Source of the DNA: an uncultured Bacteroidota bacterium | GTDB taxonomy: Bacteria > Bacteroidota > Bacteroidia > Chitinophagales > LD1 | NCBI GenBank assembly: GCA_903917755.1 | Contig: CAIXBT010000237.1 | Location: 1-39,799, forward strand | Direction of reading: 5' to 3' | Length of the DNA stretch: 39,799 nucleotides | Translations under genes and position numbers: made by a program | The notes under the pieces: generated by a model | What the model was told of the DNA's origin: nothing | What the model saw: the letters and a program-made list of their open reading frames with translations, nothing else | The model's database searches: none | Shown here: piece after piece, positions 1-39,799 of the stretch | Layout of the letters: each line of letters starts with the position of its first letter | Numbering within the stretch: the stretch's first letter is position 1

Positions 1-47
1 GTAGTGAAAGCTGCGAGAAGTGCGATGATGATCAGTATATTTTTCAT
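1..47 (-). CDS. N-terminus of an exported protein (partial)
   Basis: Only the first 15 or so codons of this gene are in the window. Read on the minus strand from the ATG at 45-47 they give MKNILIIIALLAAFTT, a short basic start followed by a hydrophobic stretch. That is a typical Sec signal peptide beginning. The rest of the protein lies outside the window, so its function cannot be told. Confidence 0.6.
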   Translation of the reverse strand, partial: MKNILIIIALLAAFT

Positions 48-231
48 AACAAACAATTTATCGGTGATAGATATAAGTTACATCAAACGGCATTTTTGTC
101 AAGATAAATTTTACAAGACATACCTTGTAAGTGTCACTGCATATAGGTTTCACATGAGCGGACTTAACAATATGTTGACCAGAAAAACAACAACTTTAAC
201 AAAAAAATCTGGCTTACTTTCATTTAAGCAT

Positions 232-260
232 TTTGAATTGAAAGCGATTTTGTAAATTTG
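232..260 (+). promoter_or_regulatory. Bacteroidota-type promoter
   Basis: TAAATTTG at 253-260 matches the Bacteroidota -7 consensus TAnnTTTG exactly. A TTTG at 232-235 lies 17 bases upstream, slightly closer than the usual 19-21 for the -33 element. Transcription would start about 20 bases before the ATG at 287. This is the main support for the small ORF downstream. It is a motif match only. Confidence 0.45.
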
Positions 261-286
261 GCATCAATCACACCAAAATTACAATC

Positions 287-475
287 GTGCTGCACAGAAG
301 TACCAAGAGCGACAATAGCCTGCTCAAATTTCTTATCGGATTCATCATTATTGTACTTTTGTACCTCGTTTACATCATGTTTTCGGGTGGACCATCAGGC
401 TCGGGCAAGAACAGAGCAGAGATACCGGCACATGGTACAATTGACAAGGCCAAAGGCACCTTCCTTGTTGTCTGA
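287..475 (+). CDS. Small single-span membrane protein
   Basis: A 62-codon ORF. After a basic head (MLHRSTKSDNSLLKF) comes a strongly hydrophobic stretch of about 18 residues (LIGFIIIVLLYLVYIMF), then a Gly/Ser/Lys-rich tail. This predicts one membrane span at about residues 16-33. A good promoter box ends 26 bases before the ATG. No family is recognised. A longer overlapping ORF in another frame (from 258) lacks such a pattern and is probably a shadow. The reading rests on hydropathy and the promoter only. Confidence 0.4.
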   Translation: MLHRSTKSDNSLLKFLIGFIIIVLLYLVYIMFSGGPSGSGKNRAEIPAHGTIDKAKGTFLVV

Positions 476-608
476 ATATATCAGTGACACATATCTATAG
501 CTGAGTGATAAAAATGGCTTAGGGCGTCCCTGAGAGCAATTTGCATCACCCTGGTGGTACTAATTGAGATTGTTGGGTTCAAGCGAATACGCTTGAACCT
601 GCGAGGTT

Positions 609-644
609 CCACCCCCTACCCCCGCCAGCGGGGGACAAACAGCC
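609..644. repeat. Dispersed repeat B (CCCCCGCCAGCGGGGG palindrome)
   Basis: The core is a GC-rich inverted repeat, CCCCCGC/GCGGGGG around CA, flanked by a CCCCTA-like arm and the tail ACAAACAGCC. Other copies lie at 29372-29409 and 36013-36048, in either orientation. All three are intergenic and close to gene ends. Confidence 0.75.
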
Positions 645-852
645 TTCGCGAGCCATGCATTCTCTACGTCTCTCCGCTTTTGCGGTGAAAAATGTATTTG
701 CCTTTGTTGTGTAATTTCAAAATACAAATCCCCCAGCCTCTCCCGAAACGAGTTCGGGACTTGCAGCCTTTATAAATGGGAATTAACAGCCAATGAAGGC
801 ATTAATCTTTATCATCCGTTTGATCCGCGTTATTCGTGTGCTAAGATATTTA

Positions 853-891
853 CCTCACCCTGCCCTCTCCTAAAGGAGAGGGTTAACAGCC
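853..891. repeat. Dispersed repeat A (CCCTCTCC...GGAGAGGG palindrome)
   Basis: CCTCACCC, then an 8-bp perfect inverted repeat CCCTCTCC/GGAGAGGG around TAAA, then the tail TTAACAGCC. This is the most frequent repeat family in the window; other copies are at 928, 29523, 33851, 34772, 37947 and 37991. Its hairpin could act as a weak transcription stop or mRNA end, but no T-run follows. Confidence 0.8.
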
Positions 892-927
892 GCCGCTGTG
901 CCCTGCGGTTAGAATTGTATTTACTTA

Positions 928-965
928 CCTCACCCTGCTCTACTGAAGGAGAGGGAGCAACAGCC
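928..965. repeat. Dispersed repeat A, decayed copy
   Basis: The same frame as the copy 75 bases upstream (CCTCACCC...GAGAGGGAGCAACAGCC). One palindrome arm has changed (CTCTACTG instead of CTCTCC), so the hairpin is weakened. This shows independent decay of a once symmetrical element. Confidence 0.65.
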
Positions 966-1004
966 CTTTATTGTTGTATTTACCTTTGAAGCCTTTCACC
1001 TTTA

Positions 1005-1034
1005 TAAAATAAAAAACCCGGGACGATGCCCGGG
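1005..1034 (-). terminator. Rho-independent terminator of the fibre-like gene
   Basis: Read on the minus strand, a CCCGGG/CCCGGG stem (1017-1022 and 1029-1034) closes a six-base loop and is followed by a run of T (complement of 1011-1016, continuing AT-rich). It lies 35 bases beyond the stop of the minus-strand gene ending at 1069. Confidence 0.8.
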
Positions 1035-1068
1035 CCATTTTGAGATGAACAAATATGTTGATCGATGA

Positions 1069-3210
1069 TTATTGTATTGGAATAGCCCAGATAGAGTTCT
1101 CTCCTGCTGTGCTGCTGCCGAAGTTGACGAGGTTCACCGCATTGGTCAGCGATGTTCCTGCCACACCACCTGAGCCTGTAGTACCTCCACCGGTGAATGT
1201 AGAACCGGATGCATATGATCTCTGAGTCACGTAGTAGTATGTTTTATTGCCTGCTGTAGCATTGTTGATGATCATGGTACCGGACAGATTCGCATATGGG
1301 CTGGCATCAGGCATCAAACCGCTGATCAGGGTATTGTTTCCCACTATATCTGTAGATATGGCGATGACCGTAGAGCTGTTTGAGAATGATGTCTGCAGCC
1401 ATACAGAAGATCCGCTCGGGGTGAACAATGGCCAAAGTGGTTCCATCAGCATATTGACTGTCACGAGCCATCTGCCCGGAGGCAATATGATAGAGTCGCC
1501 TGTGTATGCACCTGTAGTTTGATTGGGAGTGACGGTCACACCACCGGATGAGAGGCCGCCTTGTACATCTTTGATACCGCTGTATGTATATGGCACCTGT
1601 CTTACCACACCGTTCTTGACGGTCAGTACGCTGTCTGTAGCTGTACCTGCCTGCAGACCGCCCAGATAGAGGGGGTTTGAGGCAGCGACCACAGAGAGTG
1701 TATTAGAAGGTGATGCCGTGCCTATGCCCACCTTGCCGGTAGATGAAGGACTGAAGATCATATTACCAGTGGTAGAACTATAGGTCAGGTTATTCCCTGC
1801 CATGGTCACGGTCCTGTTGCCGGTCAGTGTACCATCAGCGTTAAAGATATTGGTCAAGGCTCCTGATATATTGAGTGCATTAGAAGCTACACCGTTTATA
1901 GTGGCTGTGATCGATGTACCTGCGAGGCTGAGTGAATTCGTATTGATCATCGTTACACCTGTGCCTGTCACACCGTTCACCGTAGTGGTGAGGGTATTGG
2001 CAGAAGATGTGTTGCTCACTCCTGTCACTGCAGATGAAGTAGCGCCGACACCATTCACGGTAGAGGTGATGGTATTGCCGGAGGTAGTCAGCGTATGTGT
2101 AGTAGCAGGAATGATAGATGCGGGAGTTACATTGACCCATGCAGTACCGTTATATTGAAGCATATTATTCGAAGCCAGTGAAGTGATGGTAAGCGGTGTG
2201 CCTGAGAGTTTGCTCACGGTGCTGGCGCCGAGGTTGCCGGTCACATCTCCTGTCACTGCTACTGTCTGCGGAGTGGTAGCCACACCGTTCACAGTGCTGA
2301 TGAGTTGATTCGTTCCGTTCTGGCTCAGCGTATGACTATTAATGATATTGACACCCGTGCCTGCCACACCGTTCACCGATGTAGTGAGGGTATTGGTGCT
2401 TGAGGTGTTAGCCACAGATGATACAGCAGGCGATGTAGCCGTCTGGCCGGTCACGGTAGAGGTGAGCGTATTGCCTGAGAGCGACAGCGAGTTTGTGATC
2501 GCGTCATCGACCAAAGCTGTAGGAGTGACGTTGACCCATGCAGTGCCGTTATATTGCAGTACGTTGTTGTTTGCTAATGAGGATATGGTCACTGGTGTGC
2601 CCGTGATCTTGCTCACCGTGCTGGCGCCGAGTGTACCTGTCACATCGCCCGTCAGCGCGACAGTGAGTGGCGTAGTAGCTACACCGTTCACCGTGCTGAT
2701 CAGCTGGTCGGTACCATTCTGACTGATCGAGTGGCTGTTTATGAGATTGACACCTGTGCCCGTCACACCGTTCACTGTCGTGGATAGTGTGTTGTTGCTG
2801 GAGGTGTTGCTCACTGTAGTAGAGCCGCTGCCCGATGTGCCTACGGCATGCCAGGCGCTGCTGCTATATATGAACTCGACCGCCTGCCCGTTAGGGATGG
2901 AGACCGAGTTGAGCGTGGCGGCAAACCCGCCTGTAGTGTTGTTGAAGATCGCCAATACCTGCCCGGCATTGGGTGGCGTGCTGCCTGTGAGTGTGATGGT
3001 GGCTGTGGCCGCACCTGTCAGCTGTACCTGAGATACGTTGGCGGGTATGGTCGCAGCGTTTGACACGACAGCGAGAGAAGTTTCACGGTGAGTGAATGCA
3101 CCGTTCACATCCAGCTTAGTGCCGGGGCTTGCAGTTCCTACACCCACGTTCTGTGCGTGAGATAGAAAAACGGCAAGCAAAAGGGTTGTTGTTAGTAGGG
3201 TCTTTTTCAT
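1069..3210 (-). CDS. Secreted repetitive tail-fibre-like surface protein
   Basis: A 713-residue protein with a signal peptide (residues 1-19, cut after SHA). A GVGTASPGTKLDVNG motif follows at 23-37 and a second, GIGTASPSNTLSV, at about 495-507. This motif marks the start of many Bacteroidota fibre and tail-like surface proteins. Between them are two near-identical ~100-residue repeats (about 132-230 and 265-363) and a partial third (397-453). They are rich in Thr, Asn, Val and Gly and each full copy ends in LQYNGTAWVNVTP. The C-terminal part (from about 540) is a separate, non-repetitive domain. There is no T9SS sorting tail. It has its own terminator downstream. Receptor binding or adhesion is an inference from family resemblance. 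Confidence 0.75.
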   Translation of the reverse strand: MKKTLLTTTLLLAVFLSHAQNVGVGTASPGTKLDVNGAFTHRETSLAVVSNAATIPANVSQVQLTGAATATITLTGSTPPNAGQVLAIFNNTTGGFAATLNSVSIPNGQAVEFIYSSSAWHAVGTSGSGSTTVSNTSSNNTLSTTVNGVTGTGVNLINSHSISQNGTDQLISTVNGVATTPLTVALTGDVTGTLGASTVSKITGTPVTISSLANNNVLQYNGTAWVNVTPTALVDDAITNSLSLSGNTLTSTVTGQTATSPAVSSVANTSSTNTLTTSVNGVAGTGVNIINSHTLSQNGTNQLISTVNGVATTPQTVAVTGDVTGNLGASTVSKLSGTPLTITSLASNNMLQYNGTAWVNVTPASIIPATTHTLTTSGNTITSTVNGVGATSSAVTGVSNTSSANTLTTTVNGVTGTGVTMINTNSLSLAGTSITATINGVASNALNISGALTNIFNADGTLTGNRTVTMAGNNLTYSSTTGNMIFSPSSTGKVGIGTASPSNTLSVVAASNPLYLGGLQAGTATDSVLTVKNGVVRQVPYTYSGIKDVQGGLSSGGVTVTPNQTTGAYTGDSIILPPGRWLVTVNMLMEPLWPLFTPSGSSVWLQTSFSNSSTVIAISTDIVGNNTLISGLMPDASPYANLSGTMIINNATAGNKTYYYVTQRSYASGSTFTGGGTTGSGGVAGTSLTNAVNLVNFGSSTAGENSIWAIPIQ

Positions 3211-3521
3211 GGCGATAATAATGTTTTGTCATTTTATACGCTAAAGCATTATGTATCAGCTCGATATTATTGCGAAATAGTACACGGATTGCCTTGTGAA
3301 ATGCCACTTTGATTCAATATAAATATTGTATTTGCTGCTTTTGGGGGCATCCAGCTACGGCGTTGAGTATTCTCTGCGTAAAACGAACTGTCTACTTTTT
3401 CTCTCACCAGAAATGGGGATTTTATGCATGTTTCTTGTACATAAATCTTGAAACAAGAATAAGACTGTGTGTTTTAACAAATGAGATTTTTTTGTTAAGT
3501 TTTTTATTTGAACCTTTAGTA
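3211..3521. other. Divergent intergenic region
   Basis: This is the AT-rich gap between the minus-strand fibre-like gene and the + strand adhesin. Its 3' part, described separately, is folded. No gene is supported: the short + strand ORF at 3309-3542 has no recognisable pattern. Promoters for both flanking genes are expected here, but no exact TAnnTTTG box was found. Confidence 0.4.
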
Positions 3522-3586
3522 CCGATGATTAAGAAGCAGTGATATATAACTGATCCCCTCACAGTTATATGGCTTCTTATCGTCGG
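3522..3586 (+). promoter_or_regulatory. Long leader hairpin upstream of the giant adhesin gene
   Basis: CCGATGATTAAGAAGC at 3522-3537 pairs with GGCTTCTTATCGTCGG at 3571-3586. Further in, ATATAACTG at 3544-3552 pairs with CAGTTATAT at 3562-3570. The arms are interrupted by one internal bulge and enclose a loop of about nine bases. It lies 79 bases before the ATG at 3665 and directly ahead of a terminator-like hairpin. It may be a leader attenuator or the 3' part of a small RNA. No known riboswitch class was recognised. Confidence 0.55.
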
Positions 3587-3587
3587 G

Positions 3588-3610
3588 CTCTCTGACTAAA
3601 GAGAGTTTTT
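3588..3610 (+). terminator. Terminator-like hairpin in the adhesin leader
   Basis: A perfect 6-bp stem, CTCTCT (3588-3593) and AGAGAG (3600-3605), with loop GACTAA, is followed at once by TTTTT (3606-3610). No complete + strand gene ends just upstream. It therefore either ends an upstream short RNA or controls read-through into the adhesin gene that starts 55 bases later. Confidence 0.6.
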
Positions 3611-3664
3611 GTGATTCTTCAACCGAAGAGGCTGATACTATTTTTTGTACTTAAAACATAAGAA

Positions 3665-6600
3665 ATGAGACTTATCATTACGTCCCTGTTGGTATGCTTT
3701 TTGTTCAGTGCGGAAGTCCGTGCTATTTCATTTTGCGACAGTTTGAGCACGGCTCTGACTAATTACAATTCCCAATATCCGGGAAACGGATCTTTGGATA
3801 ATTTGGTTTGGTCAATGGATAATGCTTTCGGATGGACCCACTATGACAGCACTAGTGGCTATTATGTGTATAGTGATGGGGTTTATTGGTATGGACAGAT
3901 AACTGCATGCGGTCTCAGCTTTCCAAGCTTCATCAATTGTGCCCATGCTGATAGCGTACTGAATGCATTTTATATTCAATACCCGCAGTGGCGATACAAT
4001 TGCGCACCTGCCATCTGGGTATCGTACCTAAATAATCATGGTGGCGCTAACGGATATTGGAATTCAGAACAAAACTGGAAACTGCTGCTTGGTATCTGTA
4101 GCATACCTTACCCCGCCATAGATACCCCTCTTACAAAATGCGACAGTCTTGCAGATGCGGTCGGGCTTTACTCGATCTCGTATCCCGTTGGAAGTGACTA
4201 CAACACGTTCACGAATACGCTGAACGGTCTGTGGGGTTATTCAAATACTCTTAACGATTGGCGCATGGCATATGCAGCCTGTGGTGACAGTTTCCCGCTG
4301 TTTATAAACTGCGCTCTTGCCGACACGGTCATGAATCATTTTTATTCAGCTTATCCTCAGTACACCAGCCATGCACCGGCTTTTCTTTGGTCAAACTACC
4401 TGAATCAGAATAGTCCGACCCCGACCGGCTATATGTATTATTCAACACAGGACTGGATATCATTGCTGGACTGGTGCGGTATCGGCTACCCTGCACCTGA
4501 CACCTTGGCAAATTTTTGCGACAGTCTTAAAGTTGCGGATTCCTTGTATATACACCTATACCCGGCAGGTGCCTCACCCAATCAGTTTATAAATCTGATA
4601 AACAGTGAACTTGGCACCTACAATTCTTATACGGGCTGGGCCAGTATCATGGGCGGCTGCGGCATTGCCTGTCCGCACACGATAGACTGTGCGCGCGCAG
4701 ACAGTTTTATGAGGGCTTTTAAGTCAGCTAATCCTCTAGACTCAAATCATTGCGCTCCGTTTCTGTGGGTTAATTACCTAAACTCAAATAATCTGCAAGG
4801 GGGCAATTACTGGTATTCAGCACAGGACTGGATGTCCATGCTTAATTGTTGCGGTATTAACTACCCCGCACCCGATAGTCTTAGTAGCTACTGCGACAGT
4901 CTGCAAGCAGCAGTTAGTGTTTACAATAACACGTACCCTTGCGGGAGCCAGTCTTGGGTTTATCTAAATTTCATGAACGAGACGTTCAACTCCTGGGGCT
5001 ATGACTCTTCGGGGAGATGGATAAACAACAGTCTGCAATCATGGTACAGCCAAACGAACGATTGCGGTTTTGGTTGCCCCCATGTGATCAATTGCAGCTT
5101 TGAGGATAGCGTGATGAACGCATTCCATACGGCATATCCGCAATATGCAGTTCATGCTCCCACATTCGTTTGGACAGCATATCTAAACACGGCAAAAAGC
5201 GGAGTATCATACACCACACAGGACTGGACGACGCTGCTTGGCTGCTGCAGTGTCCCCTTGCCTGCACCGGATACCATGAATAATTTCTGCGATAGTATTC
5301 AAACCGTAGTGAACTTGTTCAATCAGCAATACCCCAACGGTACTAACGAATGGACTTTCACTGGACTGTTATATAATTATCTGGGCGGATGGCATTATGA
5401 TTCCACGGCCGCTCAATACATCAACTACACAGACCTGACGTGGTTTACGAAAATAAAAAGCTGCAACATCAGCTGTCCAAATATCGTCAATTGCTCAATA
5501 GTTGGCAGCGCGATGGATTCATTTAGAGCGCAGTACCCTCAGTATGACAGTGCTGCACCTTCGGCAGTATGGACGGATTATTTGAACGAAAAGAATGCCG
5601 GTTCTGATAATAATGGCAATCAGTGGACCTTCCAACCCAGGCAGTGGGTGGGGCTTTTAGTTTGCTGTAATGTCATGCCACCCTCCCCTGTAGCCCTGGC
5701 TTCACATTGTGACACCATCAATACGATATTGGATAATATACCTGGAATAGGAACAGTTAATCTAAACTCCGACTATATTCTTAACGCGCTCAATAGTAAC
5801 TTTGACTGGCAGCATTATGATAGCGCGTCAGGCCTGAATGTTCCGAACACTTTCTCTTACTGGTACTCACAATTGCAGCAATGTGGAGACAGTTGCAGAC
5901 AGATCGTAAGCTGCGACAGCATCAACGCCGCCATAAGAGAGTTAAGCTCTTTCCAACTCAGTCACGATAGTACAGTTACATACCCACTCCCATTCGTAGA
6001 GGCATATCTGGGTTTCAAGTTTGGGAACTACCAATTTGATCAGGCTACATGGGGTTCGATACTAAGGTGCTGCAATCCTCCTTCTGTCAATTACAACGAC
6101 ACCGTTTTAAGCCATTGTGATTCCACCCAACTTGTCCGGTTCGCACTTCAGTATCAGGTTCAGACAGATTCTTGCTTGCCTATCTGGTTGTATAACTTCC
6201 TATTGAGCCAAGACGGCGATACGGCAAACATGTATCAGCTGTGCAGCGAATTAGTAAGTTGTAATATGCAATGTTTGCCCTATTGTTCCGGTAGTTTAGC
6301 CTCTAGCTGTGACTCGGTCAGTTCTGTCTATTATGTATATCAGCAAGTACTTGCATCAGAGCCTGGACATCCAAGCGGTGATGCGGGTTTACTTCAAACA
6401 GCATATCTTATTCTTTACGGACAGTCACTATCATCCGATCAGATCATACCAAAAATTATCGCCTGTGATTCTAACGCTTGTGTTGCAGTCGAAATTCCCC
6501 AATCGCAGGCGGAACAATATTTCAGCTCATACAGTGGCTGTATACCGATACGGGTCTTCACAACTTTAATGAACGCTACCAGCGGCTTGAATTTTAATTA

Positions 6601-9600
6601 CGCGAAGTGGAGCAGTATGTTCGATCATTGCGGAAACGCACGTCCGATTGTATGCGATAGTGCATATTCGCTATGCGATTCTGTTATGGAAGCGTATGGC
6701 TTGACCAATATAATTATTGCTGCAAACGGTGGGACAAGCGATTCTGCCGGAATGCTGTCAATGGTATTTTCCGCATATTTCGGGAGGAGCATATCTGCGT
6801 TAAATGCCAGCATCATGCAGTCCATGTGCAACCCTTTGTGCGACTCATTTGTAGCAAGTGTTTCCGTCAATAATCAGAATATATGTGCCGGAACAACAGC
6901 AACACTTACCGCTACTGGCGGACCGGGTTACCTCTGGAGCACAAGCGATACGACGGCAAGCATACATGAAACCACAGCCGGGACCTATAGCGTGACAATA
7001 ACCAATTCATCAGCTTGCACCGCATCCGTGAGCGGGAATGTTACAGTCACTTCCATACCGTATCCTCCGGCAGCGCCTGTGTTCCAGTCAATTTGCAGTG
7101 ATTCCACCTTCAATTTTGTCTTTGATGATGTGAGCGCTTGGGGCGATAATCTGCAATGGTCATATAACAGCAGCTTTGTTCCGGCAAATACAGAGTACGC
7201 AGAATACGACTCTTATATAATTGACCCCTTCACCATAACTGTACCGGGCGACAGTTCTGTCACGATATGGTTCCGGACCATAACAAGCCCGGCAGGGTGT
7301 CTTAGCGACAGTGTTTCTGTCATCCTTGAAACTAACCGCCTTCCTATTCAGAGGAATATTTACGCTGTCGATACTCTTGTTCCGAGGGATTCAACCACCA
7401 CCATCGTAGTGCCTAATTCACAAACTGGAATCCTGTATACCTTGCAGATCGGTTACACAATAGTGGCCTCGGCAAGCGGGACTGGAGATACCATTTATCT
7501 CGTCACGCCACCGATAGACACTCCTACCATAATAGATGTCTATTCCACAAATACGGGAAGCGGATGCCAACGTCACTTATATGCTGGCAGGTACAGCAGT
7601 TACAGTCGGGTCGACAGCATCTCTGACATATACGTCACGGTTTCCCATTCGGCGCCTGTACTTTCCTGTCAGGCGGATACGCTTTATCTGTCGGTCACTA
7701 ATAATACTTCCTCTACGGTCGATTCTGTTGTCCTTAATTTGCTCATCAATAACCCGGACTTCTCTTGTGCGAACACGGCTATTAACAGCCATTTGGGCAA
7801 CAGGGCACATACACCCCCATCAGTGAATGTAAGCGGCAGTTCATACAAGATAGGTTTAGATTCTATACCTGCTGATTCTACCTGGTACTTTTCAATGGTC
7901 ATGTTCACCGCATGCGCCGAGATACCGAATTCTGAACCCGTATCCGGCGGTGTCGTTGTGCCAAAAAATGATACTTCCAACAGGATATATGTCTGGGTAA
8001 GCGGGCCTAATGATACAGTTGGGGTGAACAACCAAGCCAATGTAACAGCAATCAACCCATACCATATAACGCTGGATTCAATTCTGTATCCCATTTTTGA
8101 CGTGGACCTCCCCAATACCACAGGCTTTGATTCGGTCGGCGGCATTTATACATATCAATCAGGTTCCCTGAACAGGTATAACGGATGTGTTGCACTGGGA
8201 GATACATTTACACGCAGATCCTATTTCATCAATAAAGGCTCAGCCATTTTTACGGGCGGCATCAACATCAGGGATAGCATGACATGTGACGGGCTAAGCC
8301 TGATTAGGGCGAAAATATATTACAGCAATAAAACAGTTATCCTGTCATCTGCTGACAGCGCCAAGCTGCTTGGCAGGGGTTATGAGCATAATTTAAGCGA
8401 TGACGGCGATACGGTCGGTATCTCATCCGACCTTATCCTCGAAGAAACTTTTGTGGTAAGAGGGTGCTTGGGGGCAGCATGTGAATCAAAAATAATCCTG
8501 AAATGGGGCTGTGATACCACCAACCTGTGTAAGATACAAATACCTACGCCATATACTTATGTAACATACAATTGCAAACAACCTGTATTCCTCATATCGC
8601 GAATTTTACCTGTCAGCAATTATAATGGCAATCCGGATGCGTATTGGGACAGCACCTGCATTAATACTTCTACTAAGTGGGAGTTTGAGGTGCAAAATGC
8701 GGATACGTCATCCACTACAACCCTTAATAATGTGCATGTGGTATTAAACAAGGGGGTGCTGGGCTCATATAGCTTTATCAACTGGTCGAGTTTCCGCATG
8801 GGATTCAGAGATTCAATATACGGGAATGCGCTGCCTGCAAGTGATTCCCTATCTTACAAGCTCACCTTGCTGACATCGCATATTTCAGACAGCCTGATAC
8901 ATTATACTTCTGCCTGCCTCAGTAACCCCAATATCGACAGCCCCATACTATCCCTAGATATGCGGATCGCAAGACTTAAACGCGGAGACAAATTCTTCTT
9001 CTCTTTTTATACTTACCAGTGCTGCCCTTCAGATTCAGAACTGTTCAACAATCCTTTTAGGATGAATCACTGGACCCTCAATGCCTATGGTTTCTATTGC
9101 GGTGAAACCGGTGGTGACTCAGTCGTTGCCAAACCACTTGATAAACCCACAGCAAATCCGCCGTATTATGCCTCCACTATTTTCCATGACAGTGATCAGC
9201 CCAATGCGATCAGTCCTTATGCCCATAATCAGGGCAATGACTTTGGCCTGACGCAAGTGTTTACACCGAGCCTTTCCACAATGAATAAGGACGAAACTGA
9301 TACTTTCTGTATTAGGAACCTTGCGCTTAATTCAGTTGCTTTTACGGATTACCAGTTGCTTTTCCAGCACGGGTACAATAATGGTGCTTCAGGGCCGTCG
9401 TTCAATCTGATAGTTGACATCAGCACACAAACTGGGTTATCAGTAAATCCCGCTGGTCGTGTACATATAAGCGGACATGGCTATACCTGGACAGGGACTG
9501 TTTTATCGAGTAATGCTTTTTTTACCGAAGTGGCTTTTGATATTCATACTCTGGGGCTCGTCGATCCAGCTATTTTAGGACCAAACGGTGCCTTAGCCTT

Positions 9601-12600
9601 CCAATCCTTTTTTGACGGCTCATACTTATGTTTCCCGCTGATCAGCTATTGCCCTGCTATGCAGCCCACCGTTGGAGTGCAGATACGCACTTACATTGAG
9701 CCGAAACTAAGCCTTGGATGCGACACCTGCAAGATACCACTTGCAAAAGTAGGTACAGGTATTCACGTGCTGTGCCCCGGCTGCATCACTCCGGGCATAC
9801 AGATTGTGGGGTCAAGCATCGAGCGGATGAATTTTGGCTTGCCCGACATCAACGATATTGGCTATGCCGATAATACTACCCCGATCACCCCTTTTAACTA
9901 TGCACAATTCGGCAACGTAAACAGAGGCATCGCTATGGTGGGTGATACCCTGAGAAGCTATACCATGGAAGATTTTGTAGATGGTAACGATACTTCGGGA
10001 TTTACTTATGCGGGATGGGACAGCTTCTGGACCGCGCATGGTGATAGTAATGCTTACTTCAAATACCTTTTCCGCTATGTCAATATGCCCTATTCACGGG
10101 ATACGGATATGAACCTCCGGCTTATCATGGATACGCTTTACTATACTCCGGCTGGCAGTTTGGTGCCCTATGTTATACCGCTTCCTATAACATCTAATTA
10201 TGCAGTACATAGCGGGGACAACTTCATATTCCGGCTGAACATAGACAGTCTACGCGATTTGCTAAATGACAGTACCATTTCATTTAAACCAGGGGACAAA
10301 TACAGGTTTTGCTCTTATTATGTGATCTGCGGTAATTTCTCTATTCCGGCGGGTTCGAATAACCTGCAATACGAGTGTACAGCAAATATATTGTCCTACT
10401 ATACCACTCCGTCCTATCCAGGATTTGTAATGCCAACTTATGAGGTCGGGGATTACTTTGCTGCAAACATGGGTACCTCCGGTGACATCAGCCATGACAG
10501 CATAGTCACACCGGAGACAAGCATCTATTACCTTTGTGTAGGAGCTGCACCGGTATTTTATGATTGTTATGTATCATACAATTCAAGATATAATAATTAT
10601 AGTGACTATAATAACGCCGAAACGCGGTGCGTGAAACCATTATATATGGGCATCTCAGCAGCGATACTCGGTCCCAATTCAGATCCTAGTAGTTATTATT
10701 TTGACAACTTCCCTTACGAGTTCCGGCCTATTCCAGGTCTGACTTCGGGTGCTGACATTGTCATTAACGATAGTACATCCCCTTATTCCTTTATGATCAA
10801 GTCCCTCGGTGGTTGCTATACAATGACTCCGAGCTATACCTATACAAAACTCTTTATCCATCCTAGTTCATCAGGAGGAGCAACACAGTTATCGATGGAT
10901 ACATTGACTTCAGGGTTTTACAGCAGAGCGGCGGCTCCCTATGAACGTTATTCTTTTCCATCACTCTACACGTATGCCAATGCTCTTAATGTTCCAGCTC
11001 CAAACAATTACCACGGTCCGCTCAGAATCGGGGATGAGTATTTTCAACAGAATATGCAGTTTCTTATAACAGCACCGGTATGCGCCGGATGCCCTGATAC
11101 TTTGTATGATAATACTGATCTTAAGTTTGAAGCCATAGTAGTGCCGTCTGTCTCTGCATGCAGTAATGTTACTGACACTTTTTTCAGTAATGCTTCTAAC
11201 TCAACACTAGGAGGAGGGCTGATCCTTCATAGGCCAAAGGCAGAGCTTTGGCCACAGCCACTCTCTGCCACACCTCTTGCAGATACAAGTTCCTTTATGA
11301 TCCCACAGGTGTTGAACATAACACAGGACCATCCCGATAACCTATATATCTATATCAATACTGCGAACATTCCGCCATGCCTGTCCATTGACAGCATTGT
11401 ATCCATTGACAGTGCCACTGGAAGTAACCACGATATACCCGTCTATGGAAAGGGAGTAAGACCAATTAATGTGGGAGGCTACCTGTTGTTTGATATAGGA
11501 TTCTCCCTTGCAGCAGGCAGCTACCAGAAAGTTCGCGACTCGATTTATTATAATGCTCAGGACTCACTTAAATTCTATTTCCATTGGACCTGCTGCCCCC
11601 CAAATTTTGACAGCGCCCTTTACCTGCACCTGCCATTCATGCTGAACTGGCAATGCGTCAATTTCCCGACCACACTGCCTGACAGTGCCTGCCATATTCC
11701 GGTGACTGACAACATACCACTGTTGATACAGCCTGCGGCCTTCGGCAATATTCCTGTAGTGATGCAGCCGGATACTTTCAGCAGTTGTGATACGCTCCAC
11801 TTCAGCGTCAGAATACAGTCCGTAGACTATGGGCCGATACATGGTATCACTAATATCCTGAACATGCCGCCGGGTCTGAATATAGTGCCGGGTAGCCTGA
11901 CGGTGAGTTACCAAAAAAACAATCATGATACAACCGTACACAGGACTTTATCCGGCGATAGCGTTTCCATACCGCCGATAGTTTTACATTTTCAGGATAC
12001 GATACTGCTCAAATTCTCCGCAGTGCCAACTTGTTCTTACGCGGGAGATGCGCCAACAGATATATTTTATGGAATCAGTTTCTGCGGTTCGCCTGTCAGC
12101 CCGGTCGTTGCTTTCCATTCGATGATAAACATTGGCAACCGTTGCGGTCCGTTCTTCAATCCCGCAACCGTCTCAAACCTGCCATGCTACGGCGATAGCA
12201 CGGGGCGGATATTTGTAAGCGCTTATGGCAGTGATACGATCTTTGATTTCTCCTGGCCGACAGGCATCGGATCAGTAGATACGGTTGCAAACAATTTTAC
12301 AGCGACTAATGTACATGCAGGTACTTATATTATTACTGTGACAGACCCAAAAAGGAACTGTTCCCAGAATGATACGGTTACCGTAACTCAGCCTGCCCTG
12401 CTGGGAGGTACGACGACCTTTGCCAATGTAGTTCCTGGCAACTGTTCCAATAATTACGCGACCGTTTACCCTTCCGGCGGGACGCCTGCTTATACTTTTC
12501 ATTGGAGCGGCGGATCACTGACTACCTCCGCAACCGATAGCGGCATGATAGGCGGCATGGTCTATATTGTCACGGTGACAGACATTAATGGCTGCACTGC

Positions 12601-15600
12601 AACGTTGAGGGATACGATGCCGACCCCTGTGCCCGTATCTATTACAGGAGATTCGTCGATATGCAGCGGTTCAACTGCAACATTAAACGCGGGTCAGGGA
12701 TTTAGCTCCTATGCCTGGTCGACAAATGCCAATACACAGGAAATATATCCTAACAGTTCAGGGACCTATTATGTTACTGTTTCCTTAAACAGTTGCCAGG
12801 CATCCGATTCATTCAAGCTAAGGGTATTTCCTGTCCCAAGTCCGATTGTAACTATAGCCGGGTATGACCTTTGCTCAAATGACACTGCCATTGAGTATGT
12901 TTTTGGGGTTTCCCACACACTCACTGTGCCCACTTACACATTAAGTCAGAGTAATTGTACTCAGGTCTGTTCGGGAAGCCTGTCAAGGATTGCTGTTTTT
13001 CTCTCTAATCCGGGGGACGCTGACTCAGTGAGTGTTGTCGGTGGAACTGCAACACTAATCTCTTCGCTTTCTTCAGATACCCTTATCTATGACATCCGCT
13101 GGGGTGCTGCCGGGCAGGGCAGTATTTTAGTCAATGAGATCAGCGCTGCCGGATGCCATACCCCTGTTATATTTTGCATCGATATATTACCTTCCCCTGT
13201 GGCAGGTTTTGGGATCATAGGCATGAATAATGCTGACACGGTCAATGTGTGCGTTAACAGCACGATCAATTTCAGTGATTCGTCTTTCATAGATTCAGCG
13301 AATATAAGTGCTGGCTCTGCTAATATTACATGGCACTGGAATTTCGGGGATGATTCCACTTCCACCCAGCAATCACCGACACACATTTATTCTGTGCCTG
13401 GCACCTATACTGTCTTACTGACAGCAAGTTCATCCTGCGGTTGTAAGGGTACGGACTCAATGATAGTGGTTGTCAGTGATGCTTCCGCAATGGATATAGA
13501 ATGTCCTTCTGTCCTGTGCAGCGGCGGTTCAGCGACATACACGGCTGCCGGTTGCAATAATGTTACCTGGGGTGCCATAGGCGGCAAAATTACCAGCTAT
13601 ACAGGAAGTTCCGTGACCATTACATGGGATAGCGTGGGCGGCAGTGGCTTTGGATATGTTATTGACACACCGGTTAGTTGCGGCACCTGCCATGCACCAT
13701 CTTCGGTAAAGATACCGGTCATGACACAAAATGCACAGATAAACGGGCTGAGTACTATCTGCCCAAACATTCCGAATTACTATAGCCTTCCGCTTTGGCC
13801 CGGTGGTGTATATCACTGGTCCCTCGTGAATGGTTCACCGAACCCATCCGTTTCCATGCTTAGCCCTAATAATGACTACAATGTACTTGTGAAAGCCGCT
13901 ACCTATGGGACTTTCACATTAAAGGTCAAATATACCGACCCCGTTGCAGGTTGCAGTGACTCATCCTATATCACCGTCAGGGTAACGGGTAATGTGGTTG
14001 ATTCTGCCAGTCCGCTTGTGGGATGTACGGGAAATATAGTAACGTTTACACTGAGCAATAGTACAATCTCCAAGTGGAGCATAGTCAGTCCTACCGGGGG
14101 CATCGATACATTTGGGGGTATAGCCTCCAATTCAGTCACCTATACCCCTGACACAGCGGGTAATTATACAGTTAACCTGATAAGTCCCAATGTTTGTGTA
14201 AGCGCACCGCTGATCTATCATGTGGATCAGACACCAACATTGAGGGGATCAGTCATTAAAGGCCCTGACAGCGTCTGTCGCAATACTCCTTATACCTATC
14301 AGGACAGTATACCAGCACCGACTGGAGTACGATATATCTGGTCGCTTCCAAATGTAAGTGATGGTGTAATAGTCGGGTCCAATACGGGGAACAATGTAAT
14401 TGTTAAGTGGACAAATACTGCCTATGCGGCTACATGTATGCTTAAATTGAATGCTGTGTCCACTCTGGATACGAACTGCGTAGATACTGCTTCAAAGACT
14501 TTTATTGTGCACATCATCGAACCTGATTCTCTTTTCACATATCCGTTGACTGTTTGTGCTAACAGCGTATCAAGTGCTGTGAGCGCGGTATCACATGTAC
14601 AGGATTATTATACATGGTCGTTTACCCCATCTAATCTTGCATCCTGTGTAAGCGGTTACGACCACAGCATTCATCCGCTTATTCAGTTCAATAACGTGAC
14701 GACACCTACTACTGTGACTATCACGCTAACAGTGACCCGTTGCAATAAAACGGTGTTCAAGAATAATACCGTAACCATCATACCTGTGCCTACCGTATCA
14801 GTGACGGCTGATACGCCATTCTGCCCGCTTAGTACCAGTGTTTTTGTGGCTCATCCATCAGCAGCATGGCCTCATACAACTTACACGTGGGCACTGAGTA
14901 ATGGTGATACTGTCAACACAGGCGTCAGTACAACGCTGAATTATGTTTTCCTTGATACTGGTTCATATTGGGTGCGCGTTACAGCACACTTTGCAGATAC
15001 CTGTATAGGCAGTATCACATCTGCAAACGACAGCTTCCTGATCCGTCGTTGCGGGTCGGGTATAGGCGGATCAAGTGGCACAAGCGGCGGAACAGGCGGA
15101 ACAAGTGGCGGCGGAAGCCCCTGCACAATTACTTTCGGTACTCCGGTCATCTATGTGAACCCATGTAATGACAGTGTATCAGTCAGCGATACCTACTCAC
15201 CATCAGGTACTGTCCTGTCGCAGTCCTGGGCGCTTGACTCTGCGCGATATTTTCTGGTAGGCACTCCTACTATGACGACAATCACTTCCGGGTCTGCTTA
15301 TCACTTCCGGGTCAATCACTCCGGTCACTACCCGCTCATATATACGGTGACGCTTGTGGTAGCAGGTGATACTATGACTTGCTCTGCGCTTATCGATGTA
15401 CTTGTTCCACTCCACGTAGCATACAGCTATAAGGTAGAATGCAACAGCGGCAATAATGGTTATGTCCTGCACCTGATGGACAATTCCGATTATGTTGGGA
15501 CAGCCCCGATATTCCAATGGGGTAGTGTTCAATCTATTGCAGGTCTGCCAGCCAGTGGGGCGTCTGTGACCACCGGCGATATGACGCAGTTCTATTATCA

Positions 15601-17623
15601 AATGTATCACAATGTTATAGAAAGCCCTTTCAGCTGTCAGGTGAGGTTTAGCGTGCTAACACCAACATTCCCGACTGCTGCATTCACTTATATCGATACG
15701 CCGCTTTCGGCAGGGTTTAACCGCCGAACAATTTGCGAAGGCTTCTCGATCAGGTTGCAACCTACGCAACTACAAAACCCGCTCTGGACCTACCACTGGC
15801 AAGATCATCATGATGGAACTGATATTATTTATTACAATCCGGCTAAGGAATATAAATTTAGTGATGTTAATCATCCCGGTCAGAACCCTCAATCAATTAC
15901 ACTTACAGTCACAGATATCTATGGCTGTAGTAATGTAAAATCTGATACCAATTTTCTTATTACTGAGAATCAGTTAGCAGGCTATGTTGGGCCATTAGCC
16001 AACTTGGCACAACCTGAAAATGCAGACTATTTGTGTCCAAGCGGCGGGTCGTTTAACTTCCAGTATATTGTGACTGGTGGTGGTAGTGCTACCATGTGGA
16101 ATTGGTACAATGCAGCCACCCCGTATCTGAACAGAGGGCATCTTGGATCTGCACCTATATCTGGGCCAGATGGCAGGTATTTATGTATTGTTTCTGATAA
16201 TAATGGCTGTCAGAATATATCCAAACCAGCCGGTGTGATACAAACCTTGCCTATGCCACCTGTTATTATCACCGGTCCTCAGAGATATTGTGCGGGAGAT
16301 ACCGTAGTCCTTACCGCTACATTAGTAGATGGCATGAGCTATAGCTGGAGCATGCCCGGTTACACCTATGCCGGAGGCAATGTATGGAGTATCCCTAGCT
16401 TGGCAGCGGGTAGCTATACAGTCACGTTGAACTATACTTATACCTTTGCAAATTCGGGGACACCTCCTAAAACATGCAATCAGAGCACTACTTTTAGTTT
16501 CAGGGTAGATTCTATGCCAATAGTTGTGGCGGTGATCGGCAGTGTCACTTGCAGCCCATATACCGTGAACCTCAATGCTTATGGTACTTTATCTACTGGC
16601 TACTCATGGAGCAATCAGGCTATTACCCAAAACATTCAGGTGTCGTCCGGTGGTGACTATCGTGTCTGGCTTACATCCGGTCTCTGTAAGGCACATTATG
16701 ATGTACAGGTTCCTGATGATCCTTCGCTCCTGATACAGTACGCACCATACGGATGCTATACATATGGTTGCAGGGCCATCGATTCGGCAGGGGTGGAACT
16801 GACCGGGCCGCCTAATACTATCTTTGCCCACTGGTCCTGGAACGTCAGCGGTAGCCCCATACAGTCCGGTATCAATAGCTCTGTAACACCATACATAGCC
16901 CACTATGCGGGTGACTATTCCCTGACCCTGTCTGAGGACATAAGCGGCTCGTACTATTGCGCCGCTACCTCGCCACTAATGCAGGTAGCAGCTTCTCCTG
17001 TACCCTGCCCTGTGCTCTGCGCGATTGGTGCGTCAAGTAGAATAATCACCTGTACCGGTGATAGCAATATAGAAATCAGGGTAACTAACGGCTCCTATGC
17101 CTATGATACATACAACCTGACCAGCCCATCTGGTAATTTCGTCGGGGTTACGCCACCGCAGATCGGTCCGCCGGGACATTATACCTATATCTTTGCCACT
17201 TTTGTGCCCAACCTGGGTGTGAGCGGCAGTATATTTGTGGTGATAACGGTAGTAGATTCATCAGGAAGTTGTCAGGATACTCTGCATATAAACCTGATGG
17301 ACTGCAAGTATGAAAAATCAAAACCAGTAAAGGATAGTACAGTTCTCGGCAAGATATTGCTGATGCCAAACCCCGCCTCGGATCTTGTGAAAGTAGTTTA
17401 CAGTACAGGTCCGACAAACGACCCGCTGCCGGTTGGAGAAACGCTAACCTTATCGATCACGAACGTATCGGGACAACTGATAGAACAGCAGGCGCTCAGT
17501 AATATATCAGGTATGGTAACTATCAATGTATCTGCTATGAAAGCAGGGGCATACTTTGTAACGCTGAGCAAAAACCATAGTCCTGTAACAACAGATAAGC
17601 TGGAAGTACTATCGAACAAGTAA
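3665..17623 (+). CDS. Giant T9SS-secreted adhesin with tandem Cys-rich N-terminal repeats
   Basis: A 4,652-residue surface protein. Residues 1-20 form a signal peptide (cut near VRA-IS). Residues ~24-1,060 are tandem Cys-rich modules beginning CDSL or INCAxADS. From ~1,060 there are Ig-like segments with the pattern CxGxTATLTA...YxWS...GTYxVT, and a long stretch (about 1,200-2,830) of unrecognised domains rich in Cys, Tyr, Asn and Asp. SprB-like repeats (CYGDSTG...AGTYIITVTD) lie at ~2,835-2,990. A PKD domain (WHWNFGDDSTST...PGTYTVLLTAS) lies at ~3,215-3,265, a Gly/Ser/Thr linker at ~3,795-3,820, and more Ig-like modules follow. The last ~95 residues are a T9SS sorting tail (LMPNPASDLVKV...GAYFVTLSKN). 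Such proteins usually serve adhesion or gliding; the ligand is unknown. The frame is uninterrupted over 14 kb, arguing for selection. A strong terminator follows. Confidence 0.9.
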   Translation: MRLIITSLLVCFLFSAEVRAISFCDSLSTALTNYNSQYPGNGSLDNLVWSMDNAFGWTHYDSTSGYYVYSDGVYWYGQITACGLSFPSFINCAHADSVLNAFYIQYPQWRYNCAPAIWVSYLNNHGGANGYWNSEQNWKLLLGICSIPYPAIDTPLTKCDSLADAVGLYSISYPVGSDYNTFTNTLNGLWGYSNTLNDWRMAYAACGDSFPLFINCALADTVMNHFYSAYPQYTSHAPAFLWSNYLNQNSPTPTGYMYYSTQDWISLLDWCGIGYPAPDTLANFCDSLKVADSLYIHLYPAGASPNQFINLINSELGTYNSYTGWASIMGGCGIACPHTIDCARADSFMRAFKSANPLDSNHCAPFLWVNYLNSNNLQGGNYWYSAQDWMSMLNCCGINYPAPDSLSSYCDSLQAAVSVYNNTYPCGSQSWVYLNFMNETFNSWGYDSSGRWINNSLQSWYSQTNDCGFGCPHVINCSFEDSVMNAFHTAYPQYAVHAPTFVWTAYLNTAKSGVSYTTQDWTTLLGCCSVPLPAPDTMNNFCDSIQTVVNLFNQQYPNGTNEWTFTGLLYNYLGGWHYDSTAAQYINYTDLTWFTKIKSCNISCPNIVNCSIVGSAMDSFRAQYPQYDSAAPSAVWTDYLNEKNAGSDNNGNQWTFQPRQWVGLLVCCNVMPPSPVALASHCDTINTILDNIPGIGTVNLNSDYILNALNSNFDWQHYDSASGLNVPNTFSYWYSQLQQCGDSCRQIVSCDSINAAIRELSSFQLSHDSTVTYPLPFVEAYLGFKFGNYQFDQATWGSILRCCNPPSVNYNDTVLSHCDSTQLVRFALQYQVQTDSCLPIWLYNFLLSQDGDTANMYQLCSELVSCNMQCLPYCSGSLASSCDSVSSVYYVYQQVLASEPGHPSGDAGLLQTAYLILYGQSLSSDQIIPKIIACDSNACVAVEIPQSQAEQYFSSYSGCIPIRVFTTLMNATSGLNFNYAKWSSMFDHCGNARPIVCDSAYSLCDSVMEAYGLTNIIIAANGGTSDSAGMLSMVFSAYFGRSISALNASIMQSMCNPLCDSFVASVSVNNQNICAGTTATLTATGGPGYLWSTSDTTASIHETTAGTYSVTITNSSACTASVSGNVTVTSIPYPPAAPVFQSICSDSTFNFVFDDVSAWGDNLQWSYNSSFVPANTEYAEYDSYIIDPFTITVPGDSSVTIWFRTITSPAGCLSDSVSVILETNRLPIQRNIYAVDTLVPRDSTTTIVVPNSQTGILYTLQIGYTIVASASGTGDTIYLVTPPIDTPTIIDVYSTNTGSGCQRHLYAGRYSSYSRVDSISDIYVTVSHSAPVLSCQADTLYLSVTNNTSSTVDSVVLNLLINNPDFSCANTAINSHLGNRAHTPPSVNVSGSSYKIGLDSIPADSTWYFSMVMFTACAEIPNSEPVSGGVVVPKNDTSNRIYVWVSGPNDTVGVNNQANVTAINPYHITLDSILYPIFDVDLPNTTGFDSVGGIYTYQSGSLNRYNGCVALGDTFTRRSYFINKGSAIFTGGINIRDSMTCDGLSLIRAKIYYSNKTVILSSADSAKLLGRGYEHNLSDDGDTVGISSDLILEETFVVRGCLGAACESKIILKWGCDTTNLCKIQIPTPYTYVTYNCKQPVFLISRILPVSNYNGNPDAYWDSTCINTSTKWEFEVQNADTSSTTTLNNVHVVLNKGVLGSYSFINWSSFRMGFRDSIYGNALPASDSLSYKLTLLTSHISDSLIHYTSACLSNPNIDSPILSLDMRIARLKRGDKFFFSFYTYQCCPSDSELFNNPFRMNHWTLNAYGFYCGETGGDSVVAKPLDKPTANPPYYASTIFHDSDQPNAISPYAHNQGNDFGLTQVFTPSLSTMNKDETDTFCIRNLALNSVAFTDYQLLFQHGYNNGASGPSFNLIVDISTQTGLSVNPAGRVHISGHGYTWTGTVLSSNAFFTEVAFDIHTLGLVDPAILGPNGALAFQSFFDGSYLCFPLISYCPAMQPTVGVQIRTYIEPKLSLGCDTCKIPLAKVGTGIHVLCPGCITPGIQIVGSSIERMNFGLPDINDIGYADNTTPITPFNYAQFGNVNRGIAMVGDTLRSYTMEDFVDGNDTSGFTYAGWDSFWTAHGDSNAYFKYLFRYVNMPYSRDTDMNLRLIMDTLYYTPAGSLVPYVIPLPITSNYAVHSGDNFIFRLNIDSLRDLLNDSTISFKPGDKYRFCSYYVICGNFSIPAGSNNLQYECTANILSYYTTPSYPGFVMPTYEVGDYFAANMGTSGDISHDSIVTPETSIYYLCVGAAPVFYDCYVSYNSRYNNYSDYNNAETRCVKPLYMGISAAILGPNSDPSSYYFDNFPYEFRPIPGLTSGADIVINDSTSPYSFMIKSLGGCYTMTPSYTYTKLFIHPSSSGGATQLSMDTLTSGFYSRAAAPYERYSFPSLYTYANALNVPAPNNYHGPLRIGDEYFQQNMQFLITAPVCAGCPDTLYDNTDLKFEAIVVPSVSACSNVTDTFFSNASNSTLGGGLILHRPKAELWPQPLSATPLADTSSFMIPQVLNITQDHPDNLYIYINTANIPPCLSIDSIVSIDSATGSNHDIPVYGKGVRPINVGGYLLFDIGFSLAAGSYQKVRDSIYYNAQDSLKFYFHWTCCPPNFDSALYLHLPFMLNWQCVNFPTTLPDSACHIPVTDNIPLLIQPAAFGNIPVVMQPDTFSSCDTLHFSVRIQSVDYGPIHGITNILNMPPGLNIVPGSLTVSYQKNNHDTTVHRTLSGDSVSIPPIVLHFQDTILLKFSAVPTCSYAGDAPTDIFYGISFCGSPVSPVVAFHSMINIGNRCGPFFNPATVSNLPCYGDSTGRIFVSAYGSDTIFDFSWPTGIGSVDTVANNFTATNVHAGTYIITVTDPKRNCSQNDTVTVTQPALLGGTTTFANVVPGNCSNNYATVYPSGGTPAYTFHWSGGSLTTSATDSGMIGGMVYIVTVTDINGCTATLRDTMPTPVPVSITGDSSICSGSTATLNAGQGFSSYAWSTNANTQEIYPNSSGTYYVTVSLNSCQASDSFKLRVFPVPSPIVTIAGYDLCSNDTAIEYVFGVSHTLTVPTYTLSQSNCTQVCSGSLSRIAVFLSNPGDADSVSVVGGTATLISSLSSDTLIYDIRWGAAGQGSILVNEISAAGCHTPVIFCIDILPSPVAGFGIIGMNNADTVNVCVNSTINFSDSSFIDSANISAGSANITWHWNFGDDSTSTQQSPTHIYSVPGTYTVLLTASSSCGCKGTDSMIVVVSDASAMDIECPSVLCSGGSATYTAAGCNNVTWGAIGGKITSYTGSSVTITWDSVGGSGFGYVIDTPVSCGTCHAPSSVKIPVMTQNAQINGLSTICPNIPNYYSLPLWPGGVYHWSLVNGSPNPSVSMLSPNNDYNVLVKAATYGTFTLKVKYTDPVAGCSDSSYITVRVTGNVVDSASPLVGCTGNIVTFTLSNSTISKWSIVSPTGGIDTFGGIASNSVTYTPDTAGNYTVNLISPNVCVSAPLIYHVDQTPTLRGSVIKGPDSVCRNTPYTYQDSIPAPTGVRYIWSLPNVSDGVIVGSNTGNNVIVKWTNTAYAATCMLKLNAVSTLDTNCVDTASKTFIVHIIEPDSLFTYPLTVCANSVSSAVSAVSHVQDYYTWSFTPSNLASCVSGYDHSIHPLIQFNNVTTPTTVTITLTVTRCNKTVFKNNTVTIIPVPTVSVTADTPFCPLSTSVFVAHPSAAWPHTTYTWALSNGDTVNTGVSTTLNYVFLDTGSYWVRVTAHFADTCIGSITSANDSFLIRRCGSGIGGSSGTSGGTGGTSGGGSPCTITFGTPVIYVNPCNDSVSVSDTYSPSGTVLSQSWALDSARYFLVGTPTMTTITSGSAYHFRVNHSGHYPLIYTVTLVVAGDTMTCSALIDVLVPLHVAYSYKVECNSGNNGYVLHLMDNSDYVGTAPIFQWGSVQSIAGLPASGASVTTGDMTQFYYQMYHNVIESPFSCQVRFSVLTPTFPTAAFTYIDTPLSAGFNRRTICEGFSIRLQPTQLQNPLWTYHWQDHHDGTDIIYYNPAKEYKFSDVNHPGQNPQSITLTVTDIYGCSNVKSDTNFLITENQLAGYVGPLANLAQPENADYLCPSGGSFNFQYIVTGGGSATMWNWYNAATPYLNRGHLGSAPISGPDGRYLCIVSDNNGCQNISKPAGVIQTLPMPPVIITGPQRYCAGDTVVLTATLVDGMSYSWSMPGYTYAGGNVWSIPSLAAGSYTVTLNYTYTFANSGTPPKTCNQSTTFSFRVDSMPIVVAVIGSVTCSPYTVNLNAYGTLSTGYSWSNQAITQNIQVSSGGDYRVWLTSGLCKAHYDVQVPDDPSLLIQYAPYGCYTYGCRAIDSAGVELTGPPNTIFAHWSWNVSGSPIQSGINSSVTPYIAHYAGDYSLTLSEDISGSYYCAATSPLMQVAASPVPCPVLCAIGASSRIITCTGDSNIEIRVTNGSYAYDTYNLTSPSGNFVGVTPPQIGPPGHYTYIFATFVPNLGVSGSIFVVITVVDSSGSCQDTLHINLMDCKYEKSKPVKDSTVLGKILLMPNPASDLVKVVYSTGPTNDPLPVGETLTLSITNVSGQLIEQQALSNISGMVTINVSAMKAGAYFVTLSKNHSPVTTDKLEVLSNK
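3734..6850 (+). repeat. Tandem Cys-rich module array within the adhesin
   Basis: About 16-18 modules of roughly 55-70 residues alternate between two types. Type A begins CDSLxxAxxLYxxxYP and ends WxxxxxxCGxxCP. Type B begins INCAxADSVMNAFxxxYPQY, continues APxFLWxxYLN, and ends QDWxxLLxCCGIxYPAPD. An A+B pair spans ~130 residues. The first five pairs are clear; later copies (after nt ~5,700) are progressively divergent and shorter. A Cys near each module start and one or two near its end suggest disulphide-closed units. I do not recognise the family. Confidence 0.75.
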
Positions 17624-17631
17624 AGTAGCAC

Positions 17632-17670
17632 AGAAAGGATGCAGCAAATGGTGCGGCATCCTTTCTCTTT
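17632..17670 (+). terminator. Rho-independent terminator after the adhesin
   Basis: A perfect 11-bp stem, AGAAAGGATGC (17632-17642) and GCATCCTTTCT (17656-17666), has a 13-base loop and is followed by CTTTT. It starts nine bases after the adhesin stop codon and separates that gene from the propeller-type gene starting at 17711. Confidence 0.9.
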
Positions 17671-17710
17671 TAAAAATTTGCTTTATATTTAAATGATTCA
17701 ACTATTTTAT

Positions 17711-19786
17711 ATGAATGTTAAATTTTTATTTATAATACTTACAGTTTCTTCCCTATCTCTGTCGGCTCAGACGCAAAGCTGGCAGTGGGTGAAAGCAGGC
17801 GGAAGTAATAATGATGCCCAACCAAACGACCAACCAGCAGAATGCAAAATAGCAGGCTGTGATGCCAAAGGTAATGTATATGGTGTCGGAATGATCAATG
17901 GCTCGAATGTTGTGTTTGATACATTCAGTTGCCCCGGCATATACCCATCACAGGTTCCTGGAGATGTTTGGACTAATCCGGATATTTTGCTTTTCAGTTG
18001 TGATTGCTCTGGTAAAATGCGTTGGGCAAAGCACATAGGGGATCAGCTTAATCTAAGTGGGACAAATTATGGTGTAGCAACAGACCCAAGCGGCAATACA
18101 TACATAGCACGAACTTTTTATTATGGATATTGGGGAGGGTGCAATTCATTAACTGTTTATCTGGGAGATTCGATCATCAACTCCGTTCCTCCGAGCATTT
18201 GTCAGTCTTACCTCTGTTTGATCAAGTATGACAGCTTAGGTAAATTGGTTTGGTTCAAAAACCTTGAAAATGATACTGTACAACATACTTATACCCAGAC
18301 ATACGCTTACGGCCTTCGTATAGGCAGTTCTGGGAATTTGTGGGTAGAGTGTTCTTTAGATAGTAATTACGCTATTTCCACTAATCTTCATACAACTTTG
18401 AAAGGCCTGTATAATGTGGAGGTTGACCCTGTTTCAGGAGATATTTTAGGAGGCTATTATATCTGCAATAAAATATTTCAGGATGCATCGAGTTATCCGG
18501 ATACTTATTATGATCTTGATGAAAATGAAAACTATTATCAGTCTGGACAATTGAATGGAGATTTTGGTGCTGGAGGCGATACACTGATATTAGCCACTCA
18601 AAGAATCGCGCCTAACACAAATATCACCTATACTTTGCCTTATATATATTCCCTTGATAAAAATGGGAATTTCAGATATATCATTACAGACAAAGCATAT
18701 TCTATAAGCGGATTTGGTCCATGTAAATATGATTTGCCCACCCAAAGGTTAGTTGCGACATGGGGACTAGATACTATCGCTGTATATGGTAGAGATACTT
18801 TCAGGTATGATGAGAGCAAATTGTACGGCAATAGTGGCGTCACACCCGGACTATTCGCTATTGACCCGACCGGGAATATACTTTGGGCTAAATTTGTTAC
18901 ACAAGCCAATAAGTATTTGTATGGTATTTTTTCAGAAGCGCCAACTGCGTTTTATACTGATCATTTTCAAAATAATTGATTAATTATCTGTAATACTACG
19001 GATACATTATTCAATAAAGATACTGCCACTCTTGATCCTAACAATTTTACAAAAATAATCAGTAAAATCGATCAGAATGGCAACTTGATTGCCACTCATG
19101 TCGCCAATATGGGAGACATAGGCCAAGGGCTTAACATAGCTAATTATGGTGCCAAAGACTGGCGTGGTAATGTATACCTCGGCGGTACATTTTCCAATTT
19201 CATAGCTACCCCTGCCGATAGCGTGGTCAACACCGATCAGATGTCGGGCAATTTTTTCATAGCCAAGCTCGGTATCAGTGATTGCAGTTGCCCTCTGCCG
19301 GGAGCACAGTTTACACAAGTTGTACACGGAGATACAGTGTACTTCTATGGCAGCAGTGCCAACCACAGCGACAGCATACTGTGGCGCTTGGGTGATGGTG
19401 GAATATCAAGGTCCGATACGCTCTGGCATGTATACACCAATCATGACAGTACCTACAGTGTGACTGCCATAGCATACAGCGGCTGCGGCGTGGACAGCAT
19501 CACAAAACTGTTTACCGTCAACAGTCTTGGCATCAAGGCGATAGAACCTAACCGAACAAGTCTATATCCTAATCCTGCTACAGGTCCAATCTATCTTGAT
19601 GTATCAGGTGCTGCTACTATTGGGCTGGTTTATGCGAATGGTTCAAGTGTCTGGCAAACTCCTGTGCAAGTCAATCAGCAAGGGACCTATGTTTTTGACA
19701 TGAGCAAATACTCCTGTGCGATGTATTATTTCATCGTACAGTACACCAATGGAAAGACGGATGTGATGCAGGTAGTGAAGGACTGA
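17711..19786 (+). pseudogene. SBBP-type beta-propeller T9SS protein broken by an in-frame TGA
   Basis: One reading frame runs from 17711 to 19786, interrupted only by TGA at 18977-18979. The start at 17711 is chosen over 17693 because it lines up with the paralogue starting at 19801. The first part has a signal peptide (ending LSLSAQ) and beta-propeller (SBBP-like) strands such as AGCDAKGNVYGVG and YGVATDPSGNTYIA. After the stop, the same frame continues sensibly (LIICNTTDTLFNKD, then WRGNVYLGGTF). It goes on to a PKD-like segment and a T9SS sorting tail (LYPNPATGPIYLDVSG...). TGG to TGA at a Trp codon (FQNN-W-LIIC) is the simplest cause. TGA ends other genes here, so recoding is unlikely. 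Without the second half the product lacks its sorting tail. Confidence 0.7.
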
Positions 19787-19800
19787 TCTTAATGTCGTTT

Positions 19801-20205
19801 ATGAATATCAGAATTATATTTTTTTTAATTATAACCGGAGTTTCCCTATCTCTGTCTGCTCAGACGCAAACATGGCAGTGGGTCAAAGCAGGTGGAAGTT
19901 CATTTGATAATAACTCTGTACAGCCTCCGGAATGTAAGATAGCCGGCTGCGATGCTTACGGGAATGTATATGCAGTGGGGGAGGTCAATGGTTCTAACAT
20001 GAAGTTCGATACTTTTAGTAGTGCAGGTTCTTACTCACTAACTAATACGGGAGGATCATACTTACTATTTAGTTACGATTGTTCCGGCAATATGCGATGT
20101 TATAGTATAAACCTGCAAGCAGGTTATTGCAAGAAGAAAACTGTGGAAAACAGAAACACACTACAACAAAACATAAGCGTCAACAACTTATATTTATCAA
20201 TCTAA
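19801..20205 (+). pseudogene. Truncated paralogue of the propeller-type T9SS protein
   Basis: It starts 14 bases after the stop of the preceding gene. Residues 1-100 are clearly the same protein: a signal peptide ending LSLSAQTQ, TWQWVKAGGSS, ECKIAGCDAYGNVYAVGEVNGSN and LLFSYDCSGNMR match the upstream gene position by position. After GNMR (nt ~20,099) similarity stops. The frame then runs about 35 unrelated residues (CYSINLQAGYCKKKTV...) to a stop at 20205. The missing part is not found elsewhere in the window. The break coincides with the edge of the mobilization operon, so loss by insertion plus deletion is likely. Confidence 0.75.
20110..20125. repeat. Palindrome beside the truncation junction
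   Basis: AACCTGC-AA-GCAGGTT is a perfect 7-bp inverted repeat around AA. It begins about 11 bases after the point where the truncated paralogue loses homology. It could be part of the element's end or a recombination site. No second copy was noticed at the other side. Confidence 0.5.
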
Positions 20206-20254
20206 TTTCCCCTTTATAGTCGGATGCTACACTCTTTTCCATTTATAGACAGAA

Positions 20255-21205
20255 TTAATCTAATAACTCAATCAGGTCAAAATCACTATCCAGACCGAGA
20301 TCATTAAATACCAGGTGTCTTTCATAGCCCCTATACTTCACCCCATCCTTATTGTAGGTGTAATTTTCAGTACCGAAATTCTTTAAAATTGTAGCGAGCA
20401 TAGTTGAGTCAACTTCATTATCCAAGCGGTGAATGAATACCTTAACAAGTTCTTGAAAAGGGATTTCCTTTACTTGTATGCCATCAATGGTATCTATCAA
20501 TCTGCAAGCCGGATTTCTGGTGATGATCCATACCTGCTTTTCCGAGCAAGTGTCATTGAATAAAAATCGATTTTCCTTGAACTGACGGACATATAACTGT
20601 ATTTGCTTTTCCTTTGTTATTAGAAAATTGTCCATGATGGTTGCGTCATAAATTACAGCGAGATCATTGATCTGAAAGTAGCCGTCAGGCATACCGCTAT
20701 TGTGTTCCTGCGGGACTTTGCGTATGTCATGAATGCCGAGTAAGCGAAGCAGGAAAAAACAGTTCAGTTCAAAACTGAGCCAGTCACAGGTAGCCATGTC
20801 TCTGCAAAACGGCGGCAATGAATGTTCGGCATCTAATTGCTCTGCATCTGCATTGTCGAAGCTAAATATAACCTTTGAATTATTTTCATACCAACCATTG
20901 GGATAGGAGGTAAAGATCAGCGGACAGAGAAACTCTTTGAGATCGGTCACATCAAAGCGCACTACCCTTTTACCATGAGCAGTACTCTCTTCAAAATTCT
21001 TAGCGTAGCCCAGCCAGCTTCTTTCAAATATACCAGTGTGTTTTTCCCTTTTAATAAAGAGTGTCAGTACTTGATCCGGATATTTTTCTGAATGTCGCTT
21101 GAATTTGATCGCATTTCCTGAAAAGTGAGCATGTCCCTTTTTCGTTAGCAGACAGTCCCAGTGATAATCCCAATCAGACACCATAATGTATTGAATGTCT
21201 CTCAT
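20255..21205 (-). CDS. FokI-like nuclease-fold protein with possible PUA/EVE-like N-terminus
   Basis: A 316-residue protein, last gene of the mobilization operon, 117 bases after the relaxase. The C-terminal half resembles the FokI/AlwI group of PD-(D/E)xK nucleases. It has a helix with Glu (FELNCFFLLRLLGI, E146) and PDG at 173-175. A strand ending in Asp (DLAVIYDAT, D187) follows, then KEKQIQLYVRQ and a late WIITR strand. In FokI the pattern is PDG...VDTK. Here the position of the catalytic Lys appears to be Thr (DAT), so cleavage activity is uncertain. The N-terminal ~100 residues (WDYHWDCLL, HFSG, DQVLTLFIKREKHTGIF, RVVRFDV) look somewhat like a PUA/EVE base-reading domain. That part is a weak inference. 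A role as a defence cargo or modification-dependent nuclease is plausible but unproven. No methyltransferase partner is present. Confidence 0.5.
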   Translation of the reverse strand: MRDIQYIMVSDWDYHWDCLLTKKGHAHFSGNAIKFKRHSEKYPDQVLTLFIKREKHTGIFERSWLGYAKNFEESTAHGKRVVRFDVTDLKEFLCPLIFTSYPNGWYENNSKVIFSFDNADAEQLDAEHSLPPFCRDMATCDWLSFELNCFFLLRLLGIHDIRKVPQEHNSGMPDGYFQINDLAVIYDATIMDNFLITKEKQIQLYVRQFKENRFLFNDTCSEKQVWIITRNPACRLIDTIDGIQVKEIPFQELVKVFIHRLDNEVDSTMLATILKNFGTENYTYNKDGVKYRGYERHLVFNDLGLDSDFDLIELLD

Positions 21206-21322
21206 AATTTTCCGATTTTCATCTCTAGACCAAGATACAAAGTTGGTTTGAAAAAATCGAATTATTTTATGAAATTATTGAGGGTTTACGCCATGTTCGG
21301 GTTGTTTAGTCTCGGATTCTCC

Positions 21323-22324
21323 TCAAAGATCAATGTCGTAGTCCATATCAGGTTCATCTATGTCATCCATAGTGTCATCCGTCTGATCTTCCTCTTTGTT
21401 TTCATCCTCCTTTTCGTCTTTGGGTTCTTCATATTTTGTTTCATCAAAGCTTCGTTCAATACTCATTTCATTTTCCAGTTCCACATCTTTTTCCTTTTTA
21501 TCAAGCTCATCTCTGAATACCTGGATTCCACGGATTGCTTGATCTCTTATATCCATCTCCCGGAGGTGCCTTTCATCGAAGCCAAGATGCGAGAAAGTAT
21601 GCTTCCGTTCTCCGCTCATGACCCCGCGCTCGGAGCCGTTTCGGGAGTATGTTTGTAAGCCCTGTTCACTGAGCCGGTGCATAAAGTCGGCTCTGCTAAG
21701 TGACTTGTTATAACAGGCTTCTATGGTTTTGCTTATGCGTTCCTTCTCCGAAGGAGCTTTTGTTCGTTTCTTTAACTGGTATTCTCGGTCTTTGATCTGC
21801 CGCGCTTTATCCTTTTGCTTCTTGCCATGCTTTACTAGGCTATTGGATAAAGCGGAATAACGCGCCATTTGATAAGCCTGTAGCTCTTTTTTGAATAAAG
21901 CAAAATCCTCTTTGGATATGCGAAGTGATCTTCCGGTCTGTATTTCCGTGCCGCTGAAGCAAAAGTGGATATGGATATGCGCCTTGTCATAGTGTGGCAC
22001 AGCAATACACATAGCATTTGGATTGCGAAGCTCAATATATTTGCGTGTCAGATCTTCGAGCATGGCTTTAGATATCTTACCTGTATCTAAATTCGAAATA
22101 GACATGATTTCATGATACAGCTTTACGGAGTTGGAGCGTTTGATCAGTCTGCCGGCCTCGTTAGCTTCAAAAGCCCTGACCCACTGGTCAGGGCTTGTTC
22201 CTTTAATGTTGTGTTTGATGACAAAGCTGTCAGCCTTTGTCATGCTGCCCTTCTGCTCCTTTAGAAAGTAGCTGATCAGCTGGCGGTATGTGGCTGTCTT
22301 GCGGGTCTTGGATTTTATAACCAT
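21323..22324 (-). CDS. Relaxase (mobilization nuclease)
   Basis: A 333-residue protein that nicks DNA at an origin of transfer. The metal-binding histidine cluster HIHIHFCFSG (H116, H118, H120) is motif III of Bacteroidota MobA-type relaxases. The N-terminal TYRQLISYF (Y13) carries the probable catalytic tyrosine, and LYHEIMS (H71) fits motif II. The last ~65 residues are extremely acidic (runs of Glu and Asp), a natural tail for interaction with a basic partner. It overlaps the accessory gene upstream by 95 bases in another frame, so the two are translationally linked. The family call is firm; the subfamily is not decided. Confidence 0.85.
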   Translation of the reverse strand: MVIKSKTRKTATYRQLISYFLKEQKGSMTKADSFVIKHNIKGTSPDQWVRAFEANEAGRLIKRSNSVKLYHEIMSISNLDTGKISKAMLEDLTRKYIELRNPNAMCIAVPHYDKAHIHIHFCFSGTEIQTGRSLRISKEDFALFKKELQAYQMARYSALSNSLVKHGKKQKDKARQIKDREYQLKKRTKAPSEKERISKTIEACYNKSLSRADFMHRLSEQGLQTYSRNGSERGVMSGERKHTFSHLGFDERHLREMDIRDQAIRGIQVFRDELDKKEKDVELENEMSIERSFDETKYEEPKDEKEDENKEEDQTDDTMDDIDEPDMDYDIDL

Positions 22325-22871
22325 AAGTGGAAAGAATGGATTTAAGAAGCAGTAAAGTGTTGGGATTGCGTCTAATGTTTTCCATGATCAGTTCTTTAAG
22401 GCTACGCGTCTGATTTAGTAAAGTATTGATGCGATTTTCAGTAATGGTCAAAATTGACTCCACATTCTCGTATGTCCGGCTTATGACAAGCCATCCTTTA
22501 CCTTCTTTCTGCCGGATGGCATCTAGTTGGTTATTGCACTGCTGTAATACCTGCAATATCTCGGACACAAGGCTGCGATGCGGGATAACAATTATTAGCG
22601 CCATATCTGCCCGGACACAGCTTCTGATATAGTCTTGCAGACCATACCCCTTTTCTTTGGCGTTTAAGCGAACATGGTTTATCTCGTCCGCAGGAAAAGC
22701 CACCGCTATTTCACGTTTCTGCACTGTCCGGCTCTTCTTTTTTCGGGCCTTATCATACTCTTTCCAATACTGTTTTTTAGTGGCTTCTATCAAAGCCTCA
22801 TCTTTGCTATCCAATACCCCGCGACTTTCTAAATACTGCAAGAGCCCTGATTGTTTAGGTATGCGTCTCAT
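22230..22871 (-). CDS. Relaxosome accessory protein (MobC/BmgB-like)
   Basis: A 213-residue basic protein between the coupling ATPase (4 bases upstream) and the relaxase (overlap of 95 bases). Residues ~50-90 (KREIAVAFPADEINHVRLNA, then GLQDYIRSCVRAD) fit the ribbon-helix-helix domain of plasmid mobilization accessory proteins. The first 50 residues are rich in Lys and Arg, and helices follow to the end. By family it would bind the origin of transfer and help the relaxase. The name is by position and pattern only. Confidence 0.7.
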   Translation of the reverse strand: MRRIPKQSGLLQYLESRGVLDSKDEALIEATKKQYWKEYDKARKKKSRTVQKREIAVAFPADEINHVRLNAKEKGYGLQDYIRSCVRADMALIIVIPHRSLVSEILQVLQQCNNQLDAIRQKEGKGWLVISRTYENVESILTITENRINTLLNQTRSLKELIMENIRRNPNTLLLLKSILSTYGYKIQDPQDSHIPPADQLLSKGAEGQHDKG

Positions 22872-22875
22872 AGGC

Positions 22876-24342
22876 TTACTGAACGAGTGCTACTTCCCCC
22901 TCTGATAAAGTACCTTTGATCTTAGGTGCCGGAATCTGTGAGCGGAGTTTTAAAAATGGATGTTTGTAAACGGGTGTCATGCGTAGAAGGATAGGTTTGT
23001 AATTGCCGCAGATAAATATGGCACGGTCTTTATCAAGGGTTCTGATCTCATCAGGTTTTTTCAGTTCCCTAATCTTTCTCCCTTTTTCGTCCGTGTACTC
23101 ATATTTTCCGAGCTGCGCTGAAAGTTCTGTAGCGGTGGCATGTGAGACACCTCCAAAGTACACCTTGCCATAAGTATTGGAGCGTATGCTTTCGGCTTGC
23201 TGTTTGCCATATACATCAACTATCTGTTGATAATCCTGACAAATAAGCATTAATCCACACTGATATTTTCTGATGTTGGAAATTATTACATTTGTATTTG
23301 GCATATACAGCGAGGAAAATTCATCAAGGATGTAATAAACAGGCAGGTCGGTCTTGCCCGGCAATGTTGACATCAGCACTTTGGATAGCTGCTCAAAGAA
23401 AAGTGATGTCACCGGACTATACACTGCCATATCTCCGACATGGCAGTGTATAAAGAGAGCGGTTTTGCGACTACGTATCTTATCAAGGTTGAGCGTATCA
23501 ACCGAAGTTACTTTTGCGACATCGGGATCGGTAAAGATTTGAAGTGCAGCTAAGCAGGTAGCCTGTATGCCTAGGCGCACCTTATCATCGAATGATAAAA
23601 AGCTTTTGTATTCATTGATGAGTTGAGCATTTCCCGTCTTGGCGATTACCTTGTCCACAAGCTTGTGATCGGCACTGAGCATTTGTACAAGGTGTCTCAC
23701 GTTGGCTAGGTTGCGGTATTGTATATCTTCCGAGAGCAAGGCTCTCATGAGCATGGTCATCAGGGTCACACTTTGCAGACTCCAGAAGGGGTCACCGGTA
23801 CCTTTGAGTGTATTGCGAACCAGCATATGAGCGATCTTATTACAATCACTTACCGACTCGATACGAGCCATTGGATTGTATCCATTGCTGACGGATGGTT
23901 TGGAGTAATTGACGGTGATGATCTCGTAACCTTTAGATTTCAGATAGCCGCTGGAACTCAGGTAGAGCTCAAAACTCGGATCATTAATGATAAGACTGCC
24001 TTCCAGTTCCAGTAAAGATGGTAAAACGCAACATTGGGTCTTACCAGAACCACTTGATCCGACAATTAAGGCATGCATCATACTGGCTTTGGTACTGAGC
24101 TTGCGTCTGCCGTCTATACAAAATCCATGATTGGAAGTGTTGAGTACTTCGTCAGGGCTGATGAATTCGGCGCGGTACTTATGATCCTTTTCAGACGAGG
24201 CCTCGATCACAAAGGTTAGTATTTGCGATGCAAAGTAGACGGTTTCCTGAATCGCAGGAATAAGGTATGCGCGTGAAAAGCGCATCACCTGATCCGCAAA
24301 TTCGATCAGTGATCTTTTGAGCTGAGTGATTTTTCTATCCAT
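22876..24342 (-). CDS. Type IV coupling ATPase (TraG/VirD4 family)
   Basis: A 488-residue protein from the ATG at 24342. The ORF is open 44 codons further upstream, but that part is a shadow of the 53-residue membrane protein in another frame and is low in hydrophobic residues. The Walker A motif GSSGSGKT is at about 96-103 and Walker B YYILDEFSS at about 336-344. The sequence LICQDYQQI and a FGGVSHATA-type stretch follow, as in VirD4/TraG/TraD proteins that dock relaxosomes to a secretion pore. Unusually, its own N-terminus (MDRKITQLKRSLIEF) has no clear two-span membrane anchor. The small gene it overlaps may supply one. Confidence 0.85.
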   Translation of the reverse strand: MDRKITQLKRSLIEFADQVMRFSRAYLIPAIQETVYFASQILTFVIEASSEKDHKYRAEFISPDEVLNTSNHGFCIDGRRKLSTKASMMHALIVGSSGSGKTQCCVLPSLLELEGSLIINDPSFELYLSSSGYLKSKGYEIITVNYSKPSVSNGYNPMARIESVSDCNKIAHMLVRNTLKGTGDPFWSLQSVTLMTMLMRALLSEDIQYRNLANVRHLVQMLSADHKLVDKVIAKTGNAQLINEYKSFLSFDDKVRLGIQATCLAALQIFTDPDVAKVTSVDTLNLDKIRSRKTALFIHCHVGDMAVYSPVTSLFFEQLSKVLMSTLPGKTDLPVYYILDEFSSLYMPNTNVIISNIRKYQCGLMLICQDYQQIVDVYGKQQAESIRSNTYGKVYFGGVSHATATELSAQLGKYEYTDEKGRKIRELKKPDEIRTLDKDRAIFICGNYKPILLRMTPVYKHPFLKLRSQIPAPKIKGTLSEGEVALVQ

Positions 24343-24467
24343 GAGGTGATAATTTTGAGTGTTCCGATAAGTATTTTTCCGACAATGAGGACAACTATAA
24401 GAAAAGCGTTGCCGACCAGTTTTAGTATCTGTAAGAAGAGGTTGCCTATTATTTCTGCTGTGTTCAT
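24306..24467 (-). CDS. 53-residue membrane protein overlapping the coupling ATPase start
   Basis: Read from ATG 24465-24467 to TGA 24306-24308 it gives MNTAEIIGNLFLQ, then a hydrophobic stretch (ILKLVGNAFLIVVLIVG, then KILIGTLKIITSW) and a polar tail EKSLSSKDH. This predicts one membrane span or a hairpin at about residues 10-40. It begins nine bases after the vWA-like gene ends and overlaps the first 37 bases of the coupling ATPase in another frame. That layout suggests translational coupling. It is likely the membrane partner of the ATPase. Confidence 0.65.
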   Translation of the reverse strand: MNTAEIIGNLFLQILKLVGNAFLIVVLIVGKILIGTLKIITSWIEKSLSSKDH

Positions 24468-24476
24468 GTGGCATGG

Positions 24477-25202
24477 TTAATTGGTGAGGAGATTAGGACC
24501 GATAATGACAGTTGCGCCTTTTGCCTGAAATATCTTTGCCCAGATACCAGCCATGAGCAAAAAGCGTTTCTCAAGTTCAGGAGACGAGGTGTTATAGATC
24601 ATGTAAACTTTAATGCCTTTGAGGGACTCCAAGGACAACTGCCGGGCAAAGAATGACTGGACTTTTTCAGGCGAAGACAGGACTTGGTTAAAATCTGTAT
24701 CACGGTATACAGAAAAGCTGTCCGTGTTCTCCTGACAGTCGGTATAAAAGATAGCTTCCTTAGTATGCACTTTCAAAGCACTGAGATAGTTCAGCTGATG
24801 CACCATTACCGCATATATGACGGATTGTGGTCGGCCGGTATCTACACTCACAAGATGGTTCAGTGTGTCAAAGATTTTCTGATAGTTATCCTGAAGCAGT
24901 TTACTGCGTTTGGCAGGATTGCCCATCAGTGGAAACTCTGCCGGTATAGAAAGTGAAATGATCTTGCCGTTTTGAAGGTTGCTGAAAGTTGAAAAACGGA
25001 CATTGGTCTCAGACCATTTAGAACTGATCTGAGCGATATGACTAGGAACCTCGGAAGTATCGATATTTAGTTTGATGTCATCGGTAATATCTACCATGAC
25101 CACGAAAGCTGCTTTGGTTTGATTCAGGTAGTAGCAATAACCACCACCTATAGCAGCGACAGCCAAAATGGCTATCGCTGCAAGGAGGATATACTGTCTC
25201 AT
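24477..25202 (-). CDS. Membrane-anchored vWA-like protein of the mob operon
   Basis: A 241-residue protein with one N-terminal membrane span (residues ~4-26, ILLAAIAILAVAAIGGGYC). A strand and acidic loop follow (AFVVMVDITDDI, ~32-43). This resembles the first strand and metal site (DxSxS/T) of von Willebrand A domains, although the second Ser is replaced by Asp. Later features fit an alpha/beta sandwich: EAIFYTDCQEN, IKVYMIYNTSS and ATVIIGPN as further strands. Its start codon overlaps the upstream gene's stop (ATGA). Role unknown; probably envelope-side contact or regulation of mobilization. The fold is an inference. Confidence 0.6.
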   Translation of the reverse strand: MRQYILLAAIAILAVAAIGGGYCYYLNQTKAAFVVMVDITDDIKLNIDTSEVPSHIAQISSKWSETNVRFSTFSNLQNGKIISLSIPAEFPLMGNPAKRSKLLQDNYQKIFDTLNHLVSVDTGRPQSVIYAVMVHQLNYLSALKVHTKEAIFYTDCQENTDSFSVYRDTDFNQVLSSPEKVQSFFARQLSLESLKGIKVYMIYNTSSPELEKRFLLMAGIWAKIFQAKGATVIIGPNLLTN

Positions 25203-25432
25203 ATGTTCTCAGCTACGTTTGATGTATCAAGCTCCGAGTCATCTTCCCATGCATCATATTTAGGCATATCAAGCGTTGTGATGGGCTGCGAAAAACAGTC
25301 CGGGCTGATATTGTCCGTTCTGTGAATACGGTTGGTTGATTTGAAAATCCCGACAGCATACAAGAAATGATTATTGACGCGATGGAAAAAATCCTTTGAG
25401 GCATGGATAAGCAAGGTGTGTACCTGCGCCAC
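25199..25432 (-). CDS. Small unknown protein heading the mob operon
   Basis: A 77-codon frame from a GTG at 25430-25432 to a TGA that overlaps the next gene's ATG (ATGA). Such overlap usually marks true operon neighbours. The protein begins VAQVHTLLIHASKDFF and ends with an acidic tail (DAWEDDSELDTSNVAENI). No family is recognised. The frame is also open some codons further upstream (reading ACDDCNT before the GTG) without an ATG, so the true start is uncertain. A competing 99-codon frame (25213-25512) is possible at its 5' end only. Confidence 0.45.
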   Translation of the reverse strand: MAQVHTLLIHASKDFFHRVNNHFLYAVGIFKSTNRIHRTDNISPDCFSQPITTLDMPKYDAWEDDSELDTSNVAENI

Positions 25433-25527
25433 GGTATTACAGTCATCACATGCTCAACAAATGACTCTTTACTTGCTGTATATGTTTTCAATTCTATAAT
25501 ACCTTTAAGCATTTATAGGTAGAAAGG

Positions 25528-25592
25528 AATGTAATGAGTAATATTACATTTGCAACCATTTGAGGACAAATTAAATCACAAATTGCTTGTGA
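25528..25592. promoter_or_regulatory. Two small inverted repeats upstream of the mob operon (possible oriT or operator)
   Basis: AATGTAAT (25528-25535) and ATTACATT (25543-25550) form a perfect 8-bp inverted repeat. TCACAA (25576-25581) and TTGTGA (25587-25592) form a perfect 6-bp one. Both lie 96-160 bases upstream of the first mob gene. Origins of transfer and relaxosome protein sites usually carry such repeats near mob genes. No nick motif is identified. Confidence 0.35.
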
Positions 25593-25683
25593 ACTGCATG
25601 CGAAAAATTAAAAATGTTCACGATTCAACAATCTATTACATTGAAAATCAGTGAATTGAAATGAAGGTTGGAATTTCAAAAAC

Positions 25684-25711
25684 ACCCCCTTCAGGGAGGA
25701 TTTAGGAGGGT
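25684..25711. repeat. Dispersed repeat C (CCTCCCTTCAGGGAGG type)
   Basis: CCCCCTTCAGGGAGGATTTAGGAGGGT; the same sequence recurs at 38051-38080 and, inverted, at 33615-33641, with variants at 33760-33787 and 36151-36184. This copy has one arm changed, so the internal CCCTTCAGGG palindrome is shorter. It is followed by AAATTGTG, as at 33784. No gene is seen in 25600-25854. Confidence 0.7.
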
Positions 25712-25854
25712 AAATTGTGTGAAAATGTTGTTTGTTCTTTTCGGGAGCCATGATCGCCATCGGTTAATGAACGTTAAAGGAACATCGGGAAAATAGTTTG
25801 GCATCAGCTTTGACTTATACCCAGCATTCATTCATTAATCAAAAAACAAAAACA

Positions 25855-26064
25855 ATGAAAAGTTTAAAAAGCCTGGCTATCGTTTTCGCGGCAGCCCTGA
25901 TCACACTTGGTGCAAGCGCACAAGCTACTACTGCCAAGAAGGAAACAAAACCGGCAGCTAAAACCGAAGCTAAAAAGACAGAAGCTAAGAAAACCGAAGC
26001 TAAGTCTGATGCTAAGAAACCAGCTGCTAAAACAGAAGCAAAGAAAGAAGCTCCTAAGAAGTAA
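25855..26064 (+). CDS. Secreted Lys/Ala/Glu-rich low-complexity protein
   Basis: A 69-residue protein. The ATG at 25855 is chosen over an in-frame upstream one at 25798 because it begins a clean signal peptide (MKSLKSLAIVFAAALITLGASA, residues 1-22). The mature part, about 46 residues, is only Lys, Ala, Glu, Thr, Pro, Asp, Ser and Gln, built from KTEAKK and KPAAKTEA repeats. The composition is like a histone H1 tail, but the export signal points outside the cytoplasm. It is laid out like acid-shock proteins (Asr) of enterobacteria, though there is no sequence evidence of kinship. TAGTTTG at 25794-25800 is close to the Bacteroidota -7 box. A strong terminator follows. Confidence 0.75.
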   Translation: MKSLKSLAIVFAAALITLGASAQATTAKKETKPAAKTEAKKTEAKKTEAKSDAKKPAAKTEAKKEAPKK

Positions 26065-26085
26065 TCTTCCGGTTCTTTCTCTAAG

Positions 26086-26123
26086 AAATAAATCCTGGTC
26101 ATCTGGCCGGGATTTATTTTTTT
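26086..26123 (+). terminator. Rho-independent terminator after the Lys-rich gene
   Basis: AAATAAATCCTGGTC (26086-26100) pairs over its whole length, with two G-U pairs, to GGCCGGGATTTATTT (26105-26119) around the loop ATCT. A T-run (to 26123) follows. It is 22 bases beyond the stop codon. Confidence 0.9.
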
Positions 26124-26277
26124 GTGGAGGTCTGATCCCTGTCATCACAGACCGTATTCAGTTTGATGATTTAGGTTCGTGAGACGGGAACCCAGGCGGG
26201 AGATCGACAAGTATCTTGATAATAATAATAAATGGAATACGTTATTTATTATATTTATATCACCTAAAAATCAGCAT

Positions 26278-27156
26278 ATGAGAATAATATCATTGACACT
26301 GCTTTTTCTGATCTGTGCCCTCAGCCTCTACTCGCAAAAAATACAAACTTCTCTCCGGCAGACATGGCACAATAACACCTGGCAGGATTCACTGCTCGAT
26401 ACATATACCTACGACAGCAGAGGGCTTCTGGCCACAACCACAGAGCAGCGATGGAGCCCTGCCACCGACACCTGGATCGATAGCCGCCGGGACAGCCATA
26501 CTTATAATGCCGACAGCACGGAGCAGCAGCAGATCACTCAGACATGGGATGCTACAGGCCATGTCTGGCAAAACCAAAAGATGGTCACCTTCACACACCT
26601 ATCTCATAGCGGTGCCTCCATACTCTACAGTAAATGGGTGACCGGCAGCTGGCAAAACGAGTTGCAGGTAGCATCGATCTATGATAATAAAGGGCTTCTG
26701 TCCAAAAGCCTCAAGCAGAAATGGGATGCTGCTGCCGGTGTATGGGTGAATGATATCAGAGCTGACTATACCTGCCACAGCAATGGCAAAATAGACCATT
26801 ATGTATGTCAGATGTGGGATACTGCTACACAAGACTGGTCGAAAAAAAGGAAAGACCAGTGCAGATTCGCCTATGATAAGAGCGGCAGATCTCTGGGAAA
26901 CACAAATGATATTCTGGTCCATAATATCCGCATACGGCATACCAGCAAAAACATCATTTCTTATGATGGGCAGGGCCATAAGACCTCTACATCCTTCACC
27001 GACTGGGATACCCCGAGCCGCTCATGGATAGAACTCCTGCGCGAAGATTATACCAATAACAGCGACGGCTCGGTCAGCTCTTATACCTGCCAGCAATGGC
27101 ACAGATCCGGAGGAGAGCCATACAGCAAGGTAATGACGAAGTATAGTTATTTCTAA
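26278..27156 (+). CDS. Secreted W-rich repeat protein (YD-repeat-like)
   Basis: A 292-residue protein from the ATG at 26278; the frame is open to 26179 but only the internal ATG gives a signal peptide (MRIISLTLLFLICALSLYSQ). About six imperfect repeats of ~40 residues follow the pattern QxWDxxxxxWxxxxxxxYTYxxDG. This pattern of Trp, Tyr-Asp and Gly resembles short YD/RHS-like beta-strand repeats of Bacteroidota secreted proteins. There is no T9SS tail, so it is probably periplasmic or released. A palindrome begins two bases after the stop codon. The function is unknown. Confidence 0.7.
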   Translation: MRIISLTLLFLICALSLYSQKIQTSLRQTWHNNTWQDSLLDTYTYDSRGLLATTTEQRWSPATDTWIDSRRDSHTYNADSTEQQQITQTWDATGHVWQNQKMVTFTHLSHSGASILYSKWVTGSWQNELQVASIYDNKGLLSKSLKQKWDAAAGVWVNDIRADYTCHSNGKIDHYVCQMWDTATQDWSKKRKDQCRFAYDKSGRSLGNTNDILVHNIRIRHTSKNIISYDGQGHKTSTSFTDWDTPSRSWIELLREDYTNNSDGSVSSYTCQQWHRSGGEPYSKVMTKYSYF

Positions 27157-27157
27157 G

Positions 27158-27239
27158 CATTGCCTTGTGGTTGGCATCCCCGCTAAACCACAACAATGCA
27201 CTATGTGATGGTCGGCGAGGACGCCAACCAGGGGCAATG
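27158..27239. repeat. 82-bp imperfect palindrome (REP-like)
   Basis: The left arm, CATTGCC...TTGGCATCC (27158-27179), is matched by the right arm GGACGCCAACCAGGGGCAATG (27219-27239), 18 or so of 22 positions paired. The inner parts (CCCCGCTAAACCAC and GTGATGGTCGGCGAGG) also pair partly. It starts directly after a stop codon, as do the other repeats in this window, but belongs to a different sequence family. It could fold as one long hairpin in the mRNA. Confidence 0.7.
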
Positions 27240-27336
27240 ATCATGTCCGCAAGATATTGATGTCATCTGTCGTGATAAGAGATGTCATATTTCGGTCATC
27301 CTTTGCATGGTACATTTATCTTCTTAAAATAATCCT

Positions 27337-27522
27337 ATGCAAGTGATCAAACAAAGAGTCGTACAAAACTCATCAGCCATCTACGGCATGGCATTCATAG
27401 GAGCGGCGATATATTACATACAGCATGCCATTGGTTTCTGGGCGGGTGTATTGGGTGTGCTGAAGGCTCTAGTGTGGCCTGCTTTTCTGATATACAAGCT
27501 GTTCGATTTCCTTAAAATATAA
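27337..27522 (+). CDS. Small two-span membrane protein
   Basis: A 61-residue protein with two hydrophobic segments, about residues 13-29 (AIYGMAFIGAAIYYIQH) and 33-56 (FWAGVLGVLKALVWPAFLIY), and a short basic start and end. It stands alone with its own start, and no family is recognised. The composition and small gap on both sides fit a real small gene. The stop TAA lies at 27520-27522. Confidence 0.65.
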   Translation: MQVIKQRVVQNSSAIYGMAFIGAAIYYIQHAIGFWAGVLGVLKALVWPAFLIYKLFDFLKI

Positions 27523-27622
27523 GCAGCTGATACCATTCGCATTGATCTTATATCAGCATATACCTGCCCGATGGCTCAGATCATAGCAGCCCTGTTGGGG
27601 TTTCAGTGTCTCTTCCCTTAAT

Positions 27623-27657
27623 GGTGTTTCTCACCAACAAATATAAGCGGCAATGTT
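27623..27657. repeat. 35-bp dispersed direct repeat, copy 1
   Basis: Begins GGTGTTTCTCA and ends ATAAGCGGCAATGTT. A second copy with four mismatches lies at 33644-33678. Both are intergenic. In the second copy it directly follows repeat C. The rest of the gap 27523-27779 shows no gene. Confidence 0.65.
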
Positions 27658-27779
27658 AGAACAGGCTATCCCCTCCCCGACCGGCTACAAAAGGACATAA
27701 TTACTTAACCTTATTATCAGTTGCTTTCTGACTAAAATTTTACATTTTAGCGGCACACAAAAAAACACCTTTCATACTT

Positions 27780-29330
27780 ATGCAAAATACGACTTACGAC
27801 ATCATCATCATCGGTACGGGAGCAGGTGGCGGCACACTGCTTCACACACTCAAAGATTCAGGACTCAATATACTCGTGCTGGAGCGCGGCCAGTATCTCC
27901 CCCGCGAAAAAGCCAACTGGAATACCGTAGATGTATTTCAGCATGACCGCTATCACAATGCCGAGAAGTGGAGAGATGACCGAGGCAACGAGTTTCAGCC
28001 CGGTGCAGGCTATTGGGTGGGCGGCAATACCAAAGTGTATGGTGCGGCGCTCTTCCGGCTGCGTGAGCGCGACTTTGAGAAGGTGGAACATGCAGGTGGT
28101 TTCTCGCCAGAGTGGCCGCTGAAGTACAAAGACCTCGAACCCTATTATACCAAAGCTGAGAGGCTCTACGAAGTGCGCGGCAAGGCCGGTCTCGACCCTA
28201 CAGAAGGTTTCCGCAGCGAAGCGTACGGATTCGCACCGGTGAGCCATGAACCTGTCATACAGGCACTGCACGACCGGCTGGAGCTAGACGGGCTGCATCC
28301 ATTCTACATACCGCTCGGCATCAAACTCGATGAGAAAAATATGCTCGACAGTGCATGCATTCGCTGCGACACCTGCGATGGTTTCCCATGTATGATGCAT
28401 GCCAAGGCCGATGCCGACATCAACTGTGTACGTCCTGCCCTGCGCAGCAGCAAGATCACGCTGCTGACCGGTGCGCGTGCCACACGTCTGCTCACCAATA
28501 CTGCCGGCACCTCCATCACATCGGTAGAGGTAGAGATAGACGGCCAGCGCACATACTTCAAGGGCGATATCATCGTATCCTCCTGCGGTGCCATCAATAG
28601 CGCCGCACTGCTGCTCAGTTCAGATACGGCAGAGCATCCGAAGGGCCTGGCCAATAGCTCCGGGCTCGTGGGCCGCAACTTTATGAAGCATCAGAACGCC
28701 GCCATACTCGCCATAGGCAAGCGCATCAACACATCGGTATTTCAAAAGACGATGGCCATAAATGATTTCTACTGGGGCGATAAGGATTTTTCATTCCCGA
28801 TGGGCTGCATACAGCTGATGGGCAAATCAAACAAAGATATGCTCGCCAGTGATGCACCTAAATTCGCACCCGGCCTCGTGCTCGATACGATGGCTCAGCA
28901 CTCGATAGACTGGTGGCTGACCGGAGAGGACCTGCCCGATACGGACAATCGTGTGGAGATGGTGAACGGACAGATCACGCTGCGCTATCATGAGAATAAC
29001 ACGACGGGATTCGACAGGATGATGGCGAAGTGGAAACACATACTCAACGAATCTGACATAGCAGACACCGTACTCGATCATAAATTATATCTGGGCAAAA
29101 AAATACCGATAGCAGGTGTGGCGCATCAGGTGGGCACGCTGAAGTTCGGTACCGACCCTAAGACATCGGTGCTCGACATCCACTGCCGCACACATGACCT
29201 CGATAATCTCTTTGTGGTAGATGGCAGCTTCTTCCCGTCGAGCGGCGCGGTCAATCCTTCTCTTACTATCATGGCCAATGCCATAAGAGTAGGCGAATAC
29301 ATGATCGACTATCTGAAAAAAGGGAAGTGA
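27780..29330 (+). CDS. GMC-family FAD oxidoreductase
   Basis: A 516-residue flavoenzyme. The N-terminal FAD-binding loop GTGAGGGTL (residues 12-20) follows the strand YDIIII. LVLERGQYLPRE marks the second strand and ribose-binding Glu. A mid-protein SCGAINSAALLLSS is a family signature. The C-terminus has HQVGTLKFGTDP and VVDGSFFPSSGAVNPSLTI, the catalytic-His and FAD-closing region of glucose-methanol-choline oxidoreductases. A Cys cluster CIRCDTCDGFPC at ~197-208 is less usual and might bind a metal or form disulphides. Alcohol or sugar oxidation is expected, but the substrate is unknown. No signal peptide is seen. It appears to be a single-gene unit. Confidence 0.85.
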   Translation: MQNTTYDIIIIGTGAGGGTLLHTLKDSGLNILVLERGQYLPREKANWNTVDVFQHDRYHNAEKWRDDRGNEFQPGAGYWVGGNTKVYGAALFRLRERDFEKVEHAGGFSPEWPLKYKDLEPYYTKAERLYEVRGKAGLDPTEGFRSEAYGFAPVSHEPVIQALHDRLELDGLHPFYIPLGIKLDEKNMLDSACIRCDTCDGFPCMMHAKADADINCVRPALRSSKITLLTGARATRLLTNTAGTSITSVEVEIDGQRTYFKGDIIVSSCGAINSAALLLSSDTAEHPKGLANSSGLVGRNFMKHQNAAILAIGKRINTSVFQKTMAINDFYWGDKDFSFPMGCIQLMGKSNKDMLASDAPKFAPGLVLDTMAQHSIDWWLTGEDLPDTDNRVEMVNGQITLRYHENNTTGFDRMMAKWKHILNESDIADTVLDHKLYLGKKIPIAGVAHQVGTLKFGTDPKTSVLDIHCRTHDLDNLFVVDGSFFPSSGAVNPSLTIMANAIRVGEYMIDYLKKGK

Positions 29331-29371
29331 TGATCCTCATATAGGTAAAAAATTCACACAAAAAGCACGAA

Positions 29372-29409
29372 GGCTGTTTGTCCCCCGCTGGCGGGGGCAA
29401 GGGGGTGGA
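29372..29409. repeat. Dispersed repeat B, inverted copy
   Basis: GGCTGTTTGTCCCCCGCTGG, continuing CGGGGGCAAGGGGGTGGA: the reverse of the copy at 609-644. It is found 42 bases after the GMC gene stop. Confidence 0.75.
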
Positions 29410-29522
29410 GTCATATACCGCAGCAGCTCTGAGTTTTTCAGGGAAAATATATTTCTCGCAAAAACGCGGAAACGCAAAGAATACATTAACCACATAGCAA
29501 CATAGAAAACATAGCCTGTATT

Positions 29523-29563
29523 GGCTGTTGCTCCCTCTCCTTCAGGAGAGGGCCGGGGTGAGG
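29523..29563. repeat. Dispersed repeat A, inverted copy
   Basis: GGCTGTTGCTCCCTCTCC, loop TTCA, then GGAGAGGGCCGGGGTGAGG. The palindrome is intact. It lies 27 bases past the stop of the minus-strand phosphoribosyltransferase gene, so it marks the 3' end of that unit. With the B copy it fills the gap between two convergent genes. Confidence 0.8.
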
Positions 29564-29589
29564 TAAACAATTCACACAAAATACTCCTC

Positions 29590-30204
29590 TTACATCTCTT
29601 GCAGCAGTTCCATCACCTCTTCGTCTGTCACTTCAGAGAAGTCATGATAGAAAAGACTCACAGCCCTCAGATTGCCGGGAATGAGCGGGCAGATGAGCAC
29701 ATCGGCATACTGCCTGATCCGGGCCGCAGCTTCGCGTGAGGCCACAGGCACTGCCACCACTACCTGTTTGGGTGCTTTGTGGCGGATCATTTGCACAGCG
29801 GCCAGTATCGTGGCGCCTGTCGCTGCACCATCATCGACTATGATCACCACTTTATCTTTCAGGTCTGCGGGCTGCCGTTCGCCCATGAATTTTTTATAAC
29901 GCTCATTGAGATCCTGACGGATACGCACAGTCTCCGAATCGATATACGATGCATTCACCTTATATGTCCCGTCTATGACACTGTCGTCTATACTCATGGC
30001 ACCTATGGCCAGCTCTTTGTTGAGCGGATGTCCGATCTTTTTGGTCAGCAGCAGTTCCATCGGCATATGCAGTGCCCTCGCTATGTGGTATCCTATCGGC
30101 ACACCACCTCGGGGAATGGCCATCACGATCGCATCCTGATCTTTATATTCTCTCAGCAGAGCGATCAGCTGAATGGCCGCATCATATCTGTTTTCGAAGA
30201 TCAT
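29590..30204 (-). CDS. Phosphoribosyltransferase-domain protein
   Basis: A 204-residue protein with the PRPP-binding motif VVIIVDDGAATGATI (about 119-133) and the N-terminal PRGGVPIGYHIAR (31-43), both typical of this fold. It belongs to a stand-alone group of predicted phosphoribosyltransferases found with an alpha/beta hydrolase, sometimes fused to it, in stress loci. The specific substrate is unknown. Its ATG overlaps the stop of the upstream hydrolase (ATGA), so the two are translated together. A repeat A hairpin follows the gene. Confidence 0.85.
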   Translation of the reverse strand: MIFENRYDAAIQLIALLREYKDQDAIVMAIPRGGVPIGYHIARALHMPMELLLTKKIGHPLNKELAIGAMSIDDSVIDGTYKVNASYIDSETVRIRQDLNERYKKFMGERQPADLKDKVVIIVDDGAATGATILAAVQMIRHKAPKQVVVAVPVASREAAARIRQYADVLICPLIPGNLRAVSLFYHDFSEVTDEEVMELLQEM

Positions 30205-30887
30205 AGGGCATGGATTTTATGTTTGTGAACGGGATGTACCAGATGCGCATCAAACCACTCTGCGGCCAGCTGCGCTACCTCATCGAGTTTCCCTTCTTCT
30301 TCGAACAGATGCGAAGCGCCTTCTACTATCACCAGGTTCTTTTCGCATTTCAGCAGGCGATAGGCCTCTCGATTCAGATCGATCACATCGGTATCGAGAC
30401 CACCCACTATCAGCAGTGTGGGCACCCGGACCAGCGGCAGTCGCGATGCTGCCAGATCAGGCCTGCCCCCGCGCGATACCACCGCCTCTGCCAGTCCGCT
30501 CATATGTGCAGCCGCTCTGAGTGCCGCAGCAGCTCCGGTACTGGCCCCGAAATATCCCACATGCAGTCGCATCAGTATCGGATCTGTCTTGACATATTCC
30601 GTCACAGCCTCCAGACGATCGGTGAGCAGGTCTATATCAAAACGTTTATCGTAGACCTCATCTTCGGCAGCTGTGAGCAGGTCGATCAGCAGTGTAGCCA
30701 TGCCTCGATCATGGAGGGCCTCAGCCACATGCCTGTTTCGCGGACTGCGCCGACTGCTGCCGCTGCCATGTGCGAATATGACCAGACTTACGGCATCTTC
30801 CGGTACATAGAGATCGCCTTTGAGATGCATCCTGTTCTCTTCTTCTTCGAGTGGTATCCTTACTTCTTTTCTGATATGCTTTTCCAT
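30201..30887 (-). CDS. Alpha/beta hydrolase (dienelactone-hydrolase type)
   Basis: A 228-residue hydrolase. The oxyanion loop is VIFAHGSGSSRRSPRN (37-52). The nucleophile elbow is GASTG with S116, the acid is in GGLDTDV (D165 or D167), and the His is in EGASHLFEE (H193). The set is complete, so it is probably active. There is no export signal. It comes first in a two-gene unit with the phosphoribosyltransferase. The 137-base gap upstream is shared with the divergent esterase gene, so the two units may respond together. The substrate is unknown. Confidence 0.85.
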   Translation of the reverse strand: MEKHIRKEVRIPLEEEENRMHLKGDLYVPEDAVSLVIFAHGSGSSRRSPRNRHVAEALHDRGMATLLIDLLTAAEDEVYDKRFDIDLLTDRLEAVTEYVKTDPILMRLHVGYFGASTGAAAALRAAAHMSGLAEAVVSRGGRPDLAASRLPLVRVPTLLIVGGLDTDVIDLNREAYRLLKCEKNLVIVEGASHLFEEEGKLDEVAQLAAEWFDAHLVHPVHKHKIHAL

Positions 30888-31024
30888 AAAAATATTTTTT
30901 TAGACATCACAAAACTACCTATGAGTTGTCATCAATGAACTGATGCAAATCAGATGGTCTCATAATTGTTTTCATCAATATCAGAAGCGGATAATCATTC
31001 CTTTGATAAGCAAAAAATACGATC

Positions 31025-32350
31025 ATGGAAGACTATGCAATAAAAGACATTCCGCACGGCATCGATATATCTGATATACTGTCGCGAAACTCTATAGACC
31101 TGACTCCGGATAGTCTGGACCGTGTGGTGGATGCGATAGGCGATGCCAAATATGTACTGCTCGGCGAAGCCTCTCACGGCACACATGAATACTACAGCTG
31201 GCGTGCCAAACTCAGCAGGAAGCTCATCATCGAAAAAGGTTTTTCATTCATAGCTGTGGAGGGTGACTGGCCGGATTGCTACCGTGTGAACCGCTATGTG
31301 AGAAACTATAACGATGCGGGCCGGACTGCCGTAGATGTGCTGCACAGCTTCGATCGCTGGCCTACCTGGATGTGGGCCAACTGGGAAGTGGCGGCACTCA
31401 TAGACTGGATGAAAAGATACAATGAGAAGCAGAGCCGCGATAAGAAAGCAGGCTTCTACGGGCTCGATGTGTACAGCCTCTGGGAGTCGCTGAATGCGAT
31501 CATCAGTTATCTCGACAAGGTGGACAAGTGTGCCAAAGAAATAGCCATGAAGGCATTGAGATGTTTCGAACCATACAACGACAAGGAAGGAACGACCTAT
31601 GCACAGGCTACCCGCTATATACCCCTGAGCTGCGAAAAAGATGTGCTGGCACTGCTCATGGAGATAGTGGGAAAGATACCGCAGTACAATACGGATCATG
31701 AAGCGGTGCTGAGCGCAGAGCAAAATGCCTACGTGATAGCCAATGCCGAAAAATACTATCGCACCATGATGAGCGCGGGCCCTGAGTCGTGGAACATACG
31801 CGACCGGCACATGGTCAGCACACTGGAGAGGATCATGAGGTTTCATGGCAAAGAGGCCAAGGGCATCATATGGGAACACAACACGCACATAGGCGATGCA
31901 CGCGCCACCAGCATGTCATCTGAAGGTATGCTGAATGTAGGTCAACTGCTGAATGAGCAGCATAAGAATGAAGTCTATTCGATAGGCTTCGGTTCTTATG
32001 AAGGCAGCGTAGTGGCGGGCTACAAATGGGGCGATGAGATGCATGTGGTCCATGCGCCTAAGGCTGCGGAGGGCAGCTGGGAACACTTTCTGCACGGGCA
32101 GTCTCCGCGCGACAGGATCATATTCATGGGCGATGAAATGAAAAAGGTTTTCGGCAGAAAGGTGTACGGACATCGCGCCATAGGTGTGGTCTATGACCCG
32201 AGACATGAGCGCCGCGGCAACTATGTGCCCAGCATCCTGCCCATGCGCTATGATGCATTCATCTATATCGACAGGACCACGGCCCTGAACCCGCTGCATA
32301 TCAAACCTAACGGCCATGAGATACCGGAGACCTATCCATTCGGCATGTGA
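31025..32350 (+). CDS. Erythromycin-esterase-family protein
   Basis: A 441-residue protein of the erythromycin esterase superfamily (EreA/EreB and succinoglycan-related proteins). Signature parts are LLGEASHGTHEYYSWR (45-60; E48, H51 and H54 are the usual active-site residues), FIAVEGDWPDCYRVNRYVR (75-93; E79), WNIRDRHM and IIWEHNTHIGDAR. Most chromosomal members are not macrolide resistance genes, and their natural substrate is unclear, so resistance should not be inferred. The divergent hydrolase/phosphoribosyltransferase pair and the Hsp20 downstream form a stress-type cassette that recurs in many bacteria. Confidence 0.85.
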   Translation: MEDYAIKDIPHGIDISDILSRNSIDLTPDSLDRVVDAIGDAKYVLLGEASHGTHEYYSWRAKLSRKLIIEKGFSFIAVEGDWPDCYRVNRYVRNYNDAGRTAVDVLHSFDRWPTWMWANWEVAALIDWMKRYNEKQSRDKKAGFYGLDVYSLWESLNAIISYLDKVDKCAKEIAMKALRCFEPYNDKEGTTYAQATRYIPLSCEKDVLALLMEIVGKIPQYNTDHEAVLSAEQNAYVIANAEKYYRTMMSAGPESWNIRDRHMVSTLERIMRFHGKEAKGIIWEHNTHIGDARATSMSSEGMLNVGQLLNEQHKNEVYSIGFGSYEGSVVAGYKWGDEMHVVHAPKAAEGSWEHFLHGQSPRDRIIFMGDEMKKVFGRKVYGHRAIGVVYDPRHERRGNYVPSILPMRYDAFIYIDRTTALNPLHIKPNGHEIPETYPFGM

Positions 32351-32468
32351 CTGCGCATATATGTGCCGTGACCACTCTCAATGCTGCGTCTGATGCTACT
32401 CAGCAGTATACTGCAAGTACCATCTTATTTTTGTTTTTGAAAATCATTAATAACCCTAAATAAATAAT

Positions 32469-32882
32469 ATGCTAGTCAGATCAAAAAACAAAGGAGTATT
32501 GGACTCTTTCTACTCATCAGATCTACATCTGAGCAATGCCGAAGTGGTGGGAACTCTGATGCCCGCGATCAATGTATTCGAAGATGAAGATGAATATATC
32601 ATCGAAGTAGCTGTGCCCGGCATGAGCAGAGAAGACTTCAGTATCAAAGTGGACGATGGCGAGCTGACCATCTCTGCCGATACGGCTTTCGAAGAGGATG
32701 AGAACGAAGGCGGATACACCTATCGGGAATACAATTATCAATCCTTCAGTCGCTCGTTCACCCTGCCAGATGATGCGGTGGAAGATGGTATCGATGCCAT
32801 CTATCAGGATGGAGAGCTGATCATCACCATCCCCAAATCCTTAGAGTGGGTCAGCAGCGGATACGATATCGAGATCAGGTAG
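32469..32882 (+). CDS. Hsp20 small heat-shock protein
   Basis: A 137-residue alpha-crystallin-domain chaperone. The start of the domain is PAINVFEDEDEYIIEVAVPG (about 33-52), and DFSIKVDDGELTISAD follows. FSRSFTLPDDAV and the closing DGELIITIPK are family hallmarks. The short N-terminal arm is typical of the bacterial class A/B type. It keeps unfolded proteins from aggregating, in large cytoplasmic oligomers. It lies 118 bases after the esterase gene on the same strand and could share its message. Confidence 0.9.
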   Translation: MLVRSKNKGVLDSFYSSDLHLSNAEVVGTLMPAINVFEDEDEYIIEVAVPGMSREDFSIKVDDGELTISADTAFEEDENEGGYTYREYNYQSFSRSFTLPDDAVEDGIDAIYQDGELIITIPKSLEWVSSGYDIEIR

Positions 32883-32946
32883 ACAGGAGCGAAGAGCAGA
32901 AGCTATAAGCTGGCAGGTGCCGTTTTCCTGATACAAAATATTCTTT

Positions 32947-33624
32947 ATGCAATATCAAGAGAAGTACAGGCTGAAGGTAAAAAATCAATTGGCTCTCATA
33001 GAGACCAACTGGGATCTGGCACAGAAGCGAGAGCGGTTTCTGCTGAAATTTGCCATCAACTTTGCGATCTGCTTCATGCTGTACATACTGGCAGCGCATA
33101 TCATATTCCTAAACCGGTACAGAGAGGCTGTGACGCTGGATGATCCTATACTGAAACATCTGAGGCCATACGATTTCTCTGTACCTATTTTTATGCTCAT
33201 GTACAGTGGCATCATGATCAGTATATATCAGCTCATTCCGCAGCCGCAGCGGCTCTATTATGCCTTCAGGGCTTTCACGGCATTGATCCTTCTGCGTACG
33301 ATATTCATCTTTGTCACACCCATAGGTCCGCCGCATGATCTGATCGTGCTACAGGACCCCTTTATCGATGGTGTGGTGGGCTTCAGAGGCCAGGTACTCA
33401 ACGATCTTTTCTTTTCAGGCCATGTGGCCAATCTCTATCTTCTTGCATTCATAGCACGCCCTGGTCGCATCAGAAATTATCTCTTCACCATCGCAGCCAT
33501 CGTGTCCGTACTGCTGGTATGGCAGAAAGTACACTACACCGCAGATGTACTCGCAGCGCCATTTTTCTCCTATGCCTGCTATTCATATTTCATGAAAGAA
33601 AGAACGAGGGTTATACCCTCCTAA
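32947..33624 (+). CDS. PAP2 / sphingomyelin-synthase-like membrane phosphatase
   Basis: A 225-residue protein with about five or six membrane spans (from ~33 onwards). It has the conserved active-site set FFSGH (H159) and VHYTADVLAAP (H196 and D200), which is the His-His-Asp triad of the sphingomyelin-synthase/PAP2 C-terminal group. It should work on lipid phosphate esters at the membrane. The C-terminal residues VIPS and the stop codon come from a dispersed repeat C, so the last residues are probably a recent addition. Confidence 0.75.
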   Translation: MQYQEKYRLKVKNQLALIETNWDLAQKRERFLLKFAINFAICFMLYILAAHIIFLNRYREAVTLDDPILKHLRPYDFSVPIFMLMYSGIMISIYQLIPQPQRLYYAFRAFTALILLRTIFIFVTPIGPPHDLIVLQDPFIDGVVGFRGQVLNDLFFSGHVANLYLLAFIARPGRIRNYLFTIAAIVSVLLVWQKVHYTADVLAAPFFSYACYSYFMKERTRVIPS

Positions 33625-33641
33625 ATCCTCTGAAGGGAGGG
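33615..33641. repeat. Dispersed repeat C, inverted copy at a gene end
   Basis: ACCCTCCTAAATCCTCTGAA, continuing GGGAGGG, is the reverse of the 38051 copy with a small change. It overlaps the last codons of the PAP2-like gene and supplies its TAA stop. Confidence 0.75.
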
Positions 33642-33643
33642 TT

Positions 33644-33678
33644 GGTGTTTCTCACATACAAGTATAAGCGGCAACGTT
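33644..33678. repeat. 35-bp dispersed direct repeat, copy 2
   Basis: GGTGTTTCTCACATACAAGT, continuing ATAAGCGGCAACGTT. It differs at four positions from the copy at 27623-27657. It directly abuts a repeat C copy. Confidence 0.65.
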
Positions 33679-33759
33679 GTTGGGGACGCTTCGTTCAAAC
33701 ACCAACAACGGCTCGAAATGTATTACCCCCCTAAAGGGGGCCAATGCTAATGTATTCAA

Positions 33760-33787
33760 GTCCTCCCTTCAGAGAATTTAGGAGGGT
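33760..33787. repeat. Dispersed repeat C, variant copy
   Basis: GTCCTCCCTTCAGAGAATTT, then AGGAGGGT. It is the 38051 sequence with the inner palindrome arm changed (AGAGAA for AGGGAGG). Confidence 0.7.
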
Positions 33788-33850
33788 CAATTGTGCTTTA
33801 TTGAAAATGCAAATCACTGTTTTATGAATGGGATTAACAGCCCAATACAT

Positions 33851-33890
33851 CCTCACCCCGGCCCTCTCCAAAGGAGAGGGAGCAACTGCC
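33851..33890. repeat. Dispersed repeat A
   Basis: CCTCACCCCGGCCCTCTCC, loop AAA, GGAGAGGGAGCAACTGCC. The palindrome is intact and is preceded by AATACAT as in the copies near 37,990. Confidence 0.8.
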
Positions 33891-34046
33891 CATACATGAG
33901 CTTGTATTCAAGATAGGCGGAAAGATGTATTGGTTGTTAAATACCTCAAACTTATAGACTTGTAATATTTTTTTAGCTTTGAATCATCAATAGCTGAAGA
34001 CATGCCTTTTGCTTAGTCAATTTTCCATTGTCAATTTTCCGCTGCC

Positions 34047-34718
34047 ATGCAGATCCCATTCAAAGAAATAGAAGCCACACTGAAGGACGTCACATTTCCT
34101 GTGATCCCGCCATCCACACTCGCCGCCAATCAAGCCAATATCAAAGCTGCTATCGGCAGGTCGCTGCCAGCAGAGGTAGCCGAATTCTACCGTCTCTGCG
34201 ATGGGTTCGAACATCGTACGCAGCATCCCGGATGGGTGTTTGATGAGGGTATCAACTCACTGGCGATGATGTTTGATAATTTCAAACCTCTGCAAAAACT
34301 CGATGAAGATTATACCGAAGAATGCGGCTACTGCAGCGACCCGTTCTATGAGCAGATGTGGAACGACTGGCTGCTCGACACCCTAGATCTCGACGATAAG
34401 GAAAGCATACAAAAGTTCAATAAGATACGCCGACAGAAGCAACTGGTGACGCTAAACGGCGACCCGTCCAGCATCACGATAGACTTCTATGAACCCGAAT
34501 ATAAGATCTACTACATGAACGACTCCTGCGACATGTTTCAGATACGTATCAGCTTCACTCAGTTCGTTCATGCATTCGCCTATCTGGGCAGCACCGGCAG
34601 TTGGTACGCCATGTTCATGTCTCAGGATGACAAGATCAATTCCTTTCACCGCGATGTCAACTGGAATGACATAGAGGCCAAACTGGTAGGCTTCAAAAGA
34701 GAAATGATCCTGTCATAA
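34047..34718 (+). CDS. SMI1/KNR4 (SUKH) family protein
   Basis: A 223-residue soluble protein with the SUKH-domain pattern: IGRSLPAEVAEFYRLCDGFE (about 36-55), an acidic middle, and later strands (TLNGDPSSITIDFYEPEYKI, then SFTQFVHAFAYLG). Many SUKH proteins are immunity proteins paired with toxins, but others are housekeeping scaffold or regulatory proteins. No toxin gene is next to it, so an immunity role would have to be as an orphan. It is flanked by repeat A copies on both sides. The family call is good; the role is open. Confidence 0.7.
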   Translation: MQIPFKEIEATLKDVTFPVIPPSTLAANQANIKAAIGRSLPAEVAEFYRLCDGFEHRTQHPGWVFDEGINSLAMMFDNFKPLQKLDEDYTEECGYCSDPFYEQMWNDWLLDTLDLDDKESIQKFNKIRRQKQLVTLNGDPSSITIDFYEPEYKIYYMNDSCDMFQIRISFTQFVHAFAYLGSTGSWYAMFMSQDDKINSFHRDVNWNDIEAKLVGFKREMILS

Positions 34719-34771
34719 TTGACAATGGATAATTGACAAGGCCGGCAAAGACTAAAGACAAACCTTGCATT

Positions 34772-34811
34772 GGCTGTTGCTCCCTCTCCAAAGGAGAGGG
34801 CTGGGGTGAGG
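34772..34811. repeat. Dispersed repeat A, inverted copy
   Basis: GGCTGTTGCTCCCTCTCC, loop AAA, GGAGAGGGCTGGGGTGAGG. The palindrome is intact. It sits in the gap between two convergent genes (stops at 34718 and 34825), with an ATTGACAATGGATAATTGAC repeat just before. Confidence 0.8.
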
Positions 34812-34824
34812 TTGCCTTTGGCTG

Positions 34825-35103
34825 TTAATCCGTGCTGAACACGGCACCCTCTGTGAGCGAAAATAACACATCTTCCACCATCATCACCGAGCAGTCATAG
34901 ATGCCGCGCTGCATATTCTGCGCGATCGTCTCCCGCATAGCATCAAAGAAACCCGTGTGCGAAACATGGCCGCTGATGGTAGCCACCGGCTGACCCTGAT
35001 AGTGAAGCACCGTGCCGGATTCGGGTACTATGCCCGCAGGAAACTGCATTCTGCAAAATATGATGGCATCAGAGCGCCATACCTGTATCAATGTTAAGTT
35101 CAT
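34825..35103 (-). CDS. Small unknown protein
   Basis: A 92-residue protein from ATG 35101-35103. It has a mixed alpha/beta pattern (LTLIQVWRSDAIIFCRMQFP; VLHYQGQPVATISGHVSH; CSVMMVEDVLFSL) with no export signal or membrane span. It is divergent from the trypsin-like gene, with 111 bases between. Codon use is like its neighbours. No family is recognised. Confidence 0.5.
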   Translation of the reverse strand: MNLTLIQVWRSDAIIFCRMQFPAGIVPESGTVLHYQGQPVATISGHVSHTGFFDAMRETIAQNMQRGIYDCSVMMVEDVLFSLTEGAVFSTD

Positions 35104-35214
35104 GATGAATGATTTGTATGAATTTCATCAGCAAAATAGTGATTTTTTCAGCTTTAGTTTGCCGACAGTGAAACAAAAAGTAAATTGCGCTGATACATCA
35201 AGATCATAAATAAA

Positions 35215-35976
35215 ATGACGAGCAAAACCTATATTAAAATCGCGATCGCACTAGCCATCCTGTCTGTGATCTGCCTGACGATAAGTATGAATCTTTCGAA
35301 AAAAAAGAATATCGACCCCGCCAAAGAATCTGCCCTCGTGCGTGAGATGGTCAGCAAGCATCAGATACTGCTCACTCATCATGCAGATTTCAAAGAACAC
35401 ACGAGCCTGGAGGGTGCCAGTGCATTTCTGATCGAGTATGACCACAAGCGATATGCTGTCACCGCGCGTCATCTCATAGGCAGCGATGGCGGCGTAGAGC
35501 CCGAGATCAAAGCTACCGAACTCAGCAGGTATTTTGACAAATGGCTCTTGTACCCGCGGGTGCCTGTGCATGAGGCCACAGATACGGTCAGGGTCAGCCG
35601 TCCGGGGCTCGACTATAGCCGCCTGAGCAGAGACATTCTGATGCTGCAGATAGACAGTGGCGCTTATGATATTCAGCCGCTCAAGGTCAATTTTGTGATG
35701 CCCGAAAAGGGCGACAAACTCTATATCATCGGCTGCCCGTACAGCGAGCCCGACTGCCATCAGAACGTATATGAGATAACCTATACAGACTTTTTCATCA
35801 AGACCTCGCAGCTCGTCTGCACCATGAAAGATAAGTTTACCGTGCGTGGGTTCAGCGGTGCACCGGTAGTGGACCGAAACGGCGAGGTGGTCGGCGTACT
35901 GACCAGCGGCGGCGAATACGAAAACCAAATGATCGTAGCCGCCACCTCCATCCGCGAGATTCAAACGATGAAGTAA
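35215..35976 (+). CDS. Membrane-anchored trypsin-like serine protease
   Basis: A 253-residue protein with an N-terminal membrane span (about residues 7-24). The triad of the chymotrypsin fold is visible: H86 in YAVTARHLIG, D140 in SRDILMLQID, S214 in VRGFSGAPVVD. Strands such as DKLYIIGCPYSE and GEVVGVLTSGG fit the second barrel. Cys174 and Cys181 may pair. All three catalytic residues are present, so it is probably an active protease facing the periplasm, resembling DegP-type and S1-type proteins but without a PDZ domain. It appears alone. Confidence 0.75.
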   Translation: MTSKTYIKIAIALAILSVICLTISMNLSKKKNIDPAKESALVREMVSKHQILLTHHADFKEHTSLEGASAFLIEYDHKRYAVTARHLIGSDGGVEPEIKATELSRYFDKWLLYPRVPVHEATDTVRVSRPGLDYSRLSRDILMLQIDSGAYDIQPLKVNFVMPEKGDKLYIIGCPYSEPDCHQNVYEITYTDFFIKTSQLVCTMKDKFTVRGFSGAPVVDRNGEVVGVLTSGGEYENQMIVAATSIREIQTMK

Positions 35977-36012
35977 TTGATAATGCCGATAAAGCAAAAG
36001 ACTAACTATGGC

Positions 36013-36048
36013 GGCTGTTTATCCCCTGCCAGCGGGGGGCAAGGGGTA
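36013..36048. repeat. Dispersed repeat B
   Basis: GGCTGTTTATCCCCTGCCAG, then CGGGGGGCAAGGGGTA. It lies 37 bases after the protease gene. Confidence 0.7.
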
Positions 36049-36147
36049 GCTCCGCCATACCACCAGGATAAACAGCCAATGGCGGACTACAAGCGGACAG
36101 CCCGACCGAGGCTTGCGGTGCATGATGAATAGGCCGAGGGCACGCTA

Positions 36148-37029
36148 TCAAATCCCCCTAACCCCCTTTCTAAAGGAGGAATTTGTGTCAATTAATTTCC
36201 TCTTATCGTTGCCATCGAGATAGACGTGGTTGAAGAGTTCGAAGACCCGCGATCCTACTCTGTCGCCGTAGACTTCCTGGCATTCGTGGGGGGCGAGGTT
36301 GCTGGTGCAGTGGGTCATCGGGCCACCGTTCTGATAGGCATTGTAGCGCGCGAGCAGGATCTCGGCCATAGCATTGACATCGTTGCCGTATATCTTTTTT
36401 TCTTCTTCGTTGCCCAGATCGTCAAAGAGCCTCAGCCCTCCGAAATACTGTCGCAGGCTCTCTGTGGCGGCACTGCGCTGGATCTCCATCGCTATGTCCT
36501 TAGCATGATTGAATCGGAAGGTGCGTGGCGTGAAAGGCAGTGTGGCGGCGGTGAGACGCTCTTCTATCAGCTGCGTGAACTCGCGAAATGCCTGCATGAG
36601 AATGGTCTTGCCGGCGCCGAAGTGTCCGAAGATATAGATGCCGCGATGTACATCATACGGGCCCTGCTGATCGCCGATGAAGTAGCGCACCAGATCGCGA
36701 AAGACGGCTTCTGTGTCGCTCTGCCACAGCAGCTTTCGGCCCACTGCTGCGAGCCGCGACTCGTATATGCGCAGCGCGAGAGGGTAGGCCTGATCGATGC
36801 TGTAGGGATAGGGCGTGAAGCTGCGCGCGGTACTGCGCCGGCCCACCTGCTGCATCAGCGAGGCGATAGAGGTATCGGCCTGTGCGCGTTCGCTGGCCTG
36901 CATGCGGGCTATGTATGCGCGGGCACTTTCGGTGAGTGGCTCGGTGGGTTTGTCGCCGCGTTTTTTGGCACGATAGCGCTCTTCGCTGGCGCGTAGCTGC
37001 TCGAGAGTGGGATGGGTGTTGGTTTCCAT
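36148..37029 (-). CDS. DnaC-like AAA+ ATPase (helicase-loader type)
   Basis: A 293-residue ATPase. Walker A is IFGHFGAGKTI (about 133-143) and Walker B is LRLFDDLGNEE (199-209). A sensor-like MTHCTSNLAPHE (~235-246) and an Arg-rich end GDRVGSRVFELFNHVYLDGNDKR follow. The shape is that of DnaC/IstB-type helicase loaders found in phage and integrative element replication modules. The ~75 N-terminal residues are charged and may hold the partner site. The last ~11 codons (SSFRKGVRGI) lie in a dispersed repeat C. It lies downstream of the DUF1376 gene on the same strand. Confidence 0.75.
   Translation of the reverse strand: METNTHPTLEQLRASEERYRAKKRGDKPTEPLTESARAYIARMQASERAQADTSIASLMQQVGRRSTARSFTPYPYSIDQAYPLALRIYESRLAAVGRKLLWQSDTEAVFRDLVRYFIGDQQGPYDVHRGIYIFGHFGAGKTILMQAFREFTQLIEERLTAATLPFTPRTFRFNHAKDIAMEIQRSAATESLRQYFGGLRLFDDLGNEEEKKIYGNDVNAMAEILLARYNAYQNGGPMTHCTSNLAPHECQEVYGDRVGSRVFELFNHVYLDGNDKRKLIDTNSSFRKGVRGI
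36151..36184. repeat. Dispersed repeat C variant at the end of the ATPase gene
   Basis: AATCCCCCTAACCCCCTTTC, then TAAAGGAGGAATTT. A palindrome of CCCCCTTTC and AAAGGAGG. It overlaps and ends the ATPase coding sequence, encoding its last 11 residues and its stop codon. Confidence 0.7.
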
Positions 37030-37143
37030 GATTTACTGATTTTTTTTGCTCCCGGAAAATTTGTTCCCGCAGATTACGCTGATAACGCTGATATATTTTG
37101 ATCTGCGAAAATCACCGTGATCAGTGGGAGATATAGTTCATTT

Positions 37144-37854
37144 TTAATTTCTCTTGTATTGCGAATAGTCATGAGTTCGTTGTTTTGAGGCTCTGTCTTT
37201 TTTCGGTTGAAGCATTTTAGTGGCTACTGATTTGAATTTATTGAGCAGGTGCTGCTGGTTAGTGAAGATCGTGCCGCTGGGGCATTGGTTTTCGATCTCG
37301 GCCATCACATCTTCGAGCCGCAATGTGCGAAACTGCCCCATCATGAGTTCGGTGATGCCCTGCTCAAAGAGTTCCATCATCAGTGCCGAAGGTGCCTTGT
37401 CAAACTGTTCATTTCCCACTCGCGTTTTTTTATTTACGTAGTTATTTTTTGAAAATGAAGTAGAAGATGAAGACTGAGGGGCATCAGGTTTGCATTCTGT
37501 TTGCATATGCACCGATGATGCACTTGCATCGATTATTCCTTCTCTCGGTTTCCATCTTTTGTTAGCATTATCGCGGCGTTGCTCCCGAAATGCGGCTTGT
37601 TTTTCGCGCTCGGTTTCCAGGCGTGCGTTTCTGAGCAGGCCATCATCGCAGAGCTGAAACTTGGCCTTGACCACTTCGAGCACTTTGGTTTTGGTACGTG
37701 CTATACGCAGGAGTTCGCGGTCCGATGCGGGCAGCGCTCCCTTGTCCCACTGATGGCAGAGCAGCAGCATGTAGGCACCGATCTCTTCGGCGCTGAGGTG
37801 CATGGTACCGGTCAGAAAGTCCTGTACATAAAATTGAAAAGCGGGCGGCTTCAT
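37144..37854 (-). CDS. DUF1376 (YdaU-like) phage replication-associated protein
   Basis: A 236-residue protein from the ATG at 37854. The frame extends to 37977, but only this start gives the conserved beginning PAFQFYVQDFLTGTMHLS and EEIGAYMLLLCHQWDKGALP. That is the hallmark of the DUF1376/YdaU domain (residues ~1-85) that occurs next to phage and prophage replication genes. A low-complexity Ser-rich linker (SSSSTSFSKN) and a basic C-terminus follow. It would probably help start replication with the DnaC-like protein downstream. The family is clear; the biochemical role is not. Confidence 0.75.
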   Translation of the reverse strand: MKPPAFQFYVQDFLTGTMHLSAEEIGAYMLLLCHQWDKGALPASDRELLRIARTKTKVLEVVKAKFQLCDDGLLRNARLETEREKQAAFREQRRDNANKRWKPREGIIDASASSVHMQTECKPDAPQSSSSTSFSKNNYVNKKTRVGNEQFDKAPSALMMELFEQGITELMMGQFRTLRLEDVMAEIENQCPSGTIFTNQQHLLNKFKSVATKMLQPKKDRASKQRTHDYSQYKRN

Positions 37855-37923
37855 GATACTAATTTGATGATTCAATAATTTGGCAATTTGAGAATGAAAT
37901 ACAAATCCAATTGCCTCTGTGGA

Positions 37924-38030
37924 AAAGGAGCAACAGCCGAATACATCCTCACCTCTGCCCTCTATAAAGAGGCGCAACAGCCGAATACATCCTCACCCCA
38001 ACCCTCTCCAAAGGAGAGGGAGCAACAGCC
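37924..38030. repeat. Cluster of dispersed repeat A (two copies and a partial)
   Basis: Two nearly adjacent copies at 37947-37983 and 37991-38030 (CCTCACC...GAACAACAGCC-type tails), with a half copy at 37924-37938. The first carries a broken palindrome (CCCTCTATAAAGAGGCG); the second is intact (CCCTCTCC-AAA-GGAGAGGG). Each is followed by GAATACAT or AATGCATG, so the units are joined like tandem insertions. They separate two early genes. Confidence 0.75.
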
Positions 38031-38050
38031 AATGCATGGTTTGTATTTTA

Positions 38051-38080
38051 GTCCTCCCTTCAGGGAGGATTTAGGAGGGT
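38051..38080. repeat. Dispersed repeat C, complete copy
   Basis: GTCCTCCCTTCAGGGAGGAT, then TTAGGAGGGT. The palindrome CCTCCCTTCAGGGAGG is intact. It lies three bases after the stop codon of the small gene ending at 38083. Confidence 0.8.
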
Positions 38081-38082
38081 TA

Positions 38083-38415
38083 TCAGCCATTGTCAATTAG
38101 CGAATGGTAGGCCGTGCTGTTGAGTTCGCAGAGTTTTTTGAAATAGTAGCGCTCCAGTCGGCAGGTGATGTAGGTCCACTTGAGGATGTCGTCGTAGCGC
38201 CGCGCACGCGACACAAAGGGCGAACTCAGAAAGGAGTGTGTGTCATACTGATGCTGGCTGTATGCTATCCTTTCGCGTGCACAGCTGATGAGTGTGAGCA
38301 GCCGCGATATGCGCGACAGACTGCAGAGCTGTTTGTCGGGATCGAGACGCGGTGCGCTGTGTGCTGCGCTGCGAGCGGGCACAGGTGGTGGTGGATTGTC
38401 GATATTGGCGTACAT
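38083..38415 (-). CDS. Small unknown early-region protein
   Basis: A 110-residue protein from the ATG at 38413-38415 (TTG three codons earlier is also possible). The N-terminus is Pro- and Ala-rich and probably flexible (NIDNPPPPVPARSAAHS). A helical basic part follows (LCSLSRISRLLTLISCARER; ARRYDDILKWTYITCRLERY). The last residues come from an ATTGACAATGG repeat. No family is recognised. It lies between other early genes on the same strand, which supports it. Confidence 0.5.
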   Translation of the reverse strand: MYANIDNPPPPVPARSAAHSAPRLDPDKQLCSLSRISRLLTLISCARERIAYSQHQYDTHSFLSSPFVSRARRYDDILKWTYITCRLERYYFKKLCELNSTAYHSLIDNG

Positions 38416-38466
38416 GTTATTCAATTTACAATGGACAATTAATAATGGCCCTCTAAATCTCCCCTG

Positions 38467-38505
38467 GGGGGGCTTTAATACAAGACATGTGCATTAAAGC
38501 CCCCC
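38467..38505. repeat. GC-rich 13-bp palindrome between two early genes
   Basis: GGGGGGCTTTAAT (38467-38479) and ATTAAAGCCCCCC (38493-38505) are a perfect 13-bp inverted repeat with a 13-base spacer. It lies between two minus-strand genes (38415 and 38523). It could form a strong hairpin in the message and attenuate transcription, or be another dispersed element. A trailing CTTGGGGGTTTGGGGG resembles repeat C. Confidence 0.75.
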
Positions 38506-38522
38506 TTGGGGGTTTGGGGGCT

Positions 38523-38747
38523 TCATTTCTCCTCTGTCTGATCGTATATGATGACTACTGGGCAGTTGATCATTTCGGCGAGCAGGCCGTCCTGATTGTA
38601 GATGTGGAAGCTGTTTTCCTCGCCCTCTGCCAGGTGTATGATGTCGGTCACGACCTCTCCCTTGGGGAAAGGATAACGTTTTCCTACTTCGAAAAAGTAA
38701 GTCGGCTGCATGCCGCACTCTGCGATTGATTTGATCTTGTTGGCCAT
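38523..38747 (-). CDS. Small unknown protein, first early gene
   Basis: A 74-residue protein from ATG 38745-38747. It reads like a compact beta-rich domain (TYFFEVGKRYPFPKGE; DIIHLAEGEENSFHIYNQDG; CPVVIIYDQTEE). It lies first on the minus strand beside the regulatory region. No family is recognised. By position it could be an early regulatory protein, as in phage genomes; that is inference. Confidence 0.55.
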   Translation of the reverse strand: MANKIKSIAECGMQPTYFFEVGKRYPFPKGEVVTDIIHLAEGEENSFHIYNQDGLLAEMINCPVVIIYDQTEEK

Positions 38748-38848
38748 TGTTTTGTTTTATTTAAAAATTAATATTTAAAAAGTTTAAAGTTGTGGCCCGG
38801 CATTCGGGCTGATGAAAAGCTTTAGCTTGTCCTAATTCTTCTTTGCTT

Positions 38849-38958
38849 GTATTTCAATTTCCAATTCTTAATTTTTAAATTTTAATTGAATAGGTTGTAG
38901 GTCATCGGTCTAGTATTTCAATTTTCAATTCTTAATTTTTAAATTTTAATTGAATAGG
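38849..38958. repeat. Two 46-bp direct repeats, 64 bp apart
   Basis: GTATTTCAATTT(C/T)CAATT, continuing with an AT-rich tract and ending TAATTGAATAGG, occurs at 38849-38894 and 38913-38958 with one or two changes. The second copy runs straight into the left arm of the structured element at 38949-39062. AT-rich direct repeats next to a repressor gene could be regulator sites or an origin, or a duplication. No gene is seen in 38748-39230. Confidence 0.7.
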
Positions 38959-39062
38959 GCTGCTTCGCTCATATCTGTCAGGGTTCCCATGTACAGTCCC
39001 TTCGCGGGACACCTTTCGGCACAGATTTACCATTGTTTCTGGCACCTCGCAGCCCGTTCAAT
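38949..39062. ncRNA. Structured 114-nt element, possible small RNA
   Basis: Outer arms pair: ATTGAA (38949-38954) with TTCAAT (39057-39062) and GGGCTGC (38957-38963) with GCAGCCC (39049-39055). Inside, ATCTGT (38973-38978) pairs with ACAGAT (39021-39026), and GTCCC (38996-39000) with GGGAC (39006-39010). Three nested stems and unrelated flanking sequence suggest a folded RNA, or a MITE-like insert with terminal inverted repeats. The strand is not decided. It lies about 200 bases upstream of the first early gene. Confidence 0.4.
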
Positions 39063-39136
39063 AGAGTGTTTTTTTTTGTTTTTGCAAATTAACTGTCTAA
39101 TAGTTTGTCATTTAGTAGAATATTGTTACTATTGTG

Positions 39137-39191
39137 TGTCAAATGACAATGCAAATGTAAAATGATTTTACAAAAAGGCAAATGATTTTAC
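39137..39191. promoter_or_regulatory. Operator-like palindromes at the repressor promoter
   Basis: TGTCA-AA-TGACA (39137-39148), GTAAAAT-G-ATTTTAC (39157-39171) and a second, imperfect CAAATGATTTTAC (39179-39191) are closely spaced. They lie 40-94 bases before the repressor ATG, and the last overlaps the -7 box. This is the usual arrangement of operators that a phage-type repressor binds to control itself and the divergent early genes. Confidence 0.5.
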
Positions 39192-39196
39192 TTTTG
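39189..39196 (+). promoter_or_regulatory. Bacteroidota -7 box for the repressor gene
   Basis: TACTTTTG matches TAnnTTTG exactly, 34 bases before the ATG. A clear TTTG -33 element is missing at the right distance. The box shares its first three bases with an operator half, fitting autoregulation. Confidence 0.5.
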
Positions 39197-39230
39197 TGTT
39201 TGCATTATTTAGCTAAATTATTCATAGACA

Positions 39231-39799
39231 ATGAAAAAAAATGAAGGGAAGATCTTAGTGGAGTGGATGGCGGAAAATGGGTTTACAGGAGCTAGTTTGG
39301 CTAAGGCTCTTGGTTTGACTCGTGCCAATGTGTATTATCATATGCGGCAGCCTTCCATAGCAGACGAGTTTAAGAATCGTTTGTCGCAGGGAGGTTATAC
39401 TATCGATAAATTAAATGTCAAATCATTTGACAAATCAGATAAGTCATTTGACAAGCTGACTGTGGTCGAGGAACCGAGGGCGAATCTATATCCGGTGAAT
39501 CTGGCTGAGAAGGCCATCATGTATGTGCCGCTGGTCAATAAGTATGCGTATGCGGGTTATCTGAGTGGTTTCGGTGATGCGGAGTTTCTGCAGTCGCTGC
39601 CTACGATCCCGATGATAGCTGATCGTGAGGGCAGGGGCACGTATATGGCGTTTGAGGTGAAGGGCGACAGTATGGATGATGGCAGCCGCAACAGTTATGA
39701 GCATGGTGATATCATCATAGGCCGTCAGATAGCGCAGCATCACTGGCAGAATAAGCTTCACATCAATAAGTATGATTTTGTGATCGTGCATCGCACGGA
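39231..39799 (+). CDS. HTH-S24 phage-type repressor (partial)
   Basis: 189 codons reach the window edge without a stop. An N-terminal helix-turn-helix (GFTGASLAKALGLTRANVYY, about 17-36) is followed by a linker (SFDKSDKSFDKL) and a LexA/CI-like S24 peptidase domain. The nucleophile is in EVKGDSMDDG (S147). A possible self-cleavage site AG lies at 108-109 (YAYAGYL). The partner Lys lies beyond the end or near it (INKYDFVIV). Such repressors keep prophages silent and cut themselves after DNA damage. The linker region also carries two DNA palindromes similar to the operators. The divergent early genes fit a lysogeny switch. Confidence 0.8.
   Translation, partial: MKKNEGKILVEWMAENGFTGASLAKALGLTRANVYYHMRQPSIADEFKNRLSQGGYTIDKLNVKSFDKSDKSFDKLTVVEEPRANLYPVNLAEKAIMYVPLVNKYAYAGYLSGFGDAEFLQSLPTIPMIADREGRGTYMAFEVKGDSMDDGSRNSYEHGDIIIGRQIAQHHWQNKLHINKYDFVIVHRT

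What the first reader, a model, noticed from the sequence alone, without database searches (positions are those of the whole stretch)
3734..6850. Unfamiliar tandem Cys-rich repeat domain in a giant T9SS adhesin
Seen: 16-18 modules of ~55-70 residues alternate between CDSLxxAxxLYxxxYP...CGxxCP and INCAxADSVMNAFxxxYPQY...LLxCCGIxYPAPD, decaying from N- to C-terminus. Known: Bacteroidota adhesins usually use Ig-like, PKD or SprB repeats, none of which look like this. Inference: a disulphide-stabilised stalk or ligand-binding array not described under a common family name, in an intact 4,652-residue protein.
Basis: partly seen in the sequence, partly recalled or inferred. Interest (0 to 1): 0.65.

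Follow-up and report, generated by a model that had tools for sequence, protein, structure and literature searches.

The report
Uncatalogued disulphide-linked three-helix repeat array
The start of a giant bacterial surface protein is built from about 16 copies of a small three-helix module apparently pinned by cysteines, which no domain library searched here names and which also turns up, in tandem, inside Rhs proteins of related bacteria, so it looks like a shared building block for reaching or gripping things outside the cell.

Summary
The repeat is real. The 4,652-aa ORF (3665-17623, +) begins with a signal peptide followed at once by 12 clear modules (6 A+B pairs, aa 22-810, 40-76 bits each) and a diverged but conserved block of about 4 more (aa 816-1065). 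A and B are variants of one module. No Pfam, NCBIfam or PDB match covers it. AlphaFold2 on the window's own six pairs gives three helices per module (pLDDT 87, pTM 0.75), with no significant PDB or viral fold match. The 'decay' is not decay: a same-genus relative (G023) aligns colinearly with aa 582-1073 at 32%. The main finding is kinship: window-only modules match, by profile-profile comparison (P=8e-9; shuffled controls far lower), tandem modules in 2,000-3,500-aa Rhs/YD proteins of Chitinophagaceae (Chitinophaga, Niastella), up to 9 copies between DUF6443 and the Rhs core. Cysteine co-loss there supports C1-C3 and C2-C4 disulphides; in the window and G023 the extra cysteines of A and B co-occur, suggesting an A-B disulphide. 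Best reading: a disulphide-clamped helical rod at the distal tip of a T9SS-exported surface protein, probably for binding. Function and disulphides are untested.

The parts
3665..3724 (+). Predicted signal peptide (MRLIITSLLVCFLFSAEVRA); the array starts about 3 residues after the likely cleavage site
   Evidence: Read from sequence; no signal-peptide program was available
3728..3931 (+). Module 1 (A)
   Evidence: 69.0 bits
3932..4120 (+). Module 2 (B)
   Evidence: 65.3 bits
4133..4303 (+). Module 3 (A)
   Evidence: 57.4 bits
4304..4498 (+). Module 4 (B)
   Evidence: 75.7 bits
4511..4681 (+). Module 5 (A); first half of the modelled pair
   Evidence: 60.1 bits; AlphaFold2 model, three helices
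4682..4873 (+). Module 6 (B); second half of the modelled pair
   Evidence: 71.6 bits; AlphaFold2 model, three helices
4886..5086 (+). Module 7 (A)
   Evidence: 75.2 bits
5087..5269 (+). Module 8 (B)
   Evidence: 65.8 bits
5282..5485 (+). Module 9 (A)
   Evidence: 74.9 bits
5486..5689 (+). Module 10 (B)
   Evidence: 71.1 bits
5702..5905 (+). Module 11 (A)
   Evidence: 67.7 bits
5906..6094 (+). Module 12 (B)
   Evidence: 40.0 bits
6110..6481 (+). Diverged modules 13 and 14 (aa 816-939), cysteine pattern by eye
   Evidence: No significant HMM score; colinear with G023 at 32-39% identity
6482..6664 (+). Module 15 (aa 940-1000)
   Evidence: 35.5 bits with the combined HMM, 14.7 bits with the Rhs-array HMM alone; 42% identical in G023
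6665..6859 (+). Diverged module 16 (aa 1001-1065)
   Evidence: Cysteine pattern by eye; 29% identical in G023
7628..12385 (+). Body of the protein (aa ~1322-2907) shared with large proteins of other genomes in the family that lack the array
   Evidence: tblastn E 5e-42 to 6e-34, 27-28% identity; no modules in the G024/G026 proteins
13292..13462 (+). PKD domain (aa 3210-3266)
   Evidence: PF18911 E 4.8e-15
17366..17599 (+). T9SS type A C-terminal sorting domain (aa 4568-4645)
   Evidence: PF18962 34.9 bits, cut-off 27; TIGR04183 25.2 bits, cut-off 23

Best explanation
The array is a tandem repeat of an uncatalogued ~55-70-residue module: three short helices with a cysteine at the start of helix 1 (C1) and at the end of helix 3 (C3), most likely disulphide-bonded to each other. 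An optional second pair (C2 before helix 2, C4 after C3) is used in the Rhs versions. In this protein modules are organised as A+B pairs; four of six pairs carry an extra Cys in A (C4) together with an extra Cys in B (the first of 'CC'), which probably bond A to B and stiffen the pair. After Sec export, folding and oxidation in the periplasm and export by the type IX system, the protein would be anchored at its C-terminus, so the array is the distal end, held out by the Ig/PKD-like body. The most likely job is a rigid, durable tip that contacts a surface or ligand. A homologous array lies between the DUF6443 region and the Rhs core of Chitinophagaceae Rhs proteins, so the module is a portable extracellular unit of this order. 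Shown: repeats, predicted fold, kinship by profile comparison, sorting domain. Inferred: disulphides, orientation, binding function.
For: Repeat statistics. Three helices per module at pLDDT 87.2/pTM 0.75 for a pair and the same pattern in a four-module model at 74.6. No named family. Window-only versus Rhs-only profiles: Prob 93.6, P=2e-7 and Prob 95.8, P=8e-9 against 88 Rhs array modules, best of 100 column-shuffled controls 14.5 versus score 38.8. Rhs identity of hosts by TIGR03696/TIGR01643/DUF6443; arrays of 8-9 modules in Rhs proteins. C1-C3 and C2-C4 co-occurrence, Fisher p 1e-3 and 3e-6, other pairings not significant. A/B extra-Cys co-occurrence in 4 of 6 window pairs and neither in the other 2, the same in G023 by reading its sequence. 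T9SS sorting domain.
Against: No ligand, no experiment. The Rhs modules in the co-occurrence test come from about 20 related proteins, so the p-values are too small. Several window cysteines have no obvious partner (C113, C363, C426). The direct HMM link from window to Rhs is weak (best 1e-3 per genome over 398 genomes, among spurious hits of similar score); the claim rests on profile-profile comparison. The Rhs-array profile itself does not detect the window protein in a whole-genome search.
Confidence: 0.55

Rival explanations
1. The array is only a mechanical spacer: modules add length and stiffness, and binding is done by other domains of the protein.
For: Tandem, variable-number, apparently disulphide-clamped repeats are typical of spacers (general knowledge); A+B pairs are regular; copy number differs between proteins (2 to 9 in Rhs proteins; about 16 here).
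Against: It lies at the mature N-terminus with nothing beyond it while the anchor is C-terminal, so there is no further tip for it to hold out; loop lengths and sequences between helices 2 and 3 vary strongly among modules.
Confidence: 0.25
2. The modules are a recognition or docking region shared with contact-dependent Rhs proteins: there they reach the target cell, and the T9SS protein uses them for kin or prey recognition.
For: Homologous arrays in Rhs proteins, some with varied C-terminal ends reading like enzymes (G700 carries an HEIGH motif near its end).
Against: None of the window neighbours with a Pfam match is toxin- or immunity-like (not a dedicated search); the role of the modules in Rhs proteins is itself unknown.
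Confidence: 0.15
3. The cysteines bind a metal rather than forming disulphides.
For: CC and CxxxC pairs occur near the end of helix 3.
Against: C1 and C3 tend to be lost together and C2 and C4 tend to be lost together, with no signal for the other pairings, as expected of two bonds rather than one four-ligand site; most window modules have only 2-3 Cys; envelope proteins of Bacteroidota do form disulphides (PMC12635249).
Confidence: 0.05
4. Window and Rhs modules resemble each other by convergence on a simple Cys-helix-helix-helix-Cys pattern, not by descent.
For: Pairwise identity is only 6-28%, and single-profile searches link them weakly.
Against: Profile-profile P=8e-9 over 53 columns with column-shuffled controls far below; shared specifics beyond Cys: F...YP after helix 1 and the YLN/YMN...G motif in helix 2; three module sets match each other.
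Confidence: 0.12

Closest known systems
Cys-helical modules in Chitinophagaceae Rhs/YD proteins (unnamed; hosts carry DUF6443, TIGR03696)
   Same: Same module length, C1...C3 frame, helix-2 Y-[LMF]-N motif, tandem arrangement; profile-profile P=8e-9
   Different: Rhs versions usually have four Cys and an 'F..YFN...GTxYsYxQI' signature, and sit mid-protein between DUF6443 and the Rhs core; the window version is N-terminal, paired A+B, mostly with 2-3 Cys, in a T9SS protein without an Rhs core
G023 same-genus array protein (L038)
   Same: Colinear relative of aa 582-1073, 32% identity over 512 aligned positions
   Different: After the array it ends within about 260 residues with no T9SS sorting domain seen; its N-terminus is cut by the contig end
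SprB repeat / PKD / Ig-like repeats of T9SS adhesins
   Same: Tandem extracellular repeats in large T9SS-exported proteins; PKD is present elsewhere in this protein
   Different: Those are beta-sandwich folds (general knowledge); this module is all-helical in the model and has no Pfam hit

Membership tests
T9SS type A exported protein (TIGR04183 / PF18962) | C-terminal sorting domain over curated cut-off | tested here: met
   25.2 bits vs 23 and 34.9 vs 27
T9SS type A exported protein (TIGR04183 / PF18962) | Sec signal peptide | tested here: inconclusive
   Typical n/h/c regions by eye; no predictor on hand
SprB repeat (PF13573), PKD, Ig-like repeats | Profile match over the modules | tested here: not met
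   No Pfam family at E<=1 for any of 12 modules
Cys-helical module family of Chitinophagaceae Rhs proteins | Homologous sequence profile with C1 and C3 | tested here: met
   Prob 95.8, P=8e-9, 53 columns, controls far below
Cys-helical module family of Chitinophagaceae Rhs proteins | Three-helix fold in both | tested here: inconclusive
   Modelled for the window copies only; no Rhs module was modelled
Cys-helical module family of Chitinophagaceae Rhs proteins | C1-C3 disulphide | not testable with these tools
   Only co-occurrence statistics; no coordinates, no experiment
Rhs/YD-repeat protein | Rhs core, YD repeats or DUF6443 in the same protein | tested here: not met
   No TIGR03696, TIGR01643 or DUF6443 match in P0001
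Known solved fold (PDB) | Significant structural match | tested here: inconclusive
   Foldseek best E=1.0; VIA-align best Z 4.6, generic helical arrangements

The most novel reading that the evidence does not exclude
A portable, disulphide-clamped three-helix recognition module of Chitinophagales, used in tandem both by Rhs contact-dependent, toxin-like proteins and by giant T9SS surface proteins, so that the two systems share one way of recognising targets.
Probability: 0.2. Interest if true: 0.65.

Novelty: new variant of a known kind. Interest (0 to 1): 0.45.

Why it matters
It defines a domain family that the libraries searched here lack, and it links two classes of very large exported proteins of Bacteroidota whose outer parts are mostly unannotated. 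An A+B pair is small enough (121 aa) to express and solve, so fold, disulphides and binding are directly testable.

Tried and rejected
Own genome: no other protein has the modules. Family-wide search: 2 of 30 genomes, one of them the own genome. Weak hits G083 and G020 were judged spurious (stop codons or partial cover); G030 and G304 look by eye like a TPR-type and a glycosyltransferase-type protein. Related T9SS giants G024 and G026 share the body but have no modules. Exact-peptide scans of genome and viral contigs and a plasmid tblastn found nothing. A phylum-wide search with the Rhs-array profile found nothing, in a sample where no member was known to match, so absence outside the order is not established. 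A PHROGs hit of 14.4 bits (E 0.038) was dropped as chance. Viral fold search: best E 0.6. Literature searches for DUF6443, Chitinophaga Rhs, and T9SS helical disulphide repeats found no description of the module; most subscription papers are not held. A four-module alignment with overlapping rows misregistered and was discarded.

Full report
What is there. The finding lies in one intact ORF, window 3665-17623 (+), 4,652 aa. It starts with a signal-peptide-like stretch and ends with a T9SS type A sorting domain above both curated cut-offs. The genome carries about 150 such sorting domains, so a giant T9SS protein is ordinary here.

The repeat. An HMM built from 12 aligned modules finds all 12 at 40-76 bits, contiguous from aa 22 to 810. 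These bits are partly by construction, so independent checks were made: a profile of Rhs modules alone, containing no window sequence, still scores module 15 at 14.7 bits and several others at 5-10 bits in register, while shuffled sequence reaches at most 4.0 bits. A and B share C1, W and C3 and are variants of one module. Aa 816-1065 holds about four more, of which only aa 947-994 scores clearly (35.5 bits with the combined profile).

Not decay. A same-genus genome, G023, encodes a protein on a 3.7-kb contig that aligns colinearly with aa 582-1073, 32% identity over 512 positions, E 9e-69. Identity in the supposed decay zone is 29-42% per segment, no lower than in modules 9-12 (30-36%). The C-terminal modules are diverged from the N-terminal ones but kept.

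Fold. AlphaFold2 on modules 5-6, using only the window's six pairs as alignment, gives pLDDT 87.2, pTM 0.75 and three helices per module. A four-module model repeats the pattern at lower confidence (74.6). Foldseek finds nothing significant in the PDB (best E 1.0) or in viral models (best E 0.6); VIA-align's best Z of 4.6 is a generic helical arrangement. None of this shows that the fold is new.

Relatives. In 398 genomes of the order the window-only profile gave two weak but similar hits inside Rhs-like proteins, G372 and G331. Adding them to the profile found one conserved site in 2,000-3,500-aa ORFs of 15 genomes of family f21, and a profile from an array in G321 found 23 of 246 genomes of that family, many with several tandem copies. 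Family f21 is Chitinophagaceae: G372 and G394 contigs have the lengths of Chitinophagaceae bacterium UBA1930 and Chitinophaga ginsengisoli contigs, and the same site was found in Chitinophaga, Niastella, Longitalea and Parafilimonas records. The five host proteins scanned whole are Rhs proteins by TIGR03696, TIGR01643 or DUF6443. Arrays of 8-9 modules lie between DUF6443 and the Rhs core. The link to the window does not rest on the iterated profile: a window-only profile against an Rhs-only profile of 88 distinct modules gives Prob 95.8 and P=8e-9, score 38.8, where 100 column-shuffled controls peak at 14.5; the single conserved Rhs site gives P=2e-7 and the G321 array P=9e-6.

Cysteines. In 67 well-covered Rhs modules C1 and C3 tend to be present or absent together (p 1e-3), and so do C2 and C4 (p 3e-6); the four other pairings show nothing. 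The modules come from related proteins, so the p-values are optimistic, but the contrast between pairings is informative. In the window, A modules 5, 7, 9 and 11 have an extra Cys (336, 471, 604, 744) and their B partners have CC (395/396, 527/528, 667/668, 802/803); the first two pairs have neither. G023 shows the same: its one complete A+B pair has both, the preceding pair neither (read). I infer an A-B disulphide. C113, C363 and C426 are left without a clear partner.

Mechanism. The array is at the mature N-terminus and the anchor at the C-terminus, so the array should be the far end. Homologues that share the body (aa ~1322-2907) have no array, and the G023 array is joined to a different C-terminus, so the array behaves as a portable cassette. 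Bacteroidota form disulphides in envelope proteins (PMC12635249). I therefore think it is a stiff, disulphide-clamped tip used for binding, with a plain spacer as the main rival. Binding is inferred only.

Novelty. No library searched here names the module, and the literature held here does not describe it, but curated families are incomplete and I could not search UniProt, InterPro or AlphaFold DB. I class it as a new variant of a known kind: an uncatalogued repeat domain doing a familiar type of job.

Noticed in passing
window 21323-24474 (-): MobA/VirD2-like relaxase next to a T4SS coupling protein (TraG/VirD4 type): a possible mobilisable element a few kb downstream of the giant gene.
   Followed up: no
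window 31025-32350 (+): Strong erythromycin esterase family match (PF05139, E 7e-115); could be a resistance or an unrelated hydrolase.
   Followed up: no
window 27780-29330 (+): GMC oxidoreductase family protein.
   Followed up: no
window 17693-18979 (+): 428-aa exported protein directly downstream of the giant gene, no Pfam match; by eye it resembles the propeller-like C-terminal part of the G026 protein (L037) and has no obvious sorting domain.
   Followed up: no
L038 1463-3700 (-): In G023 the array protein seems to lack a T9SS sorting domain and is followed by a 421-aa lipoprotein-like ORF.
   Followed up: partly
L039 (G372), L070 (G265): In these Rhs proteins a lectin-like stretch (by eye) is inserted between helix 1 and helix 2 of a Cys-helical module.
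   Followed up: no
L165 460-10008 (+): The G700 Rhs protein with 8 modules carries an HEIGH motif, metalloprotease-like, near its C-terminus.
   Followed up: no
G000 (whole genome): About 150 T9SS sorting domains and four Rhs core matches in the own genome; no protein other than the window's has detectable modules.
   Followed up: partly

What the first reader, a model, noticed from the sequence alone, without database searches (positions are those of the whole stretch)
24306..24467. Hidden 53-residue membrane protein in an overlapping frame: a split coupling protein?
Seen: an ORF MNTAEIIGN...SSKDH with a long hydrophobic core overlaps the first 37 bases of the coupling ATPase gene. The ATPase itself, from its likely start at 24342, lacks a plain membrane anchor. 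Known: VirD4/TraG proteins normally carry membrane spans in the same chain. Inference: the anchor has become a separate small protein, translated in a coupled way. It would be missed by most gene callers, which would extend the ATPase over it.
Basis: partly seen in the sequence, partly recalled or inferred. Interest (0 to 1): 0.6.

Follow-up and report, generated by a model that had tools for sequence, protein, structure and literature searches.

The report
Split membrane anchor of coupling ATPase
A tiny 53-residue membrane protein really is encoded across the start of a DNA-transfer motor gene in a Bacteroidota mobile element, is conserved in most relatives of that motor, and most likely supplies the membrane helix that such motors usually carry in the same chain.

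Summary
A 53-aa hydrophobic ORF (24306-24467, minus strand) overlaps the first 37 bases of a coupling-ATPase (T4CP) gene whose start is at 24342. It is a real gene. In a clade of 41 Bacteroidota relatives, 38 carry a hydrophobic ORF at the same place; dinucleotide shuffles predict 0.74 where a stricter test finds 37 of 41. It evolves under purifying selection in its own frame (pN 0.37 against pS 0.75, no stops; other frames have stops and no constraint). In 33 of 38 loci the ATPase frame is closed by a stop inside the small ORF, so the long reading of the ATPase is wrong. Lineages outside the clade include T4CPs with membrane helices in the same chain (L015, L020). Best reading: a two-gene T4CP, with the first membrane helix as a separate, translationally coupled protein and a second, mostly weakened, helix kept on the ATPase. 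The kind is known (TraI/TraJ of pIP501), but here the break lies at a different place, in another lineage, and one common origin is rejected (AU p 0.02). Binding of the two products is inferred, not shown. Three of the 41 lack the small gene.

The parts
24306..24467 (-). Small membrane protein gene, 53 aa, one long hydrophobic helix; overlaps the ATPase start by 37 bases
22876..24342 (-). Coupling ATPase (VirD4/TraG-type T4CP), 488 aa, start at ATG 24342; N-terminal helix 2-49, then VirD4/TrwB-like ATPase core
   Evidence: Pfam PF02534 3.3e-58, PF12696 2.9e-20 (on the longer ORF); NCBIfam CD1115 family 226 bits, below its cut-off of 250; Foldseek to Cag-beta and TrwB; start supported by the conserved MDRK-like beginning and by stops just upstream in relatives
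24343..24474 (-). Upstream extension of the ATPase frame (44 codons): open by accident, not coding in this frame
   Evidence: frame closed by a stop in 33 of 38 loci; no constraint in this frame
24477..25202 (-). Conserved 241-aa protein with N-terminal hydrophobic segment, 9 bases upstream of the small gene
   Evidence: a like gene found next to the small gene in 30 of 38 loci; no Pfam, NCBIfam or PDB match
22230..22871 (-). 213-aa mobilisation accessory protein (MobC-like by position)
   Evidence: no family match, only sub-threshold Pfam matches; tblastn relative in 31 of 41 loci, of which the hit for the plus-strand T4CP of L053 belongs to another module
21323..22324 (-). Relaxase (MobA/VirD2-like nuclease domain)
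   Evidence: PF03432 3.7e-13; directly downstream of the T4CP in 37 of 41 loci

Best explanation
The 53-aa ORF is a real gene and one half of a two-gene coupling protein. The usual VirD4/TraG protein has two membrane helices ahead of its ATPase core. In this Bacteroidota clade the first helix is a separate small protein and the ATPase keeps only the second helix, which in most members, the window included, has become too polar to be a plain anchor. The two genes overlap or nearly touch, so the ATPase is probably translated by ribosomes finishing the small gene, giving matched amounts. The small protein would sit in the inner membrane as one long helix, pair with the N-terminal helix of the ATPase and hold the ATPase ring at the transfer channel, where it hands over the relaxase-bound strand. 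Shown: the gene, its conservation and selection in its own frame, gene order, unsplit relatives. Inferred: membrane insertion, pairing, coupling, function in transfer.
For: Small hydrophobic ORF next to the T4CP start in 38 of 41 clade members, 37 of 41 against 0.74 expected in the stricter test. Over 10 pairs pN 0.366, pS 0.745, no stop in 512 codon pairs; the two other frames have 86 and 41 stops in 497 and ratios of 1.1 and 1.9. Two ungapped pairs (L011/L035, L065/L068) show a third-position excess reached in 0 of 20000 permutations. ATPase frame closed upstream in 33 of 38. 4-base ATGA-type overlaps in 7 of 38, mostly short gaps otherwise. T4CP N-terminus clearly transmembrane in only 4 of 41 (plus-strand T4CP of L053, L016, L072, L038). 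Unsplit T4CPs with membrane helices outside the clade: L015, L020 and the long L023. L015 starts 288 bases before the core, where the small ORFs start (218-329 bases in 36 of 38). AlphaFold: small protein one helix 3-51, pLDDT 92; ATPase N-terminal helix 2-49. Relaxase follows in 37 of 41. Published precedent: TraI/TraJ of pIP501 (PMC4981023, passages).
Against: L044, L045 and the minus-strand T4CP of L053 lack the small ORF and have no clear helix of their own, so the partner is dispensable in at least one lineage. The small protein's own helix is only marginally hydrophobic on a recalled insertion scale (+1.3 for the window) and has a basic residue in its middle in 28 of 38, so it may lie partly on the membrane surface. 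No sequence similarity ties the small protein to the first helix of the unsplit T4CPs; the link is positional. Outside the clade the picture is mixed: 3 unsplit, 4 with a larger upstream membrane protein plus an own helix, L039 with an 88-aa membrane ORF 94 bases upstream, L047, L048 and L054 with neither. No complex could be modelled.
Confidence: 0.75

Rival explanations
1. The small protein is a separate subunit of the transfer apparatus (VirB3/PrgI-like or a membrane adaptor between T4CP and channel) that merely sits beside the T4CP gene, not a detached part of the T4CP.
For: Small membrane proteins upstream of and overlapping virB4-type ATPase genes are known (PrgI, pNP40 Tra13; PMC8194271 passages; PMC12857230 passages). 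The small protein shows no sequence link to T4CP helices; its profile scores only 5% probability against T4CP N-termini.
Against: In the loci found the neighbour is the T4CP, with a relaxase after it in 37 of 41; but the loci were found by their T4CP, so small genes elsewhere would have been missed. No Bacteroides-type VirB4 was found in the window's genome. This rival does not explain why the T4CPs of this clade mostly lack an own anchor or why the small ORFs occupy the place of the N-terminus of unsplit L015.
Confidence: 0.17
2. The long ATPase ORF from 24474 is right and the small ORF is a chance frame over it.
For: The long frame is open with an ATG in the window, L002, L004 and L005.
Against: It is closed by a stop in 33 of 38 loci and without ATG in one more; the shifted frames show no constraint; chance predicts 0.74 of 41.
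Confidence: 0.01
3. Programmed frameshifting joins the two ORFs into one normal T4CP chain.
For: The ORFs overlap in the window's subclade and end close together elsewhere.
Against: The relative frame is not conserved: 22 in one shift, 14 in the other, 2 in the same frame with a stop between; many pairs do not overlap at all.
Confidence: 0.02
4. The small protein arose by tandem duplication of the ATPase's own N-terminal helix (they end alike in the window: SSKDH and SEKDH).
For: Visible likeness of the two C-terminal ends in the window and some near relatives.
Against: Profile against profile gives probability 5.4%, score 14.8; the reversed control gives 12.3, column shuffles at most 9.0 in 40.
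Confidence: 0.05

Closest known systems
TraI/TraJ two-protein coupling protein of pIP501 (and the like pair of pMRC01)
   Same: Membrane protein encoded directly upstream of a VirD4-like ATPase without its own anchor; proposed to recruit it to the membrane (PMC4981023, PMC7434980, PMC12857230, passages). pMRC01 shows a 152-aa protein overlapping a 530-aa T4CP by 4 bases.
   Different: There the break lies after both membrane helices and after the HGSADWG motif, which sits in the upstream protein (seen in pMRC01); here the break lies before that point and the upstream protein is about 53 aa with one helix. The two groups are placed apart, with unsplit T4CPs nearer to the pMRC01 group, and one origin is rejected at p 0.02. 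The pIP501 sequences themselves were not examined.
VirD4/TrwB and Cag-beta coupling ATPases
   Same: ATPase core: Foldseek E 2.7e-19 to Cag-beta (8dol), 4.8e-15 to TrwB lacking residues 1-70.
   Different: Those carry their membrane helices in the same chain (recalled for TrwB and VirD4; review passages).
CD1115-family VirD4-like T4CP (NF045973)
   Same: Best NCBIfam match, 226 bits over residues 69-462.
   Different: Below the family's cut-off of 250; three Bacillota members examined are single-chain with hydrophobic N-terminal stretches.
TraG-TraJ pairs (T4CP plus accessory membrane protein of about 200 aa)
   Same: A T4CP needing a neighbouring membrane protein (PMC7434980 passages).
   Different: There the T4CP keeps its own membrane domain and the partner has up to five helices.

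Membership tests
VirD4/TraG-type coupling ATPase (T4CP) | VirD4/TraG ATPase domain with intact nucleotide-binding residues | tested here: met
   PF02534 3.3e-58; G98, G100, K101 invariant in 6 of 6 aligned
VirD4/TraG-type coupling ATPase (T4CP) | TrwB-like fold | tested here: met
   Foldseek matches to Cag-beta and TrwB, TM-score 0.57-0.65 by query; model pLDDT 79
VirD4/TraG-type coupling ATPase (T4CP) | N-terminal membrane domain in the same chain | tested here: not met
   best 19-residue stretch KD 1.25, insertion estimate +5.5 on a recalled scale
Two-protein coupling protein (pIP501 TraI/TraJ kind) | ATPase without own anchor plus membrane protein encoded directly upstream | tested here: met
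Two-protein coupling protein (pIP501 TraI/TraJ kind) | Break after both helices and the GSAxWG motif | tested here: not met
   window ATPase keeps a helix and the motif region; pMRC01 upstream protein holds HGSADWG
Two-protein coupling protein (pIP501 TraI/TraJ kind) | Common origin with pMRC01-type pairs | tested here: not met
   AU p 0.0206 against one clade, on a quick tree
Two-protein coupling protein (pIP501 TraI/TraJ kind) | Physical interaction and need for transfer | not testable with these tools
   needs bench work
VirB3/PrgI small subunit | Gene directly upstream of a virB4-type ATPase | tested here: not met
   neighbour is the T4CP; no TIGR03783 match in the window's genome; other VirB4 types were not searched

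The most novel reading that the evidence does not exclude
A second, independent fission of the coupling protein, placed between its two membrane helices, has been kept across a wide clade of Bacteroidota mobilisation modules: a roughly 50-residue microprotein replaces the first helix and forms a two-chain membrane domain with the weakened second helix of the ATPase, possibly arising from one frameshift in an ancestral single-chain gene.
Probability: 0.6. Interest if true: 0.6.

Novelty: new variant of a known kind. Interest (0 to 1): 0.5.

Why it matters
Coupling proteins choose which DNA leaves the cell, and what their membrane part does beyond anchoring is not settled. A natural case where that part is a separable 53-residue protein lets anchor and motor be tested one at a time. 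It also suggests that T4CP genes have been split more than once, at different places, and marks a conserved small gene without a Pfam or NCBIfam match.

Tried and rejected
Duplication of the ATPase N-terminal helix as origin of the small protein: profile comparison hardly above its reversed control. Programmed frameshift: relative frame not conserved. Relatives among viral contigs: none. Plasmid relatives of the clade: the best plasmid hit is only 29.6% identical (Sulfitobacter); its region gave no clear small ORF in the ORF list. Identity of the 241-aa neighbour: no PDB match up to E 0.1. Papers: no open-access paper on a split T4CP in Bacteroidota appeared in the six searches; this does not cover subscription journals.

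Limits: the trees are quick searches (SH-aLRT only) with long branches; one long outgroup row (L024) fell inside the clade, which is why I count 41 and not 42 rows. The tree, without the TraG outgroups, gives the 41 rows a support of 97. The 52 T4CPs of the tree are those found in 73 loci with a tblastn score of at least 140 bits after removal of duplicates. In one search one row (L010) was read out of frame because it has no ATG, and several N-termini were cut short by my start rule. In one search the T4CP start chosen by rule is not always the likely one. The insertion-energy scale and the metal-site remark under Noticed in passing are recalled. Counts (38 of 41; 37 of 41) differ because the thresholds differ.

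Full report
What is there. On the minus strand lies a compact operon: a 241-aa protein with a hydrophobic N-terminus (24477-25202), the 53-aa ORF (24306-24467), a coupling ATPase, a 213-aa accessory protein and a relaxase. The ATPase is a VirD4/TraG-type coupling protein (PF02534, 3.3e-58; Cag-beta and TrwB by fold). The small ORF starts 9 bases after the upstream gene and overlaps the ATPase by 37 bases if the ATPase starts at 24342.

Where the ATPase starts. Near relatives begin with a like sequence at the same place (MDRK, MARK, MDRDN, MDG), and their reading frame is often closed just upstream. In 33 of the 38 loci that have a small ORF, a stop lies in the ATPase frame within the span of the small ORF; one more is open without an ATG there; four, the window included, are open with an ATG.

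Is the small ORF a gene. I searched 198 related genomes, 396 of the order and 395 of the phylum, overlapping sets in part, plus named genome contigs. Of 52 non-redundant T4CPs with at least 140 bits, 41 form a clade with the window (support 97). Of these 41, 38 have a hydrophobic ORF, mostly 43-59 aa, that ends at or near the T4CP start. With a stricter rule it is 37 of 41, against 0.74 expected from dinucleotide shuffles; the six TraG-type T4CPs with a usable start had none. Over ten pairs the small frame has pN 0.366 and pS 0.745 without a stop in 512 codon pairs, whereas the shifted frames carry 86 and 41 stops in 497 and no constraint. Because those pairs were aligned as proteins, I checked four pairs of equal length without alignment: in two the third-position excess was reached in 0 of 20000 permutations, one gave p 0.008, and one strongly diverged pair p 0.12. 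The gene is real.

What it is. AlphaFold predicts one helix over residues 3-51 (pLDDT 92). The ATPase begins with a helix over 2-49 (pLDDT 60-74), a loose linker, and the core. The ATPase helix is not a plain anchor in the window; in only 4 of 41 clade members is it clearly transmembrane on the scale used. Outside the clade, L015 and L020 have membrane stretches in the same chain and no convincing small ORF, and L023 has a long N-terminal part. L015 begins 288 bases before the core, within the range of 218-329 bases at which 36 of the 38 small ORFs begin. The simplest reading is that the first helix has become a separate protein. A single frameshift in an unsplit gene with restart at an inner ATG would give just this picture; that step is inference.

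How it would work. The small gene ends at the start of the ATPase gene with a 4-base overlap in 7 of 38, a 28-40-base overlap in the window and four near relatives, and mostly a short gap in the rest. This suggests translational coupling and matched amounts. The small protein would hold the ATPase at the membrane and at the channel. A relaxase follows the ATPase in 37 of 41 loci. The window's genome, 96.7% complete, holds no other T4CP and no Bacteroides-type VirB4 (other VirB4 types not searched), so the module is probably mobilisable by another element's channel.

Against. L044, L045 and one of the two T4CPs in L053 have neither the small ORF nor a clear own helix; in L044 the ATPase gene overlaps the 241-aa-type gene directly. 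They form one branch (support 94), so this looks like one loss. Outside the clade four T4CPs have a 111-146-aa membrane protein upstream and an own helix, L039 has an 88-aa membrane ORF further upstream, and three have neither. The small protein's helix is marginal on the insertion scale. No direct evidence of binding exists.

What is known. The pIP501 pair TraI/TraJ was described as the first coupling protein made of two proteins (PMC4981023, passages), and reviews list a class of T4CPs without membrane domain (PMC7434980) and the proposal that TraI anchors TraJ (PMC12857230; passages read). In pMRC01 and Peribacillus the upstream protein (152 and 144 aa) holds two hydrophobic stretches and the GSA motif. 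In the tree these two join unsplit Bacillota T4CPs, and a clade of all split forms is rejected with p 0.02. So the Bacteroidota form works like the pIP501 pair but is, on this evidence, a separate and differently placed fission. I call it a new variant of a known kind.

Noticed in passing
window 24477-25202 and 30 of 38 related loci: A conserved protein of about 240 aa with lipoprotein- or anchor-like N-terminus and invariant D38, T40 and S127 in 27 of 27 aligned; the pattern recalls a metal-binding von Willebrand A site, but no Pfam, NCBIfam or PDB match was found.
   Followed up: partly
L017, L022, L049, L050: More distant T4CPs with an own helix have a larger upstream membrane protein of 111-146 aa that also ends near the T4CP start; perhaps another form of the same split.
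   Followed up: no
L044, L045, L053: One branch of the clade lacks the small gene and, in L045 and beside the minus-strand T4CP of L053, has a different gene in place of the 240-aa neighbour.
   Followed up: partly
L034: The upstream gene is a 578-aa ORF instead of about 240 aa, a possible fusion.
   Followed up: no
window 20255-21205: 316-aa protein after the relaxase with no significant family match and no relative found in the clade's loci, most of which hold only about 1.5 kb downstream.
   Followed up: no
window 3665-17623: An ORF of 4652 aa, not examined.
   Followed up: no
window 31025-32350: Erythromycin esterase family protein (PF05139, 6.9e-115) near a phosphoribosyltransferase gene.
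   Followed up: no
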